Positions 1 through 64,000 of a DNA stretch of 64,000 bases are shown in pieces. The position numbers and the translations under genes were made by a program. Position 1 is the stretch's first letter. Every line of letters starts with the position of its first letter. Source of the stretch: Diphasiastrum complanatum. Taxonomy: Eukaryota > Streptophyta > Lycopodiopsida > Lycopodiales > Lycopodiaceae. The stretch covers positions 62,565,141-62,629,140 of the forward strand of contig CM055100.1 in assembly GCA_029204225.1 (NCBI GenBank), read 5' to 3'. Under the pieces are notes generated by a model. The model was not told the DNA's origin and ran no database searches. It saw only the letters and a program-made list of their open reading frames with translations.

Positions 1-74
1 TCTAGACTCTCCTGCTGAAAAAATTCAGCCACTGACTTCGCCGTTAAGTGAGATTATATTCTGTGTCTACTTTC

Positions 75-161
75 CATTCGAAACATTTCGACATCATTCG
101 AAACATTTCGACATCATTTGAGTAAATATTTCAACATCATTTGAGACAACATTTCTACATC
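75..161. repeat. Short tandem repeat, about 4 units of 20-24 bp
   Basis: Two perfect copies of a 20-bp unit (CATTCGAAACATTTCGACAT) lie at 75-94 and 95-114. Two degenerate copies of 23-24 bp with the pattern CATTTGAG...ACAT follow. The array lies upstream of the transporter gene. No function is evident. Confidence 0.8.
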
Positions 162-391
162 ACTTCGCTCTGGTGAAAAAGGAGTGTAGTTTATAGTAAG
201 CTAATTTTAAGAGGAAAAAAATAAAAAATACGACTCTTGTACATGATTTATTCTTGCAATGCTCGACACACCATTCAATCATGTTTCACTATGACTTGCT
301 ATTACATTCTCAGGTCCGTGAGGACGTTGAGGGACAAAAGTCGGGGAGTTTGAAAGTACAGTCTGCCATTGAAAAGACTAGTCCACAGGAT

Positions 392-704
392 ATGAGGAGG
401 ATATGTATGTATAAGGTCTTTGATGTAGCGTCACGCTCGTTCTCGAAGTTCGGGGCGAAAGCGAAAGCTCACTGGCCAGCATGTTACCTGTCAGGGAAAG
501 ATGCCAATCTTACAGATTCAGATGCAACTCGTCCTTTAAAAGGAGGATGGCGCACTGCACCGTTGATCTTCGGTTCGTTTCACTATTACTTACAAATTTT
601 TGGAAGATGTTCACTAAATCTAACTAAGATCTAAAGAGTTGAATCGTCCTTGACAAGATATTTTGCCAAAAGTGAAGCGCTAAAAATTCTAAGTACCATA
701 TTAG

Positions 705-785
<81 letters not shown>

Positions 786-2947
786 CGCTTGATTGTTGCA
801 CGTACTGTGGAGTGGGGCAGGCACCGAAATCTGTGAAAAAATCGCTACCTCCGGTCTCCACGCCAACTTGGTGACATATTTAGTGCAGCAGTTACACTTG
901 CAAACAGTAGAAGCGGCCAATACCATCACAAACTTCAACGGATCAGCTAATCTTTCTCCCATATTTGGTGCATATTTAGCAGATGCTTATTTAGGCCGCT
1001 TTCGGGCCATCGTCATTGGATCGATCTTCTACCTAGTGGTGAGAAATCATATTCTGTTCTGGCCTATATTTTTTGTCTTCCTGTTTTCGTCATAAATGAT
1101 AGGTTATTGACATTAACCAAAAGGCATAAGTGATAGATCACAGTAATGTGACAAATTTGAGGTTGGTGTTCTCTCTGTAGGGAGTAGTACTTTTGGCGGT
1201 GGATGCAGCAGTAGCGTCGTTGAAACCACCTCCTTGCGCTCATTATATTCATGGCGCGCTTGGGCAGCATTGCCTTCCAGCATCATTCAGGCAGAAAGCG
1301 TTTTTGTATATGGCATTTGCATTTTTAGTTTTTGGTGCTGGTGGTATACGGCCCTGCGTGGCTGCCTTCGGAGCAGATCAATTTGACCAAAACGATCCAG
1401 AGGAAAGAAAGAAGTCATCAAAATTTTTTAACTGGTATTACTTCAGCCTGGGATTGTCTCTGCTATTTGCTGTTACGGTACTGGTCTACATACAAGATAA
1501 CGTTGGATGGAGTTTGGGATTCGGCATACCTGCCATTCTCATGACTCTATCTTTAACGTGCTTTGTGTGCGGATATAAATTATATCGTCATGCTGTTGGC
1601 AATGGGAATCCCTTCATTCGTCTTGCACAAGTTTGTGTCAGCGCTTTTAGACAAAGAAAGCATAAAGTACCAGTAGATCCCAGCGAGCTCTTCCGGGGTT
1701 TTGGGGAAGACGGGAGCGACGGAGCATTCCTGCCACTCAAACACTCGGATCAATTCAGGTCAGTAAGCTTTGAAGCCTCTGTTTTTATCGTGTCACTGCC
1801 CAGATCATATACGGTTGCTTGGTACTCACCTGGGTCATAGTCAGAGGGATGAGAGTCTGTGACATCATCTTTGCAAATGATTTTAGCAGCTGGATCCTGC
1901 ATGTTCTAACTTCCAAGTTCCAAGCAATATTGCACAGAGCTCTCAAACGTAAAAGCTATGTCTACAATATCTGCTCATAAGTGTGCTGCTTTACCGTTAT
2001 TGTAACGTGATCTAGAGTCTAGACTTACAATTCATCATTTCGGGAGTCATTGGCTAACCAGCTTGCTTGTTGATCGGAACGCTGCCAGGTTTCTGGATAA
2101 AGCTGCAATCGTAACCGACTCCACAAGGACTGGAGAATCCAACCGCTGGAAACTTTGCACCGTGCATCAAGTGGAGGAATTTAAATGTCTTCTGCGCATT
2201 CTTCCGATCTGGGGGACAGGGATCCTTTTCACCACAGCTCACGCTCAGCAGAGCACATTCATGGTGCAACAGGCTCGCACGATGGATCGCCACATAGGAA
2301 GTCGATTCCAAGTGCCACCAGCATCTTTCACTGTATTCAGTTTCCTCACACTTCTTGTATGGGTTCCTTTCTACGATCGCATAATTGTCCCCGCCACCAG
2401 AAGATTGACTGGCAAGGAGAGAGGGATCACCTTCCTACAGAGGATTGGGATTGGCCTTTTTATATCAGTGATTGCAATGCTAATTGCTGGGGCTACTGAA
2501 CGCTATCGTCGCTATGCAGCCATGACAGCTGGGCTTGCCGATCTTCCCCATGTTCAGGTCCCCATTTCAGCTTTCTGGCTGGTTCCCCAGTACTGTTTGC
2601 TGGGCTTAGCCGAGTCCTTTGTTTTGATTGGGCAGCTGGAGCTGTTCTACGATCAGTTCCCAGAGAACATGAGGAGCCTGGCGGGGGCTCTTTTCTCTAG
2701 CAGCCATGCAGTGGGCAGCTACAGCAGCACCATCATTGTTGAACTAATCCAGAAATTTAGTGAGAAGTCAGGAAATGAGCGACAGCCTAATGGCAGCCTT
2801 CATGGCCACCAAGGCGGGTGGTTTTCAAACAATTTGAACCGGGGGCATTTAGACTACTTTTACTGGCTGCTAGGTTCTTTGGGCGCCATCAACTTCGTTG
2901 CCTTCCTCCTCTGTGCTCGATGGTACAAGTACAAAAACCTCCACTAG
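392..2947 (+). CDS. NPF (NRT1/PTR family) proton-coupled transporter, four exons
   Basis: This is a plasma- or vacuolar-membrane symporter of the plant NPF/POT family, whose members move nitrate, peptides or hormones. Exons read by splice sites and frame: (start uncertain) to 572, 821-1038, 1181-1758 and 2089-2947. All introns are GT-AG. Landmarks in order: GGWRTAPLIFG joined across intron 1 to TEICEK (the ExxE[R/K] proton-coupling motif of helix 1), NGSANLSPIFGAYLAD, the PTR signature GGIRPCVAAFGADQFD with FFNWYYFS after it, FLDKAAI at the start of exon 4, and a C-terminal stretch ending LNRGHLDYFYWLLG. The stop is TAG at 2945-2947. A start at 392 gives about 611 aa, normal for NPF. The frame is also open back to 254 and an upstream exon cannot be excluded. 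No lesion was seen in exons 2-4. The substrate and NPF subfamily cannot be told from sequence alone. Confidence 0.9.
711..781. repeat. (TC)n microsatellite in NPF intron 1
   Basis: An uninterrupted TC tract of about 70 bp lies inside the first intron of the transporter gene. It ends about 40 nt before the acceptor AG at 819-820, so it forms an extended polypyrimidine tract. Confidence 0.95.
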
Positions 2948-4190
2948 AGCCTGAATTGCCTTGCACAACATTCACCTCATGCTCAAATACCACATGCCCA
3001 GGTTCACTATTAATGCCATTAAACTAATCAACTATACAAAAATATATATGCCAACAGAATGCAAAACATAGTATCTGTTCTTTTACACATGCACAAGTAG
3101 CTCAAAATGTCTATGCCAACGGAATGCAGATACGGGTCGCTGCTTTGTTGCACAAGTAGTTACATGCTCATGATTTATATTATGCACAACAAATATACTC
3201 TAGGTCCATAGTCCATAGTTCACACCAAGCATGAGCCAATTTGGAGCACAAGACTTCAAGATATAAAGTATGGTAACATTTCAATGGAAAAATGTGGAGT
3301 ATTATGATTATATCTTGTTGAATGTAACATATATATTTTCATTGTTTCATGATCAAATACATAATGTCATAGTTAGAAATACAACCAATGATTAACTCTT
3401 TTCATTTAACCATAAGTTTCTAAACAGAAAAAAAATTAGATACAGTTCTATTCCCACTTTTGTCCATAAGTTCTTTCCAAAAGTGTGAAGTTAAGGTACT
3501 ATCTTTCTTAGAAATGATTTCCTTGGGAATCACATATAGCCTATAAATTTTTTATATGGCATAAAATGAGTATGTCTAGTAAATCAATTAACAACAATAT
3601 AAAAAGGTATAAGTGATCATTGAAATAGATAATCATATATCATAATTCAAATGAGAATTCAATTGTATCATATTATTTGGAATTAGATATATTAAGAGTC
3701 AGAGTAATTCAAGAATATAGAGAGATTTTATCTATCAGTTATTTCGATCAACTCAATAAGCATAGTAGGATCATAGCACTTAGTGCACAACTACTATGAA
3801 CCATTATTTGTCACAAGATTCTTTTCGTAATCTTGTCGTTGTATTACAACTGCTTAATTTATAGATTCTCTATCTTCTTACCTTCATTAATCATTGTCAA
3901 ATGCTCTCGCACTACTTCTCTCTCACTGTGTCTCATATTATCGTTCCATTGATGAACGTAGAATATGTCAGAGATTGAATGGTTGTCATAGACACCTAAT
4001 TATTTGCACTATTCATGGTTGTTGTTGACACCTACCCATATTCGACTAAGTCAAATGGATGATCTAAGTAATTGTCTGAATTTCAAATAGTTTGATTCAA
4101 TCCTTATAAGTTTTTACTATTTTTACTTTGATTGGGGAGATAAGTTCAGGTTAGGCTTCTATTGTCTACCCTGTCAGACTACATCAGATC
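2948..4190. other. AT-rich intergenic DNA; end probably holds a decayed LTR
   Basis: No open frame or RNA gene is recognisable. The last few hundred bases probably contain the 5' LTR of the copia remnant that follows. A CA terminus lies at 4196-4197, just before a primer-binding site, but I cannot place the LTR start because no second copy is present. Confidence 0.5.
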
Positions 4191-4200
4191 CCCAACAAGG

Positions 4201-5053
4201 TGGTATCATAGCAGGTTCAAATTATCAATCGAATTCCTGATTATTGTATTTTTGAAATCATTCTTTAATCATGGAAGGTTCAGCCTCTGAGATCCAATTG
4301 ATCAACAAGTTCAACGGAGATGATTTCCACATGTGGAATTTAACATGAGGATGATTTTCATCAAGAACTTACAAAGAACTTTGGAAATACTTAAATGATT
4401 TAATAGCCAAACTGGCTGAACCAAAATTGCTGACCACTCGAGAAGCAAAAGATGGCAAAGCCTTAGCCATCATATTTCTGAATCTAAAAGATTCACAAAT
4501 AGCTCATGTAGCCAATCATTCCACATTCAAAGAAGCATGTGACATTTTGACTAGTTTATACGAAATGACGGATGTCACGACTCGTCTCTTCTGAGAAAGA
4601 AATGCCTCTTGCTCAAGATGAGTAAAGGATATTTAGTTAGTAATGATCTTAATTTCCAAGAGGACAAGCCTCAGGAGCTAAGTCCATGGAGATCACAAGA
4701 GACAGAACAAGAAGAAGGATTGTTATAAGTCAGCAAAGATATTTAATCAATGTGCTTCATCACAAGTATGGCATGGAAGATTGCAAATCGATAGACTCAC
4801 CTATGGATCCAGGATTCAAATTCTCAAAGGACACGTGCCCAAAGACTGAAAAAGAATAGAAAGGATGTGCAAATACCCCTATCGGTCTATCATTGGGTTG
4901 GTCATGTATGCCATGATCTGCACACGACATGATCTTGCATACACAGCCAACACACTATCACAATACATGTTGAATCCAGGCCCTCTGCAAAGAGCATTGA
5001 GCTACATACAAGCTAGAAAGTACTATGCTTCATGTTTTATGATGGAAATTTAG
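4201..5053 (+). mobile_element. Ty1/copia remnant (PBS, gag start, RT tail)
   Basis: TGGTATCATAGC at 4201-4212 is one base from the usual initiator-Met tRNA primer-binding site. An ATG at 4271 opens a copia gag N-terminus (INKFNGDDFHMW), stopped within 30 codons. Further gag-like fragments follow (for example VANHSTFKEACDILTSLYE near 4510). At about 4690 the sequence jumps to the end of the reverse transcriptase (YLINVLHHKYGMEDCKSIDSPMDP) and a shifted frame with YRSIIGLVMYAMICTRHDLAY at 4877-4939. Protease, integrase and RNase H are absent and no 3' LTR was found. This is an old, internally deleted copy. Confidence 0.8.
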
Positions 5054-5060
5054 AGGATGC

Positions 5061-6040
5061 ATGTTGGGCTATTTCCTCAGTATGGAATCAACATAGGGCA
5101 GAAAACAACACAACCTAAATGTAGCAGCACTATTCTGTAGTGTCGTGCCACTACAAGAAACATTGTCTCAATTAATTTTGGACTTCTTAATTTATTTAGG
5201 ACTATTTTCTACATATGGTACCAAAAGAGCCAAATAAGAAAAACAAAATTGTTAAGTGGATTTTCTGGAGTTCGAATCTCATTTCAATAAAACTATAAAT
5301 CAAACAAGACAAATTTGATCAACGAGTCACAATTTCATTTCTAAATTTATTGATGTTTTTTTCCAATAGCTATGAGCACCCAATATAATTGTAAATCCAA
5401 AATAAATTTGGTTCCTGAGTATCATATACATTGAACTTATAATTCAGATGAAGTTAGCATTCCAATTGTTAGATGAAGTGGATTATGGTGGATGTTTTTG
5501 GAAAATCAGATATAATCATGTCTAAAATTAGTGTCCATCCAAATAACATAGACAATTTTTGAACATAAACATTGATATTTAAAAGAAACATTCACTAAAT
5601 CATATAGTACTACTTCCAAGCTGTATTATAAGAACTCTCATAGAAATTACATCACAATGTGTCATTTGCCACTAAAACTGGTTCATATTTATAATTAATG
5701 GTCTTGGGCCAAGCCCTACATTTATTTAGTCAAGAGACTATTACAAAAGATGCACAACTTTGGTGCAATTCTAGACATTGTAGAAGTTTAACCTTTTAGA
5801 CTAGTAATTTAATATGTCAATATTCTAAACGTTGAGAATTAGAAACTATAATTTCCAACTTTTAGAATTTCTTAAAGCCGTTAAATTTTCTACATCATGA
5901 TTCCTCATGGTCTTACAATACACATGCCATGGAATAGGATTTACTTATAATAGGGTGACATGGCCACACCCTAGCATACAAAAGGTCGGCTTTCTTCGAA
6001 ATTGCCAAGCTAGATTTATAACTGATTTACAAAAGGAATT
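5061..6040. other. AT-rich DNA, nothing recognised
   Basis: Stops occur in all frames at short intervals. I see no repeat, RNA gene or coding signal. Confidence 0.5.
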
Positions 6041-6045
6041 ATACT

Positions 6046-6865
6046 TTAAACACATCTTCTGAAGCCAAATTTTGACTTGTTGTAGATTTGGAATCTGCCA
6101 ACACTCACTAATACATTTACAAGTCCTACACTTATGGCCACAAAGATTGTAACCAGGACTCTACAACTACAATCATGAACTCTACTCATCAATATCAGCT
6201 GCACATTCATCAGATAATTTGGACAAGTATTCTTTGATGTGTGCCACTGATATTTCCGAAATAGATATTGGCTTTTCACCCACAAGACCTCCGGGGTAAT
6301 AACTTTACATCCATTTCGACCTCATTGATCGAAATTGATACAAATGAATCGAAAGTGATTTGCAAGAATTGTGGCCAAATGACCTCTTGGCTATGCATTA
6401 ATCCTGACAACATCTTTTGTTTGGAAAGATAGTTTTGTGGTTTTTAACCACACATGCATCATTGCGATCCCTATATTCTGGAAACTTCTGGCTCATGAAC
6501 CACAAATAATCAATAAAGGACATTATTCCTTTCATTTCATTCGGATCCAGATCCTTCATGGATGCTAGAAAGATGGCTTCATCTTTTGAAGGTACACACT
6601 GCAACAGTCTGAAAGGTTCACTCGATGTGGTGTCTCCATCATTAGTATAGTATTTTCATTGCATGGTTGGCTCGTCATTCATCATTTGAAAACAAAAATA
6701 GTGAGAATTGGTGTGTCCTTCTAAGACATCATTTCCTTGAGCAATACAAGGATCTATAAATTATTTCATCTTTTGATTTATATTGTAGATGTGGTTGAGG
6801 CAACACGTGCTTTTCCAAAATCCCACGCATTATGGCCAGCCCTTTTAAAGTATGTCCACGTTGTT
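6046..6865 (-). pseudogene. T1: downstream part of a split DNA-transposon gene
   Basis: Reading on the minus strand from 6865, the frame KQRGHTLKGLAIMRGILEKH continues for about 40 codons and then meets stops. It joins in frame to the exon at 24448-24643 once the copia element X is removed. Shorter open stretches in other frames follow at 6398-6604 (contains SKDEAIFLASMKDLDPNEMK) and 6046-6285. They may be later parts of the same gene but are unidentified. The whole looks like a decayed transposase of unknown superfamily; the HGN motif and surrounding spacing resemble uncharacterised transposon proteins (inference). Confidence 0.45.
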
Positions 6866-6870
6866 TGAAT

Positions 6871-7687
6871 TGTGAATTTCACACATGTGGAGTGTCCACC
6901 ACATGTGATAATGATCTCCTAAGGTTTGTGGATGCACAATGATCAAGATTAGATTGAGATTCAAGATCTATCTTACTCTCAATGGCAAAAACACACTACT
7001 ACATGCATTTACTCACTTCCAAAGTACATACACACGTGTGGGAAGTGTTCCAAAACTAAGTCAAATTAAGATCCTCTCCTCGGGTAAAGAGAGAATCCTA
7101 CCAATGGCTCTCAGGTAGAGAGAGAAAGCTAGAAAACACTTAGACTCAAAATCACTCAAGATCACCAAATCAATCAGCATAGAATGAGTAGTACAATGAT
7201 ACTACTAGATCCACGAGCTATTCCACACTCAAACATGATTGGACCTCACATTTACAACCTCCTAATCCTATTGGACCATTGACCCATCCATCTCTCCATT
7301 CTATTGGACCATTCTCAAGCATATCTCAAATCCTATTGGACCAATGGTACTTCCGCCTCTTAATTTCTATCGGACCTCTTGAACTTTGACTTGTCACACA
7401 TCAAAGTAACTAAAGAGCTTGTCAAGGACCTATTTAGCTTGAGTTTTCCACTTGTGCTTTTGGCCTAATAATGACAAAACAAGTGTACTTCACTAATTGA
7501 CCTCTAAAGCCAAAAAATGACTCAATCTACTAATGACACCTAGAAGCTTGACTATGAAACTTTATAACAAACATTTGTAATCTATTTTACAATTCTCCAC
7601 ACGTGGGAACGTCCTCCACACATGTGAGATTCACTCACAAACTTCTAACATAAGAATACCAAGCTAGATTTTTGCCAATTTCTCACA
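6871..7687 (-). repeat. 3' LTR of copia X
   Basis: It begins TGTGAATTTCAC and ends TTTCTCACA on the plus strand, so it has TG...CA ends. On the minus strand it is preceded by a purine-rich tract (GAGGAGGAG, 7688-7696). It aligns along its length with 23627-24442, apart from small indels such as about 15 bases missing from the latter near 23965. Confidence 0.9.
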
Positions 7688-7813
7688 CTCCTCCTCAAAA
7701 AATAGCCTAGAAAGGTACTAGATCACTTGAGAAGTTTGTAAAGCTTTTTGAGTGGATCCTTTGGTATGCACAAGAAGCGAAGATCAGCCAAGGGATCCAT
7801 CATAGCAGCACCC

Positions 7814-8527
7814 TCACCATATCCATGATAAGATTTCCTTGGTAGAAATCATTTGCCAAAAACTTTTAAGATCATTCCACCAATATGGCACTATGTCCAT
7901 GTGCTTCCTCCATGCTTGATGATGGCCTTTGATTTGAAAGCTCCACATGCATGATGGTTGCACCATAAATAGAGAAATTCGAGGCTTCCAAGCCTCATAA
8001 GGATCATAGAGATCAAGATCATAAGATGTGAAAAAATGATGATCATCAAGATTATGCTTTCTAGCTTGACTAGTCCACATACAATGAACTATATCCATGA
8101 TGGATCTAACCTTGATATCAAATACTATCTTGATATTTTTTAGGCTAATTACTCTCTCAAGGATGTAAGTGTCCACTTTGGATGCGAGGAGTTCACAATT
8201 TGCCCCAAAACATGTGAAAACATGATTTTCAAAAACATGAGTAACAAGCTCACTAGAACTAAGAGCATACTTTTGATAATACAATACCTTGCTTTCAAAA
8301 TGTATTGGAAACATATCTAAGTCAATAATGACAAGAAATGTGTCCATACCATAAGCATCATACAAAACTAGCATAGCCTTTCTTGAACTTTGAGATTCAG
8401 AAAATTCAATGAAGCAAGATAGCATATCAAGCAAAGGAAGAGAAGAATATATGAATGTGTTGTAGTAGATACAACATGAAAGATGCCCCTCTTTGCCATG
8501 TAAGGTGAGCCATAAAGACTCGGCCAT
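7814..8527 (-). CDS. Unidentified 237-aa ORF in the 3' part of copia X
   Basis: An ATG at 8527-8525 opens an uninterrupted 237-codon frame ending TAA/TGA-proximal at 7814, in the position where pol should be. It is rich in aromatic residues (several WW/FW pairs, YYQKYALSSSELV). It has no RT, integrase or RNase H motif and I cannot recognise a family. The distal part of the frame is repeated at 23131-23235, where a stop interrupts it, so it belongs to the element family rather than being a unique capture. It could be an accessory ORF or a chance frame in noncoding 3' sequence. Confidence 0.3.
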   Translation of the reverse strand: MAESLWLTLHGKEGHLSCCIYYNTFIYSSLPLLDMLSCFIEFSESQSSRKAMLVLYDAYGMDTFLVIIDLDMFPIHFESKVLYYQKYALSSSELVTHVFENHVFTCFGANCELLASKVDTYILERVISLKNIKIVFDIKVRSIMDIVHCMWTSQARKHNLDDHHFFTSYDLDLYDPYEAWKPRISLFMVQPSCMWSFQIKGHHQAWRKHMDIVPYWWNDLKSFWQMISTKEILSWIW

Positions 8528-8649
8528 GCATGGGAATAATCATACACCATAATACTTGAAGAGAGAAGATATGTGCATCTTGTGTGATCATCCTCCTTTG
8601 AAAGATTGGACATATAAGAAACATCAAGAGAGTTTGCACTATCACTTGG

Positions 8650-9149
8650 ATCCAATTTGTAGATGACTTTAAATCTTGATCCATATGCAAGGATCTCACC
8701 ATCCTTCTTGATCACACAATTGTCAACACAGAAATTGACATCAAGGCCACTATCAAAAAGTTGGCCAACACTTAAGATGTTCTTTGTAAGATTTGGGACA
8801 AAAATAACATTGTTGAGAAAGAGATCTTTGGTAGACTTGATTTTCAAGAGTGAGGAGCCTAGAGGTATTCCTAGCCTCATATATGGACTTGAGACAATCC
8901 CAAGCTTCCTTGGATGTAGTACAATCACCAATCTCTCTCAAAATCTCATTAGAGACACTCATCTTGATCAAGTGAAGAGCCATCCTAGCTCTCTTATTGT
9001 ATTTTTGTACTTCTTGAAGGACTTGAGGCTCCTCCTCAATCCCAAGTTTGGAGTATCAAGATTGACTCCATTCTAACCTTCCAAATAGAATAGTTGGAGG
9101 TAGACAGTCTTTCACTAGATTCCAATAGGTTGGAACCCATAGAAGCCAT
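8650..9149 (-). pseudogene. Gag/protease remnant of copia X
   Basis: A minus-strand ATG at 9149 starts a copia gag (MASMGSNLLESSERLSTSNY), which soon shifts frame. The UBN2-type gag segment (LIKMSVSNEILREIGDCTTS and SRLLTLENQVYQ) lies at 8870-8983. It is fused by an internal deletion to the end of protease and the pre-integrase region (FVPNLTKNILSVGQLFDSGL). The protease active site, zinc knuckle and most of gag lie in the deleted part. Compare the better preserved copies at 13154-14025 (-) and 24709-25970 (+). Confidence 0.75.
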
Positions 9150-9848
9150 GAAATAGTGAATAATCCTTGTAATGAGACACTAAAATGTTGCTACACACTC
9201 ACAATAGGATCCAACAATGTTGTGCTATCAACTCCTATGCATGATCTTGCAACAAATGTGAGATGGATCTCACTAGCTATACCAATCTCTCCAAAACTAG
9301 ATCTTCTTCACATCAAATCATGGAGTATGGGCAAAGTTAGGATCAAACACTCTTAGCATGTGTGAAATACACTAAGAAACCAAATTTGACTCAAATACAA
9401 TGATATTGCATGAAAAAAAATGGCTAAGATCTCAAAACAGTGCCTAGATCACATATAGATAAGATTGATGAGCATTCAACTATGATTTGGGATCAAACAA
9501 GCAATCTCTTGACCAAACCAAATGTGTCCACACAAGACTAGGTGCCCTACCTAACCCTCTTCAAAATCTTATAACTTTTGATTAGCTCAACCAAATAGAA
9601 TGAAACTAATTGCATCAGAAACTAGACAAAAATAGCTTCAAAAGAAGCTATCTAGCAAGATTTTGGATCAAACATGGAAGAGAACTCTCAAACTGAAACT
9701 GGATGTTCCTCACACGTGTTTGAGCACCTAATTCCATACAATATTAGGTTAGATCTAATCAATGCCCTATTGATCTCTTTTGATCCAAAACTGAACAAGA
9801 TAGCTAGGAAAATAAATCTTGACAATTTTTAGCTCAATATTGGTAGAA
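9150..9848 (-). other. Leader (5' untranslated) region of copia X
   Basis: This noncoding stretch lies between the gag start and the T2 junction. Bases 9500-9848 recur nearly unchanged at 23240-23575, next to a primer-binding site, which identifies it as element leader. The match ends at GGTAGAAA, taken here as the approximate left junction of T2. Confidence 0.6.
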
Positions 9849-10110
9849 ACATTAGAGAAGTTCTCAATATCAAAAAGATCCTTTAAGTAATGCCATGTAG
9901 GATATAGAAAAATATCAAAATAAAAAAAACAATATTGTTTATTTGCTTGTCCCCACCACTCCCGAGGCCTCCCCAACTCCCAATGATCTAACCACAATGT
10001 CTATAGTCACAATTAAGAACTGTAAACAGTTCGCAGTATAACTTGACTAAATTCAAAAATATTCCCTCCATTGGTTACGAAAAGGGCAATATTTTCACTG
10101 GATCTAGAAT

Positions 10111-10300
10111 ATGACCGCCATCCCCAAATTTGAATCAGAAAAAATTGCAAAATGTTTACATATGCATTCCTTCCACGAGAATGGAAATATGGGTGCCATC
10201 TCCAATTATGAACGCCATCATCATCTTGGAATGGAAATATGAGTGCCAACTACTTATTGGAATGAAAAAATGAGCGACATTTCCAAATTTAAATCAAGCA
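10111..10300. repeat. Short direct repeats near the left end of T2
   Basis: GAATGGAAATATG[G/A]GTGCCA occurs at about 10180 and 10230 (50 bp apart). Weaker versions (ATGACCGCCATCCCC at 10111, ATGAGCGACATTTCC at about 10270) occur on either side. Such subterminal repeats are common transposase-binding regions in DNA transposons. That role is inference here. Confidence 0.45.
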
Positions 10301-10326
10301 CACAAGCATGGAGATTGGATTGATCG

Positions 10327-11056
10327 TGTGAAGTTTTTAGCACGTGTGAACTTCACCACACACCCTACAAGATCTTACTGAGGTGTTGTGATTGCACAAG
10401 ATTGATCAAAGAACAATATGCTTGAAAAATCTAAGGCAAGAGCACAATGGCATACATCTGATGAAAAAATCTAACTCTTCACTATGAGAAATGAATGTCA
10501 GAAATAATTTTAAGTGTTCAGTATGGAAAAAAGAGGCTACTCTCGGGTAGAGAGAGAAAATCAAGCATAGAAAACTCGGATAGAGAGAGAATGAGTCCAA
10601 AACACCAAAATCTCAATATTCACAACGTGGCAAAACATGCCCAGCTTTCCCTACATGAGAGAGACTCGAATTCCTACAGTGGAGTTGCATGGAAATTCCA
10701 CTTAACTAAACTAATTCACCTACCAGAGATCCACATGTGTAACTGCATGCATGTATGTTCCATGTACTGCATGTCAACTCATAAAACTGCCTAGACATGT
10801 GTAGATCACAAAAACTACTTTGCATGTTGCATGCACTGATTGCATGTGGCTTGCATGCATACAGTAAGACTTTGCATGCTATCTAAACATCTGCATGTCA
10901 TCATAATTGAACCTATCTAACCCAAATCCGAGCTACACTAGAAGGATATGTGCTCAATTCACACTCCTTTTATGTACAACATGAAATTTAGTGGAAATCA
11001 CCATGGACATGACCCCAAACTCGAGATAGGAAGATAATATTTTAATAATTTTCACA
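10327..11056 (-). repeat. 3' LTR of copia C
   Basis: Ends TGTGAAG...TTCACA. On the minus strand it is preceded by the purine tract AAGGAGGAG (11057-11065). It aligns without gaps to 14797-15526. Confidence 0.95.
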
Positions 11057-11123
11057 CTCCTCCTTAAAATTTATGTTCCTATCAACAGAGACTTTGAAAT
11101 TAGGCCAAGGTTAGACCTCATCT

Positions 11124-13130
11124 TCATAAACATATTCTTGAGTAGACATACAGACTTTTGAACAAAAGACAAACTTTTGATTCATCACCTTCCTTCACAA
11201 AACCTGGAGGCTGCTCCATATAGATCTCCTCCTCAAGGTAACCATTGAGAAATGCATTAGAAACATCAAGCTGGAACATAATCCATTTGTGAAAACATGC
11301 AAGAGAGATGAGTATTCGAATTGTTACCATCTCTGCAACTGGTGCAAGGTGTCTTCATAGTCAAGACCTTTAATCTGTGAGTAGCCTTTGGCACAAAGTC
11401 TTGCTTTATACTTATTGATAGATCCATCATGATTATACTTGATTCTGAATACCCACTTACATCCAATCACATGCATGTTGTTTGGTGGCTCCACAAGCTC
11501 CCATGTGTTATTTGACATCAAGGCTTTAAATTCTTGGGTCATTGCTTCAACCCACTCCTTGGATTGAAAAGCCTCTTGGACATCCTTAGGATCTTCATCT
11601 GATATAAAAAGTGCGTGATAGGAAGTTTCACCTTACACTTGCCTTCCTTCTTCATCATATGTGAGCCTCCTTGGCTCAGATCTTGCTCGTGTAGATCTTC
11701 TGGGTGTGGTAGCTTGAATTTGCTCCTCCTCAAGCCTCGGCCTCACTTCTTCTTGAACAGCATCAAGATTGATGATTGATCTTGCATGAGTCTCCTTGAT
11801 CTGTGCATCATCCAAGTTAAACTTCTAATCTTCATGGAAGATCACATCTGTACTAACAACATTTTTGTGAGTAGAGGGCAAATAAATCTTGTATGCTTTT
11901 TTAGTGGATGCATATCCTACAAAAATTCCTTTTAGTGCACTAGGATCTTCTTTCTTCCTAGTTTCTAGAGGCACATGCACAAAGCATACACAGCCAAAAA
12001 TCCTAAGATGATCTACCTTAGGCTTTTTTTTATACAACATCTCAAATGGTGTCTTTCCTCCTATTGCAAGATTTGGAAGCCTATTACAAAGATAGTTTGC
12101 ACATGCAACTGCCTCTCCCCAAGATTCTTTAGGCAGATAAGCTTCTAGCCTAATGGCTTTTGCACATTTACACAAAGTTCTATTTTTTCTCTCAGCAACT
12201 CCATTTTGTTGAGGAGTATATGAACAAGAAAACTCTCTTTGAATACCCTCTCTCACAAAAATCTTTAAACTTATTGGAAGTGTATTCTCCTCCACTATCA
12301 CTTCTTGAAGCTTTTAACTTGAAAGGAAACTGCTTCTCTACATAAGCTTTGAAAGTAAGAAAAACATCATAGACCATGGCTTTTGAAGACAACATATAGA
12401 TCCAAGAATATCTTGTATAATCATCTACAAAAGAGACAAAGCAGTTGGCTCCTCCTTAGCTCTTAGTTGATGAGAAATGAACATCAGAGTGTACAAGTTC
12501 AAATGGTTGCTTTGTCTTGATACTTGATCTAGGAAAAGGCCTTATGTGTGACTTTGCAAGCACACAAGCTTCACAAGGTAGAAGCTCCTTCGACAGTGTC
12601 TTTGGTAGACCAACAACTTTTTCTTCTTTGACCATAGATTGCATGGCTTTGAATTTGGGATGATCCAATCTCTTGTGCCACAGATCCTCATGTAGAACCT
12701 TGGTCTCATAAGCATTATCTGAAATGTTAGCCCTCTTCCTAGAATCTAGTTTGTACAACTTACCAATTCTAGATCCTCTAGCAATAACTTCATTTTCTCT
12801 TGAGATTATACACTTGTCAACTTGAAACTTGACATCCAATCCACTATCAAACAACTGTCATACACTAATGAGATTCTTGGTCAATCTAGGTACATACAGT
12901 ACATCATGTAAGCAAAAAGATTTTGATGATAATGTATGCAATGGAATACTACCAATTTCTTCAATCCTACACTCTACATCAATAGCAGTATAGATTGATC
13001 TTTTTGCACCTAGATATGGCATGAGATTAGTGAAAGAGTTCCTAGAACTAGACATATGGGAACTAGCCCCACTATCTATCCACCAGACTTCTTCATTCTT
13101 AAAAGGAAAAGATGAAAAAGTAGATATCAT
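11124..13130 (-). pseudogene. Protease-integrase-RT remnant of copia C
   Basis: Minus-strand segments in order: aspartic protease with the active-site motif WWIDSGASSHM (about 13085), the pre-integrase zinc region WHKRLDHPKF and CEACVLAKSH (12540-12690), the integrase core (SDSGGEYTSNKFKDFCE near 12270; QQNGVAERKNRT near 12190), a proline/arginine linker, and RT from VIGCKWVFRIKYNHDGSINK to QLDVSNAFLNGYLEEEIYME (11240). The RT stops before the YVDD active site, and RNase H is absent. Frames change at least at about 12860, 12230, 11820, 11540 and 11325. Confidence 0.9.
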
Positions 13131-13153
13131 TAATGAATCCTCTCTTTCACTCT

Positions 13154-14025
13154 CTACACCCTCACACTCATCCTCATTAGTAAGGTTAGCTTGCTTAGAT
13201 TGGTTCTTCTTCTTGAAATAGTTTGATGCATAGTGTCCTTTCTTGCCACAGAAAAAACACTTGATCGTTGACAGTTTCTTCTTGCCACTGGATGTTGCAG
13301 CTTGTGAGGACTAATCCTCACCACCTTCTTTGGCTTTATCCTTCTTGAACTATTGTTGTCGTTTGCCCTTGCCTCTTGACTTGTCTCTGATGAAGAGTGC
13401 TTTGTCATCTCCACCATCTTTCAATGAAAGTCTGTTGATCCTCAACATCTTGTTCTCTTGCCTGCCTTTAGCAATGAGAACACCTTGCAGTGTCTCCAAG
13501 GATGGAAGATCCTCCCTAACAACATAAGTCTGCACAATATTGTCATACTCATCTCTAAGTCCATTTAGGACTAGTTGAACAAGTTCAGTGTTCTTAAGAG
13601 CATCACTAATACCAGCTAACTCTTGATGAAGATCCTTAACTCTCATGACATATGATGAAGCACTCTCATCTACTCTCTGATAACTTAGAAATATTTGGTT
13701 TCTAAGTGTAAGCAATCTAGAAGTATTTTTTATTTCATAGATTGTTTTTAGAGTATCCCAAGCTTCCTTGGCAGTGGTGCATGTACTGATCTCTCTTAAC
13801 ACTTCATAGGTAACATTCATTTTTATAAAATGCAGGGCAATTTTTGATTCTTTTGTGGAGTGCTGCAGCTTCATTAGGTGCAGCAGGTTCTTCTTCAGCT
13901 CCACTCACAATATCCATTACATCCTGTAGAATCAACAATGATTCCATTCTGATCTTCCACATTGCATAATTGAAAGATGTTAATCTCTCACTGTGCTCTG
14001 AGAAATGTGAACCAGATGAAGACAT
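13154..14025 (-). pseudogene. Gag remnant of copia C
   Basis: The minus-strand ATG at 14025 opens MSSSGSHFSEHSERLTSFNY. A frameshift near 13870 leads to the UBN2-type gag (KMNVTYEVLREISTCTTAKE ... LVQLVLNGLRDEYDNIVQTY) at 13350-13870. After another shift comes a zinc knuckle CFFCGKKGHYASNYF (about 13230-13255), in which the last cysteine of CX2CX4HX4C is replaced by tyrosine. Confidence 0.85.
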
Positions 14026-14778
14026 CTTCTTGCTGAGAAATTCTAGTAATGATAAAAAATGGAGTTGAAAGGATGTTGCTTGCTATCTCAATCTAGGATC
14101 TAACACAGATGTTGATCCACCCTATGAAATCTAGCAACAGATGTGAGAACAAATTCTCAATACAGAAAATCAATCTATCTTGAATTTGGATCTTGCTTCA
14201 GTCACAAAAGAAGAAGCACATGCAAGCAAGAAGTCTATCTCTCCCACAGGTTTCAAAGTACTGATAAACTCTCTAGGAACTTACTTTCAACTCAAACATA
14301 GTAATATGTGTGAAATGAAAGTCTAAGACCTCAGAACACTCACTTCTATCCAATTTTACTTGATTGACAGTGAAAATTGATGAAAATTGTGAAAAAGATA
14401 GATGTGTGCTCACTTTGGCATATCCCACGAGTTGAGTACCCTCAAACTCTCTGATTACCTAGGACTCTTATAAAAACAAATCAAATTGATTTATAAACAA
14501 GAGCAACACATTCTACTCTTCAATACCTATCCAACAAGCTATAAAACATCAAATTTGAATCATTCCTTGAAAAGTAGCACTCATTAATGAGGGCTAATTT
14601 CACACGTGTGAGCTCTCTGTCCGTACAGAGCTCCGTTGGATCAGATCAGCCTTGATTTTATCCACTTATGGTCCACGAATTGCTTGTTTCTCAGCGAGTT
14701 TGAATCCCTCTCCAAAATCCGAGTTCTTGCAAGCAAAAACACTGATGATCTGATGTATACACCCTCACTTCTTCAAAG

Positions 14779-14796
14779 CATGAAGCTCTGATACCA
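14779..14796 (-). other. Primer-binding site of copia C
   Basis: On the minus strand TGGTATCAGAGCTTCATG directly follows the 5' LTR end. The first 12 bases are the classic complement to the 3' end of plant initiator-Met tRNA. Confidence 0.9.
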
Positions 14797-15526
14797 TGTG
14801 AAGTTTTTAGCATGTGTGAACTTCACCACACACCCTACAGGATCTTACTAAGGTGTTGTGATTGTACAAGATTGATCTAAGAACAGTATGCTTGAAAAAT
14901 CTAAGGCAAGGGCACAATGGCATACATCTGATGAAAAGATCTAACTATTCACTATGAGAAATGAATGTCAGAAATAATTCTAAGTGTTCAGTATGGGAAA
15001 AGGAGGTTGCTTTTGGGTAGAGAGAGAAAATCAAGCATAGAAAACTCGAATAGAGAGAGAATGAGTCCAAAACACCAAAATCTCAATATTCACAATGTGG
15101 CAAAACATGCCTAGCTTTCCCTACATGAGAGAGACTCGAATTCCTACAGTGAAGTTGCATGGAAAGTCCACTTAACTAAACTAATTCACCTACCAGAGAT
15201 CCACATGTGTAACTGCATGCATGTATGTTGCATGTACTGCATGTCAACTCATAAAACTGCCTAGACATGTGTAGATCACATAAACTACTTTGCATGTTGC
15301 ATGCACTGATTGCATGTGGCTTGCATGCATACAGTAAGACTTTGCATGCTATCTAAACATCTGCATGTCATCATAATTGAACCTATATAACTCAAATCCG
15401 AGCTACACTAGAAGGATATGTGCTCAATTCACACTCCTTTTATGTACAACATGAAATTTAGTGGAAATCACCATGGACATGATCCCAAACTCGAGATAGG
15501 AAGATAATATTTTAATAATCTTCACA
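14797..15526 (-). repeat. 5' LTR of copia C
   Basis: 730 bp with TG...CA ends, next to the primer-binding site. The outer end at 15526 is followed by the target duplication GATCG. Confidence 0.95.
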
Positions 15527-15671
15527 GATCGTACATAGTATATAATATAATCAAAGATGAGTATTTTGTTTTGCTTCATAGAATCTGGTCATAATACTTT
15601 GATGCAACTGATTACTCTATTCTTTTTTTGATGATGACATTGTATCATCTACATGTGGATATCCCTATTGA

Positions 15672-17779
15672 TTTGGCACCTTTGCAGAGAAGAGGAGGCA
15701 AAGGAATTCAAATATCTGTTGAGGATCGTTCTCGTTACAGGGCAGAAGAGAAAAAAAACTTGGATCTGTGGATAGATGGAACATTATATTGACATTTGGA
15801 TTTTATTTCAGCTATGGTGATATTCTGTTAACTATCTGTTTTTTTTGCAAATCTGCATTAGTAGTTGCTCGGAATATTAAAGACAATGCTTCACTAGGAA
15901 TGTCATTGGGCACAATATTGACTTGCAAATCCACGGAGTGTATCATGATGAACAATAGGAGTTCAAATGTAAAGTGTAAAATAGCAGAGTATTTGATGGT
16001 GGACATTCAAAAAAATTTAGATAAGACTATAGTTCAGGGTGCTTGTGATTTTGCAGGTATTAGTAGGGAAGCATATGCAACAATATTTAAACTAATTAGA
16101 GAAGCTTTTAAGCAAGTTCAAATTAGAAAAGTCCCATTCCCTAGGATATATCACTTGAAGAAAGAGAAGGATACATAAACATAGGTATGCATAAGATCAC
16201 TAGAAATCCATTTCATATTGAGGAGGAGTATGAAACTGATGGAAGAACGATATTTTATAATTCATCAAACAACTTATTTGTTAATCTAAATTACTTGTTG
16301 AGATACATCGTCACATTCTATGATATAACCTACGAAAAGGTGAATGACAAAATAATCATAGTACTTAAGTTAGATGAGTCAAAAATTGCGAAAGAGCAGA
16401 AGATGGAGAGGGTTAGTATAACTCTCATGAATGGTGCTCTATCACAAACAGAGAACCAAGAGGATTTCAGATTCTGTGTCTATTCAGAAAATGATATATG
16501 GTGATTGGCAGCGTTTCAAGTAACTAGCCTCATTATTACATTACATTCATTGAATAATATTAATTCATTATAAACTAAGTCTGATTAATTTTTTGGACAA
16601 GTGCTGAAGGAGGATCATGATATATTATCATGGATATTCTCAAGGACATCTTATCCTAGGATTATCAAGGACCATATGGATGGAGGACTTCTCAAAGTTC
16701 TAGGAGTTGGAGACTACAATGTTGAATAGCACTTAGCAGGTGATTTGAAAACATTGAAATGTATGTATAGTGTCTCTCATGGTGCTACATCAAAACACCC
16801 TTGTTTGTACTGCATGAAAATGGCAAAAGATGTAACTAGGAGTACAGGAATCACTAGAGAATATGCAGATCCAAACTGGAAGCCTGTGTTGCCTATCCCC
16901 TTGAAAAATGTGCATGTTTGCACTCTTCATGAAGAAGTTAGATTAATAGAAAAGATCATTTATCTTCATATAATTTTTGCTTGGAATACTAAGCCAACTC
17001 ATTAGCAAGGAAGCTATCTCTCGATTAGAAGATGTTTTATCAAAAGCAAGACTCCATAAGGGACATGTCAAAATTCAAAAAAATGAAAAGTTTTCAGGAA
17101 AGAATGGGAACATGCCAACTAAGCCGAGCATAGGAGGAGCAAAAGCACGCCGTTTCCTATCAAATCATACTGGTAAGGCTTCTAATATTCAACACTCATT
17201 CTGGACAAATATTATTGCTGCCACTCAGGACTTTGAGAAAGACGGCAAAACCAAAGTACTAAAAGTTGATGTATGGAAGAAGCTTGATAGTATGATTGCT
17301 ATTTTAAGAAAAGAAAAATACTCTGATATTGATAAAAAAGTTCTACAAAGGACTTGTGTCGAGTTTGTTAATGTAGTATCAAAAGCATGGGGAGAAGATC
17401 ACATCACTCATTACATGGTTAGTATAAAATTTTCAAGATGCTTTCAATTTTTCATATATATTTAGATCCAAACATAAGACTAACATTATGATTTTGACAT
17501 ATTTAGCACATAGTAAGAGATCATACATCATTTTTTGCAAACACATATGGAAGCTCGAGTGTATGGTCATCACAAGGGATGGAGAAGTCACACTGGCAAG
17601 CACGAGCAGCATTTCATCGAAATACACAACATGGAGGAACCAATGAAAAATGAAACTACATTTGTCAATTGTTTCAGTGGTTTTACCGCAGAGTTCAGAT
17701 CCGACATATAACAAAGTCCACACAATACAACAAGTTTAGAAAAGCATGCAAGTTCATACAGGAAGAGAAAATTAGATGA
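15672..17779 (+). pseudogene. T2 transposase-like gene (unassigned superfamily), decayed
   Basis: Plus-strand coding segments in several frames: 15672-15770 (GGKGIQISVEDRSRYRAEEK), 15838-16178, 16187-16504 (KLDESKIAKEQKMERVSITL), about 16600-16976, 16977-17417 and, after a GT-AG intron (17418-17506), 17507-17779. Features seen: a D in KLDES (16373), a D in HLAGDLKTLKCM (16742), a PCLYC pair, VHVCTLHEEVRLIEKI, GGAKARRFL, and an E in SSQGMEKSHWQAR (17582). Spacing and context suggest a DDE-type transposase with a CxxC insertion; assigning the three acids as catalytic is inference. Lesions are an in-frame TGA at 17651 and frameshifts near 16180, 16510 and 16985, though some of these may be unrecognised introns. 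Confidence 0.6.
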
Positions 17780-17913
17780 TTGTTGAGTAGAAGATCATCA
17801 TTGTCATCAAATCATCACATGTTCAGAATTGATTTGCAAATTCATTGAACAAGAGAGGAGAAATACTCAATGTAAATGTACTAATTGTATTACAACAAAA
17901 TACAAAGTGTCAA

Positions 17914-18900
17914 CTATTCATCATCAGATCGTGTGTCAGATTCTATGGCAGTATTGTCATGAAGAAATTCTCTACTACCGTATGCATCTAATAGATGTGC
18001 ATTATCCTTATTTCCACTAAGCTCAATATAAGTGGAATACAATGAATAATGGGAGCTCCTTAAAGGAACATTCCCATCAGTAAAACCTAAAATATTCAAA
18101 ACATAAGATCTTTTGACAAAAATGATCTTATTTGTCTTAACAAATTTATGTCCTCCTAGGTAAGATAATAAAGCTTTAACTACCATTATAAGACTCTCCC
18201 CAACTGGGCTCAGCTTGGAATGAGCAATACAGATCTCATTCTTTAGAAAATGCCTAAGATAGTGGCCAAGTCCACTATCCCTCTGGAACGAGGATGCGTG
18301 TTGTCTGAAACCACCTCGTCTCACAGCTGAAAAGACATTTAGACTCCTCTATAGGGACTGATTCATCAGCAGATGTATTTTGGCCAATAAAAAAAACCCG
18401 GAGAACATCAGTATTTACATCAATAAAGTCACTTTTCTTATCAGGAGTGTCGATAAGGAAGTGGCTGATATCCTGAATAGCTGACTGAACAGAGGATGAT
18501 GCAAAATGAGGGTTAGCAACAGAAACTTCCTCATCATCTGGGATCTGAACTAACAGAAAAAGTACGAAACCACTCTGATATTCAACCAATCGACATTTCT
18601 TGTTGCAATAAGGACACATCGAACTGCTTTTGAAAAGATCAAACAATTTGGTGAACATTCTATCTAGTCTATGTCTGAAAGCTGGGAAGAAATGAACAAG
18701 ATCAGTATAAAGAATATACTGGAGTGAACCTATGGAGAAAAGCTTACTAAGTATATCTCTGAATCTAACATAATGTTCATAAAATACGTCAGAATTTGGT
18801 TGTGCAGTCTTGAAAACATGTAGATATGGCCTGAATAGGCTGTGGAAGTAGTCTAGATTTTCAATAATCCCAGATTCAGTAAAAAAATGAACTCAAGCTT
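17914..18900 (-). pseudogene. T2 unknown gene 1 with a CPYC motif
   Basis: Minus strand. One frame runs from about 18890 (FTESGIIENLDYFHSLFRPY) through SSSMCPYCNKKCRLVEYQSG and SADESVPIEESKCLF to about 18290. A second frame takes over near 18290 (GLGHYLRHFLKNEICIAHSK ... LLSYLGGHKFVKTNKIIFVK) and ends at a stop at 17914 after an acidic tail. The switch at about 18290 is a frameshift or an unseen intron. Two CxxC-type cysteine pairs suggest a metal site. I do not recognise the family. The start is not fixed. It lies tail to tail with the transposase-like gene and head to head with the Ulp1-like gene. Confidence 0.45.
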
Positions 18901-18935
18901 GAATCTTGAGGAAAAGGCCATGGAAGTAACGTAGA

Positions 18936-19584
18936 TATTGCACTTGTGCGCGAGGGAGAACTAAAACAAGATTAACTCTCAAGGTCGTGCACAAGAGAGA
19001 TATGTATGGTAGGTAGATACCGAATATTGCACTTGTGCGCAAGTAGGTATTGTTGCAAACAAACGGACAAGAATGTGCGTGCGATATGCCGTGAATTTCG
19101 AGAACGAAAAAGGTAAAAAATTACTCGGGCTTCATGCCATTTATACTAAATTCTCACACGTGCGGTCAACAGTCAAAGGACACGTGTCTACTTTCAATTG
19201 GACTACAGGCACTGGCACGTGTGAGGTGACACCTTGACACGTGTGAAATGACACTTGTACACGTGTCTCATGTTCATTCGTTTGTTCGACAACACGTGTC
19301 GCTCTCGCATTTGCCCGTACAAATCTCACACGTGTAAAGTGACAGGGTGACATGTGTCACTCTCGCATTTGACCGTACAAGTCCCACATGTGTGACAGGA
19401 CGTTCTTTCGCACGTGCGAACCGTGATATAAAATCACAAACTTCGATGAATTTTTTCACTTTTTTTTTCGCTCCACATATTGCACTTGTGCGCATCCTTC
19501 ACAATCGATATTCTTCCTACCGCCTTACATGTGCACAGGTCTGATACATCTGCCTATGTGTCTCCTCGTATGGCACTTGTGCGC
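18936..19584. promoter_or_regulatory. Divergent promoter spacer of T2 with repeated motifs
   Basis: The 12-mer GCACTTGTGCGC occurs four times in the same orientation (about 18940, 19028, 19481 and 19573), usually preceded by TATT. A minus-strand TATA-like TATAAATGG lies at about 19136-19144 and a plus-strand GATATAAAATC at about 19424. The spacer lies between a minus-strand and a plus-strand gene of T2, as expected for a bidirectional control region. The function is inferred. Confidence 0.5.
19157..19416. promoter_or_regulatory. Cluster of eight CACGTG (G-box) palindromes
   Basis: CACGTG occurs at 19157, 19181, 19216, 19238, 19260, 19293, 19329 and 19411, mostly as ACACGTGT, with CATGTG variants between. 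About 0.06 copies would be expected by chance in 260 bp. G-boxes bind bZIP and bHLH factors in plants. Here they could serve host-factor regulation or transposase binding. Confidence 0.6.
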
Positions 19585-19744
19585 CTTTCTTCTATACTAA
19601 TCTATCTCTCTTATATTCGGCTCGCATAGGTTCGATATACCGTACATTCTGTTCATACATATCGGTCCTCTGCAAGTTCTTTATCATCCTTCCCTGCTCA
19701 TCTTAGCCGTCACGCACAAGTCCACTATCCCATAGTACACATCC

Positions 19745-20941
19745 ATGGATAGGAGAAAGCAGACAAGGAGGGACTTCTTCTCTCCTGGCTCATCCTCAGC
19801 TCCTGCGGTTGCCATTACACCTCCCACTATACCTAGGACGCGCAACCGCAGCAGGTGGCTCTCTGAGATACGTATGTATCAGAGGTCAATATTCCTGTAG
19901 ATACTACACATCCACCTCCTCCTCCTCCTCCAAATCTTTATACATATATAGATTCTGATGATTATCTTAAATTTGAGAAGGACATATTCGATGCTATAGA
20001 TACAATTGGTACTCCTTTTTGTTTTAGACTAGATGAACTTGATTTTAGTATAAATTATAGAGTTCTTGATTGTTTGGATCTCAAAGATAGACGGGCTTCT
20101 ATCAGTGATCCTCTGATAGAGTCCAGGCTTACAGTCTTGCAATATGACATTGCAAGAGATTCATCCAATGAGTTGCTGGTGCTGGGTAACTTTCTGCTTC
20201 AGGCCTTCAAGGAGAATAATAACACATTGTCATAGTGTCTGACTAGTGGATTCACACCAGCAACAAAATATCTGCTCATCCCTTATCATACCAAGTAAGA
20301 TGTATTAAATGCTTCTTGTTGTTTCATGCTTTAACATTGGCATTGTCAATGGAAATAGTTCTCAGAATTGCAACTAAAGAAATTTCAATCTTATTTTGCA
20401 GTGACCACTGGAGTTTAAACCTGATCTCTATTAAGAGCTTTGTAGATAATAGTATTAAAGTTTTTTGTGTCAAGATGAATTCGACGAGCAATACGCATAA
20501 GGATGTAGATATATACCTTTTATATTTAAGTAAATATATTCCTACAGACGTTCCCCATTCTGTGGACTGGCAGATCGTCAGTTTGGAGGTAAATTCTGTC
20601 TTTCTTAATAGCATTTTGAAATCAGTATTCTAATGTATTTGTTTCATTCTAATTCATTCTGTTTCATAATTGATTTCTTGTGTGCTGAATTTTTTTGCAG
20701 TCACCCCAGCAAAATGATTCATTCAACCGTGGGTGGTACACATTATACAATGCCAAGTTATTTTTTGAGTGGTTCAACCTTCAGGAAGATGTTGATATTT
20801 CTAAGGTAATAAATTCTGTTTATTCTTATTTTTGTAATCATAATTAGTTTTCTATTTTGTTGATGTTTTTAGCCATTACTAATACATGAATGTTCTATCT
20901 TGCAGTTTACACTTCCTAAGTACACATCAAGCCAGGTGTAA
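19745..20941 (+). pseudogene. T2 Ulp1-like (C48) cysteine protease gene, catalytic Cys lost
   Basis: The ATG at 19745 opens a basic N-terminus (MDRRKQTRRDFFSPGSSSAP). The frame changes near 19878 and then runs (with a TAG at about 20234) to ATKYLLIPYHT at 20294. Segments: to 20294, 20402-20588, 20701-20805 and 20906-20941, joined by three GT-AG introns in correct phase, ending TAA. The joined YHTNDHWSLNLIS carries the His-Trp pair of Ulp1/SUMO-protease domains. PQQNDSFNRGWYTLYNAKLF matches the Gln...Asp-Cys-Gly region, but the catalytic Cys is Arg (CGT, one base from TGT). The middle acidic residue is not recognisable either. In living copies it may cleave SUMO-like or transposon proteins; this one should be inactive. 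Confidence 0.6.
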
Positions 20942-21291
20942 AGATTTAGATAAGAAATTATCCTGAGTATACTGGCTAGGGCAAGGCTTCAACCTCCCGT
21001 TATTGATGATGGTGCAAAGGATGATGTAGTTGTACTAAATTAGGATTAGAATAAATACGAATAGCATAGAACAAAAATACATGTATAGAATTCATAGATA
21101 AATATACATTGATATATCAAATGCTACTCCATTTTATGAATTTGGGAGCACAAAATACATGTATTGATGCCCAACTTGGGCTTTCATTTATTGAATGAAA
21201 GAGTGTATACACAGATTTTTACTAAAGTTTATTTGAAACTATTGTTCTCCCACAATGGTGATTGTTGTAGGTAGATCTTTGCAGCACATTA

Positions 21292-22608
21292 TCAGCTCCT
21301 GTCTTTTTCGCATCTGTGACATGACAAATATTAGTGAATGTGCAATTGTAAATGATGAAATTCTCAATTATTTTGTTCTATTTTGAAATGGCAATAAACA
21401 CAAAGTACTTACAAGTCTTCCGTTGATAATAAATCTGAAATATGTTGGTAGATTGGTTTGTATAGCATGAGCTCTGTTCTGATAAAATCAAGCTTCCAAT
21501 GCTCTTCCACCTCAACCATAGTCAAATATTCCTCATTGTAGACAATGCTTATCTCCATTCGTTTTGTGTGACCATTTAGTTCAAAGTCATGATCCAGTGG
21601 TAGCCATGTACCTTCAATTTTCTTGTATCTCTGGTAGCTAAATGTGAGACTAAGCATTTGCTTTTCGATATGATAACAAAAGATCATTGAAGACTTTTTA
21701 ATCCTGCATTTTATGTCATTATTTGTTTTACTATCCCAGCCTTGATCCATGAGATCTGACAAAGTCTCATCTGATAAATCTTTGCAAACAAATAAAGTTG
21801 GTGTCCTACGAACACTAGCACTCGAGAAAAAATCAACAAATATATGTAATGAGATAAACCAGCTTAGGTGAACAATTTTCGAGCCTATGCTTATCTTCAT
21901 AGCATTTCTAATATCAATGAGTAGCTTGCATCTCAAGGATTCGGAAACAATACTATCAAGAGTAGGCCACTCATCACTTTGAAAACTAGGCAATGGAAGT
22001 GCTTTGAGCTTGCCAAAACTTCCATCTGTTTGTGGCATATATAAAGATTTATAAAAATAGATACCACAATCTGCAAGTTCCTTTGGACTTCTTCCTCAGT
22101 ATTGCAGCTTTCCAACATCAGAGTGAATCATGTCTAATATTCCTGCAAGTGATTGTGCGAGTTCCCATTCACTTATGCATGATGGATATAAATCTGAAAG
22201 AAAAAAACAATGTTGAGGCATTTAAATCATAACTCTGAAGAGCATCAATAAAGAAAATCACCTATGATTGCTGTAGAGTGCATATGTTTTGATATACTTA
22301 CAATTACATTTTTGATGATCATGAGGATTGATATCATGTACTTTGATTTTTGAATGCATATATACATGTTGTACTAAGACTTTTGATATCGATTGACCTC
22401 CCGGGGTAGTCTTAAACTCCAAAATTTTTGCTTTCCAATAAGATTTGTAAGTCATTTTTGCTCTTTTCTTTTGTCGAAAGTTGCCCTTTGATGGATGCAG
22501 CAATACCCATGAATTCTTCATATAATTTGTTGGCTTCCAGTTATCAGCTTCATCTTTCTCATTGTAAAGAATCACAGAGTCGGTTGTAGATCTGGGTCTC
22601 CTTGCCAT
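21292..22608 (-). pseudogene. T2 unknown gene 2, three exons, one nonsense codon
   Basis: Minus strand, ATG at 22608. Exons are 22608-22302, 22193-21413 and 21313-21292 with GTAAGT donors and CAG acceptors in matching phase, giving about 369 codons. Only one in-frame TGA (about 22102) breaks it. The N-terminus is basic (MARRPRSTTDS), followed by DNWKPTNYMKNSWVLLHPSK, a CNYLYPSC pair, YKSLYMPQTDGSFGKLKALP, SDEWPTLDSIVSESLRCKLL and an acidic C-terminus. I recognise no named domain. Its near-intact state inside a transposon suggests an element-encoded accessory protein (inference). Confidence 0.5.
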
Positions 22609-22619
22609 TGCTATTTTCA

Positions 22620-22990
22620 AGCTTGGGCACCAAAAACCTCTCTGATATGATATTTAATTTCAATTTTTCGTATCACATTTAATCTAATGTAAATGCCAAC
22701 ATAGTCACAGTTACTACGTATACCATATTTTATGTAATTGTACATACTGTATTTCTATAACTGTAACTAGTATAGTTAGAAAATTTCACTAACCAGCATA
22801 GTTAAGTAAATTTAACTTGAGATATTGACGTCGGGTAGATTAGCATGTGTCAGGCAGGAAGAAGAAACCAATGAGATATGTCCATGCTGCCCGGACACAA
22901 ATTTTAAAGTTTTCTATATTGCATTTTTATTTCTCAATTAATTTGAACTATGTTACGTAGATTTCAAATCTGTGCATTTTGATTGGGCCT
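22620..22990. other. AT-rich right flank of T2
   Basis: Noncoding. Contains loosely repeated CATAGTTA/TATAGTTAG motifs (about 22770-22815). This should include the right end of T2. No terminal inverted repeat matching 9849-10326 was convincing. Confidence 0.4.
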
Positions 22991-22999
22991 GGTGACCTT

Positions 23000-23626
23000 A
23001 GGTAGGATCTGATACCACGTGAATTTCACATGTGTGGAGTGTCCGCCACATGTGATAATGATCTCCTAAGGTGTGTGGATGCACAATGATCAAGATTAGA
23101 TTGAGATTCAATATCTATCTTACTCTTAATGGAGTGGATCCTTTGGTATGCATAAGAAGTGAAGATCAGCCAAGGGATCCATCATAGCAGCACCCTCACC
23201 ATATCCATGATTAGATTTTCTTGGTAGAAATCATTTGCAAGCAATCTCTTGACCAAACCAAATGTGTCCTACCTAACCCTCTTCAAAAGCTTATAACTTT
23301 TGAGTAGCTCAACCAAATGGAATGAACTGATTGCATAAAAAACTAGACGAAAATAGCTTCAAAACAAGCTATCTAGCAAGATTTTTGGATCAAACATGGA
23401 AGAGAACTCTCAAACTGAAATTGGATGTTCCTCACACATGTCTGAGCACTTGATTTTATACAATACTAGGTTAGACCCAATCAATGCCCTATTAATCTTT
23501 TTTGATCCAAAATTGAACAAGATAGCTAGGAAAATAAATCTTGACAATTTCTAGCTCAATATTGGTAGAAAATTTTCACACTAGTGGATGAAAATGCATG
23601 GTAACCTTAGGTAGGATCTGATACCA
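23000..23626 (-). repeat. Rearranged second LTR/leader block of copia X
   Basis: From low to high coordinate: primer-site sequence (23000-23017), the last ~113 bp of an LTR (23018-23130), a piece matching 7750-7850 near the 3' LTR (23131-23235), a piece matching the leader at 9500-9848 (23236-23575), and the primer site (23611-23626) of the full 5' LTR. This is what an LTR-internal-LTR-internal tandem with two large deletions would leave. Confidence 0.65.
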
Positions 23627-24442
23627 TGTGAATTTCACATGTGTGGAGTGTCCACCACATGTGATAATGATCTCCTAACGTGTGTGGATGCACAATGATC
23701 AAGATTAGATTGAGATTCAAGATCTATCTTACTCTCAATGGCAAAAACACACTACTACATGCATTAACTCACTTCCAAAGTACATACACACGTGTGGGAA
23801 GTGTTCCAAAATAAAACTAAGTAAAATTAAGCTCCTCTCCTCGGGTAGAGAGAGAATCCTACCAATGGCTCTCGAATAGAGAGAGAAAGCTAGAAAACAC
23901 TTAGACTCAAAATCACTCAAGATCATCAAATCAATTAGCATAGAATGAGTAGTACAATGATACTATTTCACACTCAAACATGATTGGACCTCACGTTTAC
24001 AACCTCCTAATCCTATTGGACCATTCACTCATCCATCTCTCCATTCTATTGGACCATTCTCAAGCATATCTCAAATCCTATTGGACCAATGGTACTTCCA
24101 CCTCTTAATTCTATTAGACCTCTTGAACTTTGACTTGTCACACATCAAACTAACTAAATACACTTGTCAAGGAACTATTTAGCTTGAGTTTTTCACTTGT
24201 GCTTTTGGTCTAATAAATTCAAAACAAGTGTACTTCACTAATTGACCTCTAAAGCCAAAAATGGCTCAATCTACTAATGACACCTAGAAGCTTGGCTATG
24301 AAACTTTATGAGACCCCTATAACAAACATTTTTAATATATTTTACAATCCACCACATTCGGGAACATCCTTCACACATGTGAGATTCACTCACATACTTC
24401 TATTATAAGAATACCAAGCTAGATTTTTGCCAATTTCTCACA
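23627..24442 (-). repeat. 5' LTR of copia X
   Basis: 816 bp with TG...CA ends, the partner of 6871-7687. It is followed on the minus strand by TGGTATCAGATCCTAC, a near match to the initiator-Met primer site, at 23611-23626. Its outer end is followed by TGAAT, matching the bases before 6871. Confidence 0.9.
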
Positions 24443-24447
24443 TGAAT

Positions 24448-24643
24448 GTGTCGGTGTTTCCATGAAACTTGTACACAATGGAATAACATACCTCATCAAT
24501 TACTTGCCAAAATATTCCATTGGAGATTCCCAATAGATTTTGATATGCTTTTATGCATACAACATTACCATCCAACGTAGGTTTGAAGCGCAATTTGGGT
24601 TCCTCCAAAATATCAACCATTGTGTTTGATATTTCTCGTCTAT
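24448..24643 (-). pseudogene. T1: upstream exon of the split DNA-transposon gene
   Basis: Minus strand, after a possible acceptor (TTTTTTTCATAG, ending at 24644). Reads RREISNTMVDILEEPKLRFK, then TLDGNVVCIKAYQNLLGISN, to FHGNTDT at 24448. The frame is then broken by copia X and resumes at 6865. Upstream sequence is cut off by copia D at about 24700. The superfamily is not recognised. Confidence 0.5.
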
Positions 24644-24708
24644 GAAAAAAACATTTGAACATATGCACAACTTACTGTGAAGAATTGAAAAAGATTATCT
24701 ATGTTAGA

Positions 24709-27700
24709 TATAGCTTGGGATTGTTTCAAGACTATCTATGAGGCTAAGAACACCTCTAGACTCCTCACTCTTAGAAATCAAATCTTCCAAAGTAGCCAAA
24801 AGAGTGATGAGAGTGCATCTAGTTATGTTTTGAGAGTAAAAGATATTCATAGAGAGCTTGCTTGCATTGGTGATTCCATCAATCAAAATGAGCTAGTCCA
24901 AGTCATTCTCAATGGCTTGAGAAGTGAATTTGATAACATTGTCCAATCCTATGCCATTAAGGAGGAGCTACCAAGTTTGGAGGCTCTCCAAAGTGTGCTA
25001 ATTTTCGAAGAATCAAGACAATAAGTATAAGCTCTTGAGGATGGACAAGCTTTCTCTCACTCATAATGATGGAAAAGCCCTCTTTTTCAAGGACAAGCAA
25101 GGACAAAGCCAAATCCAAAGACAAAGATGAGGAGGAAGATGATTCCTCTAATGCTTCATCATCCAAGCTCAAGAAGAAGAAGATCAAGTGCTTTTATTGT
25201 GGCAAGAAAGCCCATTATGCCACCAATTGTTTCAAGAAGAAGAATCAACTCAAGCAAGCCAACATCACCAATGAGAAGGAAGACACTATTTCAAGTGATG
25301 GAGAGGGATCTCTTATGGTCTCTAGCTTCTCATCCACTCCTTTCAAGAAGGACGGCTTATGGTCTATTGATAGTCGAGCCTCTTCACATATGTGTAGCTC
25401 CAAGGATTCTTTCTCTTCTATTGCAACTTATGATGGAGTCAAGAAATCAATATACACTACAAATGATTTTGAATGTCCTATTGAAGGCATAGGGAACATC
25501 TTTCTCTTTCTAAAGTTCTTTATGTGCCTAAGCTTACTAAGAATCTCATTAGTGTTGGCCAATTGCTTGATAATAGCCTTGATGTAAAATTCAATGTTGA
25601 TACTTGCACTATCAAGACGAATGATGAGATACTATAAACTAGATCCAAATGAATATGTGAATGCTTGTAATATTGCTCTTGTGAACAAGCTCTCTATGGA
25701 GGAATTATGGCATAGGAGGTTGGGACATCCCAACTACAAATCCATGCTCTCTATGATCAAAGAGGCCAAAGCTATTGGCTTGCCAAAGTCGTTCTCCAAG
25801 AAAATCAAGCCTTGTGAGGCTTGTGCTATTGCTAAATCTCACAAAAAAGCCATTTACAAGACCTTCTATCGAAAGCAAGCATCCTTTGGAGTTAATCCAC
25901 TCGGATGTGCATTTCTCATCAACTATAAGCAAGGGAAGAGCCACTTGTTTTGTTACTTTCATTGATGATTTCACAAAATTCACTTGGATATATCTTCTTG
26001 CTTCTAAATCTATGGTGTTTGATCAATTCCCATTTTTCAAAGCTTATGTAGAGAAGCAATTCTCATTCAAGATTGAAGCTCTTAGATGGGATGGAGGTGG
26101 TGAATATATCTCCAATAAATTTCATGATTTTTGTGAGCTTGAAGACATCAAAAGAGAGTTCTCTTGTGCCTATTATCCATCTCAAAATGGAGTGACCAAA
26201 GAAAGAATAGATCTCTTGTGAAAAGTACAGTACTAAGGACCATAAATGGATCTTTGAATGATCCACAAGGTGATTGTATGCTTGTTAAACAATCTATTAG
26301 AAACTAGTCATCAGAAAACAAGATCTAGTTTAGCAGCTTGATAGGAAACAAGTAGAGACAATCAAAGCATTGATCAAATAGTATAATCCAACTCCACACG
26401 TGTGGAAATAAGGCTGTAGTACGGCCTGTAGATAGTGTTTACAAAGTGCCAAAGCTGGCTTTCATTGGAAATCAAGAGTAATTACCATACAATGAGAGGA
26501 AACTCGAGTTTCTCCTTGAGGCTCCAAAAAGTTTCTATCTTCTCACTATGGAAAATGGGAATACATAGTAAAACACACTTCCTTTGCAAAGTTAGGTGAA
26601 AATACAGCATGTAATAAGGAAGTAGACTCCACTTTCTTTCCCTAATGTGAAAACCCTAGCCTAGATCCAAGAGTCATGCTTGGTAGGTGCATGGTAGGTA
26701 CAAATCTCATCATAAATCATGGTCTAGATCCTACAAAGTAGGAATCACTACCAAATAGACACAACCACTCTTGACTCGTGGTAACCTACTTTAGGTGTGT
26801 ATGTACAAGTGGCACTTTGGCCATTCAAGTAACCAACAAACAATATTGACAAAATGTACAATATTCTACATGGCTAGATTTGCCAATGTAGGCAATTTTT
26901 CACATCTCTATGTGAATGTGCAAAATCTATGAGAATTGAGGCATCTTTGCCCAAAGATTTTTGGGGAGAAGCCATTAATTGTGCAAATTATCTTTGCAAT
27001 AGGCTCCCACATATAGCTCTTGGAGGGAAGTCACCATATGAAATCTTATATTTGAAGAAGCCTAAGGTTGATCACCTTAGAGTTTTTGGATGCATATGCT
27101 TTGCCCATATTCCCTTGGAAACAAGGCAGAAGGAAGATCCTAGTGCATGCAAAGGGATCATGGTTGGATACTCATCCACCAAAAAGACCTATAGAGTCTT
27201 TGTACTCTCTACTTCTCAAGTTATTGAAAGTAGAGATGTTGTCTTTCATGAAGATCAACATTCATCTTTTGGAGAGGCCGAGATCAAGAAGTCTATGGAT
27301 GCATCACCTATTATTGATTTTGAAGACAATTATGATGTGATGGGGTTGAGAATTGAAAAAGACTCTCCTCAAATTTTCTCACCAAGACGATCCATGAGAG
27401 ATAGATCCGAGCCTAAGAGGCTCTCATATGTTGACAAGGGCAAACAAGTGGATTTTGATTCCACTAATTATGTTTTTTATGTCTCTCATGAAGAGCCAAA
27501 TAATGTACAAGAGGCACTCAATACCAAGGAGTGGTATGATGCCATGAAGCAAGAGTATGATGCACTGATCACCAACAATACTTGGGAGCTTGTGGATCCT
27601 CCATCCACCAAGCATGTGATTGGTTGCAAGTGGGTATCTTGGATCAAGTACAATCATGATGGCACCATTAGCAAGTATAAAGCAAGATTATGTGCCAAAG

Positions 27701-27885
27701 GATTTGCTCAAATCCATGGCCTTGATTATGAGGAGACCTTTGCACCGATTGCAAAGATGGTGACAATAAGAATTCTTATTTCTCTTGCTTGTTTCTTTAA
27801 GTGGAAGGTGTTCCAATTAGATGTATCCAATGCTTTTCTAAATGGTTATCTTGAGGAGGAGATCTATATGGAACAACCTTTTTTT
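24709..27885 (+). pseudogene. Copia element D, truncated at both ends
   Basis: Plus strand. Starts inside gag (AWDCFKTIYEAKNTSRLLTL), then an intact CCHC knuckle CFYCGKKAHYATNC (about 25189-25230), protease with the active site changed to SIDSRASSHM (G to R) at about 25365, pre-integrase WHRRLGHPNY, integrase (WDGGGEYISNKFHDFCELED), the solo LTR insertion (26217-26904), the rest of integrase (LPKDFWGEAINCANYLCNRL), a linker, and RT from VIGCKWVSWIKYNHDGTISK to DVSNAFLNGYLEEEIYMEQP. It stops abruptly at about 27880 in T-rich sequence, before the RT active site. No LTR of its own. Same broad lineage as copies X and C. Confidence 0.9.
26217..26904 (-). repeat. Solo LTR (688 bp) with TCTCT target duplication
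   Basis: Begins TGTGAAAAGTACAG and ends TTTTTCACA. Flanked by TCTCT at 26212-26216 and 26905-26909. The copia D integrase frame resumes on both sides. Read on the minus strand its start (TGTGAAAAATTGCC...) resembles the start of the X LTR (TGTGAGAAATTGGC), so minus orientation is likely. Left by LTR-LTR recombination. Confidence 0.9.
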
Positions 27886-28140
27886 TCATTTTTTTATGCT
27901 TATTTTTGTTTTTTTTGGGGATTTTTAATATAAAATTATTGTTTAAAATTTTTTGACACTATTTTGATTTGTTTAGATTATACAATCAAAGTATCATGCT
28001 TAACAGTTTAGTATAAAGAATTTCACAAAGCTAATTCAACATATATGGTGGAAGGAAGCATAATCACGTACAAAAAGTTCATATATGTATCTATATTGTT
28101 TTCAACTTTAAGCTTTTGAAGAGTATACGAATGTGTGTAC

Positions 28141-28438
28141 CATCTCGAAGTTGTGTTTGTTGCTCCATTGTTTGCAACCTCAACTTCAGCTCACTATTTT
28201 CACTCGTGAGTCTCGTTGAATCTCTCTACAAAAGTCATGTGAGGTAATTGAGATACACCAAGGAGTATGCATGAAATAGAAAGTCAAAGCAGACCAGGCG
28301 TTCGGCCAGCAAATTGAAATAGACACTCACCTACAACATTGTTAGCTGAGCAGATAGATTAGTAGCTTCACCTTGCAGGGTCTGCACCTTGCACTCGAGT
28401 TTTGGAATATACTTCATCTTTCTTTCTTTCGAGCATCC
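28141..28438 (-). pseudogene. bZIP (group I, VIP1/RF2a-like) leucine-zipper fragment
   Basis: Two minus-strand exon-like blocks. 28438-28331 reads [20 protein letters not shown], then [14 protein letters not shown] and TAG at the last codon before GTGAGT. 28225 to about 28141 reads RDSTRLTSENSELKLRLQTM, then EQQTQLR. Together they match the end of the basic region and the zipper of plant group I bZIPs, with the usual intron position (after LTMLQ). The Gln codon is TAG here, and Pro and Cys replace usual Ala/Glu and Arg positions in YIPKLECKV, which argues for a pseudogene. The NRQSA basic-region exon and C-terminal exons were not found nearby. Confidence 0.7.
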
Positions 28439-28879
28439 CTGCACATGGCTAAAATCCTGGCAAATCATTCAAGATGCTAAGAATCTGCAAAACACCAATT
28501 CTCCTGTGAAATCTGTAGTTTGTGAACATTTATTGAAATTGCAATTGAGACTCTCTAATTGTGTGTAGTTTTTCTATGAATCTACCACAAGAATCTGAAC
28601 TATGATGAGTCCCCATCTAGCTAGGCAACACATTAAATCCCAAATGATCTAGCCAATGCTTAATATGCTCATGATGTAGCCGTTTGTGCTTTAATTCTTG
28701 TGGTTGTTGATAGAAAACCTAAGAGAGAAAGATAAAGCCAGAAAGATCACAATCAAGAGTTTCTAGCACATATGTAGTTATATTAAACAAATACTACATA
28801 GAGTGCAAATTTTACTTGTGCTCTTCTTCAAACCAAGGGACTCCCTTGCGCCGCTCTTGCTCCTCTGGCATTGCCTTAC

Positions 28880-29275
28880 CTGCCACTTCATTGTCTGCTC
28901 TTCCCCTATTGCGGCCCATTGCTTTTGCCCTAGAACAACAAACCCTTCCTTCAGCTCATAGACTCCACCTTCTAATGCTCCTGGTTTTGAAAGATCATAA
29001 TCAGGAATCGCTACTTTGTCGGCCTCGATCACCTTCACATCTTTCGCTAGGGCTGCGAAGCAGCTTCCAATCTTTGAGGGTTTTTTTTCATGCCTCATGG
29101 CTGCCACTTTTTTGCACCGATCCCACACATCTCTCTATCACATGCAGCCAGGGCTAATTCAAACAGTTTGTCATCTTGGCGGCTCCATGAGAGAAGAAAA
29201 ATTGAGCAACGAATTGCTCTTGTTGAATGAATGGGAACAACATACCTTGTCACTCGCTTTGAAAGTACAGTCATT
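28880..29275 (-). CDS. Unidentified exon pair (possible host gene fragment)
   Basis: On the minus strand an ATG at 29275 opens MTVLSKRVTR, ending in a GTATGT donor at 29247. A second block from about 29130 to 28880 reads KIGSCFAALAKDVKVIEADK, then VAIPDYDLSKPGALEGGVYE and KEGFVVLGQKQWAAIGEEQ, ending in a GTAAGG donor. The codon use looks protein-like and no stop interrupts it, but I recognise no family. The phase (0) would allow joining to the bZIP block downstream. That join is speculative because no bZIP has this N-terminal sequence to my knowledge. Confidence 0.3.
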
Positions 29276-30087
29276 TTCTTCTGCTCTCAACTATGGTGGG
29301 TGCTGTACATCAAAATTGATAGCAGTGAGGTGAAAATTAAAGAAAGCAATCACAAAGATTTTCAGCGTTTTTTGGTTGCAATCGGAGGCTGACAAACTAA
29401 GAATTAATCTCAGTAGTGCTCTTGTTACAGCCGCAGGTTGTTATTGAGTGTTTTAGACAGCAAATCATGCTCTGATTTTCAAAAAAAAAGGATGCATGAA
29501 TGCTTTCAAGCCTCGGCCCATAATCGTTGCTTAGCTATTGATTTCATGATGTATTCTTGGTTGAAAAACGTGTGCAATAACCCAGGACCGTAGGGACTTA
29601 GTTGCTGCAAGTTTCCAGCAGCCATATCGCTGATTTCTAGTTAGGTTTTTTTGGTTTATGAAGCCTTGAAAGTCTAGAATCTAACTACGATTGAGCAGCA
29701 ACTGAGGCATACTAGTTTTCTAGCAATTATTGCATTGAAACCTAGGTTATTGATCTTAGAGAAACCTGAAATCCCAACAAATATGGCCTACATATTTGAT
29801 TGGAATATACCTATCTATATATGATGAAAAACCCACATGCATCAAACAGAGAAGAAAGTAATAAATGGTGAAACTATATACAATGATGCAAAGCGATAGA
29901 TCAAACAAATTGAATAGTAGAGAGGTAGATCTAAGAAAGTAATGGCGAAGCTATGTATAATGAAAAGATACCCTCCTGGATCAACGTTGCCTACGCTGTC
30001 TGGATCAAATGCTCTTGGACCAGCGCTGCCTAGATTAGATGCCCTGAAGCGCGCCCTCCTGGATCAGCATTATCTGGAGAGAGAGAC

Positions 30088-30231
<144 letters not shown>

Positions 30232-30479
30232 ACGCACAGGGGGGAAAAAATTTTTTGAAATGTGTGTGTGTATGTGCTTAAAAAAAAAAAGGCTTGTAGG
30301 TTTCGTTTTTTAATCATTCTTTTCAAAACGTTTTTTAGCTTTTTTTTCTTTGCAAAAATGTGACGTTTTTTAACGGGCAGAGCGTGACATTTTTGGCGGC
30401 ACAGGGTTAATTTTTTGCTGGCAACCCTTACACTCTCTCACTTAAATATCTTTATATATATAGATAATATATAAACTTT

Positions 30480-30499
30480 AATGCGCCGCGACGGGTGGG

Positions 30500-30561
<62 letters not shown>

Positions 30562-31600
30562 AAAAAGCAAAGAAGATGAGGGGTTTGGCATTTTGCGAGT
30601 AAATCATCTACGAGTTTTGCGAGTTTAGTGTTTTTAAATTATGTCAAATTGATAGCACATGGCATGCTACATTTTTTTTAGGTTCTTGAAATTTATTCTA
30701 CTTCGCTTTTGGGGGTGAAATCTATCATGTTGTTTATTTTCTTACTAGCTAAAATATATGTTTGCAAATCATGTTGGCTACAAATTGTACATTATGCTAT
30801 ATCATTGAGAACGCAGAAAACTTAATCACTTTAATTTTACATTTATCAAGCTAAAACATTTTTGTCTACTGCCAAGGATTGATGTACGACCATACATTAA
30901 AAGACATGATGGTATGTGGCCAAGCCTATGATAGGTATCATAAAATCAACATTTGTAAAGAAAATTATTTTTATTGTATGTTCTAGATGGAGGCTATAAC
31001 TTAACTATCAAACTTATGTTGAGATGATGAAATAATAAAATATTTTATTTTATTTTTGTCAAATTTGATTAAAGCAATGTATCCTACTTGAGAAATGGAG
31101 CATTTTGCTTTTTGGATCGTCTCAATCCGAGCAATATTAAGAAAGTTATCGCCCTTCAAAGTTTTTTAGGCTAATTTTTTTTTTCCTTGGAGCTTGGAAG
31201 GGGTAGCACGCAATTTAAGCTATTAGTCTTTGACTCAAATTGATAGCACGTCGGCGTGCTACCCCTTTTAGATTCTAAGGGAAAAATGTTTTATAGTCTA
31301 AAAAATGTTAAACTATCATAACTTTCTTACTATTGCTCGGATTGAGATGGTCCAAAAAGCAAAAGTGCTCAATTTTTTATGTAGAATCCATTGGTATAAT
31401 CAAAGTTAGCTTTATATAATATAAGATAATTATATATGAAGCCTATATATTTAATAGCATACCATGTGCCATAGAATTTTAGAAATCCTTTGTAATTAAA
31501 ACTCGCAAAGAATTTACTCGTAGATTGCAAAACCGAGGAGAGGAGCTCACGCGTCGCGGCGGGTGGACTCCTCTTCTTTGTTATTTTAAGTGTATATATA
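30480..31600. repeat. Long imperfect inverted repeat (foldback-like element)
   Basis: Nested inverted pairs share a centre near 31235: 31197-31211 with 31254-31269 (AGGGGTAGCACGC), 31099-31147 with 31318-31371 (GCTTTTTGGA...CTCAATCCGAGCAAT), 30652-30671 with 31454-31473 (AGCACATGGCATGCTA type), and 30594-30625 with 31500-31535 (GCGAGTAAAT...CTACGAGT). The outer ends are GC-rich GCGACGGGTGGGCTC and CGCGGCGGGTGGACTC. The left arm is about 380 bp longer than the right and contains an (AT)n(AC)n tract (30503-30560). No coding capacity. Confidence 0.7.
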
Positions 31601-31875
31601 TTGTTTTTTTTTCACTAAAAAAGAAGAAGAGGTGAGGAGCCCACCCGCGGTGTTTTTTGAGTAGATATATACTATCATATATTTAAAACTTGATGTTGTC
31701 ATCTTCTCATACTAATACTGTTTATTAATGAACGTATGCAAGCATTGTGGTCCAGGCAATTATAATACCAAAAACGATGCTGATTGAAAGGGTTGAATTT
31801 ATGACCTGGGGTTCTAATGGTGAAGAAGGCCATTTTGTTGTATCTTGAGCAGATATAGTTCATTATACCGGGAAC

Positions 31876-34400
31876 ATGAAGAAGATCAAAGTAGGTGCCC
31901 ACCTAAGCCCAAAAGACAAGAAAACCTATGAGGACTTATGCAAGAAATATCAGCACATATTTACTTGGTATTATTCAGATATGAAAGGAATACCTCCAGA
32001 TTTCGTGAAGCATACTATACCCCTGAAACTTGATGCTAAACCCATTAGGCAGAAACAACAGAGGTTGTCATTTCACATGAAGAAGGAGTACTGAAGGAAT
32101 TAGAACGATTGAAAAGATCTGGGTTGATCTTTCTTGTGGACAATACGGAATGGTGTTCGCTGATAGTCCCATGACCAAAAAAGAATTCTACTCAAATTCG
32201 AGCTTGCATCAACTATAAGCAACTAAACAAACATACGAGAAAAGATTATTATCCCTTATCTTCTATAGACCAAGTACTAGAAGAATTGGCAAGAAGAGAG
32301 ATCTATTCTTTCATGGATTGTTTTGCTGGCTATAACCAAATAGCCATTGCCGAAGAAGATAAGCTTGAAGCCACTTTCACCACCACCTTTGGAGTTTTTG
32401 CCTATCACGGTATGCCTTTCGGTTTATCAAATGCTCCAGCCACATATCAAAGGTTTATGAATGAAAAATTTCAAGATATCCTAGACAAAAATTTGAAAAT
32501 CTTTATGGATGATTTATGTGGAGCATCTTCTATTAAAGAACATTTAGCAATATTTGAAAAATGTTTTTAGAAGGTACTACTACTTGTATAGCCCTAAATG
32601 CCAACAAATGTATATTTGGAGTACCCTATGGTGTGCTATTAGGGCATGTCATTAGCCGCTATGGTATAGCCACGAATCCAGAAAAAAACGTGATGCTTTT
32701 AGCCATTATGACACCCTCCACAGTTACTCAATTACAATCTTTCTTAGGAGGGATAGGCTATTATAGAAACTACGTGATGGCCTATGCCTCAATAAGCTAC
32801 CCTATGACTGGAATACTGAAAGGCGAATCTGAGTGGAATTGGAATGAGGAATGTGAACAATCTTTTTGGAACCTGAAAGAAGCTTTAGCAAAAGCCCCAA
32901 TATTGAAACCACTGATGTATGATTGTGAATTTTACGTATTTACTAGTACTATAGACACCTGCATCAACTGTTGTCTAGCTCAAATATGGGATAAAGTGTA
33001 TCCTCCAATCACCTTTGTTTGTCGTAAGCTAAATGCAGCAGAACTCAAGTATACAAAAGCTGAGAAGATTTGTCTAGGGATTTCATACGCCGCAACTAAG
33101 TTTAGACATTATCTTCTACATAGAAAAGTAACGTTTTTTACAAAGAGTGAAGCAGTGACATTGATTATGAACAAGTTGGAACCACCTGGTCGCTTAATGA
33201 AATGAATTTTGTCATTGCAAGAATTTGATTATGAATTGCAATGCAAACCGCCACGATTACAAGGTCTAAATGATTGCAGATGCGAGTTGGAAAATATTAC
33301 GACCAATGATAGTGATTGGCTGTCTACTTTAAAAACACCAAACACAATGACCCCTCAAGAGAAGCGGAAGCTACGTACACAAGCCTTAAATTTCGCATTG
33401 ATAGATGGAATCCTATATCGAGGAGGAGTAGAAGAAATTTATAGAAGATGTGTGACTCCTGAAGAGACAAGTTTCATCCTAGAGAAATGTCACGATTCTG
33501 CCTGTGGTGGAACTTTGCTGGTCAACTAACAGGTCAGAAAATCTAACATTATTTAAGGATGCACATGCTCATGCTAGAGCTTGTGACATTTGCCAATGTG
33601 TAGAGACCAAGGTAAATCGGACTAGATCCCTCATCTCCATCCAAGTTCAAATACCATTCAAAAAATAGGGGATCAACTTTATACATCCAATTCACCAGCA
33701 TCGTCATCTCGGAAACACTATATTATCACAGCTACATATTACTTTACTAAGTGGGCTGAAGCAAAGGCAGTGCCTAGAGGTAATGCCAAAGAAACAGCGC
33801 GATTTCTCTTAGAGCAAGTCATTGGAAGATTTGGATCTCCTAGAGAACTAATTTCAGATCGAGAAACCCATTTTTTGAACAAAATAATAGAGAGTCTGAC
33901 GAAACAATTATTGATTAACAATCGAAAGAGTACTTCCTATCACCCTTAAGCGAATGGGCAAGCCGAAAGTACAAACAAGCAGTTGATGTCCATACTGTGA
34001 AAAACAGTAGCTGAAAATAAAAGGGACTGAGATAAGAAATTATATGCTGCTTTGTGGGCTTACAATGTAACCTACAAAACTAGTACAAATCACACTCTGT
34101 TTTTCCTGGTATATTGACAAGAATGTATCATGCCTATTGAAATAGAATTACCATCCTTAAGACTGGCTATGTCCTACAATCTAGACAAAAAAGAATCCAT
34201 CCAACAACATATCAATATATTACAAGAATTGGATGAGCAACGATCGACCTCCTTGGTGCATCAAGAAACCCACAAAAAATTCATGAAAACAATGCATGAT
34301 AGAAAAATTCCTAATTACAAGTTTAGCCAAGGACAGCTAGTCTTGTATATTGATAAAATCAAACCATACTATATATGTATAAGAAGAGTTGTACGATGAT
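31876..34400 (+). pseudogene. Ty3/gypsy pol remnant (Tat/Athila-like)
   Basis: Plus strand. Pre-RT KKIKVGAHLSPKDKKTYEDL and DMKGIPPDFVKHTIPL; RT with YSFMDCFAGYNQIAIAEEDK, MPFGLSNAPATYQRFMN and the active site IFMDDLC (DD kept, about 32505); RNase H from about 32890; and integrase with VETKVNRT, ETHFLNK and ANGQAESTNK. Several stops occur (about 32095, 32570, 33205, 33530, 33668, 33948), so it is dead. Gag, protease and the 5' LTR were not found. Order and motifs fit the plant Tat/Athila branch (established knowledge). Confidence 0.85.
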
Positions 34401-34440
34401 GTACAAAGGGTATATTACCAATTTATTTTTCTTTTTCTTT

Positions 34441-35900
34441 TGCAGAATGTTTGAACTTTCTATAATGGCCATTGAAAGTATGAACTTCAGAGTTTGGGAA
34501 CAGGAATTGCTTCAACCACTCTCAGAGACCATAAAATCCAACGTGTATAGCTTTTTATGGAATGATACCAGTTTGGATTGTACAATCAATTCCAAGCAGC
34601 TCTCGGAATGGGATAACGAAGACGAACTTTTGTTCTTAAAATTCTTATATAAACAAAAATTAATCCAAAAATATATATGTAGATTGTGAATACAAGAAAG
34701 GATGTAGATTTCATTATGAGATAGGGAGTCTATTTATGGATGTGAACATCATTGATGAACATATCCTAGATGAACTAGCCACAGTAGTACCAGTAAGAAA
34801 AACTGTATATATCTACTATAACCCCCCAAAATGAAGTGTGCCTAGGCGAATGAGACCATTAATAACAAATTTCTTTGGTGGATTGTATTGGAGTAAGCAA
34901 CTGACTTGGGGATATGCACACCCAGCCAGCCGATTACCTACTACCAATCTATTTTCAAAAAAAACTTCTCTTTGTGTATATACAATGTGGAATATATATA
35001 TATACACACACACATGTTGTTAGCACCACTGCATTATCTCAACCAACTTCTAAAGCAACACAAGAAATCTTGTTCACCAGGAGATGAGGCGTCTATTAAT
35101 CAAGAGCCTAAGAAATCCAGTGAGGCAATGGTCGTAGTACTCTCCAAAGAACGAGAACGACACGCCCAAGAAATCCACAAATTGAAGCAAAAACTCAAAA
35201 ATGTGAAAAACCTCAATATCCGTCAAAGTAATGAGATTTACAGCTTAGAAAAAGCAGTAGACGGATGGAAAAAGAGATGTCGAAGCCTCAAAGAAGAAAA
35301 TGAAATACAACAAACACAACATCTCATGCATATCATATGCCAGGAGAAAACCATAGCTCGCCTAACTACAGAAGCCACTTCAGCAGAATATAATAATCAT
35401 TTATTGGCTAGGTAGATAGATGAGTGCCAGTCACAAGAGAGCCACCGAGAAAGGGAAGAGTTGAGGATAGCTAGAGGGCATATTCCAAATTACCCTCCAA
35501 AGATGAGAGAACTAATTGTAGAGAAAGCATGGTTTGAAGATCTAGACTCCTACGTCCTCTATATACCAGCCATGGAGTTCCCCTTCAGTTATCAAGACTA
35601 TGAGCTACGACCTTCTACAAGCCATCGACAAGAACACAATGCCCAATAATACTAGGATCCTTCGACACATATGGGATGACCTGTGACACCCTTCAGAAGT
35701 TCGCAATTACTACACGAAATCATAAAGAGGAATCATTAGACTAAGTGCCCATTATGCGAAATGGCTACGGGAATGGTTATTATTACCACGGGGGACATCA
35801 AATAGACCTATCAATTTGCAAATAAGACAAAGATGGTGTAACCCCAATGAGCTTCTAGAAGAAGGATTTGATTAGAAGATAACACCATTGACCGTGATAA
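34441..35900 (+). pseudogene. Extra 3' ORF of the gypsy element, coiled coil
   Basis: After pol and a T-rich stretch ending in CAG (34445), an ATG at 34447 opens MFELSIMAIESMNFRVWEQE. Later segments in shifted frames include PRRMRPLITNFFGGLYWSKQ and TWGYAHPASRLPTT (34840-34950). A lysine/glutamate-rich coiled coil follows (RERHAQEIHKLKQKLKNVKN, SLEKAVDGWKKRCRSLKEEN; 35140-35320), then ELIVEKAWFEDLDSYVLYIP. Tat/Athila elements often carry such an additional ORF after integrase, of uncertain function. It is broken by several stops. Confidence 0.55.
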
Positions 35901-36079
35901 AGTAGGGTCATACATCAAAGCCAACCTTGCCTCCTCCTAATCACCCAATAATTTGTGTAAAGACCACTAGGAAAACCCCTAAGATGAAGATAGGAAAACA
36001 CAATAAGAGAGACTATGGAGCCAAACCGCCCAACCAAACCTAGATCAAAACCTGGATCTAGCTCCCAAGCCATGCCATG

Positions 36080-36300
36080 TGAAAGCAAGAGGAGAAGAGA
36101 GAAACGGGTGATCTAAACCCCAAGTTGTCGAAAGGAGAATCTCTACCCCAATATAGGAGAGTAGTTTTCTCTGCATGAACCCATGCAATCTCCATGCAGT
36201 CCAACTATAAATAGATCACATCTCTTCATGCAGTCATCTTGCCTATATCCGTCACATGTACATGCGCTACTCCATATGTCTCAATTAGAGTGTTTGGGTC
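36080..36300 (+). repeat. Probable start of the 3' LTR of the same gypsy element
   Basis: A purine tract (AAGCAAGAGGAGAAGAGAGAAA) ends at about 36107, just before a TG. A clear TATA box (CTATAAATAG, about 36205) lies 100 bp further on. No second copy is present to fix its ends. Confidence 0.4.
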
Positions 36301-36429
36301 CTCTCAAGGTTATCAAACAGGCCTCGACGTAGAATTAAATCTAGGCGTGACCAATAATCTCGAATACTGGAGGCCCGACTGGTCTACCATATTAGGACTA
36401 TTCCATGTCCTTAGTTGAATATGACCATA

Positions 36430-39400
36430 ACATTCTTCCTCCCTTAAACAGATTCTGTCCTCGGAACAGGAAAAAGAAGACATGAAATTATTCCTTAAAC
36501 TTTCAAGTCTTACCCAAGAATCATTATTCTTAGTCTGATCTTTTAGTCTAAATAGGTACTCAGAGTTATAACAATTCTTTAATTGCTTGCCTCTACACAA
36601 GAGTACTAACTCAAAATCCAAAGATACACCAAGCTATAAATAATCCAAATGGGTTGATCTTTTCCAAATAAAAGTTCATCACCTCATGTGATCCAAATTA
36701 CATTAACCACTATGTGAATTAACTCTTTATTCTTGAGATCAAGTCCAAAAGCTAAGGAAATTTATTTTTCTTTTAGTCTAAATCCGTCCACAATTTCTTG
36801 TTGATAATAGTGCTTCTTGGTACAATTATTCTTAGAATATCCAAATATTCTAAAATACAACAATTCAGTCATCTAAAATCTCTAGGAGATCCATCAAGTC
36901 TCACACAATTATAACTCAATCTAGCCTTACTACAATTACTCTAATGAGTTAATAGCCCCATTTCTAGCACCACATGCCACTGAAAATCAGCAATCCATCT
37001 GAATCTCAATAGATTTATTTGTCTCCTATAAATCTAGAGATATAGACTGACCTTCATACACAAGCACACGTATAGACTACAATATGTAGTAGAATACTAT
37101 CCAATAAAGTAAGCAAGACTCCCAATGAGAAAAACCAATTATTTTACGAGATATGTCTGTGAGATCCATAGGACTCGATAAAATACTAGAGTAAAGAGAT
37201 TTACACCTTCAAAATGCTAATCTGAAATCTCAACTCAATCAATAGGCTCGAAGTTATACACTCATAATAACTAAGTATCTATTTATGATTCGACAATCAC
37301 AAATAATTAGATTCTTATAATCAATCATAATACACTGGAATCTAATCCCATACTTAATCATTAAAGAACACGAGAACACTAGAGTGTATGTCCAACCAAC
37401 TCAGCTGAATTCCAAAAATTCAATTTACCATTCTTCGTATCATTATGATTTGGTATCCAATTGAGTGCTCTGGGATACAATCACTAATGAATTGAATCTA
37501 TTTCTCAACTGAGAAATACTCATCCAAGAATTTTGTATATTCTATGCACACAATTTTTTCATGATGAATCCCAATGACTCATAAATAATGTGTCTTACAA
37601 GCAATAATACACAAAACAAACAGTTTCTAGTGAATTATCTTCACATTGTCCATTTCACCAATTAACTTCCATAGAAGTAAACCAACTACTCAAGTTAATT
37701 GCCAATGATTTAGAAATCTCAAATGTCCAGGTGTAGCTCTTGATTGTACTAGTACAACACCACATTTAGATCTTTATCCAAATTACTTTTAAGTTAACCA
37801 TCAAATCTTTCAAGACAAGATCTGTTAACTCTACAAGTATTTGTTCAACCCAATACCTGATCATATGTCTATGTTCACTGACTAGGTTAAGTGCACCAAA
37901 TAACCCTAGTAACCAGGAATACATAGTAGATCGATACAAGATTAATCATGCACATATGAGAAATATCTCACTATGACCCAGTACATAAACGCATATGTCA
38001 TCTAGCAGATTCCTCCAGAATCCGCATATGTTATTCTCATATTTCACTGAGAATCTTGTAACTCAGCTAGAAAAGAAGTCTATTTCTCTTGAGTAAATAA
38101 CATATCTGGGAAATCTTTGAGACTAAGAACACATTCTCTCTCACGAGTTTTCCAATCCACTTACCTCTTACCACTCCATTATCAAAATTACTTCTATCCC
38201 TACTAACTGGGATTAGTAACTTCTGATCTTACTCAAAACTACTTATAATGATTTCCTATTTCAATCCTTCTCTAGTTCCAGATTGTTCCACACAATCCCT
38301 AAAAAATTTATCTCAATTATATGTCATTGATAGGTCCTCATAATAGAATTTTTCTCATCACTTCACCCCTCCTTTTAAAAGAAAATTTGAATCTCCTATA
38401 AAAGTTTTCTAGAGAGATTACAAATGAAAATATCATAATCGTGAAAAGTCAATAATAAGTGCCTTCTAATAGGATTCACTCTATTATACACAAGACTTTT
38501 CTTCTATATATTCTCAACGTGAGTGACAATAAGTATCATCTATTTGAGATCTATCTATGCATAAGGGACAATCTGGGATTAAGAAATTGAAAATACCAAC
38601 ATCTTGGAACATTCCAAATTCCAAGCCTTATCCAAGTACTAGTTCACATGATTATAAATAGTCCTTTAGAAAATATTTTCCATGCTGGAAGGATCATATG
38701 AATTTTTATTTGATGTCCATATTCAAGAAATCCAAAAGAAGTAAGGGTTCTTTAAATAGGTGAGAAATAGTTTTTTAAGGTCTCGATTTGAAATTTATGA
38801 GATACCATTTAGGGATCTGGATCTATATCTCATAATCTCTCCAAATACTCTAATCAAAATAACCCATGGTTTCATTCGTTAGCATTACAATTACTGTAAA
38901 TACTGACCACTGGTCTACAGATCATTCTCGCACAAGCATTCATTGATGTCCCATACCATCAGTTTTCTCTCCAAGAAAGTTATGTGCTTCTAGATCTGAT
39001 CATCAAAAAAACAAAAAGATTATCTGACTATCCAGGACCTATATCCAACATAGCATCCGATCTTCAACCAATTCTAAAAAAATACCTCATACCATTGAAT
39101 TCTCAGACTTGTTCCTTAAGTGTTACACAAAGAATACAACTACATAAAACCCCAGGTATGGACAAAAAAGATCATTCATTATTTGTTGAAAAGTGACAGG
39201 TGCATTCATCAACCAAAAGGACCATTAAGAATTTCAAAACAACTAAAGTATATACCAATAGATATCCAATATCTATCTCCGAATTGGTACAAGGAATTCC
39301 ATTCCTCCAATAAGACCTTCACCACATTGTCTGATCTTCCAGAGATCTTAAAAATCCATCTAGATTTCCCATACCGGATATGCACATATCTATTCCACCA

Positions 39401-39431
39401 AGTACTGGAGTACCCCCATTTTTGTTCCTAA
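36430..39431 (-). pseudogene. Very decayed chromovirus (Ty3/gypsy) remnant
   Basis: Minus strand. RT-like sequence near 39110-39240 reads MNAPVTFQQIMNDLFCPYLG, then FYVVVFF, recalling NAPATFQ...FVVVYLDD with the active site lost. At the other end, 36621 to 36430, SEYLFRLKDQTKNNDSWVRL, then ESLRNNF, looks like a C-terminal chromodomain. It is followed by GGGAGGAAGAATG, a typical polypurine tract, and a probable LTR start at about 36430. The 2.4 kb between is full of stops and indels and I could not read integrase there. No single gene can be stated. Confidence 0.5.
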
Positions 39432-39720
39432 TGGATCACAATAATCCATTTACGAAATTGTGATTTAACAAGAATCCATACATGGTTTAGGGTGGGTAGC
39501 TAACATTGTTGTATACCTTAGGTCGGGACGTCGTCCCTCAGAGATGAATAAGGTGGATCAACACAGGTTGACGATCAAATCTGCTTCCCCAACTACCTTG
39601 ACCACCCCTGATCGCGAGAACCCATCCGTCGAACCCCCCACCAAAATGCATGCAAATAGAGAGATAGAGTAGCTTGATGCAAAATCCTCAAAATCTTCAA
39701 ATTGTTCTTAGCAAATGAGC

Positions 39721-39723
<3 letters not shown>

Positions 39724-39785
<62 letters not shown>
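39724..39785. repeat. (TA)n microsatellite
   Basis: A pure TA tract of about 62 bp. Confidence 0.97.
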
Positions 39786-39789
<4 letters not shown>

Positions 39790-39790
<1 letters not shown>

Positions 39791-41965
39791 AACTTGAGGC
39801 TTGGACTAACCTGACCTGTTTCACACATGTGGGACAAAAAGCTAAAATCTAAGAAATTTGCTTCTAAGTTTAAAAAAAACTTGACATTTTGCCTTAATGG
39901 TTTTTGGAAATATGTACAAGCTAACCTATGCCTATGTTTCACACATGGGAACCTATGACGTGAGCCTCAACATGCAATAAGCATGTGGTCGAGCTCTCAT
40001 AATGTCAAGAAGCCTATAGACAAGCAAGAGACCTCGAAGGAGGAGCATGTTGACGAAGATGAGAAGGCTAATTATGATGAGGCTTTGAGACCAAAGCTCC
40101 AAAGGAGTGCTAAGAAGGTATTGCGGGATGTATAGAGCCTAGCGAGTTAGTAGTAGTGAATTCATCATTATAGCACGTAGGAGCATAGAGCTACATAGTT
40201 TAAAGCTACCAACATATAATGTGCACAAACTCTAAAGTCTAGACTCTAGACTATATATCAATATTATGTCTAGAATAGCACACAACAAAACAAAGGAACA
40301 AGCAATCTTCAATTTTATGGAGCCACATAGTATCGTAACATCACCTCCAACATGCATCATAGCATGGACCACATGTCACAACATCCCTACTCACTTTGTC
40401 AATGCCCAAGAGTAGGTTACGACATGAGAACAATCATACAATATCATTAGGATGAATGGAGCAAGTTACCTTACAACATACATGATGCTTGCTGATTATC
40501 TAGGTTTTGATTGCGTTTATTGGTTGTGATACACTTATCCATGTATAAATAAATGATAGAAATTTGTAAATCATATAGTTGAGATTGTTCAACCATATAG
40601 CTTGATTAGCTGCTCGGAATCAAGATGTGTGATGATGACTCATGATTGATCATATTATTGATATTCGTTGTAAATTGTAAATTTTGATGGGTTAATATAT
40701 TGTCATTGAGTGAAGAGTTACAACTCACATAATTGTAGTTTACATTGTGAAAACATAGTTTGTATGCTTCGATTTTTTAAGCATAAAAAAACTGTACTTT
40801 TATCTATGTTGCACTCACATGTGATGATTTTTTTTATTGTTTTGTTTTTTGAATGCGATTCTCCAATTCATAGACTTTGCAGTTTAAAACCGATTTGAAT
40901 TGGGAAAATATGCCCCATTCGAAGTGGCCAAATTTGAATCAACGCGAAACATTACATAGGGTAATGAAAATTGCAGACAATTTTGCACATGTTTGAATGT
41001 AATGCAATTTCCCAAAATCTCAGACTAGTCGTGAGGACCTGGTAATCATTTTGATATCGAAAAGCAATATAGCAGCAAAACAAAATAGTTAGTGAAAGAA
41101 ACATCTAACTATAAACTGTTCATGTTTACCAAGTCCGCATGAGAAATCACAAAGCCATGCAAGCTCTTAATTTGTCACTCTCAGGCATTATTGTGGAATC
41201 ACTTTGCAAGGCCAAAAACGTGGCCCAAAACAATTCCCACTCCACCTATTATAACAGAGCAAGAGAACTTCAAACAAACTCAAAGACCAGATATTAATAT
41301 GAACCATTTGTTGATTTTATGGCATAATAGGTTCCACTTTATTTGATGTTAATCTTAGGATAGTACAGGAACAAAAGATATAGTCAGCACACCCCCAAAA
41401 CCATCAAGCCATTCTGAATAGTGCATACTACATGTTACAAACTTTCTATTCACATCGATATCCAGAGTACCTCAAGTTAAATGAATCATGTATGTCCACA
41501 CTAGCTTTTATATATGTATGCAGGCCAATGTGCTAAGTTTTTCCAGTTTCTCCAAAGCCAAGAGCAGATCCAGCTATGATACCGGCAGGATCTACAGAGC
41601 AAAGGAAAATCCTATGTTAAGAAAAGGGTTATCACCTAGAAGTGATGTAAATGGCCTCGCCACATACGGTATGATACATGCTGTAACCCTGCTAAAAACT
41701 GGAAAATGTAGCTGACTGATCACTGGGATGGTATTGATTTTAACGCCCTTTGGAAAAAAACTGTATCACTAGCCACATATATGCAGAAACCTGCCTTACT
41801 TTGCCCCTGGCTTCTCACACAGGTCACAGGAGAATTAAACAGGGAAAAAAACTCCTGCCAATACCAACACTATAGTCGTGAATCAGCACGCATGTAGAGA
41901 TTCTTAGTAGTAGGAAAAGCTTAAGCTTGGTGCAACATTGCAGCGAAATTGCCTGAATTAAAAAC

Positions 41966-42019
<54 letters not shown>

Positions 42020-42913
42020 CAAATGGTCAAAGGACAAACCAAAGTACTGAAACAGACACAGGTGATTGTCAAGGATGCGTGTGTCCTGCAATCAAGAGAC
42101 ACTTCAGTAATTTAATTGTCCTGAGCTTAGGTCTATCACTTCGCATTACTCAATAAAGGTATCCTGGACCCTGGTTCAATAAAATCTAGAATACTTCATA
42201 CATGCCCAGTCTCAAAAACTCTGCATTCAAACTTCATAAACTAGGTCCAGAGTGACTTCCTGCCTAAGTATAGCCCTTTTTTGTTCTAGTCTTCATGTTC
42301 AAGAGAACACTCAATCACTAGGAGTCGGGAGAAGAATTCTCCTGTGATTTAATCTCCAGAAATACTCTTCCATATGTACAACCAGATCCATCGCTTAAAT
42401 TGAGTCAACATGACCCAACTAAATTTCTCGAAATATGGGCAAGTTCATATCTGGGGACTATTAACTGCAGTTGTTCTATATAACCTGGGACTAGCATATT
42501 GGGTTTCTCGCATAAATTTATCCATGAATTTACTGCTCAACACATGGGATCATTTAAGATTCTTAGAAGAGCTCACCAGTTAGCTGCAGCCTGTCGCTAA
42601 AAAACTTCCAGGTGCAAAAATCGCATATGTTGATCATTATGATAATGCATCGTTGCTTAGCAACTTTAGCACATATCTCTGCCGGTCGTATGCAGTCCAA
42701 GCACACCCAAACCTCTTCTTAAGCACTTAATAGAGTTTCAGAAATTTGTAAATGGGTCCAAACACATCGACCAGCTTCTCACTGCGACAGCATAACAAAG
42801 TTGCCCTTTTCCTGGAAATAATTGTTTACGTGTATTTGCTCATCAAGCTCCTCTACTTATTTCCAGTATTTCATAGGATGTGATATCTCCAACAAAGTGA
42901 AAACTCCTACGTC
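39790..42913. other. Intergenic DNA between decayed elements and the PPR gene
   Basis: AT-rich. A short open stretch at about 39985-40130 (KKPIDKQETSKEEHVDEDEK, lysine/glutamate-rich) ends at TAG; it could be an exon but has no clear context. A (GA)n tract lies at 41968-42016. The last few hundred bases are the probable 3' untranslated region of the PPR gene. Nothing else recognised. Confidence 0.5.
41968..42016. repeat. (GA)n microsatellite
   Basis: A pure GA tract of about 49 bp, roughly 0.9 kb downstream of the PPR stop codon. Confidence 0.97.
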
Positions 42914-45898
42914 TCATGTCATGTTGCACATGCCAGCTGAAGCAATGAGATTTGACAAGAGCACATAAGGTGTAGGATTCTCAGGATCCATTGCAAAGAC
43001 ATGACTTGCAGCACGTATTCCACGTTCCACATCGCCATGAACTCTACAGGCACCTAGCAAATTCAACCATACCCTAGCTTCACTTTCAAATGGCATATTG
43101 TTAATCAACTTCTCTGCATCATCCAGATGTCCTGCACGACCCAGGATATCAATTAAGCACATATAATGCGCAAGCTTTTGTGATACACCATGGTCTTTAC
43201 TCATGGATTCAAAAAAACGTGCGGCATCATCAACCCGTCCGGTATGGCTACATGCAGCAAGAACACTGAGGAAGGTGACATGATCTGGCTCAAATCCGTC
43301 ACGCTGCATTTGGTCGAACGCATCCAGAGCCTCTTCCCCATGCCCATTCTGAGCAAATACGGCAATCATGGAATTCCATGAAATGACATCTCGCTGGGGC
43401 ATTTGGTTAAAGACAATCCTAGCATCCTCCAAACTGCCACACTTGCCATACATACTGACGAGGGCATTTCCAAAGATGACTTGTCCCTCGTATCCCTCTC
43501 TAAGAATAGCAGAATGGATTTCCTGGCCCTTGTCAAGGGCAGCTATACTGGAGGCGGCATCAAGTGCACAGATATAGGTCACTCGGTCTGGACTGATACC
43601 GTGGAGCTGCATTTGATAAAAGTATTCCAGTGCCACCTTCCCATGCCCATTCTGGGAGCAGGCTGTAATCATGGCATTCCAAGAGACAACATCTCTATTG
43701 GGCATTCGGTTGAATACGCTCCTTGCCGCATCCAAATTTTCGCACTTGCCATACATATTTATCAAGGCATTTGCCACAGCGACTTCACCTTCGTATCCAT
43801 CTTCACTAATGGAAGCATGGATCTTTTGCCCCTCATCAAGGACAGCTAAACTGGCACAGGCATCGAGAGCACAAAGGTAGGTGATCTGATTTGGTGCAAT
43901 ACCATCACAATCCATCTGATTTAATAGTTCAAGAGCTTCTTTGCAGTGCCCATTCTGAGAGCATGCAGCAATCATGGCATTCCAAGTTACTAGATTACGC
44001 TGGGGCATTCTGGCAAATACAGATCTTGCCTCCTCCAAGTTCCCACACTTGCCATACATGTGGACGAGGGCAGTTCCCACATTGACCTGCCCCTCATATC
44101 CACTGTCTAGAATGGCAGAATGAATTTCCTGCCCTTTCTCAAGAGCAGCCTGTCCAGCGCATGCATCAAGAGCGCTAACAAATGTGATATGATCTGGTCT
44201 CAACCCATTGTGCTGCATCGTATCAAACAAATCTAGGGCCTCCTTGCCATGCCCATTCCGAGCTAATGCTGCGATCATGGCATTCCAGGAGACTACATTT
44301 CGATGGGGCATTCGGTTAAAAAGATTCCTGGCATCGTCCAGATTCCCCAGTTTGCTGAACATATTAATCAGTGCAGTCCCAACTACAACCTGTTCCTCAT
44401 ATCCACCTTTGACAATCGCAGCACGGATCTGCTTCCCCTTCTCATGCGCAGCCTGGCTGGCGCATGCATCAAGGGCTGAGACGAAAGTGATTTGATTTGG
44501 GGCGAGGCCGTCGCATTGCATTCGGTCGAACAAATCCAGGGCAACTGTCACATGCCCATTCAGAACACAAGCTGCAATCATGGAATTCCAGGCAACCACA
44601 TCACGGTTGGTCATCCGATCAAATATACTCCTTGCATCCTCCAAACGGCCACATTTCCCATACATGTTGATGAGGGTAGTCCCCACAACAACATGTCCTT
44701 CATACCCACCGTTGACAATGGCAGCATGGATCTCCTGCCCTCTGTGCAGAGCAGTCAGACTGGTGCATGCATCGAGGGCACAGATAAAGGAGACTTCATT
44801 TGGCTTGATTCTTTCTTGCTGCATCTGATTATACAAATCCAAGGCCTCCTTACCCTGCCCATTCTGAGTGCAAGCAGACATCATGACATTCCAGGAAGCC
44901 ACATTCCTATCATGCATTTCACTAAACACACTTCTTGCATCTTCCAGACTTCCACATTTTCCATACATCCTAACAAGAGCATTTCCAACAGCTACCTGTT
45001 TCTTACATCCTCCGCCATCCGCAATAGCAGCATGAATCTCTTTCCCTTTTTCAAGAATAAGCAATCCAGCGCATGCATCTAGTGCACACATGAAGGTTAT
45101 CTCATCTGGCTTCAGGCCTTCCCCATGCATCCTATTCAGCAAATTTAGGGTTTCCTCGCCATGCCCATTCTGAGCACAAGCTCCCATCATAGCATTCCAA
45201 GTAGCCACATTCCGATGCGGCATAAGATGAAAAACATTCCCTGCATCCTCCAAACTACCACACTTGCCATACATATCAACCAGCGCGGTGCCAACAAACA
45301 CATTTGTGCCAAACCCTGCATCAACAGCCGAGGCATGGATCTTCAGGCCCTGCTCTAGATTACCCTGGCTGGCACAGCCATTTAGGGCACAGATAAAACT
45401 GATATGATCTGGCTTGAAGCCAGAAAGCTGCATTTGCTGTAAGCACTCAAAGGCTTCTCTGAAAAATCCATTATTGGTAAAAGCTTTCATAAGTATATTC
45501 CACGAATACAAGTTTACCTTTGGCAGATGATCAAACACAGCCTTTGCGTCACTGATGCTCCCACACTCGCCATACATCTTGATGAGCCAATTGCCCAGGA
45601 ACGTGTCCCCACCATAATTGCATCCGGTGATGTGGGCATGCACAATTTTGCCATCGGCCAAGGCCTTGGTCTGCCCGCACTGCTTCAGCAGAGATACCAA
45701 GGCAGCAACGCTAGGGTTCGTGCTAAGCAGCTGATGAAGATTGTTCAGAGGTGCTAGGGAATGTAGCTTCCGATGCCATTGCTCCTTTAATGGCAATGAC
45801 AATTCTTCAAACTCTGCTGGAAAAATATTGCAAATTACAAAGCTACGCCATCCTCTTCTACACAGAAACAGCGCATGTAGGGCAGGTCGAGTTTCCAT
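42914..45898 (-). CDS. PLS-class pentatricopeptide repeat (PPR) protein, intronless
   Basis: Minus strand. The ATG at 45898 (METRPALHALF) gives 994 aa; a GTG four codons upstream is in the same frame but ATG is preferred. The N-terminus is hydrophobic and arginine-bearing, consistent with an organelle transit peptide. PPR motifs follow from about residue 60. Eight near-identical units of about 101 residues each carry a MYGKCG motif and a [ST]WN[AS]M[IM] motif, the P-L-S pattern of RNA-editing PPRs. The C-terminal part has LLAACSHTGRVDDA, LIDILGRAGHLDDAEKLI and WLNLLGACRVHGDVERG (E1-like) and then stops after YVLLSNLIASAGMCNMT. The E2/E+ and DYW deaminase domains seen in full editing factors are absent, and no DYW follows in any frame for 200 bp. 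Likely an organellar RNA-binding factor that would need a separate deaminase. No lesion seen. Confidence 0.9.
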   Translation of the reverse strand: METRPALHALFLCRRGWRSFVICNIFPAEFEELSLPLKEQWHRKLHSLAPLNNLHQLLSTNPSVAALVSLLKQCGQTKALADGKIVHAHITGCNYGGDTFLGNWLIKMYGECGSISDAKAVFDHLPKVNLYSWNILMKAFTNNGFFREAFECLQQMQLSGFKPDHISFICALNGCASQGNLEQGLKIHASAVDAGFGTNVFVGTALVDMYGKCGSLEDAGNVFHLMPHRNVATWNAMMGACAQNGHGEETLNLLNRMHGEGLKPDEITFMCALDACAGLLILEKGKEIHAAIADGGGCKKQVAVGNALVRMYGKCGSLEDARSVFSEMHDRNVASWNVMMSACTQNGQGKEALDLYNQMQQERIKPNEVSFICALDACTSLTALHRGQEIHAAIVNGGYEGHVVVGTTLINMYGKCGRLEDARSIFDRMTNRDVVAWNSMIAACVLNGHVTVALDLFDRMQCDGLAPNQITFVSALDACASQAAHEKGKQIRAAIVKGGYEEQVVVGTALINMFSKLGNLDDARNLFNRMPHRNVVSWNAMIAALARNGHGKEALDLFDTMQHNGLRPDHITFVSALDACAGQAALEKGQEIHSAILDSGYEGQVNVGTALVHMYGKCGNLEEARSVFARMPQRNLVTWNAMIAACSQNGHCKEALELLNQMDCDGIAPNQITYLCALDACASLAVLDEGQKIHASISEDGYEGEVAVANALINMYGKCENLDAARSVFNRMPNRDVVSWNAMITACSQNGHGKVALEYFYQMQLHGISPDRVTYICALDAASSIAALDKGQEIHSAILREGYEGQVIFGNALVSMYGKCGSLEDARIVFNQMPQRDVISWNSMIAVFAQNGHGEEALDAFDQMQRDGFEPDHVTFLSVLAACSHTGRVDDAARFFESMSKDHGVSQKLAHYMCLIDILGRAGHLDDAEKLINNMPFESEARVWLNLLGACRVHGDVERGIRAASHVFAMDPENPTPYVLLSNLIASAGMCNMT

Positions 45899-45967
45899 GC
45901 CACCGCTCACGTCCTCATTGGCATGGTCCTTGCTTCAAATCGTGCATTCATCCACAAAGAAACTAAG

Positions 45968-46151
45968 CTAAGGGCCCTTTTCCTTGATTCCCTTGACCTG
46001 AGATTAGGCAAGCGGGATGGGGCATGATGCCATCATTCATGTCCCAATGGACTTGGAGCTCCAATGGGATCAATAGGGACATGAATGGTGGCATCCAACT
46101 CATCCCTCTTGCCCCATCTTGGATCAAGGGAGTCTACATAAGGAGCCCTTA
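45968..46151. mobile_element. 184-bp hairpin MITE-like element upstream of the PPR gene
   Basis: The two halves are inverted copies. The ends are CTAAGGGCCCTTTTCC on the left and the inverse of CTAAGGGCTCCTTATG on the right. Inside, CCCTTGA[C/T]C...GGCAAG.GGGATG and GCCA[T/C]CATTCATGTCCC pair with their complements around a short loop near 46055. It lies about 70 bp upstream of the PPR start codon, so it may form part of the promoter or 5' untranslated region. No coding capacity; the parent family is unknown. Confidence 0.7.
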
Positions 46152-46154
46152 GTT

Positions 46155-46925
46155 TCTTTTTGGCTGAATGCTCTCTTTTTGGCTTCAAGCAATAATGTGC
46201 TGGGATAAAACGAGTAGGGTAAGTTGAGAGTTTACTTTTTTACATTCAAATTTGTTCCTTTGCTAGGACAACATTTTCTATGCATCAGACTATGGTCATC
46301 GTGATTTCACATTCTCATTCACAATTTGGAAATAAGAATAGGTCCTCGTTGCTGATTGATAAATCTCATGTGAATGAACTGAGAAAGTACTTCTTCTTAA
46401 GTTTATGAATTCTTTTGTTTTTTTAAGTTATGAATTCTCCCTTTGTGGCTGAGCACTACTCCCCTATGGATGAGATAAGCTCCCTCTATGGATGAGCATT
46501 AAAATTGTCAACTTTTTGAATATGTGTTTTTTGTTCATTCAATAGGATTGCATGCAGTAAGCTATTCAAGTTCTTGGTTGAAGCTCTTGCCGAAAAGGTT
46601 CAACCTAAGCAGGGGTTCAACCTAAGCAAGGGTGTTGATTAAGTTTTATCAAGAATTCTAATTGCTAGTCAACTAGTTACAAGAGAGATAGTATTGCAAG
46701 GTTCTAAATCTTTGTGATTCCACTATTCCTTCATTTGTTGACAGGAGTGTGAGTGCTTAGTGCATTAGAACAGGTTTAAAGAGGAGGAGTAATCATTTGC
46801 ATCATGGCTACAAATAGTCGTATCATGTTGACAGCCGATGTGATAGGCTCAACTCTACAAATTATGCAACTTGAAAATTAAGGGTGAAATTTTTACTCGA
46901 GTTGAATGAACTAAATGGACATTGT
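46155..46925. other. Intergenic, possibly old LTR sequence
   Basis: No gene. A short duplicated phrase GGTTCAACCTAAGCA occurs at about 46599 and 46615. Nothing else recognised. Confidence 0.4.
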
Positions 46926-46933
46926 TGCAAGTG

Positions 46934-47135
46934 TGGAAGAAAGACATTTGGTGTTTAAAGAGCAATTAAGGTATGACAAAAGGTCACCTGCAAGAAAGAC
47001 CTTTGGTGCTTCAAGAGCAATTAAGGTATGACAAAAGGTCTAAGAGAGGTCTCCACATCATCAAGATGAATGTTACCAATGAACTTCTCAAAGAAGTTGG
47101 TAACTGCATTGATGAGTGTAGCTTACAAATGAGTA
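46934..47135 (+). pseudogene. Copia gag scrap with a local duplication
   Basis: About 55 bp (GAAAGACATTTGGTGTT...ACAAAAGGTC) is duplicated in tandem at 46934-47042. Directly after it, IIKMNVTNELLKEVGNCIDE (about 47058-47117) matches the gag segment of the copia copies in this window (for example IKMNVTYEVLREISTCTT at 13800). No other part of the element is visible. Confidence 0.5.
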
Positions 47136-47219
47136 TGTGAGCGTTCATCTTGCTTCAATACACTAAGAGAGAGCTCCTAAGTTTTATGAGTGAAAATACA
47201 AATAAAACTGAAAAATTTC

Positions 47220-49030
47220 AGAGTCTGTGAACTCTCGCATAACTAATCTTCGCAAACTAGTCCATTGAGTTAAAAAGGTGTTTTTTCATCTAAGGTCAAG
47301 TCTACGAAAGTTAATATGAAGAATTGATAAATTTGTATGCCAAAAAGTGAGCAAAAACAAGATATCAGGTTTTTTGACTGTAAAATAGTACAAAGGACCT
47401 TCGCAAGGCCAACTGTCACCTAAGTAACCTTCACAAATATGATTAGTAGGTAAATTTGTCTCAGATCCATCTACAGAGAAAATTTCAGGCCAATCTAAGC
47501 AAGTATCAATGAATTATCAAGAAAAAACTGTGCAAAATAAATTTATACCATTAGCGAGTTGAAACTGATTAGATCCCATCATCTAGATTGCATTCCTCAC
47601 ATACATCAAGATCTAGTAACCCTGGACTTCACTGGCGAATGAATATGAGATCAGGTTAATCAATACCCAGAAGAATCAGCAACCAAGCACCAAACTTACC
47701 CAGAGTTGCAACTGTCCCAATCGAATTGGAAGCAGGACCAGTTGTGATGGACCCAATGGACCAACTTGTGTCTGTTGTACCCTTGAAAGCAAACCGGAAG
47801 GCACCTCGTCTCTAGATGCCAAAATGTGATGGATCAACAAACTCCATTAAATTTTTCCAAATCTATGAACAAGCGTGCGAGATTTACCGTGAATAGACAC
47901 ATGAGGAGAATCTGAAGCTATTTTCCATGTCCTTAGTTGTTGTAGCACAAGATTGGTTTTTCGACCAATCAGCCGAAGCGAAAGCCATCTGGGAAGGGGT
48001 TAAAGTGTCCTTCATCACCCGCTTTAAATCAAGGAAGTTCTTGAAAGACCCATTTCTCCTATTGAGCAAGATCAAGATGGGTAAGCGAGAAAGGGTCCGA
48101 GACTACATTGAATGAGTCAAGCATTTACAATCTGAATGCAACACAGCCCTGACTCCTGATCATGCAGTGATCATGTGGTTTCTAGCTGGGTTACCATGAA
48201 GCATCAGAAGGGAACTCAAACGGCGGGAGAGTATTCCACGTTGTAGGAAGCAACGGAAGACACAATCAATGAAGAAGACGAGAGATTTGATGATGATTCG
48301 AGCCACAACTATACACCTACCCATCATCCAACCCCCTCGATCGCATCCATCTCCAATGCTTCCAGCATGTCGAACGATCTGCCGATGGAACAAATCACTA
48401 AACTTCACAAACAGTAGATGGAACAACTCACGATCCAATTTGATCAAAAATTGAAGGCCATGTAGAGTGTTGTCGCAACTTCATCCACAACGCTAGATCC
48501 AAGTCCATCAAATTCAGCTGCAATACCCTTGAAGAGAAAACATATGGTGTTTGGTTTGTACCTAGAACCATACCGCCAATGAGTGTCCAGTTTTGAAGCA
48601 AAATCTCAAACTAACACATCGATATTGTCATTAATGTAATGCATCATCGCACGAAACTATGTTCTGTCCATTTAATCTCAAAGATTATCCAACAGAAGAG
48701 GGCACAGTTCCAAACTTCTTATCCTGATCATCAGGGGGCACCCAATGAGACACCACAGTTTGTAGTACCAATGAATCCACAATGCATGGCATTACCACAA
48801 GGCCAGTCAACAATCAAGTGGCCCAATTGAATCTGACTATAGCAGAGCATGATGCTCCACCTCAACCTAAGCAGCAATAGTGGTATGGACCTAATGAACC
48901 ATTTATTGATCCAGCCATCAACGAGTATTATGCTACATACGTGGCCCAACCTCAATGCCAAGGTGGAAGAATCTACGGCTGATACGGATGCGGAGAATGG
49001 CACAGAATCATAGATTCCTTGAGAAGTTTA
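47220..49030 (+). pseudogene. Ty3/gypsy leader and gag remnant, plus strand
   Basis: The stretch 47225-47420 has the AACTCTCGCA-type leader motifs seen in element G. The gag follows: FQIYEQACEIYRE (about 47853), MSLVVVAQDWFFDQSAEAKA (47927), VSFITRFKSRKFLKDPFLLL and VRDYIE (48112), then HAVIMWFLAGLP, with stops between. A proline/glutamine-rich part and an incomplete zinc knuckle (GCGEWHRI) end at about 49015, where copia LTR sequence begins. Closely related to the gag of element G at 58140-60006 (-). Confidence 0.75.
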
Positions 49031-49041
49031 TTGGTAAAATT

Positions 49042-50170
<1,129 letters not shown>

Positions 50171-50329
50171 CCATTTGGATCATCGTGTACATGGCAAGAA
50201 GTGCGCGTTCACCCGTAATTGTTGCAGACTTGTCACATAGGCCCTGATGGCCGCAGGGTCTCTTTCAAACAACTGCTGACGCCACTCTGGTTGTGGTTGG
50301 AGGGCGGGTAATGCTTGCAGCACCTTGCC

Positions 50330-51647
50330 CTTTATTGTTTGAGCTGAAAACAATATCTACCAGCCGTCTCTTGATGACTCGTGGGGACTCTTTGATAGGA
50401 ATTCATTAATTTTCTCCTCCACGGACTTTGGTCTTCAGAAGGCCCGGCTGGAAAATATCGTGCATGAACCTCTAAATGATGTGGCATGTCCTTCCTCTTG
50501 GCTTTGGCTGGTACCTGCACCTTGGCTCTGGTCTCGCGTCTCAGCACTCGTATCCGTTGGTCCTTGGTCTTGGCCTTCAGACCCTTGATCTTGACTAAAT
50601 CTTCCTGCTGCTTGTTGGCTTTGGTCCTGGCTTGTACTGGCCTGTGCAGTGTCAAAAACAGGTGGCGGTGGAATCACCACGGGGGTGGGCTGGGCCTTCT
50701 TTTCCAGGCCTGTTGGCAAGCCTTGAGGGCTTGTTTGGCCTGGACGAGCTCGTGGGTTGCGCTTGCCCGATATTTATCAAACTCTGTCTGGTAGCTATTT
50801 AATGTTTGGCTATAGACCTGCACCTGATGCCTAAAGAGATTCATTTCTGATTCAAATAGCGGCCTTGAGTCTGGTGAAGGTTAAGTTAACCAAGTGAGCT
50901 TTTCACTTTGTAGGGCTTTGACCTCCCCCTCCATGCGCGTATTATCTACTTCTAAAATTTGTAATTGCGTCTGGATGGGGGCAAGTCGTTGGGATGCTTC
51001 AGATCGAAGCTCTCGCACCTTCGTGGAGGCCTCTGTCAGCGCTTTGGATAGGCTTTGGATGTATAGATTGAGGCCCTCCTCCTTCTGCTACAGGTCTCGG
51101 TGCTCTTCTTGCTCATGTTGGTGAGTTAGGATCAACTCGTGCTGCAGCTTGGTGAGTTCCACTCACAGTTGTGTGTTGCTTGTTGCCAGGTGTAGTACCC
51201 TGCCTTCCAAAATAGCTTTGGCTACTACCACCTCTAGGATGTATTTGCCCAGAGTCTTGTGCGTCATCGTAGATCGGTGGGAGAAGCTGGTACACTGGCA
51301 CTGATAGGGGCTTGTGTTGTATCGACCCCAACAACTTGTGGAGTTTCGTCGTCATCGTCTTCAATCAGGTTCTCGTTTAACGGTTGGTTGCCCTCGGCAA
51401 CCTTTGATGGTGAAGCAAGTGGGGTTTGAGAAGCAACAGTGGAAACGGGAGTGAGGACGGTTTGTCCAAACGAGAGGATGGGAGGAACAGAGGGGAACTG
51501 AAGGGTGGTGTGGAGTATGGAGGAAGGCGAGGATGGAGCAGAAAGGGTCTGGCGTGGGGGAGAAAAATTGATAACTTGCATCCACGCCAGAGTGTCACGC
51601 TGGATCACCTGCTTGGTGCCAGAGTCTTCAGAGGATGAGGAGGCCAT
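50330..51647 (-). pseudogene. Extra 3' ORF of gypsy element G
   Basis: Minus-strand ATG at 51647 (MASSSSEDSGTKQVIQRDTL), then a serine/proline-rich region and an acidic run (EDDDDETPQ). The frame shifts near 51280. A coiled-coil-like part follows (LYIQSLSKALTEASTKVREL; QLQILEVDNTRMEGEVKALQ; about 50900-51090), then a Q/S-rich region (ASTSQDQSQQAAGRFSQDQG) to about 50435 and a basic tail. Comparable in place and composition to the coiled-coil ORF at 34441-35900, but not obviously homologous. Unknown function; in related elements such ORFs may be structural. Confidence 0.5.
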
Positions 51648-51729
51648 GTTAGTAGTGATAGTTAAAGGACGAAAAAGTAGAAAAAATGGTGGAAAAGATA
51701 AAAGATGTGGAAACGACAAAAAACTGTGA

Positions 51730-52825
51730 ATTACGAGTGTTGGATGGCAAGAATTATAGTTCAGAACGCAGATTTGGATTCAGTATGAGTAGATGATAGC
51801 TTGTAGAAAATTTGGTTGCAAACAAAGAACTTGGTAATTTCAGTGTACATTTCAGCAAAGCTTCGCTAGCAAAGGTGACAAATGACTCGAATTCAGCCCT
51901 TATATAGCGGAATTTAGAGTGTGTATTAGGTGAAATCCACTTTCCCTTGCTCAGTTCCACCCGAATTTTGGCAGGGACCTTCCTCACAAAATTCTAAGAC
52001 CTCAAGGAAGTCTGTGAGAGTTCAGAAGGTGATTTGATTGCCATGCGAAGGTTATGCAAGGGTTCAGACTGTCTGCGAGGGTTCAACTCTCACAGGAAGT
52101 CATCTCTTGCACAACATGTTCCTGTGATTGTATTTTCAAGATCAAACCATGTAGGCAGGCTAATTTCACTGCTCTGATTCCATTTAGCACCTTGCGAGGG
52201 TTGGTAGGATGATCTTGATGCTCAGAGAGGGTTTTGAAGATTCAGCTTTTGAGAACTCTTGAACACATTAAAAACTAATGATTACTCCATCAAGAAATCT
52301 CGCAGAGATTTTTAAGGATGCATCTAGGTCAGATCTAGTAACTGTCCAAGTTTCAAGAGCTATCTCCCAGAGGATCTCCAAAAATCATGAAAAAAGTGCT
52401 CTTTTAGAGTATTTTTTGGATGAAATCTCAAGCTTTTCTGATTTTTTAACTTTTGCAAACTGGTAATCAGCTTCATCCATGTTGAATCTAACTGTTGATA
52501 GTTATCTGGAAGTTCTGATGGACATCTGGTAACAGATCCATCAGTTTTTGATGAATTTTGCCCTTAATTTGCCAAAGTTACTGAGATCGAGGTCTCTGAT
52601 CTAAAATTTAGGGGGCTTATTGGCATAATCTAATGATCTGCTTCCTCCTTGATCCCATCTGGATCTGGATTCTCCTTGGATCTTGATGGATTTCCCCGAT
52701 CTTGCTAGATCTGGCCGAATCTTGATGGATCTAGCGCGATTTGTCTTGATCTTCCTAGATCTAGTGGTGATGGTCTATTAGAATAGCTTTTCGTGGCGTG
52801 CCACCACCAATCTGGATCTATGTTA
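51730..52825 (-). other. Noncoding spacer between integrase and 3' ORF of G
   Basis: Contains repeated TGCGAGGGTT-like phrases (51990-52250) and, at 52640-52760, repeated GGATCTGG/GATCTTGATGGATCTAG phrases. No frame longer than about 60 codons. In Tat/Athila elements this is where a spliced subgenomic ORF would have its leader (inference). Confidence 0.5.
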
Positions 52826-54400
52826 CTACGGTGGCCAGTATTTGTGCAATCGGCTACCATTGATGGGTGTATCGAATGGTGTCCCATCTAGCTTTTCTAA
52901 ATTCACAGCTCCATGATTAAGAATTTCCTTGATCCGATAAGGACCTTCGCCTGTGAATTTTAACTTTCCCTTGATAGCCTTGGTTTTATACATCAGGACC
53001 AGATCTCCGAAGCGAAGATCCTTCTTTTGTAACCTGCGATTGTGCCATGTTTTGCGTCTTTTCTTTTCAGCTGCCAGTGCATGAACAACTAGTAAGCGTG
53101 TTTCACAGAGTTTATGCAGAGCGTTGTGGCATAGTTGTAGAGATTTGGATTCATTCAGGCGTTGCATTGTAGCAATCCTTAATGAAGGAACTAGAGACTC
53201 TACTAGCATTACAGCATCCTGACCATATACCAATTGGAAAGATGTTTGGTCAGTGCTTCCCTTATATGATGTCCTGAATGCCCATAGAGCAACATGTAAC
53301 TTATGTTCCCAATCTGATCTGCTAGCTTCAACTATTTTCGTGAGCACGCTACACAAGACCTTATTGGATGATTCTGCTTGTCCATTACCACGAGGGTAAT
53401 AAGACGTACTGGTTCTATGGATCATGAAAAATTCTTCCAACAGGACCTTGATGGTCTCATTGATGAAATGACTTCCGTGATCGCTGGCTAGCTCCACCGG
53501 GCATCCAAAGCGCACAATGATATTTTCATAAAGGAATTTGGCAGTGGTCCTAGCATCAGCTACTCTTACTGCCTTGGCTTCGACCCACTTGGTGAGATAG
53601 TCTATGGCTACAATTATGTATCAAGCCTAGGAACTCCTTGCTGTAGGGTGAATTGGACCGATGTAATTCAATCCCCACTTTTCGAATGGTGCTTGGGCTA
53701 AGACCGGGTGCAATAGGTCATAATTCAATCTCGTTGGTCTGGAAAGTTGTTGCATAACACTTATTTCTTCCTTGAACAAGAAACAGAATATTTCGTGACA
53801 AGATTTTGTTCGCAAGTCTTTTGAGCTTCAACAAGAAAGCCACGAGCTTCTACAAGAAACTATTTCGCAAATCTTTCGAGTTGACTGCAAGACAAATTTT
53901 GCAAATCCTTCGCGAATTTTTTCGAGTTGGTCACGAATAGAAATGTTTCGAGTTTGCATTCGTTTCTTTCTCATCCTTTGTCAAGTAAACTACGCGCTTT
54001 GTTAGTAGAATCAAGATCTGTCTGAATAGTTGTTCTACAATTCCCTCTCAAAGTGGCAGTTGAATTAACTCCAATCTTCTTCGCTGCTTCTAGAACAAAG
54101 CTTTACTTAGTGGCTTTGTAAAGATATCAGCTATCATTTCCTCTATGGGTATGAAGTCTGTCTTCAATATCTTCTTCTCGACTAAGTCCCGAATCACATG
54201 ATACTTGATAGCTATGTGCTTGCCCTTTGGCACACATCGCACTTTTTCAAGTATTCCTCCGTATCCTTGTGAATTGTTGGCCACCAACATCCTGATTGCA
54301 GGATCTTGCGAACTGTAATGTCGGATGCAAAATGGCCTCCACCCATGCCTTCATGTGAAAGTGAAATGATCTGGGTGGCCTCATGAGGGAGCATACACCG
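52826..54400 (-). pseudogene. Integrase of gypsy element G, split by a copia fragment
   Basis: Zinc-binding HHCC part ends with TEEYLKKCDVCQRAS (about 54220). After the copia fragment it resumes with RPTRLNYDLLHPVLAQAPFE (about 53735), KWGLNYIGPIHPTA, then core ASDHGSHFINETIKVLLEEF and TSYYPRGNGQAESSNK (53380-53500), and a C-terminal part to LDGTPFDTPINGSRLHKYWP. Apart from the insertion and a stop near 53625, the 229-codon last segment (53515-52826) is open. Confidence 0.85.
53745..54225 (-). mobile_element. Copia 3'-end fragment inserted in the G integrase
   Basis: Minus strand. Begins in RNase H (KHIAIKYHVIRDLVEKKILK, then MIADIFTKPLSKALF), followed by a short noncoding stretch with CGAA/TCGC-rich phrases (53810-53960) that is probably LTR. 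It sits exactly between the conserved CDVCQRAS and RPTRLNYD of the gypsy integrase. Only the 3' end of the copia is present. Confidence 0.75.
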
Positions 54401-56191
54401 CCGAAGAATCCCTTCTAGACCTCTTTGATACAACTGGCCAACAATCAACTGATAAGGTCTAGCCTTCAAGATCAATTTCTGTTGTTCCGCCTTTGGTAGT
54501 GACTTGTCTGGTTGGCCCCGCATTAGATATTCAACAATGTCGGCAGCCCATTTTGGTACTGTGTCCACGTAAAATAAGACAACATCGACCAGCTCATCAT
54601 CGGGTTGGGTTGCAATCTCCTTTCCCTTGATTCGAGATACATGATCTACCATGTAGTGTTGTTTTCCCTTGCAAACTACTATCCGAAAATCAAATTCCAA
54701 TAATAAAGGTAGCCATCTGGTGATTCTTCCGGTGTTGTAAGTTTTGTTAACAAGATAGAACAAGGGTTGATGGTCCGTATAAAAAACAAAATGTGTGGCC
54801 ATCAGGTAGTGTCGAAATTTCTTAATCGCATAGATCATTGTCAGTGCTTCCCGCTCTATGGTTGAATAATTCATGTCTGTATCACTGAGCTATCGGCTTG
54901 CAAATCGGATTGGAAAATCATTTTTGTGTTCACCTGGCTGGGTTAAGACTGCTCCAACTGCATACTTCGATGCGTCCGTATGCACGTGAAACTCAATGGA
55001 CCAATTGGGTGGGCGTAAGATTGGTGCTGAAACCAATGCATACTTAAGCTTTTGGAAAGCCTTTAGGGCTTCCTCGTTCCAATGTGGATCCATTGTGAGT
55101 TTGTGAATTGGTCGGGCTAACTCCGCAAAATCAAGAATGAAGACCCTATAATAGTTAGCATGACCCATAAAGATGTAGACTTCGCGGATCGTTCCCGGTG
55201 GTGGTAGATCAACAATGATCCTGATCTTTGATAGATTTATGGCGATCCCGTGTCTTGACACTATATGGCCAAGAATCAAGCCATGTGTCATCCAAAATTA
55301 ACATTTTTCTGGATTCAGGGAGATCTGGAAGTTGCGACATTTCTGTAACACTTTCTCCAAATTAGATAAGTGTTTAGAGTCTGGTCCATGCACGCACAGA
55401 TCCTTCAAATAAATTTTCAGAAATTTTTGCAAATAATCCTTGAATGCCACCTACATGACTCGTTGGAAGGTGCTTGTGGCATTGCAAAGTCCGAATGGCA
55501 TCACTTTATAGGCATAGGTTCCCCATTCTATGGCAAACTTTGTCTTGTGCTGGTCTTGGGGGGCTATCTTCACCTGGTTGTAGCCGCTGAAGCCATCTAG
55601 AAAACTGTAGGCTTCGGCGCCAGCTACTCTATCAAGGACACATTTTGTAAATGGTAAAGGAAAATGATCCTTCTTGGTGACTGCATTTAGCACTTTCAGA
55701 TTCACGCAGATCCGCATTTTGTCGTTCTTCTTGGGTACTATAACCATCGGCGATACCCATTCCGTGTGCTCGATTTCGTAAATGAAATTTGCATCCATTA
55801 GCTTCTGCAACTCCTGCTTGATCAGTTCTGTATAATTCGGGTTGCAGCGGTAGTAACGACTTACCTTGGGGACTACTCCATCCACCAAGGGTATGGTGTG
55901 TTGGACTATTGTTGGAGGAATGGCCTTAAGATCACTATAACTCCCAAAAAAACAGTCTTTATAATCCACCAACAATGATCGTAGTCTCTTGAACTGTGTG
56001 GGCGTTAATTGCTCTCTCACATGCACTATTTTTTCTTCTTCACCTGGCTCGGCAAGGTTCATCGATTGCGTTCGCGCAAGTCCCTTGAAGACATGTTCCG
56101 CTGGTGCCTGACTTTGATCAGGTTCTCGCTGGGCTTGCAGCATCATTATTACCACGTTGTCCAAGGTATAATTTTTGAAAGTTTCAGGCAT
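54400..56191 (-). pseudogene. Reverse transcriptase and RNase H of gypsy element G
   Basis: Segment 56191-55451 holds the pre-RT and RT (VREQLTPTQFKRLRSLLVDY, EHTEWVSPMVIVPKKNDKMR, YSFLDGFSGYNQVKIAPQDQ, VMPFGLCNATSTFQ). The active-site region near 55405 reads IYLKDLCVHG where FVDDFCVHG is expected, so the first catalytic Asp is lost. Segment 55291-54890 has the RT thumb and RNase H start (ILRPPNWSIEFHVHTDASKY). Segment 54874-54400 has MNYSTIEREALTMIYAIKKF and VFYTDHQPLFYLVNK. At least three stops or shifts separate the segments. Confidence 0.85.
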
Positions 56192-56599
56192 CTCGTGAAC
56201 TGGAGCTCATCAAGATTCCTCCTTCAGCATATTGATCTTAGCCCGACTGGTCATTTTTTGATTTTCAGTCACCTGTGTAGAAGATGACGTTGTATCTGAG
56301 TCCATCTTGATTGACTTCAAGAAATCCAACACCTTCTTTTTGTCTTATTTCGTCATTTTGGTGGATTCTTCCTTGTTGTCTTTCATCGGAACTGCCGTGA
56401 CATTCGTCTCGTGGTTGCAAATATCAACATCTACCGTAGCTATCACCTCTTTAGGTAGATCACTCCAACGTATCACCTGGTTGTAGCGTTGCTTCAACTG
56501 ATTCTTCTTATTCGTAGGTGCCTTGGGTGGATCGATCCTTGAGACTTTCGCCATGGCAGACTTTTGTGGTGGTTGAGCTGGTACTTTCTTGAATTCATA

Positions 56600-57669
56600 G
56601 CGATCTGAGTCCATGTGGTGTAGGACCTACTCATCAATCAACTCAACCTTCTTATTATAAGTTAGAGCATGTTGCCAATGGACTAAATCATTGTCCACTG
56701 GGTTCTCAATAGGTTCCGCTGACAGCCATGCTACATTTATTATATTCATCCCAAATGTGATTGGTGTGTCCATAGTGTAACACTTGGGTGAAGATGTACT
56801 GGGTTCAAGATCTGATTCATATTGACATGTCCGGTAGTCAATAGTTGCTAATGCATCCATCCATCTCACGACATCCATCTCTGAATCATAGTGACCTCCC
56901 TTGGCTGGCCTTGGGCGATCAATCGTGTGATCTGTCATGGATGATCCGTCATCAGCTTTGGGTGCAATAGGTTTCACTGCCCATGTGGTTGGATCAACCT
57001 TTACAGCCTGTTCTTTGTTCTCGAAGGTGAGTTTCCTCATACCCCAGTTGTGTACTACTTGCGCAGTCCTCAACCATGGTCTTTCCAATAAAACACGGTA
57101 TGCAATTGGAGATTCAGGTATATCCATGACTACAAAAGTAATCACAAACTGCATGTCTGTTATCTTTATAGGGATATCGACAACTACACCTTTTGGTTTC
57201 ACACAGGATTGATTAGCTAGCTTGATGGCGAATCTTGCTGGCTTTAATCCTTGTAAACTCCACTTTTCATACAAAGTAGTAGAGATCAATTTCACACCTG
57301 ATTCTCCATCTACTATTGTCGCCTCGTCCTCGTATCTCTTGTGTTTGATTGGCAAAGTGATGTTGTGTTCCTCACTTTCCCATGTTGTCCCGATGTGGAG
57401 GATGTTACTCGTTTCTTCATATCCTGTACAATATATGGGCTCAGGCCTACTGGCTCCTCATCCGCTTTGGCCCATTCAGCTAGAAGGCTTTTCGCATGTG
57501 GTGTAATCCGTAGTAGTTCTCCGAGTGGTAAACTAACACGGCTCGCCAATAAAAGTGTGAGCCTTTCAGTGCGTGGTTCCTCGGGCTCCACCATGTAAAA
57601 AGGTGGTTCATGTTGGTGCAACCGATCATTCTGATTAGTCGCAGTGGTGAGCCCGCCTGCGGTTCCCAT
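56600..57669 (-). pseudogene. Protease region of gypsy element G
   Basis: Open from 57355 to 56627. Near its start EATIVDGESGVKLIS aligns with the retroviral-type protease D[ST]G region of Athila/Tat elements, and YRVLLERPWLRTAQVVHNWG is the conserved C-terminal landmark. An acidic linker follows (EMDVVRWMDALATIDYRT). The preceding segment 57669-57313 is a gag-protease linker in another frame. Confidence 0.75.
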
Positions 57670-58139
57670 TCGATGCCAACTGGAGGTTCCGTGGGATTAT
57701 CCCTTTCCTGCTCTTTCTCCTCCGCTTGTGCTTTCTGTACTCAGTGTCTTATTTTCTGGTACTATCTTCTTTCTTTCCTCACATTCGGATATGGCACTGA
57801 AGTTGAGGGTTGGTCGTCAGTGACCGAGAGTGGTGGTGAGGGAGCCACTTCCTTCCTCTTCTGTGCTTGCGTGACGACTAACAACAAATCATGTGAAGTG
57901 CCCTCCCTCTCCTGGCCTGCACATCAATTGTGCTCGTTGGAATCACACCAGTACGTCTGTTTGCATCCTCTACATGATTCTTGTTGTGAATTTCTTCTGC
58001 TTTAGGTTTTCTGTTGCCACTCTTCAAATCTCCTTCAACTCGTGTGATTTCTTTCATATATGATTTTTTTGAAAAGAGTTTTGCATACTTCATGTTTTAT
58101 GAGAGCCGTTGGTGCAGATTTGGTAGTGGCGAGTGCAGG

Positions 58140-60006
58140 AGAGGATAGAAAGATTTCCTTGTGGTTGAAAAGTGGGTGACCTTTACGCACCATACCTTCC
58201 AACGAGGAAGCACCAGATATTGTTGAGGTGAGGGAACTTCCTAAAGTTCACATTCTTATAAAGCTTCTTGAGGTACTTATTATACCGTACCTAATGTGGC
58301 AAATAGCTTAGATATTTTTCTTATGGTTTCTCGATCAGTTCCACACTCGTTGAACCCATAGTTGTGGTAGTTTTTAGCTTCAATAAGGAGCATGGAATTG
58401 GTGTCTTTCTGATGGCATCCCTGCTGGAACTGCTGGTTCTTGTATCGCCATGAAGTTGAGAGGTGCACTGGTCCCAGGTTTTAATAAACAATTTTTGTAA
58501 CAGTGTCCATAACCGCATTCTCGGCAGAAGGATGTATATTGTCCCTTGTAGGGACATTCCGCAATTCTTTGTCCTTCACCACATCCGTAGCAGCCGTAGT
58601 TCCTTTTGCCTTGACGTTGAGTTTGAGATGCATAGGCTGCAACATATTCATTTATGGCAGGATCCATAAATGGTTCATCTAGTCTGTACCATTGCTGTTG
58701 CTCAGGTTGAGGTGGTACTTGCATCTCTGGTTCCGCTGCTATCAGGTTTACATGGGCCACTTGTTGATTGGTTGGCCCTGGTGGTGCAGGTAAGGCCATA
58801 CGTTGTTGTTGATTCGGTGCGCCATACCTCGGAGCCGCGTTTGGTGCCCCTTGATGATAAGGATAAGAAGTCTAATAAGGACTTCTCTTCTGTTGAACAA
58901 TATGGGGATTAAACGAGGCAAAATGTTGTATCGTGCGATGTTGCATTGTACAGATGATAAAATCTATGTGTCAGTCTCAGATTTTGCTTTAGGACTGGAC
59001 ACTCGTTCGTTGTATGGTTTTGTGTACACACTGAACACCATACATTCTCCCATCTTGGATACTGTAGCTGGTTTGGTTCCGGTTAATGTGGCATTATTGC
59101 TATAGCTCCTTGTAAGGCTTTCAGTTTTTGGTCAAACTGCGTCGTAAGTTGCTCCATCTATTGTTTGTGTAATTTTGTCATTTGCTCCAACAACAATTCT
59201 GTGGATAGAGCGGATGCGTTTGAAGATGATGATGCAATCGAGGGAGTAGGAGTGTGGGTGGATGGATATTCGTCATCAAATCCCTCATCCTCTTCCTTGA
59301 TGGCATCTTCCATAGCTTCTTGTAGAGTAGCATACTGCTCCCGTCGTTTCAGTTCTCTTTTGATGCTTCATGGTAGTCCGGCTAGGAACCACATGATCAC
59401 CGCATCATCAGGAGTTAGGGTTGCACTGCACTCGGATCGTAGATGTTTGACCCGTTCAATATAGTCCCTAACCCTTTCTCATTTTCCCATCTTGACTTTA
59501 CTCAACAAGAGAAACAGGTCTTCCAAGAACTTCCTTGGTTTAAAGCGTGTAATGAGAGCCGCTTTAACCGCTTCCCAGGTGGATTTTTCTTCTTATGACA
59601 GGCTGAAAAACCAATCCTGAGCCACTGCCAATAAGGACATGGGAAACAACATCAACTTTTTCGCAGGGGTCCGTTCACCGTAGATTTCACAAGCTTGCTC
59701 ATAGATATGGAGGAATCGGATGGGATCTGATGATCTGTTGTATTTTGGTATTTCCATCTGTGGTGCTCTCTGGACTACTTGCAAGGGAGCAACAAGTACG
59801 GGTTGGCCCATTGGATCCATTGGTGCTGGTTCTGGTTCTGCCTCTTGTTGCACAACTGCTAATCTGGGAAGGTGTGGTGCTTGATTTGCTATCCTTTGTA
59901 CTATTGATCGTCCCGATCTCAGATTTATCTGATGGTGGGTTCCAAAGTGGTTGGATCTTGCTTGTACAGTAGTGAAATGCAGTCTGGATCTTAAGGATTT
60001 GATCAA
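58140..60006 (-). pseudogene. Gag of gypsy element G
   Basis: Minus strand. Starts before 59820 (MDPMGQPVLVAPLQVVQRAP), then FLHIYEQACEIYGERTPAKK and MSLLAVAQDWFFSLS (59640), a stop, VRDYIERVKHLRSECSATLT (59440) and IMWFLAGLP. The nucleocapsid part at 58380-58799 has two zinc-knuckle-like CxxC blocks (CYGCGEGQRIAEC and CRECGYGHCYKNC), the first lacking its His. The parallel copy on the plus strand is at 47220-49030. Confidence 0.8.
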
Positions 60007-60149
60007 TCTGATTGGCCGAAAGTGAAATTTAGGCCTTTTACGGTGGTTTTTCCTTGATAACTTCTTGCTCCTTGCACTGATTGACCTGAAATTTTGACAA
60101 TAGCTAGATTTGATGTAGATCTTTCCACTGATCTAGTCTACAAGGGTTG

Positions 60150-60660
60150 TCTTATTCAAGGGTTGGTTGTGTGAGGGTTCTTTCGCTATTTTTGTAGGTA
60201 AAAAACTTGATATCCCTCAGATCTTTAGGAAGTAACTCTCTCTGAACAAACTAACTCTCGCAGGCTTTTCTGTGTCCTTGTCTCACTGAGATGGAACTTC
60301 AAAATCTTCTGCGAGAGTTCTTGTCCACTGGAACTGAAAAATTTGGTGTCTGCGAGGGTTCTCTGGTACTTTTCCATTTTTTTTTCATTGAAAACTCTCG
60401 CACAGGCACTCAGACATCAAACTAACTCTCGCAAGTTTCTCTGTGTCCTGGTCTCACTGAGATGGAACTTCAGAGGGCTCTGCGAGAGTTCTGGTAAAGT
60501 TTTGAATTTTTTTGAATTTCTTCAAGGGTTTTTTGAATTTTTATGATTTTTCTCTGATTTTTGCAATCTGCTTGGAACTAACTCTTGCAGGCTTCTATGT
60601 AGGTCGAGGACAGTACCCTGAAGCTGTTGTCAGTCATGCAAGGGTTAATTCAAACTGGTT
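60150..60660 (-). repeat. Leader repeats of gypsy element G
   Basis: A block of about 75 bp (CTAACTCTCGCA...TCTCACTGAGATGGAACTTC...CTGCGAGAGTTCT) occurs at 60247-60325 and again at 60421-60495. Each copy has AACTCTCGCA near one end and TGCGAGAGTT near the other, so each can fold into a stem. More single copies of TGCGAGGGTT lie around them. Confidence 0.75.
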
Positions 60661-60948
60661 TTGGAGATATAAAAATCTGATGAGATTTTAGACTCTTTTT
60701 TCCTCCAAAATGCAGATTGGTGTGTTTTTTGGGTTTTTTTGACTAGTTGGTTTGGGTTTCAAGCCCTTAGAGGCTATTCAGGGCCTCCTCTACCCTCTCA
60801 CACCTCCTCCGCTAGTTGTGAACAGTCCAAACACACAAAAAAACAAAACAAAAAACTAACTCTAAACTCCCAAAAATCTACCTAAAACTACTCTAAAAAA
60901 CAAGCAAATAGCTAAAATGCAACTAAACTAGCTAGTGGAAACCTAACC

Positions 60949-60963
60949 TTGGCAACGGCGCCA
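60949..60963 (-). other. tRNA-Asp-type primer-binding site of gypsy element G
   Basis: Minus strand TGGCGCCGTTGCCAA, complementary (13 bases) to the 3' end of plant tRNA-Asp (GGCAACGGCGCCA). This is the primer site known from Athila/Tat elements. One base separates it from the LTR end at 60965. Confidence 0.85.
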
Positions 60964-60964
60964 C

Positions 60965-61640
60965 TGTAGGGTCGTAGATCTTGCGTAGTATAGCCCTCCT
61001 GCCTGTCAACAAGGGCTAGTTCACTGGATAGGCACCTAACTATGCATAGATGCTAATTCTAATTAGTTTCCTACTTTGCATCTAACTCTACCTCCACTAA
61101 CACTACTCACACTAACACTACTTCCCCAACTAACTTCATCATGATTTTGTGTGAAGAGAGAGGATAGTATAGAAGAGGAAGAAGAAGGAGAAGAGAGAAA
61201 GAGAGAGAAATGAGATGGAGGTTAGCTCAAATGCTCAATTTCATTGCTTATGGAAAAACCTTAACTAGCATAAACCAAAGGGCATGGGAAATGGAAATAA
61301 CAAGCAATCACAACAAGAGCATAAACAAGAGTGATTAGCAAATGAGGATGCTTGAGCTCTCAAAATGATAGAGTCTCCTCCTCTCTATTAAACATCCAAA
61401 TAGTGTACAAATGGTGCCTTTTTATAAAATGGGGAAGGCCCTTGCCCCAAAATCCTATTGGCTAATATTCACATTGATCCTATCCATTCATCTTGGACCC
61501 AACTTGATCCAAGGGTCCACAAAAAGTACTTTGAAATTCACAAGATTCATGTGAGTCCCAATTTGGACCCAACTCTAAAAAGTAATCTTCTAAGTTTAAA
61601 AATGACTTTATTTTAATTCAAAGGCCCAAGTCTATTTTAT
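60965..61640 (-). repeat. 5' LTR of gypsy element G (outer end unresolved)
   Basis: Its inner end TGTAGGGTCGTAG... abuts the primer site. A minus-strand TATA-like box (TTTTATAAAAAGG) lies near 61425, with GA-rich sequence at 61150-61215 downstream of it. Where it gives way to copia E sequence (somewhere before 61865) cannot be seen. Confidence 0.55.
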
Positions 61641-61865
61641 TTTATTTACACTTAAACTTGCATGCTCATTGGGCCATGGGCTTACGCGCACAGGATGCCA
61701 TGCCCTTGCAACACATTTTATTGGTCAAATTTATTTATTTACAATTCATTGGGAATACCCCCAATAGCAGTGTCGCGAGAGTTGGCCAGAATCATTTTCT
61801 AAGTGTTTTTTACTTAGTGCTGAATTTTTCTCATTACCAAAAAATGCGAACTGTGTGACGATATA

Positions 61866-64000
61866 GTTCAAAAATGCAGACTGTGTGAAACAGTTCAAAA
61901 TGCAACAGTTAGAAAAAATAGCAAAGAAAAAGGCTAAGAAAAAAACTAAGGCTTTGAAAGATAGAAACTCTTAGTTTCTTCAGCTCCCTCTCAAAGCTGG
62001 AATTTTTCTGATTCCTAGTCTTGCACACTGCTTCTCAAAATTTGCCTTGTCAAGAGGCTTCGTGAAAATATCAGCCACCATCTGCTTTGTTGGAATAAAC
62101 TCGGTCCTCAGCCTGTCTTTCTCAACTAGACCTCTTATCAGATGATATCTGATAGCAATGTGTTTCGTCCTGGAATGAAACACTGGATCCTTTGTCAGAT
62201 AAATGGCAGATGCATTATCCATGAACAGTAGCAATGGCTCGTTGGAGTTCTCTCCTAGTCCGTCAAAAACTGCTTGAGCCATGTAAGCTCGTTCGCCATC
62301 TTGGCTACTGCAACATACTTTGCTTCGCAGGATGATTGCATAGTTATGATCTGCTTCCTACTGATCCATATCACAGCTGCACCAGCTGTTATTGTGCATC
62401 CTCCTGAGATGCTCTTGCAGTCATCTTTCAGGGATGCCCAGCTTGCATCGTTGTAGGATTTGATCTGAAATATTTCATGTTGAAAAAAAATAGCCCATAA
62501 TCCTTCGTCTATTGAAGGTATTGCAGAATTCTCTTGGCTATCTTCTAGTGCATAGGACTTGGATTGATATTAAACTGGCTCTTTTTGAAAACCGCATAAG
62601 CAATGTCAGGGCATGTATTATCTACCAAGTACATGAGTGATCCAATTAACCTCCTGTAGGACACGTACTGCATGGCTTCGTGCTCTTTTGCATTCTGCGG
62701 GCAGTCTTGCTTGGTCAGAATCATTTTAGCTACTATCGGCATATTAGTCCCTTGCAGTCTGTCATTTGAAAATCATCAATGATTTTGTGGATGTATCTTG
62801 ACTGGTGAAGATACAGCTTCCCTTCGTCAAGATCTCTATCAATCTGCAATCCTAGGTAGCATCTTGCTCCCCCTAGGTCCGATATTTTAAAATGTTGTGA
62901 AATATCATGCTTCACCTAAGCAATCAAGTCGTCTCTTCTAGAGTCAGATCGATGGACTTGAATTGTCAGGTTTCTTGCCTTTGCTGACTGCTGAACTGTG
63001 GTGAGTAGCAGGTGTCCTAGGTATAGGTTTCACGTCTTGCTGCTCATCGTCTGAACAACCTCTCTGTTCATCTAGAATTTGAGCATCTTCCTCTGGATGC
63101 TCAGGGTCCGCTCCCTCCGTAGATGTTGGTAGGTCATAGTAGCCTCTGGTCAAACTTTCATAGTTGACTGGATCTCCGTCAGCCATTGTCTTTGACTCAT
63201 CAAATTTGACGTCTCTGATAGTCTTGATTTGTTTGTTGTCAGGCACGTAGATCCTGTAGTATGGGAATCCAAGCATACTGCATCTTTGATATTGATGCCA
63301 GTGAATGCTCCACTCCGGCTAGCATTGTATAGAGAAATGTATCCATGTGATACAGTCTCCTGTGCCATATAATATCCATCGATTCGTTGATCTAGTGAGT
63401 TTTTTCTAAAGGTACTCAGATCCTAAGGTGATACAGATTTTTCTTTCGCTTTCTTGTGGTGACGAGCTGAGTGGTTGCAGATTCAACCACTTTGTAGGTA
63501 TCACCTTCAAAGATGATTGTCAATCCTACGTCTACCATCTTAGCAATAGATAATAGGTCCTTCTGAAGATTGGTCACGTATAGAGTGTCTTTGAGCCTTC
63601 TGTCTCTTTCTGTGGTGCTTATCCACAATGCTCCAGTTCAGCTGACTTTGTGTCTGGAACCATCTCCCAAGATTATATATCTAGAAGACTCTGATTCTTG
63701 ATAATCAGTAATCATGTGTCTTGTTGTCACGAAGTGTGACGTTGCACCTGAATCAAGAGTTATTTCTTGTGTATCTGAAGTTGATGTCACATAGACATTA
63801 GCACACAAGTAAGCTATTGGGTTCTTGCCATTGTTGGCTCTGTCTTCGGCCATCTTGGAGGAGTCGAGTTCCTCCACATAGGATGAGCTATTGTCGCTCT
63901 CCCGTCTGCTCTCAACTTTTTTTTTTTCTGGGATTTTGGTTGCATTCAACGGCCACGTGACCCTTTTTGTGACAATAAATGCACTCTATCTTTGGATTGA
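61866..64000 (-). pseudogene. Copia element E, 3' part, runs off the window end
   Basis: Minus strand. Zinc knuckle CIYCHKKGHVAVEC (63935-63980), protease ITLDSGATSHFVTTRHMITD (about 63740), and a pre-integrase scrap LYVTNLQKDLLSIAKMVDVG (63540). Most of integrase and the first half of RT are missing. A linker follows (62944-63276), then the RT end CYLGLQIDRDLDEGKLYLHQ (62840), YRRLIGSLMYLVDNTCPDIA (62640), and RNase H with TMQSSCEAKYVAVAKMANEL (62300), FMDNASAIYLTKDPVFHSRT and VADIFTKPLDKANFEKQCAR. A purine tract AGAGGGAGC then leads to a probable LTR start (TGAAGAAAC, about 61983). Many stops and shifts. Confidence 0.8.

Follow-up and report, generated by a model that had tools for sequence, protein, structure and literature searches.

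The DNA analyzed here, referred to as the window, is a 64,000-nucleotide stretch of the clubmoss Diphasiastrum complanatum (contig CM055100.1), which the repeat map resolves into a nest of LTR elements. Positions 15527..22996 (+ strand) are occupied by a decayed and truncated copy of a DNA transposon family, with four coding units in the alternating orientation (+, -, +, -) described in an initial annotation of the letters alone, which put them inside a copia element. The full element is ~9.4 kb in length and carries gene A (a transposase), gene B, gene C (a histone H3-Ulp1 fusion), and gene D, flanked by terminal inverted repeats (TIRs) of ~36 bp (CATTAGAGGAGTTCTCAATATCAAAAAGACCCTTTA) with the ends CATTAG...CTAATG. 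BLAST comparison with 20 sister copies and their flanks shows that 15527 and 22996 are breakpoints and not element ends, with the sister copies running on to the TIRs and both TIRs lost from the window copy. Compared with copy L012, the window copy lacks 421 nt at the left and 72 nt at the right and has three internal deletions of 497 nt (at 15789/90), 496 nt (at 18327/28), and 424 nt (at 19889/91). The transposase stretch has 41 matches listed in the host genome, 40 of which, the window included, show 92-100% identity over 1.3-2 kb. Co-occurrence of the four units elsewhere is found in the sister copies, with the alignment running from the transposase to the right boundary of the window copy in five of the 20 (L009-L013, where L009 and L010 are near-duplicates of each other) and pieces of all four genes retained in four others (L014, L015, L021, and L028); the remaining 11 do not have all four genes together.

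Gene A (15688..17776, + strand) is composed of several exons and is decayed by stops, a frameshift, and the 497-nt deletion. It has 27 relatives with E values from 2e-126 to 8e-33. The best solved-structure matches for a modeled relative (mean pLDDT 68) are RAG1, the enzyme that assembles antibody genes, and Transib, with TM-scores of 0.33 and 0.45 and an identity of 15% for the RAG1 match. The three acidic residues proposed in the initial annotation are present exactly at the claimed sites. The first and second catalytic Asp codons, D16373 in KLDES (16373..16375, + strand) and D16742 in GDLK (16742..16744, + strand), each fall in an invariant column of alignment A2, and E17582 in GMEK (17582..17584, + strand) is the candidate catalytic Glu, located in a low-confidence stretch of the model. 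This Glu is kept in 19 of the 20 copies, with Asp in its place in L011, and is also found in P0001, P0002, and P0007, the three relatives aligning at that stretch. The CxxC block noticed earlier is CLYC (16802-16813), which together with HVCTLH (16913-16930) forms a C(2)C and H(4)H zinc-type motif between the second Asp and the Glu (16802..16930, + strand), as defined in PMC12730594. Model and alignment support the assignment of a predicted RAG1/Transib-like fold with D, D, E and a C(2)C-H(4)H insert.

The suggestion that the transposase matches no superfamily that can be named stands in part. No known superfamily with the same gene set fits cleanly, there being no target-site duplication (TSD) and, in a Pfam search with 26 of the relatives, no family better than E 0.0044 among the best 25 of 54 families. 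None of those best 25 of 54 is a plant CACTA, hAT, or MULE transposase domain, although a missing match does not exclude these. The 26-sequence alignment omits P0027 from Adiantum, the sole relative for which a Pfam assignment (PF25070) already existed. No sequence-level match of the transposase to RAG1 or Transib was found; however, the recognizable fold places it near the CACTA-Mirage-Chapaev-Transib (CMCT) group rather than leaving it unplaceable.

Gene B (17917..18921, - strand) encodes an unknown protein with a CxxC-type motif, as noted earlier (CPYC, 18605-18616), and is interrupted by the 496-nt deletion; longer frames are present in sister copies, and a homologue occurs in a second, diverged family (E 2e-9). 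Gene D (21242..22608, - strand) likewise encodes an unknown protein, with frame fragments found in L009-L014 and L021 and no Pfam family exceeding its cut-off. Patterns of variation support selection on the predicted frames of genes B and C, in a test that is underpowered for gene D, and the transposase codons of close copies have no excess of synonymous shared variants (21/81 and 27/85).

Gene C (19745..20938, + strand) has four exons in the gene model and matches the Pfam families Histone and Peptidase_C48. Histone H3 is a DNA-packaging protein, and Ulp1 is a SUMO-cutting enzyme. The Ulp1-like gene of the initial annotation is matched by C48 at E 5.5e-6, and the in-frame GT-AG introns it described are seen, for example at 20295-20401. 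The histone escaped notice because the third deletion removed most of the H3 domain from the window copy; comparison with sister copies shows a remnant of the fold (RTRNRSRWLSEIRMYQRS, 19835..19888, + strand) with the remainder deleted at 19889/91. In the family the domain has the complete H3 fold including the loop-2 motif KRVTIMPKD (Pfam E 5.5e-26 and PDB H3 E 7e-22). The Ulp1 region between 20403 and 20736 (+ strand) contains His in DHWSLNL and the mutated Cys position in NDSFNRGW (20713-20736), which have presumed catalytic roles as in other C48 peptidases. The Cys position is an Arg in the window, and the Cys is intact in all 11 sister copies (of 20) where the exon was found. The reading frames and splice sites establish gene C as a predicted histone H3-Ulp1 fusion. 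Searches for relatives beyond this genome with the histone part and with the Ulp1 part found none. SUMO-protease domains are also present in plant Mutator (Kaonashi/VANDAL) and animal Ginger1 elements (PMC13317346 and PMC2836005), which have other transposases and for which the accessible portions of these papers mention no histone domain.

Several features of the H3 domain resemble plant CENH3, namely LLIPRA replacing LLIRKLPF, the motifs AEDY and DS, and a loop 1 that exceeds that of H3 by one residue, and a domain of this type could steer insertion to centromeric chromatin. The first 100 TIR matches listed are all on chromosome C1 and include two dense intervals. However, the four sampled ends in each interval have one flank in common, indicating local amplification and not repeated insertion, and the 40 transposase matches (among the matches listed) are scattered across many chromosomes. 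The identity to canonical plant H3 is slightly above that to Arabidopsis CENH3 (48-51% compared with 45-47%), the tree built with these sequences is weak, and no CENH3 gene of the host was picked out; centromere steering is considered unlikely.

The H3 (and Ulp1) sequence could also be a host gene fragment gained by transduplication, hitchhiking without serving the element. H3-like genes between the terminal repeats of multi-gene DNA transposons are described for fungal hAT elements in Pyrenophora (PMC3538342) and Mycosphaerellaceae (PMC6710886). The accessible text of these papers regards them as transduplications, with amplified copies inactivated (PMC6710886), and does not describe the H3 as fused to a protease; the fungal elements also differ in having an hAT transposase and, in Mycosphaerellaceae, 8-bp duplications absent in the clubmoss element. 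In the clubmoss family many copies carry stops, and the difference between shared and private variants is not significant for the histone alone (Fisher p 0.08, with the p values of these tests optimistic because the copies are related to one another). Weighing against capture, the shared variants of gene C favor synonymous changes, whereas private variants do not, and at least 150 loci among the matches listed retain the H3 fold. In addition, the second family (~35% identity, found with the same diverged query) has an H3 gene beside gene B at six or more loci, three of six lying within 0.6 Mb on C15 and possibly not independent, whereas the estimate of chance co-occurrence presupposes evenly spread loci. 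Passenger capture is judged improbable. The second-family histone is a separate gene not fused to Ulp1, which suggests, from two families, that the histone came first and was later joined to Ulp1.

Insertion occurs without target-site duplication or loss. The aligned ends of other copies yield the inverted repeats and no consistent TSD, an exact empty paralogue of an insertion site was found, joined-junction sequence matches 40 places, 37 of which have no net length change, and four open frames run across joined junctions. The clubmoss element shares with RAG1/RAG-like (ProtoRAG) and Transib the predicted transposase fold and D-D-E with C(2)C and H(4)H. Transib makes a 5-bp duplication and the termini of this group are CAC-type, in contrast to zero duplication and CATTAG here, and the clubmoss element also differs from the group in having genes B, C, and D with no RAG2-like partner recognized. 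The 9-bp duplication of Mutator is also lacking. Spy transposons have TIRs and no TSD according to PMC4482050, differing in a PIF/Harbinger-type transposase and an AAATTT target, compared with AAA|TTT at none of nine clubmoss sites. Members of the CMCT clade and relatives make 2-5 bp duplications, and the accessible text of PMC12730594 describes no H3 gene in them and lacks the term Ulp1. The 5'-CA..TG-3' termini and the D, D, E with C(2)C-H(3-4)H between the second D and E (the Glu being seen in 19 of the 20 copies and in the three relatives that align there) are common to that clade and, with the RAG1/Transib fold and a 3-bp repeat at one of nine insertion sites, would fit a conventional element of the CACTA/EnSpm, Transib, or Chapaev type with a missed or decayed duplication. 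The empty paralogue, the joined junctions, and the open frames contradict this, as does the lack of a good fit to the 26 relatives among the best 25 of 54 Pfam families, making it highly improbable. The set of genes A-D is without description in the literature searched, in agreement with the novelty first proposed. A chance adjoining of unrelated genes and nested repeats, conceivable in a nest of LTR elements, is refuted by the 40 transposase matches and by the recurrence of this four-gene set within these termini at other loci, which demonstrate that a multi-gene family of DNA transposons with TIRs exists.

The best explanation overall, to which we give a probability of about 80%, is a cut-and-paste-type DNA transposon family with a transposase, an H3-Ulp1 fusion, TIRs, zero-TSD insertion, and a proposed role in chromatin-directed deSUMOylation. 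The transposase would cut both element ends and join them to the target with the target strands attacked opposite one another, which would account for the lack of a duplication. The H3 domain, with its whole fold and KRVTIMPKD loop, may be built into nucleosomes, or dock on them, at either the element or its target, bringing the Ulp1 domain to strip SUMO from chromatin proteins, and the net effect could be escape from silencing or chromatin access for integration. More tentatively, and with the odds somewhat against it, the families may represent a self-chromatinizing lineage of deeply diverged RAG1-fold transposons with zero TSD, in contrast to the relatives described so far, in which an own H3 variant has for very long been functional and in one branch became joined to a SUMO protease, controlling nucleosomes at their own DNA or the target. 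The retention of H3 in two diverged families and its independent carriage by fungal hAT elements suggest that a transposon benefits from a histone of its own, and how mobile DNA handles silencing chromatin becomes a testable question. To our knowledge, most work on RAG1-fold transposases has dealt with animals; a large group in plants, with CA..TG ends and zero duplication, would broaden the known abilities of the fold and is relevant to what determines the spacing of strand transfer. The histone-SUMO protease fusion would be a natural tool for targeted de-SUMOylation.

The region between the divergent genes B and C (18929..19584) contains the repeated motifs GCACTTGTGCG and ACACGTGT, which are possible binding sites.

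The best supported reading is a transposon that combines a RAG1-like transposase with a histone as a conserved gene. The four coding units proposed in the initial annotation are borne out in the window with the orientations described there: gene A, the transposase with a RAG1/Transib-like fold, and gene C on the plus strand, and genes B and D on the minus strand. Acidic residues of gene A lie exactly at the positions predicted (D16373, D16742 and E17582), and the CLYC and HVCTLH motifs fall between D16742 and E17582. No Pfam family is found for genes B and D; gene B carries a CPYC block, and its intron, judged by eye, precedes a conserved DA..D.FA..RGG stretch. The span originally assigned to the element, 15672..22608, has to be revised. 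In a BLAST comparison of window positions 13001-26000 with 20 copies fetched from the host genome, all matches >150 nt are confined to 15527-22996, and as the copies run on beyond both positions, these are the breakpoints of a truncated copy. Compared with the reference copy L012, which is 9,414 bp long, the window copy is short of 421 nt at its left end and 72 nt at its right, and has lost internal stretches of 497, 496 and 424 nt. Around the transposon are nested LTR-like direct-repeat pairs, 92-94% identical (9542-9849/23264-23571 and 10327-10626/14797-15096), which suggest that an outer LTR element encloses it along with an inner copia.

Gene C does contain the C48 protease of the Ulp1-like gene first described, but that description is incomplete in that the gene opens with a histone H3 domain in copies keeping a stretch deleted from the window. 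Pfam Histone matches at 3e-21 in a copy whose loop 1 is gapped and at 5.5e-26 in a further copy, L055, and the best match to a solved H3 structure is 7e-22; loop 1 is kept in L013, L015, L020, L026 and L028. The frame continues past the histone through a basic, proline-rich linker. As anticipated, a canonical in-phase GT-AG intron is present, at 20295-20401, joining LLIPYHT to NDHWSLNL, where the C48 protease starts; a read-through that merges copies matches its Pfam family at 5.5e-6. The Ulp1 cysteine position is occupied by arginine in the window copy, by cysteine in each of the 11 sister copies where this exon could be located, and by cysteine in L055. At least 150 histone-bearing loci occur in the host, many with stops.

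A histone also accompanies a second family. The transposase relative P0002 finds 51 diverged transposase loci in the host (the best 51 scored of 20,241 candidates), and a CENH3 query finds at least 150 loci, among which those listed comprise 13 at 59% identity, putatively H3 genes of the host itself, and 137 at 47-56%. A listed CENH3-query match lies within 6 kb of six of the 51 transposase loci, in each case 2.3-2.75 kb downstream and on the other strand, with 0.06 expected and P 7e-11 if both are evenly spread; three of these six fall in a single 0.6-Mb stretch of chromosome C15. The locus L067 carries a homologue of gene B (E 2e-9 across 204 aa, a single comparison), its intron in the same place by eye, and a histone gene ending RRLRRERN-stop (Pfam 6.8e-28) that is 46% identical to the histone of the first family. 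Pfam detects no Ulp1 in eight scanned frames of 3.5 kb at L067. The second family, read at this one locus, has a separate histone gene; the first has a fused H3-Ulp1.

Selection was assessed by setting variants present in two or more copies (shared) against private ones; the copies are related, making the p values optimistic. Synonymous changes account for 26/57 shared variants in the histone (27% expected, p 0.002; 24/75 private), 49/97 in the remainder of gene C exon 1 (29% expected, p 7e-6; 28/104 private), 58/158 in gene B exon 1 (p 0.0075; 37/182 private) and 21/43 in the last exon of gene B (p 0.0038; 22/97 private). By itself, the shared-versus-private comparison does not reach significance for the histone (Fisher p 0.08) but does so for the other three regions (0.0005, 0.0006 and 0.002). 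The transposase exons, with 21/81 and 27/85 shared variants synonymous, show no clear excess over 27%, and gene D (4/16 and 3/8) is represented by seven copies and has no power.

Window positions 16000-18000 have at least 41 matches in the 1.74-Gb host genome, 40 of them, the window included, at 92-100% identity over 1.3-2 kb (the best 40 scored of 5206 candidates). The four units do co-occur elsewhere: 5 of the 20 copies retrieved (L009-L013, of which L009 and L010 are near-duplicates) align over the whole stretch between the transposase and the right boundary, pieces of all four genes survive in L014, L015, L021 and L028, and the other 11 show neither pattern. The match at G000:C9:62460107-62462100, 121 kb upstream, is 100% identical (rounded) over 1,993 bases and, judging by this identity, is a very recent duplication.

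The inverted repeats that the initial annotation proposed to look for at the copy ends are present in three copies, where adjoining stretches joined as in the genome end in CATTAGAGGAGTTCTCAATATCAAAAAGACCCTTTA in inverted orientation. The 25-base TIR pattern with at most 2 mismatches occurs 1,051 + 1,093 times, and a backward control 0 times. Among the first 100 matches listed, TIR ends are dense at C1:64.97-66.7 Mb and 95-98 Mb. Four sampled ends per interval have one flank in common, and an insertion was therefore amplified with its surroundings, possibly in large repeat arrays.

Insertion takes place without a target-site duplication. Nine two-ended copies were compared, five of them opposed TIR pairs (at most 10 kb between the ends) taken from the first 100 listed pattern matches and four from the fetched set of 20; direct repeats of at least 2 bp are missing at eight insertions, and the ninth has TCA. 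The uninterrupted paralogue of the L012 insertion equals the two flanks joined, with no gain or loss. For C1:60101102-60110115 the 158-base joined flanks match across the junction at 40/40 listed places (the best 40 of 2391 candidates), with zero net length change at 37 and +3, -1 and -1 at the others. The joined flanks are open across the junction for 52-53 codons in four of the nine insertions (the TIR pairs p2 and p5, and L014 and L015); those of p5, L014 and L015 resemble copia proteins by their motifs, and Pfam detects no family on three of the four frames. Described relatives of this transposon group duplicate 2-5 bp (PMC12730594), unlike the clubmoss element. Spy likewise inserts with zero duplication and has a different transposase (PMC4482050).

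Fungal hAT transposons of Pyrenophora (PMC3538342) and Mycosphaerellaceae (PMC6710886) also contain H3-like genes, and Ulp1 domains are known in Mutator and Ginger1 elements, as in gene C. No account of the clubmoss element was found among the listed literature on transposon histones, CENH3, Ulp1 and zero-duplication superfamilies, or on land-plant RAG1/Transib, lycophyte transposons and Diphasiastrum, within a search that subscription journals and Repbase lay outside. From the domains, the histone may act on chromatin, protecting or placing the element, while Ulp1 would remove SUMO. In the divergent B/C intergenic stretch of C11, words of the ACACGTGT and CACTTGTGCG type are repeated, while the remaining element has hardly any of them; these could be binding sites. 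The corresponding window region, 18929-19584, has concentrated GCACTTGTGCG and ACACGTGT repeats, a candidate binding array like the short non-coding motifs of plant VANDAL anti-silencing factors (PMC13317346).

Elsewhere in the window, judged by eye, there are peptide/nitrate-transporter-like gene fragments (1181-2947, plus strand), a 1006-codon open frame for a pentatricopeptide repeat protein (42914-45934, minus strand) and a gypsy-type LTR retrotransposon retaining fragments of reverse transcriptase and integrase (52826-57457, minus strand).
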